Below are positions 1-21,315 of a stretch of 21,315 nt of DNA, piece by piece (the first letter of the stretch is position 1; the number at the start of each line of letters is the position of its first letter). Position numbers and translations under genes: made by a program. Under the pieces are notes generated by a model. That model did not search any database. It saw nothing but the letters and a program-made list of their open reading frames with translations, and was not told where the DNA came from. The stretch is from NCBI GenBank assembly GCA_900556055.1, contig USNJ01000010.1, positions 1 to 21,315 on the forward strand, read 5' to 3'. Source of the stretch: an uncultured Ruminococcus sp. (GTDB taxonomy: Bacteria; Bacillota; Clostridia; Oscillospirales; Ruminococcaceae).

Positions 1-56
1 GGGTTTGGCGGTGCTGTGCGCTTGAAATGCACCAAGTGATAACCGCCGAAGCTTCG
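1..56. other. Non-coding segment at the window edge with inverted repeats
   Basis: No complete gene is visible here. GGCGGT at 7-12 can pair with ACCGCC at 42-47, and inside it GTGC at 16-19 can pair with GCAC at 29-32, so the segment could fold as an interrupted stem. A short palindrome (CGAAGCTTCG) follows at 47-56. One plus-strand frame stays open from base 1 to a TGA at 37-39. It could be the last 12 codons of a gene lying outside the window, but it is too short to identify. Confidence 0.3.
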
Positions 57-61
57 CTGTT

Positions 62-152
62 CACTATCCACTATTCACTATCCACTATTCACTATCCACT
101 ATCCACTATTCACTATCCACTATTCACTATCCACTGACCACTATTCACTATT
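62..152. repeat. Heptamer tandem array, 13 units of CACTATY
   Basis: Thirteen consecutive 7-base units run from 62 to 152. They alternate irregularly between CACTATC and CACTATT, with one variant unit (CACTGAC) at 132-138, and a partial unit ends at 156. The 7-base period means it is not in phase with codons. There are no unique spacers between units, so it is not CRISPR. It lies just downstream of the hydrogenase terminator and looks like an intergenic short-sequence repeat that could vary in copy number by slippage. Confidence 0.9.
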
Positions 153-163
153 CACCTGAATAT

Positions 164-193
164 AAAAAAGGAGAACCGCAAAAGCAGTTCTCC
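164..193 (-). terminator. Rho-independent terminator of the hydrogenase gene
   Basis: Read on the minus strand, a 10-bp stem with one mismatch (bases 170-179 pairing with 184-193) closes on a four-base loop and is followed at once by six T residues (164-169 on the plus strand). It lies about 45 bases past the hydrogenase stop codon. Confidence 0.85.
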
Positions 194-238
194 CATCAAG
201 CAAAAATCAAAATTCCAACGTATGTACACGCAGATCAC

Positions 239-1744
239 TTAATCAAGCAGATCCAGATTCTCCTTATACTCCGATTCGGTAGCATTCTTCTTCTCCGCTT
301 CATTTTTATACTTCGTTATGCTGACCGTTGCTTTATTGAGCATCTGAAGTGTTCCTGCTCCGCCAACGCAGCCGCCGGGACACGCCATGCCTTCCAGCAG
401 ATATCCGTTGTACTTTCCGGCCTTAGCCATCATAAGCATTTTACGGCATTCACTAAGTCCCTGTGCCGATGTGATGTTTATCTCTCTTTCGGGATCAATG
501 ACCTTTATTGCATCCGCAACCGCCTGTGCAACTCCTCCCGAAACAGCAAATCCGCGTCCTGCGGCTGTGCCCTCGCTGAATGGTGTATCATCGGGTATTG
601 ATGCAAAATCAACATTCTTTGCTTCGAACATTCCCATGAGTTCCTCAAATGTCAGCACGAAATCAACGTCACTTCGGATCGTTCTTCTGCTTGCCTCAAG
701 CTTTTTTGCCGAGCATGGTCCGATAAATGCGACCTTACAGCCGGGATGCTCCTTTTTCTGAAGACGTGCAGTCAGAACCATCGGTGTCAGTGCCATTGAG
801 ATATACGGTGCAAGATCCGGAAACAGCTTTTTCGCCATTACAGACCATGAAGGACAGCACGATGTTGCCATAAACGGCTGATTTTTCGGAACATTTTCAA
901 GGAAATCCCTTGCTTCTTCAATTGTACAAAGATCCGCTCCGACCGCTACCTCCGCAACCGAAGAAAATCCGAGCATTTTCATTGCAGCCGTAAGCTTTCC
1001 GGGTGTTGCGGACGGACCGAACTGCCCCAGAAATGCAGGTGCTATGACTGCGATGACTTCATCGCCCTGTTTGATCGAATGTATAAGCTGGAATATCTGT
1101 CCCTTGTCAGATATTGCGCCGAAAGGACAGTTTACTATGCACATTCCGCAGGAAACACACTTATCCTGATCTATCTGCGCTCTGCCGTGTGCATCGCTGG
1201 ATATTGCGTCCATTCCGCACGCAGATGCGCATGGACGTACAAGCTTCAATATAGCACCGTAAGGACATACTTCCTTGCACTTTCCGCAGCTTATGCATTT
1301 TGTGCGGTCAATGACTGAACGTCCCTCTTTTATGGATATAGCTTTCTTTGGACACACTTCCTTGCAGGGATTTGCAAAGCAGCCCTGACAGCAGTCGGTT
1401 ACGTGATAATGCGTTTCGGGACATGCATGGCACGCAAACTTGATGATATTTACAAGCGGCGGATCATAATACTTTTCTGCTACCGCACTTTCATCAACAC
1501 CATCTGATACCATTGAACACTTATCCATCGTGCGCAGAGGAAGTCCCATAGCAAGGCGTATTCTCTCGCCAACTACCGCTCTTTCGAGGAATATGGAATC
1601 CCTGTATCCGTCGCCGTCTCCGGGATATATCTTATACGGAAGTTCGTCAACACGGGAATAGTCCCCGCCCTCATAAGCAAGTCTTGCGACTTCGGTAAAT
1701 ACCTTGCGCCTTATGTCAATAACAGGCGAATAAATACCCTTCAT
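239..1744 (-). CDS. [FeFe] hydrogenase, group B-like, with two ferredoxin-type 4Fe-4S clusters
   Basis: Iron-only hydrogenase of about 501 residues, expected to evolve or oxidise H2 with ferredoxin as partner, probably in the cytoplasm. From the N-terminus there is a cysteine-rich section (Cys105, 108, 118, 119, 122, 127, 131), then two CxxCxxCxxxC clusters (Cys150-160 and Cys196-206), then the H-cluster domain. Its three signatures are TSCCPSW at 294-300, GPCSAKKLE near 342-350, and EGMACPGGC near 451-459. The second signature starts with GPC rather than the MPC usual in group A enzymes, and the third is followed by GGAG rather than GGG. Both points and the N-terminal cysteine pattern suggest group B. 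The ATG at 1744 is preferred over an in-frame TTG at 1747 because AAGGA lies 9 bases before the ATG. No maturases or hydrogenase partner subunits are nearby. Assignment as a hydrogenase is firm; the subgroup is inferred. Confidence 0.93.
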   Translation of the reverse strand: MKGIYSPVIDIRRKVFTEVARLAYEGGDYSRVDELPYKIYPGDGDGYRDSIFLERAVVGERIRLAMGLPLRTMDKCSMVSDGVDESAVAEKYYDPPLVNIIKFACHACPETHYHVTDCCQGCFANPCKEVCPKKAISIKEGRSVIDRTKCISCGKCKEVCPYGAILKLVRPCASACGMDAISSDAHGRAQIDQDKCVSCGMCIVNCPFGAISDKGQIFQLIHSIKQGDEVIAVIAPAFLGQFGPSATPGKLTAAMKMLGFSSVAEVAVGADLCTIEEARDFLENVPKNQPFMATSCCPSWSVMAKKLFPDLAPYISMALTPMVLTARLQKKEHPGCKVAFIGPCSAKKLEASRRTIRSDVDFVLTFEELMGMFEAKNVDFASIPDDTPFSEGTAAGRGFAVSGGVAQAVADAIKVIDPEREINITSAQGLSECRKMLMMAKAGKYNGYLLEGMACPGGCVGGAGTLQMLNKATVSITKYKNEAEKKNATESEYKENLDLLD

Positions 1745-1831
1745 CAATGCACATCCTTATCATTTATAATAAAAAACATCAGAATTGCGGTTTTGCGGCA
1801 CGAGATTCCCATAATTCAATGTATTTTATAA

Positions 1832-2656
1832 TCAGCAGGTCAGAATAAAATTCATGAAATTGATCTCCTTGTGAGTGAGGCTCTTCACTCGTCCCTCAAG
1901 ATCGACATCAACCTCAAAGCTGTATGCCTTGTCATTTCCCGTTTCGGGATCTACATAATAGTATCTGTAATTATATATAGTCATGTCGTCAACCGTTCTT
2001 GTGATGGAATACGGTTTGAAGCCGATGATCTTCTCAGCATCGGAAACGTTCATACCATACTGTATGGAAGCAGAGTCAATATCCGAGGGGAGCTTCTTTC
2101 CCTTCCAGTCTGACTGAAGAACGGAAAAATCGTAATATGTTACCTTGCTGATCTTTCCGCCCGCATTTGTAGTTACGAGAGATGCCCAGCCGGGAAGAGT
2201 TATTCCGCAGACCCTGACGTTATTCTCGTCCTCGATTATATAGTTATAAGGCTCGACCTTCGCAAGATAATCAAACCTCGACTGTTCGGACAAAGTAATG
2301 TTAAGCTTGCTTTCGGCGATCTCAATGCTGCGTCCCAAAGCCTCATCGGATATTCTTGCAGCTATCCTGGAACCCTTTCCGGCATTGAGCTGAGCGACTG
2401 CAAATACAACGCACAGCACAATGATCGCTGCAGCAAACAGTCCGAGAGCGATTTTTCTTCTTATATGCCGAGGCTTCTTTTCATCGCCTGACGGCCTTTT
2501 TTTCTTTTTGGAGGAGCTTTTTTCAGGCTTTTTTTCATCGCCCTTTTCTTTTTTATCAGGCGCAAAAAGCTTTTCCTGCTCTTCTATATCAAATCCGCAT
2601 GTCGGACAGCTCACTGCATTATCAGGCATTAATTCTCCGCATTTGGGACAGTTCAT
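1832..2656 (-). CDS. Zinc-ribbon, single-pass membrane protein with a possible BamE-like outer domain
   Basis: Unnamed 274-residue protein. Residues 1-22 form a double CPxCG zinc ribbon (Cys3, 6, 17, 20). Residues 30-68 are a highly charged Lys/Glu/Ser linker, residues 69-90 form one membrane helix, and the rest should lie outside the cell. Within residues 196-262 the pattern IQYGMNVSDAEKIIG, several Tyr-rich strands and then 'EGRVKSL' resembles the SmpA/BamE/BLIP-like fold; this is a reading by eye. The function is unknown; similar zinc-ribbon membrane proteins are common in Clostridia. The ATG at 2656 is preferred to a GTG at 2665 because zinc-ribbon proteins of this kind begin MxCPxCG and AAGGA lies only 3 bases before the GTG. 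A perfect promoter lies upstream. The hydrogenase gene begins 87 bases downstream and may share the transcript. Confidence 0.8.
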   Translation of the reverse strand: MNCPKCGELMPDNAVSCPTCGFDIEEQEKLFAPDKKEKGDEKKPEKSSSKKKKRPSGDEKKPRHIRRKIALGLFAAAIIVLCVVFAVAQLNAGKGSRIAARISDEALGRSIEIAESKLNITLSEQSRFDYLAKVEPYNYIIEDENNVRVCGITLPGWASLVTTNAGGKISKVTYYDFSVLQSDWKGKKLPSDIDSASIQYGMNVSDAEKIIGFKPYSITRTVDDMTIYNYRYYYVDPETGNDKAYSFEVDVDLEGRVKSLTHKEINFMNFILTC

Positions 2657-2743
2657 TCTATCCACCGTTCCTTTCCGCCAAAGCGCATTGTATGTTAATT
2701 ATTCCGTGACAGATATCTTCATAAAAAATAAAACTACTCAGTA

Positions 2744-2772
2744 ATTATACCACTTTTATATTATCATGTCAA
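2744..2772 (-). promoter_or_regulatory. Perfect sigma-A promoter for the zinc-ribbon gene
   Basis: On the minus strand TTGACA (plus 2767-2772), a 17-base spacer and TATAAT (plus 2744-2749) match the vegetative consensus at every position. Transcription should start near 2737, giving a leader of about 80 bases before the ATG at 2656. Confidence 0.85.
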
Positions 2773-2878
2773 GCAATGTTTCGTCAATTTCACCTATTAA
2801 TCGATTATTTGTCATCTGATTTTTGCGGATAATTTGCCTGCTGCGTATCCTATAAATAATGTGTAAATGCAAATCATC

Positions 2879-2907
2879 TTGACATTTAGGTTGAAAAGTG
2901 ATATCAT
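2879..2907 (+). promoter_or_regulatory. Sigma-A promoter for the MATE transporter gene
   Basis: TTGACA (2879-2884), a 17-base spacer and TATCAT (2902-2907). The expected transcript start near 2914 lies about 30 bases before the ATG chosen at 2947. It is arranged divergently from the promoter at 2744-2772, with about 106 bases between the two -35 boxes. Confidence 0.8.
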
Positions 2908-2946
2908 CATTCTGCAATGAATTTATAAATGAGATCAGGGAAAAAT

Positions 2947-4317
2947 ATGGATCAGACCAAACAAAAAAACACTATTGACATGGCAAACGGACCTCTTGCA
3001 AAAAACATACTTTTTTTCAGCATTCCTCTTATGCTCACACAGATACTTGAAGTGCTTTTCAACCTCAGTGATGTTGCGATAGCGGGAAAATTTGCAGATT
3101 ACATAGCTCTGGGCGCAGTCGGTTCGACAACTCTCCTCGTCACGCTTTATACGGGATTTCTCATCGGCATGGGCGCAGGCGTAAACGTCCGCGTAGCTCA
3201 CAGACTCGGCGCAGGCGACAGCGAAGGAACATCCAAAACTATACACTCCGCATTTACAGTCTGTCTTATAACGGGCATCATTATATTTATAGTATGCTTT
3301 CTCCTTGCAAAGCCGCTGCTCACCGTAATGAAAACCAAGGACGAGCTTATAAACGACGCTGTTTTGTATCTCAGGATATACTCAGTCGGAATGCCCGCTA
3401 TGGCAGTCTACAACTTCGGCAGCGGTGTGCTGAGTGCAGGCGGAGATACAAAAACGCCGCTTCTTTATCTCACGATATCGGGAATACTGAACGTTATCCT
3501 GAACCTGTTTTTCGTTATCGTCTGCGGAATGGCAGCTGACGGAGTTGCGCTCGCAAGCGTTATCGCACAATACCTTTCGGCAGGGCTGATAGTCCGTCAC
3601 CTGATAATAAAAGGCGGCGCATGCAAGCTTTATTTTTCACGGAAATATTTTGATAAGCATGCCTGCACGGACGTTCTCCTTCTCGGCATACCCTCGGGAA
3701 TACAGAACGCAATATTCGCAATAGCAAACCTTTTCGTGCAGACAGGCGTAAATCACTTCGACGCTATAATGGTATCGGGAAATTCAGCCGCCGCCAACGC
3801 AGACGCCGTTATATATAATGTAATGGCAGCGTTCCATACAGCCTGCGCAAGCTTTGTCGGACGATGCAGAGGCGCAGGAAGAAACGACCGCATACTGAAA
3901 AGCTATTTTATAAGTATGTCCTATTCCTTTGCCGCAGGCGCATTTTTCGGCGGACTTCTCCTTATCTTCGGCAGACAGTTCCTTTCGCTTTTCACGAACG
4001 AACCTGCCGTCGTTGATGCGGGAATGCAGCGTATCTCAATAATGGGCTGGTCATACGCAGTCAGCGCATTCATGGACTGCACGATAGCTGCATCACGCGG
4101 CATAGGCAAAAGCATAGCCCCAACGATCATAGTTATCATGGGCTCCTGCGTTTTCAGGGTAATATGGGTGTATACTATATTCGCATACTTCGGAACTATC
4201 CGCTCTCTTTACCTGCTCTATGTATTCTCATGGGCAATAACCGCAGCAGCTGAGATAGCCTACTTTATGGCAGCTTATCGCAAGATAGCAAAAGCATCTC
4301 CGCAAACAGCTCAGTAA
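2947..4317 (+). CDS. MATE family multidrug/Na+ (or H+) antiporter
   Basis: A 456-residue polytopic membrane protein of the usual MATE length with about 12 hydrophobic segments. The first part carries the typical motif of this family, ending in 'LFNLSDVAIAGKF', and the repeat 'GSGVLSAGGDTKTP' found at the end of the N-terminal half. The second half begins near 'LLLGIPSGIQNA' and ends with the typical 'ASRGIGKSIAPTII' segment. MATE proteins exchange cations for organic cations or metabolites across the inner membrane; the substrate cannot be told from sequence. The ATG at 2947 has AGGG 6 bases upstream. An in-frame ATG at 2929 lacks a ribosome binding site and is less likely. Single-gene unit with its own promoter and a strong terminator. 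Confidence 0.93.
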   Translation: MDQTKQKNTIDMANGPLAKNILFFSIPLMLTQILEVLFNLSDVAIAGKFADYIALGAVGSTTLLVTLYTGFLIGMGAGVNVRVAHRLGAGDSEGTSKTIHSAFTVCLITGIIIFIVCFLLAKPLLTVMKTKDELINDAVLYLRIYSVGMPAMAVYNFGSGVLSAGGDTKTPLLYLTISGILNVILNLFFVIVCGMAADGVALASVIAQYLSAGLIVRHLIIKGGACKLYFSRKYFDKHACTDVLLLGIPSGIQNAIFAIANLFVQTGVNHFDAIMVSGNSAAANADAVIYNVMAAFHTACASFVGRCRGAGRNDRILKSYFISMSYSFAAGAFFGGLLLIFGRQFLSLFTNEPAVVDAGMQRISIMGWSYAVSAFMDCTIAASRGIGKSIAPTIIVIMGSCVFRVIWVYTIFAYFGTIRSLYLLYVFSWAITAAAEIAYFMAAYRKIAKASPQTAQ

Positions 4318-4330
4318 TACACAATAAATA

Positions 4331-4363
4331 AAACCCGTCTGAAAAGATCTCTCAGACGGGTTT
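4331..4363. terminator. Bidirectional terminator between convergent units
   Basis: A 12-bp perfect stem (4331-4342 with 4352-4363) closes on a 9-base loop. A T-run follows on the plus strand (4361-4364), and on the minus strand the stem leads into TTTTATTTATT. It serves the MATE gene from one side and the five-gene SWIM-to-VWA operon from the other. Confidence 0.9.
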
Positions 4364-4427
4364 TGTCATTAATAGAATATTCCTGCAAATTCGCCCCAGC
4401 CGTCAAAGCAAATTTATAAGGCTTTTT

Positions 4428-5591
4428 TCAGCCATGTTTTGCCGAAACAAACCCGCTCAGCGAACGCTTTTTCAGCGCAGCCTCCAGCATCTCGGGCAGC
4501 TTTTCGGGCGGGCAGGCAAAGCACGGGATATCAAATGCAGCGATCTTTTCCGCTATCGACTCATCAAACATAGGCTTTCCGCTGTCAGATATCGCAAGCA
4601 GCACTATCACATTCACACCCGATTCTTTCAGCTCGCCCAGCCTGCGGATAAGACCGTTTCTGTTCCCGCCCTCATAAAGATCGGTCACGAGAAACATAGT
4701 GGTTTTCTCAGGCTCTGTTATCAGCTCCATGCAGTAAGCGACCGATTTTTCTATGTCCGTACCGCCGCCAAGCTGTATGCCGTAAAGAAGATCAACGGGA
4801 TCAGAACACATCTCCGTCAGATCGGTAACAGCTGTGTCAAACGCCACAACATGAGTTTTCACGGAGCTTATGCTCGCAAGTATACAGCCCATCACAGACG
4901 AATATATTGCAGATTCGCCCATCGAGCCGCTCTGGTCAATATCCAGAATAACCGTCCTCGATGCCGAACGGGAAACTCTCTCAAAGAAATAGAACTTCTC
5001 GGGCAGTATCGTTTTCAGCCCTGGATCATAATTTTTGAGATTTCTCCTGATCGTAAGCTTGTAATCCAGTGCCGATGCTGACGGTATAGGCGAATGTTCC
5101 CGCCTGTTCATCGCCGCCGTGACCGACCGCTTTATATCATCTGACAGCCTGCGGTTTATATCCTCAACTATCTTAGCAATATACTGCCTTGCATTATCCT
5201 TCGACTTTGCAGGTATCTGATCTTTAAGCATAAGCAGCAGCGATGCTGTCGAAATGTCAGGCTCCAGACTATTCAGCATCTCAGGCTCAAAAAGCAGCTG
5301 CTTCAGACCCTTTCGCTCTATCGCATCATTCTGTATCACTTTTATCTCCGCCGATGCAAACAGCGAACGCAGATCGCCCAGCCATTTTGTAAGCTTCGGC
5401 GATGAGGCACCTTTGCCAGCCGTACCCGTCATATTTGCGCCGCTGTCATTTCCGTAGATCTGCGAAAGTGCCGAATCCATAAGCAGCTCATCTGCCGACA
5501 TTTCCGCCGCACCGCCGAGAGAATTTATCATCTCATCGCACCCGCTGCCGAGGATAAGCCGCCAGCGTTTCAGAATTTCCTTATTTTCCAT
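4428..5591 (-). CDS. VWA (MIDAS) domain protein, YehP/CoxE-like, last gene of the MoxR operon
   Basis: A 387-residue protein with an N-terminal helical region and a C-terminal von Willebrand factor A domain from about residue 210. The metal-ion-dependent adhesion site is complete: DxSxS at Asp219-Ser221-Ser223, Thr278 in GGGTD, and Asp304 in LVTDLYEGG. VWA proteins paired with MoxR ATPases act as adaptors or recognition subunits that bring target proteins to the AAA+ ring (for example RavA-ViaA, NorQ-NorD, CbbQ-CbbO). The ATG directly follows the TAA of the DUF5682 gene with no spacing, and its GGAG site lies inside that gene, so translation is probably coupled. E. coli YehP is the closest named analogue by context. 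The target protein is unknown. Confidence 0.88.
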   Translation of the reverse strand: MENKEILKRWRLILGSGCDEMINSLGGAAEMSADELLMDSALSQIYGNDSGANMTGTAGKGASSPKLTKWLGDLRSLFASAEIKVIQNDAIERKGLKQLLFEPEMLNSLEPDISTASLLLMLKDQIPAKSKDNARQYIAKIVEDINRRLSDDIKRSVTAAMNRREHSPIPSASALDYKLTIRRNLKNYDPGLKTILPEKFYFFERVSRSASRTVILDIDQSGSMGESAIYSSVMGCILASISSVKTHVVAFDTAVTDLTEMCSDPVDLLYGIQLGGGTDIEKSVAYCMELITEPEKTTMFLVTDLYEGGNRNGLIRRLGELKESGVNVIVLLAISDSGKPMFDESIAEKIAAFDIPCFACPPEKLPEMLEAALKKRSLSGFVSAKHG

Positions 5592-7829
5592 TTAAATATC
5601 TCCGAAATCAAAATCGTCAAGCTCGTCCAGCGACTGCTTTTCCTCGGCAGTGATGTTTGCCGTTATATATTCCGCAGCCGCTTCCTTTGATATGCCGAGC
5701 ACCTCACCGATATTTTCTGCAATGTCGGATCTTTCCGCTGCCGAAAATTCGGAGAATGTCCGCCGCAGACATACAAATACAGGCTTGAATTCCTCATCGT
5801 CAAGTGCCGCAGTAAAGTCCGCAAGCTTCTCCCATATTGATAATCTGCTTATCAGCGCACGCCTGTTTTTCTTGGAAAACCCCTCGAACCACAGCGCACC
5901 GTCAGCCGCACACCCGGGCGATAATCTCCTGCTTATAAGCTCCGAAAGCTTCTCCGAGGATATCTCTCCCCTTTCCGACAGCACAGCACATGCATATCCA
6001 GACAGCAGCGGATTTGCAAAATTATCATCGGAAATGCCCGTAAGTACGTCAATAAGCCTTTCCTTATCAAGAAGATCATGAGCAAGGCAAGCATCATTTA
6101 CCATCGAAACCGCACCGATAAGTTCCTCCGCCGCAGCCCTGTCGCAGACAGCCGCAGACGGCAGACTAAGACAGAATCTCAGAAAAAGCTTCTCCATCAG
6201 CGGACCGATATTTTCAGTTGAAAGCCGCCTTATGCTTCCGAATCTTACAATAGATGAAAGCGTTCCGACAGTCGAGCCGATGTCCGCCGCTGACGAACAA
6301 TCCGCTGCCTGCCTCTGCACCGCATAAGCAGCAGTTTTTACACATTCACTCAGCCCGCATTCAAACGATGCATTAAGTATCTCCGCCGACTTCCTGACCG
6401 ACTGCGCCGCCGCAAGCTTCATATTCAGCTCATTTTCCGCCGCCTGCATGACCGTATCGCCCTTGAGCGACGCTTCAACTATCTCTATCTCAGCCTCGGG
6501 AGTCCATTGCAGCTGCCACTCCTCAGCCCACGTCGCATTGTCCTGAACACGCTGCAGCTTCTCGCAGAATCTCACTCCGAGTGCCCTCAGCCTGTGCAGG
6601 AAAAACGAACGGTTCAGATCAAGAAACGCCGATTTTTCGGACTTAACACGGATATTTTCACGCAGATCGAGCGAAATTTTCTCAGCCGATGCCTTGCGGT
6701 ATTTTTCCAGCTTCAGCTCCTTCAGCTGACGCACAAAATCCTCCTGAACCGACGTGCAGACCGTACCTTCCGGCAGCGAGCCTATCTTCACACCTATCTC
6801 AGTGTCAGCGCAGGCAAGCGATATCTCGCCGAAGCTTCCGTGTCCCAGACAGGTGACGGCAGCGTCCCTCAGGTCAGCTAGGCACGGCATTTTTCCGCCC
6901 CTCATGGCCGCAAGCGTTTCCGCAAGCCGCATCGCCTCAATGACCTCCGCCGTTGAACAGCAGTATCCGTTTTCACGCTGATATGCAGCTATTTTCGAGA
7001 GATATTCAGCCGCAGAACTGCCGATATTTCCCGCAATTCGGTTATTCCAGAGTATCTCAAAATACGCAGGTGCCTTGCTTCCCGCACCATATCCCGAGCG
7101 TGATGACAGCCTGAAATATGAATACGGCATGAGCGTTGCCTTGGCTTTCACCGTTGGCAGCCGATCGGTAAGCACCCTGTCATCATCGGAAAACGGGATA
7201 TTTTTTATTCCCGAGGTGTGAAACGCACCCGTTATTACAGCGATCTTCTCTGTCGGCAATTTTTCCTCCCACTCGCTTATCACACGCCGCATATAAGCCT
7301 CACGCAGCTTGTTGTGCTCGTCATTTTCCGATAAGCTGCGCAGATTTTTTCCGTAATCCTCAGCCGCCGCAATGAAATCCTCATAGCTTCGGCACTGCTC
7401 AAAAGTGTATTCCCAGAATGAATCGTTATCGGTTCCCGATGCATCTTCAAGCTGTTCATATACTGACTTTTTATGCTCAGGCTTTTCTTCACTTTTATCA
7501 TTCTTTTCATCATTTACAGCAAGAACGCAGTCCGACGGGAGATCGCAGAATCTTACCTCTCTGCCATTTTTCACAGCCCATCTCATAGCTGAATATTCGG
7601 GAGAAAATTCAGCAAACGGCCATAAAACCGTTCTGACAGGTGTTTCTGCGGTATATGCAAGTATAGCAGCGGGAAGATGCGACTCAGCCGAGCAAAGCGG
7701 CTTTATAAGCTCATTCAGATCGGCAGGGCCTTCAATAAGCACAACCTCGGGATCGCTTCTGTCAAGGAATTCGGTGACATAATATGCACACGCAGGCGAC
7801 AGATGCCGAACTCCGTAATACTCCGCCAT
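5592..7829 (-). CDS. DUF5682 family protein, YehM-like
   Basis: A 745-residue protein of the DUF5682 family, recognised by GVRHLSP (residues 6-12), VVLIEGP (29-35), WPFAEFSPEYSAMRWA (70-85) and RFCDLP (93-98). Two GxxH motifs, GVRH at 6-9 and GAFH at 201-204, plus Glu33 and LREAYM near 175-180, resemble the pattern of the TraB/PrgY/TIKI/ChaN group of predicted metal-dependent hydrolases. That link is an inference from motifs. A charged low-complexity insert lies at about 107-135. The region after about residue 250 is mostly helical and has no recognised motif. Its ATG shares one base with the stop of the MoxR gene (TAATG), and its own stop abuts the VWA start. No signal peptide or membrane helix is seen, so it should be cytoplasmic. 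Confidence 0.85.
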   Translation of the reverse strand: MAEYYGVRHLSPACAYYVTEFLDRSDPEVVLIEGPADLNELIKPLCSAESHLPAAILAYTAETPVRTVLWPFAEFSPEYSAMRWAVKNGREVRFCDLPSDCVLAVNDEKNDKSEEKPEHKKSVYEQLEDASGTDNDSFWEYTFEQCRSYEDFIAAAEDYGKNLRSLSENDEHNKLREAYMRRVISEWEEKLPTEKIAVITGAFHTSGIKNIPFSDDDRVLTDRLPTVKAKATLMPYSYFRLSSRSGYGAGSKAPAYFEILWNNRIAGNIGSSAAEYLSKIAAYQRENGYCCSTAEVIEAMRLAETLAAMRGGKMPCLADLRDAAVTCLGHGSFGEISLACADTEIGVKIGSLPEGTVCTSVQEDFVRQLKELKLEKYRKASAEKISLDLRENIRVKSEKSAFLDLNRSFFLHRLRALGVRFCEKLQRVQDNATWAEEWQLQWTPEAEIEIVEASLKGDTVMQAAENELNMKLAAAQSVRKSAEILNASFECGLSECVKTAAYAVQRQAADCSSAADIGSTVGTLSSIVRFGSIRRLSTENIGPLMEKLFLRFCLSLPSAAVCDRAAAEELIGAVSMVNDACLAHDLLDKERLIDVLTGISDDNFANPLLSGYACAVLSERGEISSEKLSELISRRLSPGCAADGALWFEGFSKKNRRALISRLSIWEKLADFTAALDDEEFKPVFVCLRRTFSEFSAAERSDIAENIGEVLGISKEAAAEYITANITAEEKQSLDELDDFDFGDI

Positions 7830-8908
7830 TATGAATTTCTCTCCTTACACTCCGCATAAAGCGATGCCAGACCCTTCCGCTTTCTCATGACATTTTCAAG
7901 ATATTCCGTCCATACAGCCTTGTCCTTTGTGTCGTCCTTAACGACCGCACCCTGAAGTGCCGACGCAAGATCGGCATCGGAAACAACACCGTTTCCGAAG
8001 CTTCCCGCAAGTGCCATGCTGTTGACGAGCAGAGATATAGCCTCAGCGGAAGAAAGCACTCCCGTTGTCTGCTTCAGTTTGACCTGACCGTCAAGAGTCT
8101 GACCGTTTCTAAGCTCCCTGAACACCGTCACGACCCGCTCAACTGCCGTCCTGTCAGGCAGCTTTGCCGTCAGACCGAAGCTGTCCGCAAGCTGTGCAAC
8201 TCTTGTGTTTACGATGTTTATCTCGGTTTCCATGTCCGCAGGCGCAGGCAGCACAACAATGTTGAAACGCCTTTTCAGAGCCGATGACATCTCGTTTACA
8301 CCCTTGTCACGTGTATTCGCCGTCGCAATGACGGAAAATCCCTTTTTAGCCGCAATTTCTTTGGATAACTCAGGCACGGATATCCTTTTTTCGGATAATA
8401 TCGAAATAAGTGCGTCCTGGACCTCGCTTGCGCATCTCGAAATTTCCTCGATACGTGCAATAGTTCCCGTTTCCATAGCCGTATAGACAGGACTTTTCAC
8501 CAACGCTTCATGCGAGGGACCTTTTGCAAGCAGCAGTGCATAATTCCATGAATAGCGTATCTGCTCCTCGGTCGTTCCCGCAGTTCCCTGAATAACTCTC
8601 GATGAATTGCCGTTTATAGCCGCCGTGAGATGCTCCGAAAGCCACGATTTTGCCGTTCCCGGCTCACCGATAAGCAGCAGCGCACGGTCGGTAACAAGCG
8701 TCGCTATGCATATCTCTACAATGCGCCTGTCACCCATGTATTTGGGCGTTATCACCGTTCCGCCCGATTTTCCGCCCATTATATATGTAAGCACCGACTT
8801 AGGCGACATTTTCCAGCCCACAGGCACGGGATCCTTCTCATTTGCGATAAGAGCGTCCAGCTCATTTTTATAAAGCTCCTCAGCAGGGAGGCGAAGTATA
8901 TCAGACAT
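7829..8908 (-). CDS. MoxR-type AAA+ ATPase, YehL-like
   Basis: A 359-residue AAA+ ATPase of the MoxR/AAA_5 type. It has Walker A GEPGTAKS at 81-88, a Walker B region 'IARIEEISR' at 150-158 in which Glu154-Glu155 take the place of the usual Asp-Glu, sensor 1 'IATANTRD' with Asn198, and 'SSALKRRFN' at 208-216 carrying the probable arginine finger. MoxR ATPases form rings that remodel or activate protein targets together with VWA partners, and here that partner is encoded two genes downstream. The ribosome binding site AAGGAG lies 6 bases before the ATG. The gene overlaps DUF5682 by one base and starts 19 bases after the HEAT-like gene. The Glu-Glu Walker B seems, from memory, to be normal for this YehL branch rather than a defect. 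Confidence 0.92.
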   Translation of the reverse strand: MSDILRLPAEELYKNELDALIANEKDPVPVGWKMSPKSVLTYIMGGKSGGTVITPKYMGDRRIVEICIATLVTDRALLLIGEPGTAKSWLSEHLTAAINGNSSRVIQGTAGTTEEQIRYSWNYALLLAKGPSHEALVKSPVYTAMETGTIARIEEISRCASEVQDALISILSEKRISVPELSKEIAAKKGFSVIATANTRDKGVNEMSSALKRRFNIVVLPAPADMETEINIVNTRVAQLADSFGLTAKLPDRTAVERVVTVFRELRNGQTLDGQVKLKQTTGVLSSAEAISLLVNSMALAGSFGNGVVSDADLASALQGAVVKDDTKDKAVWTEYLENVMRKRKGLASLYAECKERNS

Positions 8909-8927
8909 TTTCTTCTCCTTATTTTTA

Positions 8928-10811
8928 TTATTTTATTTTTGCGATCATGTCGTCTATGCGTGCATTCAGAATATTCCTGTTGCCCTCCGAACCGTTATAA
9001 AGGAATGATGCGACAGCAAGCGATCTCCGCAGATGTTCAAGCTCACTCAGCTTCTGCTCACGGCTGAGCGGGAAATCATCAAGAAAATCCAGATGTACTA
9101 TCCTTCCGTTCCTGTACTCATACATCGCAAAATTTTCGGTTATTCCGAGATAATCCTCGGGCTTTCCGTCCCTGTAATATTTGCGGATAAGATCTATCGC
9201 CCTGAAACAGGACGCATTTCTTTTGTCAGGCTTCACTTTGAGCGACATCAGCGCCAGCTTTACAGCCGATGCCCTTATCCTCTCATAATCTTCGGGCGAA
9301 CAGTCTGACAGCATATGCGAAAAAGTCATGCAGGAATATTCATTGATCGAAAATTCTCTGATGTTGAATGCACTCTTCACAGCATTCACAAATTTCGATG
9401 CAAGTCCGCTGCTTTCTATTACAGACGTATCGCCGACAAAATCAATAATGTTCTGCGGCATCTCGGAAAAGAGCGGCAGCCTTATCCTTACGTTTCCTTG
9501 TTCAAAACTCGGAACATACGAAATATAATACTTTTTCTCAGCATTGGAATATTCGATCTTATTCAGAATATGCATCATGGAATTCTTGTCCTCTTTTGTC
9601 TGAGGTGATATCTCACTGAACGCATTCTGCGGATCGTCAATTAATCTGAGGAAGAAATTCGCCGTGAAAAACATTTTCCCATCCGATCGATACAGCCTTG
9701 AAATTAGTGCCTTGTATTCGTCATTCGGCTTATTTGCGAGATTTGCGATAAGCACATTATTTATCTGCGTTTCGAGATAATGGCTGTTTTCAGCCTGCCG
9801 TATATTTTGCGCAAGGCTTATAAAACAGTCGTCCGCACCCGATTTGTTCTGCATGAGCGAAATAACATCGTCAATTCCCGGCTTATCCTTTTCATATGTG
9901 CCGCCGAACGCCTTTCCGATCATCTCACGGGCAAAACCGACCGCCGCAGCCGACGGAGAAACGGCAAAATACTGCCAATATGTCTGCTTGAATTTCGCCT
10001 TCATTTTCGTCAGTATCTCATCGGCTTCGGGGATACCCAGCTTTGCGATCTCAAGCATCGCCGCATTCTTGATCTTTCCCTTTTCCGTGTTGTAAATGTC
10101 AATCAGCTCCTGCCCGTTGCGCACATCACGTCCGAGTGCCTCTATCGCCTTCAGCCTTACTCCCTGCGGCGCATTTTCATTATGTGCAAGCGTAAGATAC
10201 CAGTCGTTTTCATCATATCCGGCAATATTTGCAACATATCTTACCTGATTTCCGCTTGCCTTTTCCGATGACATACCGACCGCATTTTTCAGCGGGATAA
10301 CGATCGATTTCCCGTAAGCCGAGCATATCATCTCCGCAAATTCTGCGAAGTAATAGCTGTTCACATCCGATTTTTTAATAAATGCAGCCAATATCCTGGG
10401 ATCGCCGATAAGCTGCTTTTCCTCACTGCTCAGCATTTCAAGCGTCTGACCCGCCTTTTCTATCTTATCCGCAAGCGCATGCACCGCAGAATACGGCGCA
10501 TTTTCCTTATTCGGGACATCTGCCGAAAACACGCTTTCCGATGTCTCAGAATTATCGGCATATCCGCCCTGAGCGACAGCCAGCGCATCAGCAAGAGCGA
10601 TGCAGTCCGCAAGAAGCAAAGCCGTGTTATCCTCGGAAAATAAGCGTCCGCACATATTATAAAGCTTTCCGAAAGCCTTGTTCGCCTCGGCAAGCGGCGC
10701 AAAATCATCGACCGCCCTTTTCAGCCTGAAATCCTCATTTATAGCCGAACAGCCCGCCGCAGCACAGCTGTACAGCCTTGTCCTAAGCTCATAAAACGGC
10801 ATAATATTCAT
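8928..10811 (-). CDS. Helical-repeat (HEAT-like) protein of the MoxR/SWIM operon
   Basis: A 627-residue protein with no named family that I can assign. It is predominantly alpha-helical. Residues of the middle part, around 'RLKAIEALGRDVRNG' and 'IKNAAMLEIAKLGIPEADE', read as HEAT-type repeats, a scaffold for protein binding. No membrane helix, signal peptide or catalytic motif is apparent. AAGGAG lies 8 bases before the ATG at 10811, just after the stop of the SWIM gene (12-base gap). Proteins in this slot differ between genomes: actinobacterial operons carry a DUF5691 protein and E. coli has the DUF4132/HEAT protein YehI nearby, so it may be a diverged equivalent. The inferred role is a scaffold linking the SWIM protein with the ATPase/VWA pair. 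Confidence 0.7.
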   Translation of the reverse strand: MNIMPFYELRTRLYSCAAAGCSAINEDFRLKRAVDDFAPLAEANKAFGKLYNMCGRLFSEDNTALLLADCIALADALAVAQGGYADNSETSESVFSADVPNKENAPYSAVHALADKIEKAGQTLEMLSSEEKQLIGDPRILAAFIKKSDVNSYYFAEFAEMICSAYGKSIVIPLKNAVGMSSEKASGNQVRYVANIAGYDENDWYLTLAHNENAPQGVRLKAIEALGRDVRNGQELIDIYNTEKGKIKNAAMLEIAKLGIPEADEILTKMKAKFKQTYWQYFAVSPSAAAVGFAREMIGKAFGGTYEKDKPGIDDVISLMQNKSGADDCFISLAQNIRQAENSHYLETQINNVLIANLANKPNDEYKALISRLYRSDGKMFFTANFFLRLIDDPQNAFSEISPQTKEDKNSMMHILNKIEYSNAEKKYYISYVPSFEQGNVRIRLPLFSEMPQNIIDFVGDTSVIESSGLASKFVNAVKSAFNIREFSINEYSCMTFSHMLSDCSPEDYERIRASAVKLALMSLKVKPDKRNASCFRAIDLIRKYYRDGKPEDYLGITENFAMYEYRNGRIVHLDFLDDFPLSREQKLSELEHLRRSLAVASFLYNGSEGNRNILNARIDDMIAKIK

Positions 10812-10823
10812 ATTCTCATCTCC

Positions 10824-12257
10824 TTAACAAAGCCTTGTTATGCCGTTTTCATTCACGATAGAAAGCGGACACATATAAAATTTCCGTTCATCGGGGACAT
10901 AGTAAAGCTCACCCAGCAGCGCACCGTTTTTCAGCATTCGGCAGTCCGTAACAGCCAGAACGCCGCAGGTATCAGGATAATTTTCGCCCGACCTCAGCGC
11001 AATAGTTTCATCTTGGCATTTCAGCACAGCATGACCGTCGGAATTGGCAAATTTTATCTCGTCAAACCTGAGAAGAACTGCCGCAGACGGCTCGGAAAGA
11101 GTGTTTTTTAGCTCATTTTTCGCCTTTTTGACGGCATCGGAAATGCTGTTCTCCGCCTTTGAAAGGATATTTGCATACACCGCCCCGTCAGCATCGGTCA
11201 TTACGGCGGATTCCCACCTTATGCGCCTGTTCATTCCGCCCGGATATCTGTAAAGCTCTGCGATCTTATGCACACCGAACACGGAATCCTCCGCTTTTAT
11301 GTACTTCGCAGCCTTCAGCGGACGAATGGTTTCCGTCCTCGATATCTCGCCCGAATCAAGGTCGATCCAGTAAGCAGTGTCAATATCCGCCTTGTGCATA
11401 TCGTCATGGATAACATTGAACGAAAGCTGTATGATCTCGGCATTTTCCTTGTAAAGACCTATTTCTTTGAGCTGCGAAAGCTTCCAGACATTGCCCATCG
11501 CCTCATACAAAATGCTGTCCTCGGGCAGGACTTCGCCGCTTTCAAGCTTCGCATTTATATAGTCGCGGCTCTTTTTTATGACGGACGCAAGCCTTACACA
11601 CAAAGACGTTATCCTCTCTATCTCCCTGTCATCGGGGGACTGCGGCAGCTTTTCCGCCGCCGATACTATTTCATTCATGATAGCCTGAGGCTCAGGAAGA
11701 TAGTAGTCGCCCAGCTGCTTTGCAAGCTCCCTGTACTGCGATGCGGAAGCGCTGCTGACAGATGACGCTCCCCTTTCAAGAATGTCTTTGACAAAATTTT
11801 CTGCAAGTTCAAGACCGTCAGCTTGCTTTTTCAGCTTCTTTTCAGCTGCTGCTTTATTCTGCTTGGGCGGCTTCTTCTCTGCCGTTCCGTCCGCTGCCCT
11901 TTCGGCACGCTTTGCAGCCTTCCGGCGCTTTGCTGTTATGTCCTCGGGAATTTCCGATATCTCAAAATTCTTCCCCGCCAACCATTCAAACATTATCGCA
12001 AGACTGTGCTTGCACGGAAACTGTCTGCTCGGACAGGAGCATCTGAACACGGGTGCATCTCCCGAAAAGTCAGCAGATGTTGAGTAAGGATTCTTTCCGC
12101 TGCCCCTGCAATCGCCCCAGATAAGCGTTTCGTCCGCACTTTTCCGCAGATTCGAGAAATCCCCCGCCGACGATATTTTCTTTCCGTTCGATACCGCCGC
12201 AGGATTAGGTGCAAGTGAGCGGATAAGATCTTCCGTAATGATTTTTGCCGATGCCAT
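10824..12257 (-). CDS. SWIM zinc-finger protein, YehQ-like, first gene of the operon
   Basis: A 477-residue protein with an N-terminal SWIM zinc finger, CxC-x6-CxH (Cys73, Cys75, Cys82, His84), within 'FRCSCPSRQFPCKHSLA'. SWIM fingers bind DNA or proteins. The opening segment 'LIRSLAPNPAAVSNGKKI' is typical of stand-alone bacterial SWIM proteins found beside MoxR-VWA genes. Residues about 105-145 are a Lys/Ala-rich linker that could contact nucleic acid, and the rest is mixed helix and strand with no known domain. The ATG at 12257 is chosen because GGGG lies 5 bases upstream; an in-frame ATG at 12275 has no ribosome binding site. A strong promoter lies at 12296-12324. As first gene it may set target recognition for the system (inference). 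Confidence 0.87.
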   Translation of the reverse strand: MASAKIITEDLIRSLAPNPAAVSNGKKISSAGDFSNLRKSADETLIWGDCRGSGKNPYSTSADFSGDAPVFRCSCPSRQFPCKHSLAIMFEWLAGKNFEISEIPEDITAKRRKAAKRAERAADGTAEKKPPKQNKAAAEKKLKKQADGLELAENFVKDILERGASSVSSASASQYRELAKQLGDYYLPEPQAIMNEIVSAAEKLPQSPDDREIERITSLCVRLASVIKKSRDYINAKLESGEVLPEDSILYEAMGNVWKLSQLKEIGLYKENAEIIQLSFNVIHDDMHKADIDTAYWIDLDSGEISRTETIRPLKAAKYIKAEDSVFGVHKIAELYRYPGGMNRRIRWESAVMTDADGAVYANILSKAENSISDAVKKAKNELKNTLSEPSAAVLLRFDEIKFANSDGHAVLKCQDETIALRSGENYPDTCGVLAVTDCRMLKNGALLGELYYVPDERKFYMCPLSIVNENGITRLC

Positions 12258-12295
12258 TTTATCCCCTGCTTTCATATTAAAGATACAATATATTA

Positions 12296-12324
12296 ATTAT
12301 ATAACTTTTCCGTAAAAAAATCAA
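12296..12324 (-). promoter_or_regulatory. Sigma-A promoter for the SWIM-HEAT-MoxR-DUF5682-VWA operon
   Basis: On the minus strand TTGATT (plus 12319-12324), a 17-base spacer and a perfect TATAAT (plus 12296-12301). The predicted transcript start near 12289 leaves about 32 bases before the ATG at 12257. No strong internal promoter was noticed among the five closely spaced genes, so one transcript of about 8 kb is expected. Confidence 0.8.
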
Positions 12325-12576
12325 TATATTTGCACATATCAGAAGATATCATAGCACACAAAAATCTCACATCATATTTTCATATGCTGAAATCGAACGG
12401 CAAAATGCAGGATTTTAACGGAAATCATCATTCATCTTTCATGGGCGAATTGTTAAATCTGTCTTATTTTTACGCTAAAAGGCGTTTTGAGTTGTATATT
12501 TTTGATTTTCTGTTGTTTTTAGATATTAACAAATCTTTAAAATGCAAGAATAAATAATTAAACTTGCAAAAAGCTA
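12325..12576. other. AT-rich divergent intergenic region
   Basis: About 250 bases lie between the divergent promoters of the MoxR/SWIM operon and the glutamate synthase operon. A short inverted repeat ATATC-AGAA-GATAT lies near 12336-12349, and a small stem ACGC/GCGT lies near 12474-12487. A 75-codon open frame at 12330-12557 starts with TTG, lacks a ribosome binding site and has no recognisable family, so it is not called. The palindrome at 12543-12568 is listed separately. Confidence 0.5.
12543..12568. promoter_or_regulatory. Inverted repeat TGCAAG-N14-CTTGCA, candidate operator
   Basis: Two perfect 6-base half sites (12543-12548 and 12563-12568), separated by an AT-rich 14-base spacer, end 8 bases upstream of the -35 box of the glutamate synthase promoter. 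Half-site centres are 20 bases apart, about two helical turns, which suits a dimeric regulator bound upstream of RNA polymerase. No regulator can be named. Confidence 0.4.
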
Positions 12577-12605
12577 TTGACAAGCAGAGAAAAAAGTGAT
12601 ATAAA
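12577..12605 (+). promoter_or_regulatory. Sigma-A promoter for the glutamate synthase operon
   Basis: TTGACA (12577-12582), a 17-base spacer and TATAAA (12600-12605). Transcription should begin near 12612, at about the first in-frame ATG (12611). This makes the ATG at 12710 the real start and leaves a leader of about 98 bases. Confidence 0.85.
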
Positions 12606-12611
12606 TAGATA

Positions 12612-12709
12612 TGCACCCCAAAATGAAAGATAAAACCTCTAAAGTTGCAAAAAACAATCAAGCATGGAACGGGGCAAAAGCCCGTCAGTATATTAGGGAG
12701 AGTGAGTAT
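12612..12709 (+). promoter_or_regulatory. Structured 5' leader of the glutamate synthase operon
   Basis: The leader of about 98 bases holds a GC-rich hairpin at 12669-12685 (GGGC-AAAA-GCCC with a bulged G and two more pairs). CTCTAA at 12637-12642 can pair with TTAGGG at 12693-12698, which covers part of the ribosome binding site (GGGAG, 12696-12700). CCCC near 12616-12619 could instead pair with the GGGG of the hairpin. These competing pairings suggest possible control of translation, but no known riboswitch or ANTAR two-hairpin target was recognised. Confidence 0.35.
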
Positions 12710-13816
12710 ATGTTAGAAAAAGAAGGTCAGGTAAGGATTCCGTCAGGCTGTGCGATCTCAGGATTTATCAGCAGAGACGGCAACAGGATCAGCGGCGAGG
12801 ACGCAGTAAAGTCCATTGCCTATATGCATGACCGTTCCAACGGACTCGGAGGCGGATTCGCAGGATACGGAATCTATCCCGAGTACAAGGATCTGTATGC
12901 ATTCCACGTTTTTTATGACACAAATGCCGCAAGAGAGCAGACAGAGCGTTTTCTTGACAGGCATTTCGATGTCGTAAACCTCAGCAGGATCGCAACAAGA
13001 AAGCACCCGAACATCACCAACGAGCCGCTCATCTGGAGATACTTCGTTACTCCGCTCCCGACAAAGATGGCGTCCTCGCAGCTTCCCGAAAAGGAGTTCG
13101 TCGCTAAGTGCGTTATCAGGATCAACAATGATATCCCCGGCGCATACGTATTCTCCAGCGGCAAGAACATGGGCGTATTCAAGGCTGTCGGCTTCCCTGA
13201 GGATGTAGGAGAATTTTACCGCCTTGATGAATACGAGGGATACGCATGGACCGTCCACGGACGTTATCCCACAAACACACCCGGCTGGTGGGGCGGCGCT
13301 CATCCGTTCTCTCTTCTCGATTACAGCATCGTACATAACGGTGAGATCTCCTCCTACGACGCTAACCGCCGTTTCATTGAAATGTTCGGCTACAAATGTT
13401 CACTGCTGACCGATACAGAGGTCATCACCTATATCATAGACTTCCTCAACAGACGTCAGAACCTCTCTCTCGAAGATGTTGCAAGCATCATCGCTGCGCC
13501 CTTCTGGAGCGAGATCGACAAGATGGAGCCTAAGCAGGCAGAAAAGCTCAGATACCTCAGAAATGTATATTCAAGCCTCCTGATAACAGGACCTTTCTCC
13601 ATTATCCTCGGCTACAACGGCGGACTTATGGCACTCAATGACCGTCTGAAGCTCCGTTCGATGGTAGTTGCCGAAAAGGGCGATATGGTATACATTTCAA
13701 GTGAAGAGTGTGCGATCCGCGCTATCTGTCCCGATGTGGACAAGATATGGTCTCCCAGAGGCGGAGAGCCTGTTATTGCTAATCTCAGCGAGGAGGGCAA
13801 AAGAAAATGTCTGTAA
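12710..13816 (+). CDS. Glutamate synthase amidotransferase subunit (class II glutaminase domain)
   Basis: A 368-residue class II (Ntn-type) glutamine amidotransferase, equivalent to the N-terminal domain of GltB, that releases ammonia from glutamine for the synthase. The probable nucleophile is Cys14 in 'IPSGCAISGF', so a propeptide of 13 residues after the start would have to be cut to free the cysteine. Other family motifs are 'RSNGLGGGFAGYGIYP' (42-57), HGRYPTN (183-189), HNGEISS (209-215) and TDTEV (234-238). The ATG at 12710 is chosen because GGGAG lies upstream with 9 bases between, and because the longer frame would begin at the transcript start. The gene overlaps the next one by 10 bases, as expected for coupled subunits of one enzyme. 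Confidence 0.9.
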   Translation: MLEKEGQVRIPSGCAISGFISRDGNRISGEDAVKSIAYMHDRSNGLGGGFAGYGIYPEYKDLYAFHVFYDTNAAREQTERFLDRHFDVVNLSRIATRKHPNITNEPLIWRYFVTPLPTKMASSQLPEKEFVAKCVIRINNDIPGAYVFSSGKNMGVFKAVGFPEDVGEFYRLDEYEGYAWTVHGRYPTNTPGWWGGAHPFSLLDYSIVHNGEISSYDANRRFIEMFGYKCSLLTDTEVITYIIDFLNRRQNLSLEDVASIIAAPFWSEIDKMEPKQAEKLRYLRNVYSSLLITGPFSIILGYNGGLMALNDRLKLRSMVVAEKGDMVYISSEECAIRAICPDVDKIWSPRGGEPVIANLSEEGKRKCL

Positions 13817-15312
13817 ATTATTTTCCCGCAGAATTTGAAGTTCTGAGAAATACCGATAAATGTATAAGATGCAGAGCCTGCGAACGCCAGTGTGCCAATG
13901 AGGTCCACTATTATGATGCAGACTTTGATAAAATGCTTACCCATGACGATCAGTGCGTTGACTGCCAGAGATGCGTCACCATCTGTCCCACGGGCGCTAT
14001 AAAGATCCACAAAAATCCGAATGAGTTCAGACAGAACTACAACTACACTCAGCAGATCATGACCGAAAATTACCGTCAGGCAGGAAGCGGCGCAGTTCTC
14101 CTTTCTTCAATGGGAAATCCGCTCCCCTATCCCGTTTACTGGGATAAGATCCTCATCAATGCATCTCAGGTAACAAACCCGTCTATCGACCCGCTCAGAG
14201 AACCTATGGAAACAAAGGTATTCCTCGGCAAGAAGCCCGATAAGATGGAATTCAACGAGGACGGTTCGCTGAAAACAGATCTTCCCCCTCACCTTGAGCT
14301 TTCCGTTCCTATCATGTTCTCGGCTATGTCCTACGGTTCGATCTCCAAGAATGCTCATGAATCCCTCGCAAGAGCCGCAACCGAGCTTGGCACATATTAT
14401 AATACAGGTGAAGGCGGTCTGCATAAGGATTTCTATCAGTACGGACCCAATACAATAGTTCAGGTAGCTTCGGGACGTTTCGGCGTTTTCAAGGATTATC
14501 TTGAAACAGGCGCAGCTATCGAGATCAAAATGGGACAGGGTGCAAAGCCCGGTATCGGCGGACATCTTCCCGGCGCAAAGATCCGTGAGGACGTTTCAAA
14601 GACAAGAATGATCCCTATGGGAACAGACGCTATCTCCCCTGCTCCTCACCATGATATCTATTCGATCGAGGATCTCCGTCAGCTGATCTACTCGCTGAAG
14701 GAAGCAACAGAATACAAAAAACCCGTTATCGTAAAGATCGCAGCAGTTCACAACGTTGCCGCTATCGCTTCGGGTATCGCACGTTCAGGTGCTGATATCA
14801 TCGCTATTGATGGTTTCAGAGGCGGTACCGGTGCAGCTCCGACAAGAATAAGAGATAACGTAGGTATCCCGATAGAGCTTGCTCTTGCAAGCGTTGACCA
14901 GCGTCTCCGCGACGAGGGTATCAGAAACAATGTTTCCGTTGTAGTTGCAGGTTCGATACGTTCCGCATCTGACGCAGTAAAGGCTATCGCACTCGGCGCA
15001 GACGCTATCTACATCGCAACCCCCGCACTCCTTGCAATGGGCTGCCACCTCTGCAGAAGCTGCCACGGCGGCAAGTGCAACTGGGGTATCGCAACACAGC
15101 GTCCCGACCTTGTAAAAAGACTTAATCCCGACGTTGCATATAAGAGACTTGTTAATCTTATCCATGCATGGGATCACGAGATCAAGGAAATGATGGGCGG
15201 TATGGGTATCAACTCCATCGAAGCCCTCAGAGGAAACAGACTTATGCTCAGAGGAATCGGTCTGACCGACAGAGAGCTTAAGATCCTCGGAATCGCACAT
15301 GCAGGCGAATAA
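13807..15312 (+). CDS. Glutamate synthase, FMN/iron-sulfur synthase subunit with ferredoxin domain
   Basis: A 501-residue subunit equivalent to the central and FMN domains of GltB, where ammonia and 2-oxoglutarate become glutamate. The N-terminus carries two CxxCxxCxxxC 4Fe-4S motifs (Cys19-29 and Cys50-60). The FMN barrel includes SAMSYGSIS (172-180), 'GEGGLHKDFYQYG' (201-213), KMGQGAKPGIGGHLPG (241-256) and 'IDGFRGGTGAAPT' (334-346). 'GCHLCRSCHGGKC' (412-424) replaces the 3Fe-4S cysteine loop of GltB. This layout with its own ferredoxin domain is known for archaeal and clostridial dispersed glutamate synthases. AGGAGG lies 10 bases before the ATG. The gene is between the amidotransferase and the ferredoxin-like gene of the same operon. 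Confidence 0.93.
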   Translation: MSVNYFPAEFEVLRNTDKCIRCRACERQCANEVHYYDADFDKMLTHDDQCVDCQRCVTICPTGAIKIHKNPNEFRQNYNYTQQIMTENYRQAGSGAVLLSSMGNPLPYPVYWDKILINASQVTNPSIDPLREPMETKVFLGKKPDKMEFNEDGSLKTDLPPHLELSVPIMFSAMSYGSISKNAHESLARAATELGTYYNTGEGGLHKDFYQYGPNTIVQVASGRFGVFKDYLETGAAIEIKMGQGAKPGIGGHLPGAKIREDVSKTRMIPMGTDAISPAPHHDIYSIEDLRQLIYSLKEATEYKKPVIVKIAAVHNVAAIASGIARSGADIIAIDGFRGGTGAAPTRIRDNVGIPIELALASVDQRLRDEGIRNNVSVVVAGSIRSASDAVKAIALGADAIYIATPALLAMGCHLCRSCHGGKCNWGIATQRPDLVKRLNPDVAYKRLVNLIHAWDHEIKEMMGGMGINSIEALRGNRLMLRGIGLTDRELKILGIAHAGE

Positions 15313-15324
15313 TGCGGAGGGATA

Positions 15325-15780
15325 ATGAAAATGAAAAGAGTATATGTAAACGAGGACAGATGTCTCGGCTGCCATCTCTGCGAATTCTACTGCGCATATG
15401 CAAACAGCGATGCAGACGATATCGTAAAAGCATTCAAGCTTAATAAAGCAGCCACTCCAAGGATCCAGGTCGAAGAGGGCGGCGATGTTAATTTTGCCGT
15501 TTCCTGCCGTCACTGTAAGGATCCGCAGTGCGTGAACAACTGCATCACAGGTGCGCTTTCCGTTCATAACGGAGTTATCGAGATCGACGAAAGCAGGTGC
15601 GTCGGCTGCTACACATGCGTTCTTTCATGTCCTTACGGCTGTATCGTCATCGATGAAAAGAACGGCGGAAAAACAATCACCAAGTGCGAACTCTGCACAA
15701 GAAATTCACACGGAGAGCCGATGTGCGTGAAGAACTGCATCAACTCCGCAATAGTATTTGAGGAAAGGGGCGAGGACTGA
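15325..15780 (+). CDS. Four-cluster 4Fe-4S ferredoxin-like electron-transfer subunit
   Basis: A 151-residue polyferredoxin of the HycB/CooF/dicluster-partner type, with four cysteine groups: Cys13-16-19-23, Cys61-64-69-73, Cys92-95-98-102 (extra Cys106) and Cys121-124-134-138. It should pass electrons between the FAD oxidoreductase encoded next and the FMN/FeS synthase subunit encoded before it. GGAGG lies just upstream of the ATG at 15325. A second ATG at 15331 is also possible, because its spacing to the GGAGG is nearer the usual range. The stop shares one base with the next start (TGATG), which suggests coupled translation. No signal peptide, so cytoplasmic. Confidence 0.9.
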   Translation: MKMKRVYVNEDRCLGCHLCEFYCAYANSDADDIVKAFKLNKAATPRIQVEEGGDVNFAVSCRHCKDPQCVNNCITGALSVHNGVIEIDESRCVGCYTCVLSCPYGCIVIDEKNGGKTITKCELCTRNSHGEPMCVKNCINSAIVFEERGED

Positions 15781-17024
15781 TGAAATACGTTATTATCGGA
15801 AATGCCGCAGCAGGCATCGGAACCGTCGAGGGTATCAGAGAATACGATAAGGACGGCGAAATACTCATCATCTCCGACGAAAAGTACGATACATATTCCC
15901 GCCCGCTTATCTCCTACTGGCTGAAAGAAGCCGTTACCGAGGAAAATATGCGTTACAGAAACGCTGATTTCTACGAGAAAAACAACGTCAAAACGATGCT
16001 CGATACTAAGGTCATCGCTATTGATCCCGATAAAAAGGAAGTTGTTATTGAGGGCGGCGAAAATGTCCCCTATGACAAGCTGATGGTAGCGACAGGCTCA
16101 AAGCCGTTCGTTCCACCGATGCAGGGAATGGAAAAGATCGCAAAGAAGTTCTCCTTTATGAAGAAGGACGATGCAAAAGCAGTCAAGGAAGCTGTTTTTG
16201 ACGGCGCAAGAGTGCTTATCGTCGGCGCAGGACTCATCGGTCTAAAGGCAGCCGAGGCGCTTGAACATTACAATGCAAAGATGACCGTTGTCGATCTTGC
16301 AAACAGGATCCTCCCGTCTATCCTCGACGAGGCAGCATCCGAGATAATGCAGAAGCATATCGAAAGCAAGGGCGTAAGGTTCATTCTGAACACAAGCGTT
16401 TCCGAATTCAGCGAGAATTCCGCAAAGCTTTCAAACGGTGAAACGGTTGATTTCGATATGGTGATACTTGCTGTCGGCGTTCGTCCGAATGTTGAGCTTA
16501 TAAAGGAAGCGGGCGGAAATGTCGGAAGAGGAATCATCACCGACAACAGACAGCAGACCAGCCTGAAGGACATTTATGCCGCAGGCGACTGCACTGAAAG
16601 CTACGATATTTCCATTGAAGCAAACAGAATACTTGCTATCCTTCCGAATGCGCATAATCAGGGAGTTGTCGCAGGAAAGAACATGGCAGGCAAGGAAGCA
16701 TATTATCTCAATGCATTCCCGATGAATGCTATCGGATTCTTCGGACTGCATATCATCACAGCAGGCAGCTATGACGGCGAACCTGTCGTTGAAACCGATG
16801 GTACCAACTATAAGAAGCTTGTTGTCAAGGACAAGCAGCTCAAGGGCTTTATCCTCATGGGCAAATACATAAAGAGAGCGGGTATCTACACCTCGCTTAT
16901 CAGGGAACACATAACCGCAGATGAATGCGATTACGAGCTTATGCTCAAAGCTCCTCAGATGATGGCGTTTAACAGGGAAAGACGCAATGACAAGCTTGCA
17001 GGAGGTAAAGGCAATGAAAATTAA
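15780..17024 (+). CDS. FAD/NAD(P)-dependent oxidoreductase of the glutamate synthase operon
   Basis: A 414-residue pyridine-nucleotide-disulfide-type flavoprotein, similar in layout to rubredoxin reductase and NADH oxidase. It has an N-terminal FAD Rossmann motif 'IIGNAAAGIGT' (5-15), ATGSKP (104-109), a second dinucleotide fold 'VLIVGAGLIGLKAAEAL' (145-161) for NAD(P)H, and 'IYAAGDC' (265-271) binding FAD. The active-site Cys43 of CoA-disulfide reductases is absent (sequence there is YSRPLISY), in keeping with a simple electron-entry role. It likely takes electrons from NAD(P)H and hands them to the polyferredoxin and then the synthase, replacing classical GltD. This role is inferred from position. 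It overlaps the preceding stop by one base and the GXGXG gene by 11 bases. Confidence 0.9.
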   Translation: MKYVIIGNAAAGIGTVEGIREYDKDGEILIISDEKYDTYSRPLISYWLKEAVTEENMRYRNADFYEKNNVKTMLDTKVIAIDPDKKEVVIEGGENVPYDKLMVATGSKPFVPPMQGMEKIAKKFSFMKKDDAKAVKEAVFDGARVLIVGAGLIGLKAAEALEHYNAKMTVVDLANRILPSILDEAASEIMQKHIESKGVRFILNTSVSEFSENSAKLSNGETVDFDMVILAVGVRPNVELIKEAGGNVGRGIITDNRQQTSLKDIYAAGDCTESYDISIEANRILAILPNAHNQGVVAGKNMAGKEAYYLNAFPMNAIGFFGLHIITAGSYDGEPVVETDGTNYKKLVVKDKQLKGFILMGKYIKRAGIYTSLIREHITADECDYELMLKAPQMMAFNRERRNDKLAGGKGNEN

Positions 17025-17736
17025 TGCAGAGGGACTTCACTTCAAGGTCCTCAATGAAAAAGTCAGAACTTGCCCCGACAAGGATATCGAACTCGATAAT
17101 GTCCTCGGACACAGATATATCGGAGCAGGTCTCTGCGATAAAAATGTTAAGATATATGGCGTTCCCGGCAATGCGCTCGGCGCTTATCTCAACAACTCCC
17201 GCATAGAGGTCTTTGCAAACGCTCAGGACGCTACGGGAGATACGATGAACGCAGGCGAGATCATTATCCACGGCAACTGCGGAGATGCTCTCGGCTACGG
17301 AATGAGAAACGGCAAGATCTTCGTTAAGGGATATGCAGGCTATCGTGCCGGAATCCACATGAAGCAGTATCAGGAGCTGAAGCCGGTCATCGTTATCGGC
17401 GGCAAGGTCGGCGATTTTCTCGGCGAATATCAGGCGGGCGGACAGATCGTTGTCCTCGGCATCGGCGCAGAAAACGAGATCCCCGTAGGTTCATTCTGCG
17501 GAACAGGCATGCACGGCGGTGCTATCTATCTAAGGACTGAGCACTGCCCGACAGACCTTCCCGCTCAGGTAAGCGTTCACGATGCATCTGCCGAAGATAT
17601 CGAAGATATCAGAGCAGATGTCAGCGAGTTTGCAAAATGCTTCGGATATAACGCAGACGAGCTTCTCTCATCTCACTTCTTCAAGCTGACACCTAACACA
17701 GCTAACCCCTACCGCCAGCTTTACGTTAATAACTGA
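17014..17736 (+). CDS. Glutamate synthase GXGXG (beta-helix) subunit
   Basis: A 240-residue protein equivalent to the C-terminal GXGXG domain of GltB, a right-handed beta-helix with a structural role beside the FMN barrel. Repeats with regularly spaced glycines run over residues 52-150, including 'GNALGAYL', 'GNCGDALGYGM' and 'GGKVGDFLGEYQAGG'. The ATG at 17014 is chosen because AGGAGG lies 8 bases upstream; an in-frame ATG at 16987 has no such site. The gene starts within the last codons of the oxidoreductase gene, so all five operon genes are close or overlapping. It is followed 8 bases later by a terminator hairpin. Confidence 0.92.
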   Translation: MKINAEGLHFKVLNEKVRTCPDKDIELDNVLGHRYIGAGLCDKNVKIYGVPGNALGAYLNNSRIEVFANAQDATGDTMNAGEIIIHGNCGDALGYGMRNGKIFVKGYAGYRAGIHMKQYQELKPVIVIGGKVGDFLGEYQAGGQIVVLGIGAENEIPVGSFCGTGMHGGAIYLRTEHCPTDLPAQVSVHDASAEDIEDIRADVSEFAKCFGYNADELLSSHFFKLTPNTANPYRQLYVNN

Positions 17737-17744
17737 TCTTTCAC

Positions 17745-17786
17745 GGCAATGCCGCACAAATAGTCCATATAAGCGGCATTGCCTTT
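17745..17786 (+). terminator. Terminator of the glutamate synthase operon
   Basis: A perfect 11-bp stem (17745-17755 with 17773-17783) on a 17-base loop, followed by TTTGATATTATTT. It begins 8 bases past the stop of the GXGXG gene. The long loop and interrupted T-tract could allow some readthrough into the ANTAR gene. Confidence 0.75.
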
Positions 17787-17818
17787 GATATTATTTCAGT
17801 TTGCTGATGCTAACCTAT

Positions 17819-17847
17819 TTGCAATTGTTATAATTGTATGGTATAAT
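17819..17847 (+). promoter_or_regulatory. Sigma-A promoter for the ANTAR-dapF-dapL unit
   Basis: TTGCAA (17819-17824), a 17-base spacer and a perfect TATAAT (17842-17847). The predicted start near 17854 leaves a leader of about 22 bases with the ribosome binding site GGGAGG ahead of the ATG at 17876. Confidence 0.8.
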
Positions 17848-17875
17848 AGAATAAATATCAACGGGAGGGATCTGT

Positions 17876-18442
17876 ATGCCAACTGCACTGCTTGTCACAA
17901 AAGCGTCGGAAGCAGCCGACAGCATAGCGCTCATTCTGAGAGAATGCGGTGCGGAGGACATTTCCGTTTCTGACGGAGAGCACGCAAGAGCCGCACTGAG
18001 CGACAGCGCATATGATCTCGTGATCGTCAATACCCCCCTTGAATCCGAATACGGTCTGGGACTTGCAGCCGAGATCTCAAGATCGCACAGCTGCGCCGTA
18101 ATGGTGCTTATAAAATCGGAAAACATTGAAGAAGCGTCAAAAAAGCTTGAAGGCAGGGATATATTCCTCGTCCCGAAAAATGTCGGCAAGGCAATGCTTG
18201 TCCAGTCGGCAAAATATGCGATAGCAATGCATAACGCACTGAAAAAGCAGACGGAAGCCGCTGATGCGCTCCGACAGAAGCTTGACGACATCAAGCTTAT
18301 CGACCGTGCAAAATGCGTGCTTATCGAATACCTCAGGATAAGCGAATCGCAGGCGCACAGACAGATACAGAAACAGGCGATGGATCAGCGGCTCTCACAG
18401 GTCGCTGTCGCAATGAATATCCTCAAAACCTACGAACAGTAA
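17876..18442 (+). CDS. ANTAR-domain RNA-binding regulator with degenerate receiver
   Basis: A 188-residue regulator. Residues 1-120 have a response-regulator-like fold, but the usual phosphate-accepting Asp is replaced by Asn52 ('DLVIVNTPLESEYG'), so phosphorylation is unlikely there. Lys101 near 'LVPKN' may correspond to the conserved receiver lysine. A coiled-coil-like segment leads into an ANTAR domain at about 128-184 ('DRAKCVLIEYLRISESQAH'). ANTAR domains bind paired RNA hairpins in leaders and prevent termination. In Clostridia they often sit next to nitrogen-assimilation genes; here the glutamate synthase operon is directly upstream. It probably shares a transcript with dapF (15-base gap). 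The actual target is not shown by the sequence. Confidence 0.9.
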   Translation: MPTALLVTKASEAADSIALILRECGAEDISVSDGEHARAALSDSAYDLVIVNTPLESEYGLGLAAEISRSHSCAVMVLIKSENIEEASKKLEGRDIFLVPKNVGKAMLVQSAKYAIAMHNALKKQTEAADALRQKLDDIKLIDRAKCVLIEYLRISESQAHRQIQKQAMDQRLSQVAVAMNILKTYEQ

Positions 18443-18457
18443 AAGGAATGATCTCAG

Positions 18458-19309
18458 ATGCTTAAATTCACAAAAATGCACGGCATAGGCAATGATTATG
18501 TTTATGTCAACTGCTTTAAGGAAACCGTCAGCGATCCCGAAAAGCTGTCAATATTCGTCAGCGACCGTCACTTCGGCGTCGGTTCGGACGGACTTGTTCT
18601 CATCATGCCGTCGGACAAGGCGGATTTCCGCATGAGAATGTTCAATGCCGACGGCTCGGAGGGAATGATGTGCGGAAATGCAACACGCTGCATAGGCAAA
18701 TATGTCTATGACAACGGCATGACCGACAAGACCGATATCACCCTTGAAACAAAAAGCGGCATCAAAAGGCTAAAGCTGTTCGTCAAGGACGGCAAGGTCG
18801 AAACGGTTCTTGTGGATATGGGCAAAGCAATAATCAAGCCCGCAGATATCCCCGTAAGATCTGAGCTTGACACATTCATCTCGCAGAAGATAACCGTAAA
18901 CGGCAAAGAGGAAACAGTCACCTGCGTTTCTATGGGGAACCCGCACTGCGTACTGTTCACCGATACCCCCGTCGATACGATAGAGCTTGAAAAGATCGGA
19001 CCTTACTTTGAAAATCACGAGCTTTTCCCCGAAAGGATAAATACCGAATTCGCAAACGTACTTGATGACCATACCGTAAAAATGCGTGTATGGGAAAGAG
19101 GTTCGGGCGAAACATGGGCGTGCGGAACGGGAGCATGCGCTGCAGCTGTTGCAGCCTGCCTTAACGGATACTGCAAACAGGGCGAAGAGATCACCCTGAA
19201 GCTCAGAGGCGGCGACCTGGCCATCACTTATAATGAGGACGGCACGGTGCTTATGAGAGGTCCCGCAGCAAAAGTATTCGACGGCGAACTTGATGAAACG
19301 CAGATATGA
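18458..19309 (+). CDS. dapF: Diaminopimelate epimerase
   Basis: A 283-residue enzyme of normal family length that converts LL-diaminopimelate to meso-diaminopimelate, the cross-linking residue of peptidoglycan and the lysine precursor. The two catalytic cysteines are present: Cys72 in 'MMCGNATRC' and Cys222 in 'WACGTGAC'. The N-terminus 'KFTKMHGIGNDYVYV' and the substrate-binding 'ERGSGET' (213-219) are also typical. AAGGA lies about 10 bases before the ATG. It sits 15 bases after the ANTAR gene and 18 bases before dapL, in one apparent transcript, so the two steps around LL-diaminopimelate are made together. Confidence 0.97.
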   Translation: MLKFTKMHGIGNDYVYVNCFKETVSDPEKLSIFVSDRHFGVGSDGLVLIMPSDKADFRMRMFNADGSEGMMCGNATRCIGKYVYDNGMTDKTDITLETKSGIKRLKLFVKDGKVETVLVDMGKAIIKPADIPVRSELDTFISQKITVNGKEETVTCVSMGNPHCVLFTDTPVDTIELEKIGPYFENHELFPERINTEFANVLDDHTVKMRVWERGSGETWACGTGACAAAVAACLNGYCKQGEEITLKLRGGDLAITYNEDGTVLMRGPAAKVFDGELDETQI

Positions 19310-19327
19310 ACGAAAGGATCCGATAAA

Positions 19328-20533
19328 ATGGTTAAGATCAACGAAAATTTCCTGAAGCTGAAAAAGAACTATCTCTTTATAGATATCGCAAAGCGCCTGA
19401 AAGCATTTCAGGCTGAAAATCCCGACAAGAAGCTTATCAGAATGGGCATCGGAGATGTTACTCTCCCCCTTGCTCCCGTTGTTGTCGAAGCAATGAAAAA
19501 GGCTTCCGATGAAATGGGCGTAAAGGAAACATTCCGCGGATATGAGGACAGCGGCGCAGGCTATGATTTCCTGAGAGAAGCCGTTTCGGGATATTACAGG
19601 AGCTTCGGCGTTGATGTTCCCGCATCGGATATCCGCATAAATGACGGCGCAAAGGCTGACTGCGGAAATATCGTGGATATTTTCGGCGATGAAAATACTA
19701 TCCTTATCACCGATCCCGCATATCCCGTTTATGTTGATTCAAATTCCATGAGCGGAAGAAAGATAATTTTCGCAGATTCAAACGAAGCAAACGGCTTTGC
19801 GGCTATGCCCGACAGATCCGTACACGCCGATATCATCTACCTCTGCTCACCGAATAACCCGACAGGCTCGGTATATACAAAGGCGCAGCTGAAGGAATGG
19901 GTGGATTATGCACTGGAAAATGAAGCTGTTATCATCTTCGATTCCGCTTATGAAGCATTTATCTCTGATCCCGAGCTGCCGAGAAGCATATTTGCAGTCG
20001 AGGGCGCAAAGAAGTGTGCGATAGAGATGTGTTCGCTCTCCAAAACAGCAGGATTTACAGGCACAAGATGCGGATATACGGTTATCCCCGATGAGCTGGC
20101 AGTTAAATCCTCCGACGGACAGACCGTAAAGCTCGCCGACCTCTGGGGCAGACGTCAGGGAAGCAAATTCAACGGCGTTTCCTACCCCGTGCAGAGAGCG
20201 GCTGAGGCTGTATTCACCCCCGAGGGACAGAAGCAGACTCACGAAGCCATCGCATACTACAAGGGCAATGCAAAGATCATGGCTGAAACGCTCGACTCGC
20301 TCGGCATCAAGTACACAGGCGGCATCAACTCGCCTTATATCTGGCTCAAATGCCCCGATGGAATGAACGGCTGGGATTTCTTCGATTTCCTGCTGAAAGA
20401 GATCCAGGTTGTCGGCACACCGGGCGATGGATTCGGTCCCAACGGTGTAGGCTGGTTCAGACTTACCGCATTCGGAAGCAGAGAAAACACCGAGGAAGCA
20501 ATGAAGCGTCTGAAGGCTCTCCTATTAAAATGA
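19328..20533 (+). CDS. dapL: LL-diaminopimelate aminotransferase
   Basis: A 401-residue PLP-dependent class I/II aminotransferase of the DapL family, which makes LL-diaminopimelate from tetrahydrodipicolinate with glutamate as amino donor in one step and so bypasses the succinylase or acetylase route. The PLP lysine is Lys239 in 'SLSKTAGFTGTRCGY'. Asn177 in SPNNPTG, and Asp205 and Tyr208 in 'FDSAYEAF', line the cofactor site. 'IRMGIGDVTLPL' near residue 37 is a family hallmark. AAAGGA lies 9 bases before the ATG. The use of glutamate links it functionally to the glutamate synthase operon upstream. Confidence 0.96.
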   Translation: MVKINENFLKLKKNYLFIDIAKRLKAFQAENPDKKLIRMGIGDVTLPLAPVVVEAMKKASDEMGVKETFRGYEDSGAGYDFLREAVSGYYRSFGVDVPASDIRINDGAKADCGNIVDIFGDENTILITDPAYPVYVDSNSMSGRKIIFADSNEANGFAAMPDRSVHADIIYLCSPNNPTGSVYTKAQLKEWVDYALENEAVIIFDSAYEAFISDPELPRSIFAVEGAKKCAIEMCSLSKTAGFTGTRCGYTVIPDELAVKSSDGQTVKLADLWGRRQGSKFNGVSYPVQRAAEAVFTPEGQKQTHEAIAYYKGNAKIMAETLDSLGIKYTGGINSPYIWLKCPDGMNGWDFFDFLLKEIQVVGTPGDGFGPNGVGWFRLTAFGSRENTEEAMKRLKALLLK

Positions 20534-20575
20534 TAATATAACCATAAAGATTTCATAAAGAATACCGTCTTTCAC

Positions 20576-20604
20576 TTGATTTTGCGGAATTTATATGCTA
20601 TTAT
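20576..20604 (+). promoter_or_regulatory. Sigma-A promoter for the DUF4190-like gene
   Basis: TTGATT (20576-20581), a 17-base spacer and TATTAT (20599-20604). The start near 20611 gives a leader of about 28 bases holding AGGCGG ahead of the ATG at 20639. No strong terminator was seen between dapL and this promoter. Confidence 0.7.
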
Positions 20605-20638
20605 AAATTCAATGAATAAGTAAAGGCGGTATTTTCTT

Positions 20639-21274
20639 ATGGACGATATGAACAACAACGGTTTTTCCAATAATAACGGTCAGCAGAATGATCCTCAGCA
20701 GGGTTACGATCCCTACAATCAGCAGAACAATGCCCAGCAGGGTTACGATCCCTACAATCAGCAGAACAACGCACAGCAGGGTTATCCGCAGCAGGGATAT
20801 GACCCATATGCACAGCCTCAGCCCGGCTATGATCCCTATGCTCAGAATGCACAGTATCAGCAGTATATGCAGAACCAGTACGGCGGCGGAATGTACTCTG
20901 TTCCCGTAAAGGCAAGCGAGGGCCTTGCTACAGCATCTCTCGTAATGGGAATCCTTGCGCTCGTTTCGGGTATCACTGTTTATCCCCCGATCCTGTTCGG
21001 CATTCTCGGACTTATCTTCGGCATTGTATACAAGTGCAAGCACAATCCCAACGGAAACGGCAAGGCAGTTGCGGGAATTGTCTGCTCATCAATAGCTATC
21101 GCTTTCGTAATACTTATGATAGTTGCTGTATTTGCAATGATGCCCCAGATGATGCAGATAATAAAGGAAAGCGATCCCGATCTCTATCAGCAGTATTATG
21201 ATATGTTCCACGATACATATCCCGAGTGGTTCAATACCGCAGCTGCGCTTTTCGCAAAATTTATCATTAAGTAA
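20639..21274 (+). CDS. DUF4190-like membrane protein with Q/N/Y-rich repetitive N-terminus
   Basis: A 211-residue protein of unknown function. Residues 1-88 are low-complexity, rich in Gln, Asn, Tyr and Pro, with repeated units of the form QQGYDPYNQQNNA. From about 95 to 167 there are three hydrophobic segments (roughly 95-112, 115-131 and 142-167), including 'EGLATASLVMGILALV' and the 'GKAVAGIVCSSIAI' segment typical of DUF4190. A short polar tail follows, rich in Tyr and acidic residues. Such proteins are frequent in Clostridia and Actinobacteria, and the disordered arm may mediate protein contacts or assembly. It has its own promoter and terminator, so it is a single-gene unit not obviously tied to dapL. 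Confidence 0.8.
   Translation: MDDMNNNGFSNNNGQQNDPQQGYDPYNQQNNAQQGYDPYNQQNNAQQGYPQQGYDPYAQPQPGYDPYAQNAQYQQYMQNQYGGGMYSVPVKASEGLATASLVMGILALVSGITVYPPILFGILGLIFGIVYKCKHNPNGNGKAVAGIVCSSIAIAFVILMIVAVFAMMPQMMQIIKESDPDLYQQYYDMFHDTYPEWFNTAAALFAKFIIK
20696..20788 (+). repeat. 39-bp tandem repeat inside the DUF4190-like gene
   Basis: Two 39-base copies (20696-20734 and 20735-20773) are near identical, and a truncated third copy begins at 20774. Each encodes 13 residues, so changes in copy number keep the frame. The repeat codes for the QQGYDPYNQQNNA units of the disordered arm. Confidence 0.9.
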
Positions 21275-21277
21275 AAA

Positions 21278-21315
21278 TAAAACGTTCGGTTGGGATAAGC
21301 TGACCGAACGTTTTA
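21278..21315 (+). terminator. Terminator of the DUF4190-like gene
   Basis: A 13-bp perfect stem (21278-21290 with 21303-21315) on a 12-base loop begins a few bases past the stop codon. The right arm ends in TTTTA at the window edge, so the full T-tract cannot be seen. The left arm begins in A-rich sequence, so it may also work in the other direction. Confidence 0.8.

Follow-up and report, generated by a model that had tools for sequence, protein, structure and literature searches.

A conserved SWIM–HEAT–MoxR–DUF5682–VWA operon in an uncultured Ruminococcus sp. carries a TIKI/TraB-like putative hydrolase

A 21,315-nucleotide stretch of DNA from an uncultured Ruminococcus sp. (hereafter, the window) bears five minus-strand open reading frames (4428–12275 in its ORF listing) encoding, in this order, SWIM, HEAT-like, MoxR, DUF5682 and VWA proteins. 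Comparison with related loci indicates that the five genes form a real module, with MoxR, VWA and DUF5682 as its evolutionarily tied core. Profile comparison and motif conservation, along with a single fold match, support reading the N-terminal domain of DUF5682 as a putative metal-dependent hydrolase of TraB/ChaN/TIKI-superfamily type. We propose, with a probability of about one half, that the operon specifies one machine, in which a MoxR–VWA motor acts on the DUF5682 putative hydrolase while the HEAT and SWIM proteins aim it. The features are collected in Table 1.

Table 1. Features of the operon and their positions in the window
Feature	Position	Strand	Basis
Terminator-like hairpin, 16 pairs then a T-rich tail	4330..4364	-	about 60 bases 3′ of VWA
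VWA_CoxE-family protein, 387 aa	4428..5591	-	Pfam VWA_CoxE, E 2.5e-43
DQSGS, the DxSxS part of the VWA MIDAS motif	4923..4937	-	residue 219; coordinates computed from residue position
DUF5682 protein, 745 aa: N-terminal alpha/beta domain (about residues 1-245) and mostly helical part	5592..7829	-	Pfam DUF5682, E 1.6e-155
TraB/ChaN (TIKI superfamily)-like putative metal-dependent hydrolase domain of DUF5682	7095..7829	-	G6xxH9, E33, R176-E177-M180, G201xxH204
MoxR-family AAA+ ATPase related to E. coli YehL, 359 aa	7829..8908	-	Pfam AAA_5, E 3.7e-40
Walker A GEPGTAKS of MoxR	8645..8668	-	computed from residues 81-88
HEAT/ARM solenoid protein, 627 aa	8928..10811	-	relatives match HEAT_2; AlphaFold2 model; Foldseek
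SWIM zinc-finger protein, 483 aa	10824..12275	-	Pfam SWIM, 20.7 bits (cut-off 19.6)
Promoter-like site TTGATT-17-TATAAT, 5′ of the SWIM gene	12296..12324	-	consensus scan, 10/12 matches, top minus-strand site of the scanned region

The ORF coordinates and junction sequences bear out the tight packing described in an earlier note on this DNA. The SWIM–HEAT and HEAT–MoxR gaps are 12 and 19 nt, MoxR and DUF5682 share one base in TAATG, and the TAA of DUF5682 is followed directly by the ATG of VWA with zero spacing; the last three products may thus be made in a fixed ratio. A single promoter for all five genes is no more than plausible, because the scan returned 20 promoter-like sites where shuffled sequences averaged 10.7 (sd 2.8), and the operon itself contains weaker sites on the minus strand (10830, 8956 and 6052). 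The gene 5′ of the operon is divergent (from 12611 on) and the gene 3′ of it is convergent (2929–4317). Two metal-rich enzymes are also encoded in the window: a [FeFe] hydrogenase of group B1 and a glutamate synthase in split form.

To the DUF5682 family the earlier note had ascribed a hydrolase-like character, and profile comparison together with some structural evidence now upholds this as a predicted activity. The motif set of the TIKI/TraB/ChaN superfamily consists of a pair of GxxH motifs plus a conserved glutamate, and inspection by eye of TraB and ChaN sequences revealed the same motif order as in DUF5682. Residues H9, E33, G201 and H204 were invariant in all 114 relatives, while G6 was present in 104 of them (P in nine, S in one), such that the first motif reads xxxH in ten. 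With hhalign, the N-terminal domain matched ChaN (4 sequences) at E 1.4e-5 and TraB (12 sequences) at E 1e-3, compared with E 4.1e-4 for TraB vs. ChaN as a yardstick; four operon families used as controls gave E 0.25–0.39, and shuffles gave 0/200. Pfam's own TIKI/TraB/ChaN-type models did not match DUF5682 at E ≤ 1, and a PDB sequence search with DUF5682 returned nothing (best E 0.25). In the AlphaFold2 model (pLDDT 89.4, from 71 sequences), the N-terminal domain gave one fold match in the TIKI/TraB/ChaN/erythromycin-esterase superfamily. Whole-model Foldseek and VIA-align weigh mostly the helical part, and TIKI, ChaN and EreA structures were not among the matches they listed, an omission that does not count against the relationship. 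DUF5682 has in common with this superfamily the GxxH - E - R(E/N) - GxxH order and a significant profile match, and the one fold match suggests that the N-terminal fold may be similar. It differs in that the domain is followed by some 490 mostly helical residues and belongs with a MoxR–VWA machine.

The MoxR–VWA type of machine, recognized in the earlier note, was supported by the protein families, the MIDAS motif and the linkage: both genes lie in one operon, as expected for a MoxR–VWA chaperone pair, and DxSxS is intact, as it is in 75 of the 77 VWA-family ORFs that were complete in the first survey. With E. coli YehL the window MoxR shares 40% identity, and with the Fusobacterium MoxR 73%. 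Aligned with YehL and with 11 further MoxR proteins from such operons (40–75% identity), it shows both the Walker A and ATAN motifs (the latter at residue 195) and by sequence is related to YehL. The available part of PMC3893208 gives YehL as one of seven MoxR subfamilies. The bpMoxR profile scored 28.0 bits against a cut-off of 27 and covered no more than 55 residues; AAA_5 fitted far better. PDB sequence searches gave midasin as the best match of MoxR and nothing for VWA. The SWIM protein has its CxCx(n)CxH motif around residues 78–95, and this motif was found in 71/71 complete SWIM-family ORFs of the first survey.

The second operon protein had no significant Pfam match of its own, and a relative 40% identical to it (P0022) matches HEAT_2. 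AlphaFold2 predicts the window protein (mean pLDDT 91.6) to be largely helical, apart from three short strands; the best Foldseek match was a spliceosome chain (E 4.1e-4), followed by importins, adaptors and other solenoids, with whole-model TM-scores all low. The model matches the HEAT/ARM solenoid type. Where all five ORFs were complete (47 loci), HEAT was the fastest-evolving member (mean pairwise identity 29.0% vs. 73.8% for MoxR), and in relatives the solenoid genes are sometimes tandemly multiplied.

The co-occurrence and order of the five families, which had been suspected to form one module, were surveyed, and the module was found in many bacterial phyla and unrelated genomic backgrounds. 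With a MoxR threshold of E ≤ 1e-40 fixed before the search, DUF5682 was present in 8/147 Oscillospirales genomes and the MoxR subfamily in exactly those eight; in Bacteroidota, both were present in exactly the same 7/198 (each count includes one chosen centre genome, and the group names are inferred). In three genomes the two genes are co-present but unlinked, on different contigs (G692, G164) or about 30 kb apart (G833). Around 40 DUF5682 loci, MoxR was near 37, VWA near 36 and SWIM near 24 by profile, plus four by motif. Of these four motif-counted loci, L148 and L157 are above the Pfam SWIM cut-off, whereas L154 falls short of it at 17.6 bits and no Pfam match was obtained for L155; the motif also turned up in L139 and L146 (one ORF apiece), without a Pfam match, and was left out of the count there. 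DUF5682 and VWA share a single open frame in several lineages (L004, L067, L133, L135, L139 and L146). The distance matrices of the five protein families correlate with one another (Spearman 0.73–0.86), as shared ancestry alone would also cause.

The solenoid position is occupied by exchangeable partners. At the cut-offs used (HEAT 30 bits, SWIM 20, others 40), one of HEAT, DUF5691 or DUF4132 was present at 29/40 DUF5682 loci and two kinds together at none of the 40; nor did two kinds meet among the 80 MoxR-first loci retained as the best of at least 591 matches. The three types divide the DUF5682 tree cleanly, the third-partner type requiring two changes, the minimum, vs. a shuffled mean of 37.9 (115 rows, 96 of them typed). 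The FastTree tree comprises rows with at least 550 matched residues, excluding L014 (same locus as L128) and, as below this length, L004 and cut rows; it has long branches at L133, L135, L160, L165 and L013, and those of L154 and L155 meet. Phylum labels were available for 61/115 rows, and the nesting of Fusobacterium in a Clostridia clade and of three Bacteroidota in a Bacillota clade suggests transfer between phyla. HEAT as a diverged DUF4132 is unsupported by profile comparison (E 0.27); one DUF4132 protein (L154) matches the HEAT model at 24 bits, and both may be helical repeats. The comparison of HEAT with DUF5691 gave a weak match (P 0.0012, probability 19.5, 101 columns).

The SWIM–HEAT–MoxR–DUF5682–VWA order also occurs in Fusobacterium and many Bacillota, while operons of Rhizobium, Deinococcus and Methylosinus share the order and core but have DUF5691 as the second gene. 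The earlier note had equated the gene content with E. coli yehL-yehM-yehP-yehQ, which holds for four of the five families: MoxR, DUF5682 (YehM), VWA_CoxE (YehP) and SWIM (YehQ) belong to the same Pfam families in MG1655. However, the order there is MoxR-DUF5682-VWA-SWIM, a DUF4132 gene, yehI, stands in the place of HEAT (the yehH pseudogene region also matches DUF4132), and the proteins have diverged (22% identity to the window's for DUF5682, 40% for MoxR). Judged from these families, yehLMPQ is a distant variant of the window operon. Our literature search, in partially available texts, found no role for YehL or the gene set, just as the earlier note knew of no biochemical role. The YehL subfamily is now tied to an enzyme-like domain whose putative catalytic residues are invariant, as well as to a partner drawn from three exchangeable families, and the link to DUF5682 makes the role of YehL directly testable in E. 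coli K-12.

How might such a machine work? The available parts of PMC9976466 and PMC13036017 report that remodelling of the target requires ATP hydrolysis by NorQ, and that an active target requires the VWA MIDAS of NorD. NorQ–NorD and CbbQ–CbbO likewise pair a MoxR with a MIDAS-bearing VWA partner, and in NorD, CbbO and ViaA the VWA is C-terminal, as in the natural DUF5682–VWA fusions; unlike them, the window operon ties in three further families, and their known clients were not seen beside it in the window. By analogy with NorQD and CbbQO, MoxR would form a hexameric AAA+ ring and VWA would couple this ring to the target via its MIDAS site. ATP-driven remodelling via VWA may act on DUF5682 itself (activation, metal loading or gating), such that hydrolysis would be limited to the engaged complex, and the helical-repeat subunit (HEAT, or DUF5691/DUF4132 in other clades) and SWIM may recognise the target or signal. 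The likeliest reading of the product is an intracellular hydrolase or protease that is gated by ATP and active only under certain conditions; if true, an ATP-gated hydrolase joins the known kinds of regulated bacterial enzymes. More tentatively, the operon could represent an undescribed class of AAA+-gated enzymes, separate from Clp, Lon, FtsH and the proteasome: a machine that conditionally cleaves or activates proteins and whose MoxR–VWA motor is tied to a TIKI/TraB-like metal-dependent protease (DUF5682), with SWIM as a sensor and fast-evolving, interchangeable helical-repeat subunits for recognition (HEAT, DUF5691 or DUF4132) defining three clades.

Alternatively, MoxR–VWA may mature or repair an external metalloenzyme, as NorQD does for nitric oxide reductase (PMC9976466, PMC13036017, in their available parts), with DUF5682, SWIM and the solenoid as accessory targeting or processing factors. 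The membership of VWA in the VWA_CoxE family and the metal-rich hydrogenase and glutamate synthase of the window speak for this, but we consider it unlikely: the window neighbours run divergently and convergently, the module resides in unrelated backgrounds and phyla, and no recurring metalloenzyme appeared among 116 proteins encoded beside 20 DUF5682 regions (with 25 of the 108 Pfam families listed). These 20 regions were the ones, out of 40, that lie on long contigs, and proteins of up to 900 aa were used; 116 of 133 control proteins served for comparison, after removal of 17 rows (the long ones plus the final row of L186 and of L187). A molybdenum link was not upheld, MoCoBD_1 and MoaC each occurring in just 1/116 flanking proteins, too few.

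The earlier note had left a choice between a protein-activating machine and a conflict or stress system, and the conflict side found no clear support in PADLOC or the flanking genes. In an anti-phage system, SWIM and the solenoid would sense the invader, MoxR–VWA would set a threshold and DUF5682 would be the effector. Such a role, which we also regard as improbable, is favoured by the patchy presence of DUF5682 (3/149, 8/147, 10/149, 10/200 and 7/198 genomes of five groups, the chosen centre genome being counted in each), the tree placements suggesting transfer, the fast-evolving and sometimes multiplied solenoid genes, and the central place of MoxR–vWA modules in the conflict systems described in the available part of PMC7159879. 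Those ternary systems share MoxR and vWA components with the operon, but no beta-propeller/VMAP Pfam match was found in its five proteins. The PADLOC comparison, made on family counts, also leans towards a conflict role, with 42 families in flanks vs. 15 in controls; 20 of the 25 listed, however, are PD-T4-6 kinase models with one protein each, and the most repeated family by proteins reached only 3/116 in flanks vs. 7/116 in controls. The five operon proteins themselves gave two faint PADLOC matches, both to MoxR (Cas8e, 16.6 bits; mad8, 16.0 bits), and the MadB ATPase equivalog of MADS defence scored 48.6 bits vs. a cut-off of 475. Among the 25 of 108 flank Pfam families listed, the most repeated were response regulators (4/116) and B12-binding (3/116), the whole being varied and largely housekeeping or regulatory. 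Thus, PADLOC and Pfam gave no clear sign of a defence-island location in the flanks of these 20 regions, and viral contigs yielded a single unverified phage record and no confirmed close relative.

SWIM fingers are often linked to nucleic acid, near which SWIM and the solenoid/DUF4132 partner would act in a general stress or DNA-damage response module. This is the least probable alternative: according to the available part of PMC8533742, D. radiodurans DUF4132 and WGR (MolR-like) genes, whose association with MoxR/DUF5682 is putative, are strongly up-regulated on depletion of the DNA-damage repressor DdrO, but RtcB, tried as a functional neighbour and rejected, was near the module in only three MoxR-first loci (L043, L047, L062; Pfam-confirmed; among the best 80 of at least 591) and in 0/40 DUF5682-first regions.

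Minor variations were also seen: the Deinococcus operon has one extra small gene, and the VWA gene of the Methylosinus operon is broken. MoxR-DUF5682-VWA is also carried by the 14-kb “phage” record, which comes from stool and may be chromosomal.

The operon in the window is a real, widespread module, a variant of the YehL MoxR group that has HEAT as its third partner. Its closest named relatives come from Oscillospiraceae metagenome assemblies. The earlier note had described a one-base overlap at MoxR-DUF5682 and zero spacing at DUF5682-VWA, and both readings hold: the first joint reads TAATG, and at the second TAA is directly followed by ATG. The remaining joints span 12 bases (SWIM-HEAT) and 19 bases (HEAT-MoxR). 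The HEAT-like protein gave no significant match of its own in the Pfam family scan; HEAT_2 is borne by a relative at 40% identity, and the AlphaFold2 model (69 sequences; mean pLDDT 91.6) is chiefly helical, with spliceosome, importin and adaptor solenoids as its top Foldseek matches.

Features of the five-gene operon
Feature	Position	Strand	Basis
Promoter-like site	12324-12296	minus	sequence scan
SWIM gene	10824-12275	minus	Pfam SWIM
HEAT-like gene	8928-10811	minus	relative's HEAT_2 + AlphaFold2 model
MoxR gene	7829-8908	minus	Pfam AAA_5
DUF5682 gene	5592-7829	minus	Pfam DUF5682
VWA gene	4428-5591	minus	Pfam VWA_CoxE
Terminator-like hairpin, 16 pairs	4364-4330	minus	sequence scan

Genome contigs were scanned for MoxR; of at least 591 matches, the best 80 were surveyed. 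DUF5682 lay near MoxR at 73/80 loci, SWIM and VWA at 64/80 each, and the third partner was HEAT at 51/80 and DUF5691 at 16/80; several of the loci end at contig edges. Two of the types HEAT, DUF5691 and DUF4132 were found together at none of these best 80 loci. The complete HEAT-type set was present at 45 of the 80, which makes 47 with the window and a Fusobacterium locus (L007). The seven loci without DUF5682 nearby comprise four lone MoxR genes in Bacteroidota-like records (L075, L077, L083, L090), two Candidatus Eremiobacterota loci with SWIM-DUF5691-MoxR (L087, L088) and L059; the genomes of L075 and L087 do carry DUF5682, though not beside MoxR.

A survey starting from DUF5682 is less biased by the choice of operon. 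Counting in each set the centre genome, which was picked for having the module, DUF5682 was present in 3/149 genomes of the phylum of G004 (a Cohnella), 8/147 of the order of G001 (Oscillospiraceae), 10/149 of the phylum of G007 (Actinophytocola), 10/200 of the phylum of G010 (Variovorax) and 7/198 of the phylum of G008 (Chitinophagaceae). Around DUF5682 in 40 regions from these sets we found MoxR (37/40), VWA (36/40) and SWIM (24/40 by profile and 4 more by a CxC...CxH motif). A third partner accompanied 29 of the 40 (DUF5691 15, DUF4132 10, HEAT 4), never two kinds together; some of the 11 regions without one reach a contig edge.

The pairing of MoxR with DUF5682 extends beyond linkage. At E <= 1e-40 with the MoxR alignment, this MoxR occurred in exactly the 8 genomes with DUF5682 in the order of G001 (147 genomes), and in exactly the 7 with DUF5682 in the phylum of G008 (198 genomes). 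The two genes lie on separate contigs in G692 and G164 and about 30 kb apart in G833; the G164 MoxR gene is interrupted by a single in-frame stop, and a contig end truncates the one in G210. Since the same genomes are shared exactly, unlinked genes included, the pattern looks like that of a tight functional pair.

On the DUF5682 tree (FastTree, 115 rows, 96 with a third-partner type), 2 changes account for the three types. No smaller number is possible, and shuffling gives a mean of 37.9. It follows that the core predates the choice of third partner, and that this partner was rarely exchanged. When the same 47 HEAT-type loci are compared in pairs, mean identity falls from MoxR (73.8%) through VWA (60.7%), DUF5682 (50.9%) and SWIM (42.3%) to HEAT (29.0%), and the distance matrices of the five proteins correlate at 0.73-0.86. 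The solenoid gene is present in tandem between SWIM and MoxR in two copies (L028, L042) or three (L046). The Fusobacterium locus is placed inside a Clostridia clade, and three Bacteroidota rows group with one Clostridiales row inside a Bacillota clade, which suggests transfer of the module between phyla; for the 61 rows with a phylum label, 9 changes are required, the least possible being 7.

In six loci DUF5682 and VWA share one open frame with VWA C-terminal: L004, L139 and L146 (Actinomycetota), L067 (Paenibacillus), and L133 and L135 (Oscillospirales set). The fusions that entered the tree fall in three or four separate places, the long branches of L133 and L135 being unsurely placed. This arrangement resembles the C-terminal VWA of NorD, CbbO and ViaA; according to passages of PMC9976466 and PMC13036017, a finger of the NorD VWA enters the NorQ pore, and the MIDAS is the proposed binding site for the target. 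Because of these fusions and this parallel, we infer for the module a function in which DUF5682 would be the working end of a MoxR-VWA machine: either MoxR-VWA may activate DUF5682, or DUF5682 may act on something that the machine delivers. The Actinomycetota fusions (L139, L146, L004) represent a divergent form, and L004 is flanked by a large "DNA-binding protein" gene and hypothetical genes where SWIM and the third partner are expected. Elsewhere, in an operon on a Methylosinus plasmid, the VWA gene is split into three ORFs that overlap (L009:10208-11376), and at L134:7457-8374 (minus strand) DUF5682 and VWA are separated by a gene for an APH_6_hur-like kinase.

PADLOC returned just two faint matches for the five operon proteins, both to MoxR. 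The 116 proteins around 20 of the 40 DUF5682 regions matched 42 PADLOC families vs. 15 for the controls (116/133 proteins, same genomes), the most repeated family having 3 members in the flanks vs. 7 in the control; among the 25 of 42 flank families listed, 20 are PD-T4-6 kinase models with one protein each. This comparison gives no clear defence signal. The Pfam content of the flanks was varied among the 25 of 108 families listed. RtcB RNA-ligase genes (PF01139) occur near the operon at L043:3499-4695, L047:5292-6518 and L062:2098-3519; the one in L043 stands between DUF5682 and VWA, and an ankyrin-repeat gene comes after it.

DUF5682 was not mentioned by name in the literature searched. A passage of PMC3893208 names YehL as a MoxR subfamily, and the main text of PMC7159879 contains no occurrence of YehL. 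Two papers name at least two of the yehL/M/P/Q genes, and one of these, a genome announcement, has all four. Papers naming DUF5691, DUF4132, YehQ, YehM or YehP were mostly unrelated among the 40 of 158 listed. Excerpts that do not show function give yehM as one of the genes mutated in E. coli evolved under copper, and yehQ as one of those tested from mutants tolerant of butanol. In D. radiodurans, according to a passage of PMC8533742, induction of DUF4132 and WGR genes is linked to DNA damage. Within the searches made, four points are new: a hydrolase-like identity assigned to DUF5682, the exact match between its genomes and those of this MoxR in two samples, three third-partner types that exclude one another, and the DUF5682-VWA fusions.

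Elsewhere in the window, a monomeric group B1 [FeFe] hydrogenase is encoded at 239-1747 (minus strand; TIGR04105, 625 bits), with a zinc-ribbon protein gene upstream on the same strand (1832-2665). A split glutamate synthase occupies 12611-17736 (plus strand) as one run of separate genes (glutamine amidotransferase, Glu_synthase, ferredoxin-like, NAD-linked reductase, GXGXG). It is followed by an ANTAR-domain response regulator (17876-18442), behind which the diaminopimelate epimerase and LL-diaminopimelate aminotransferase genes adjoin (18458-20533, plus strand).
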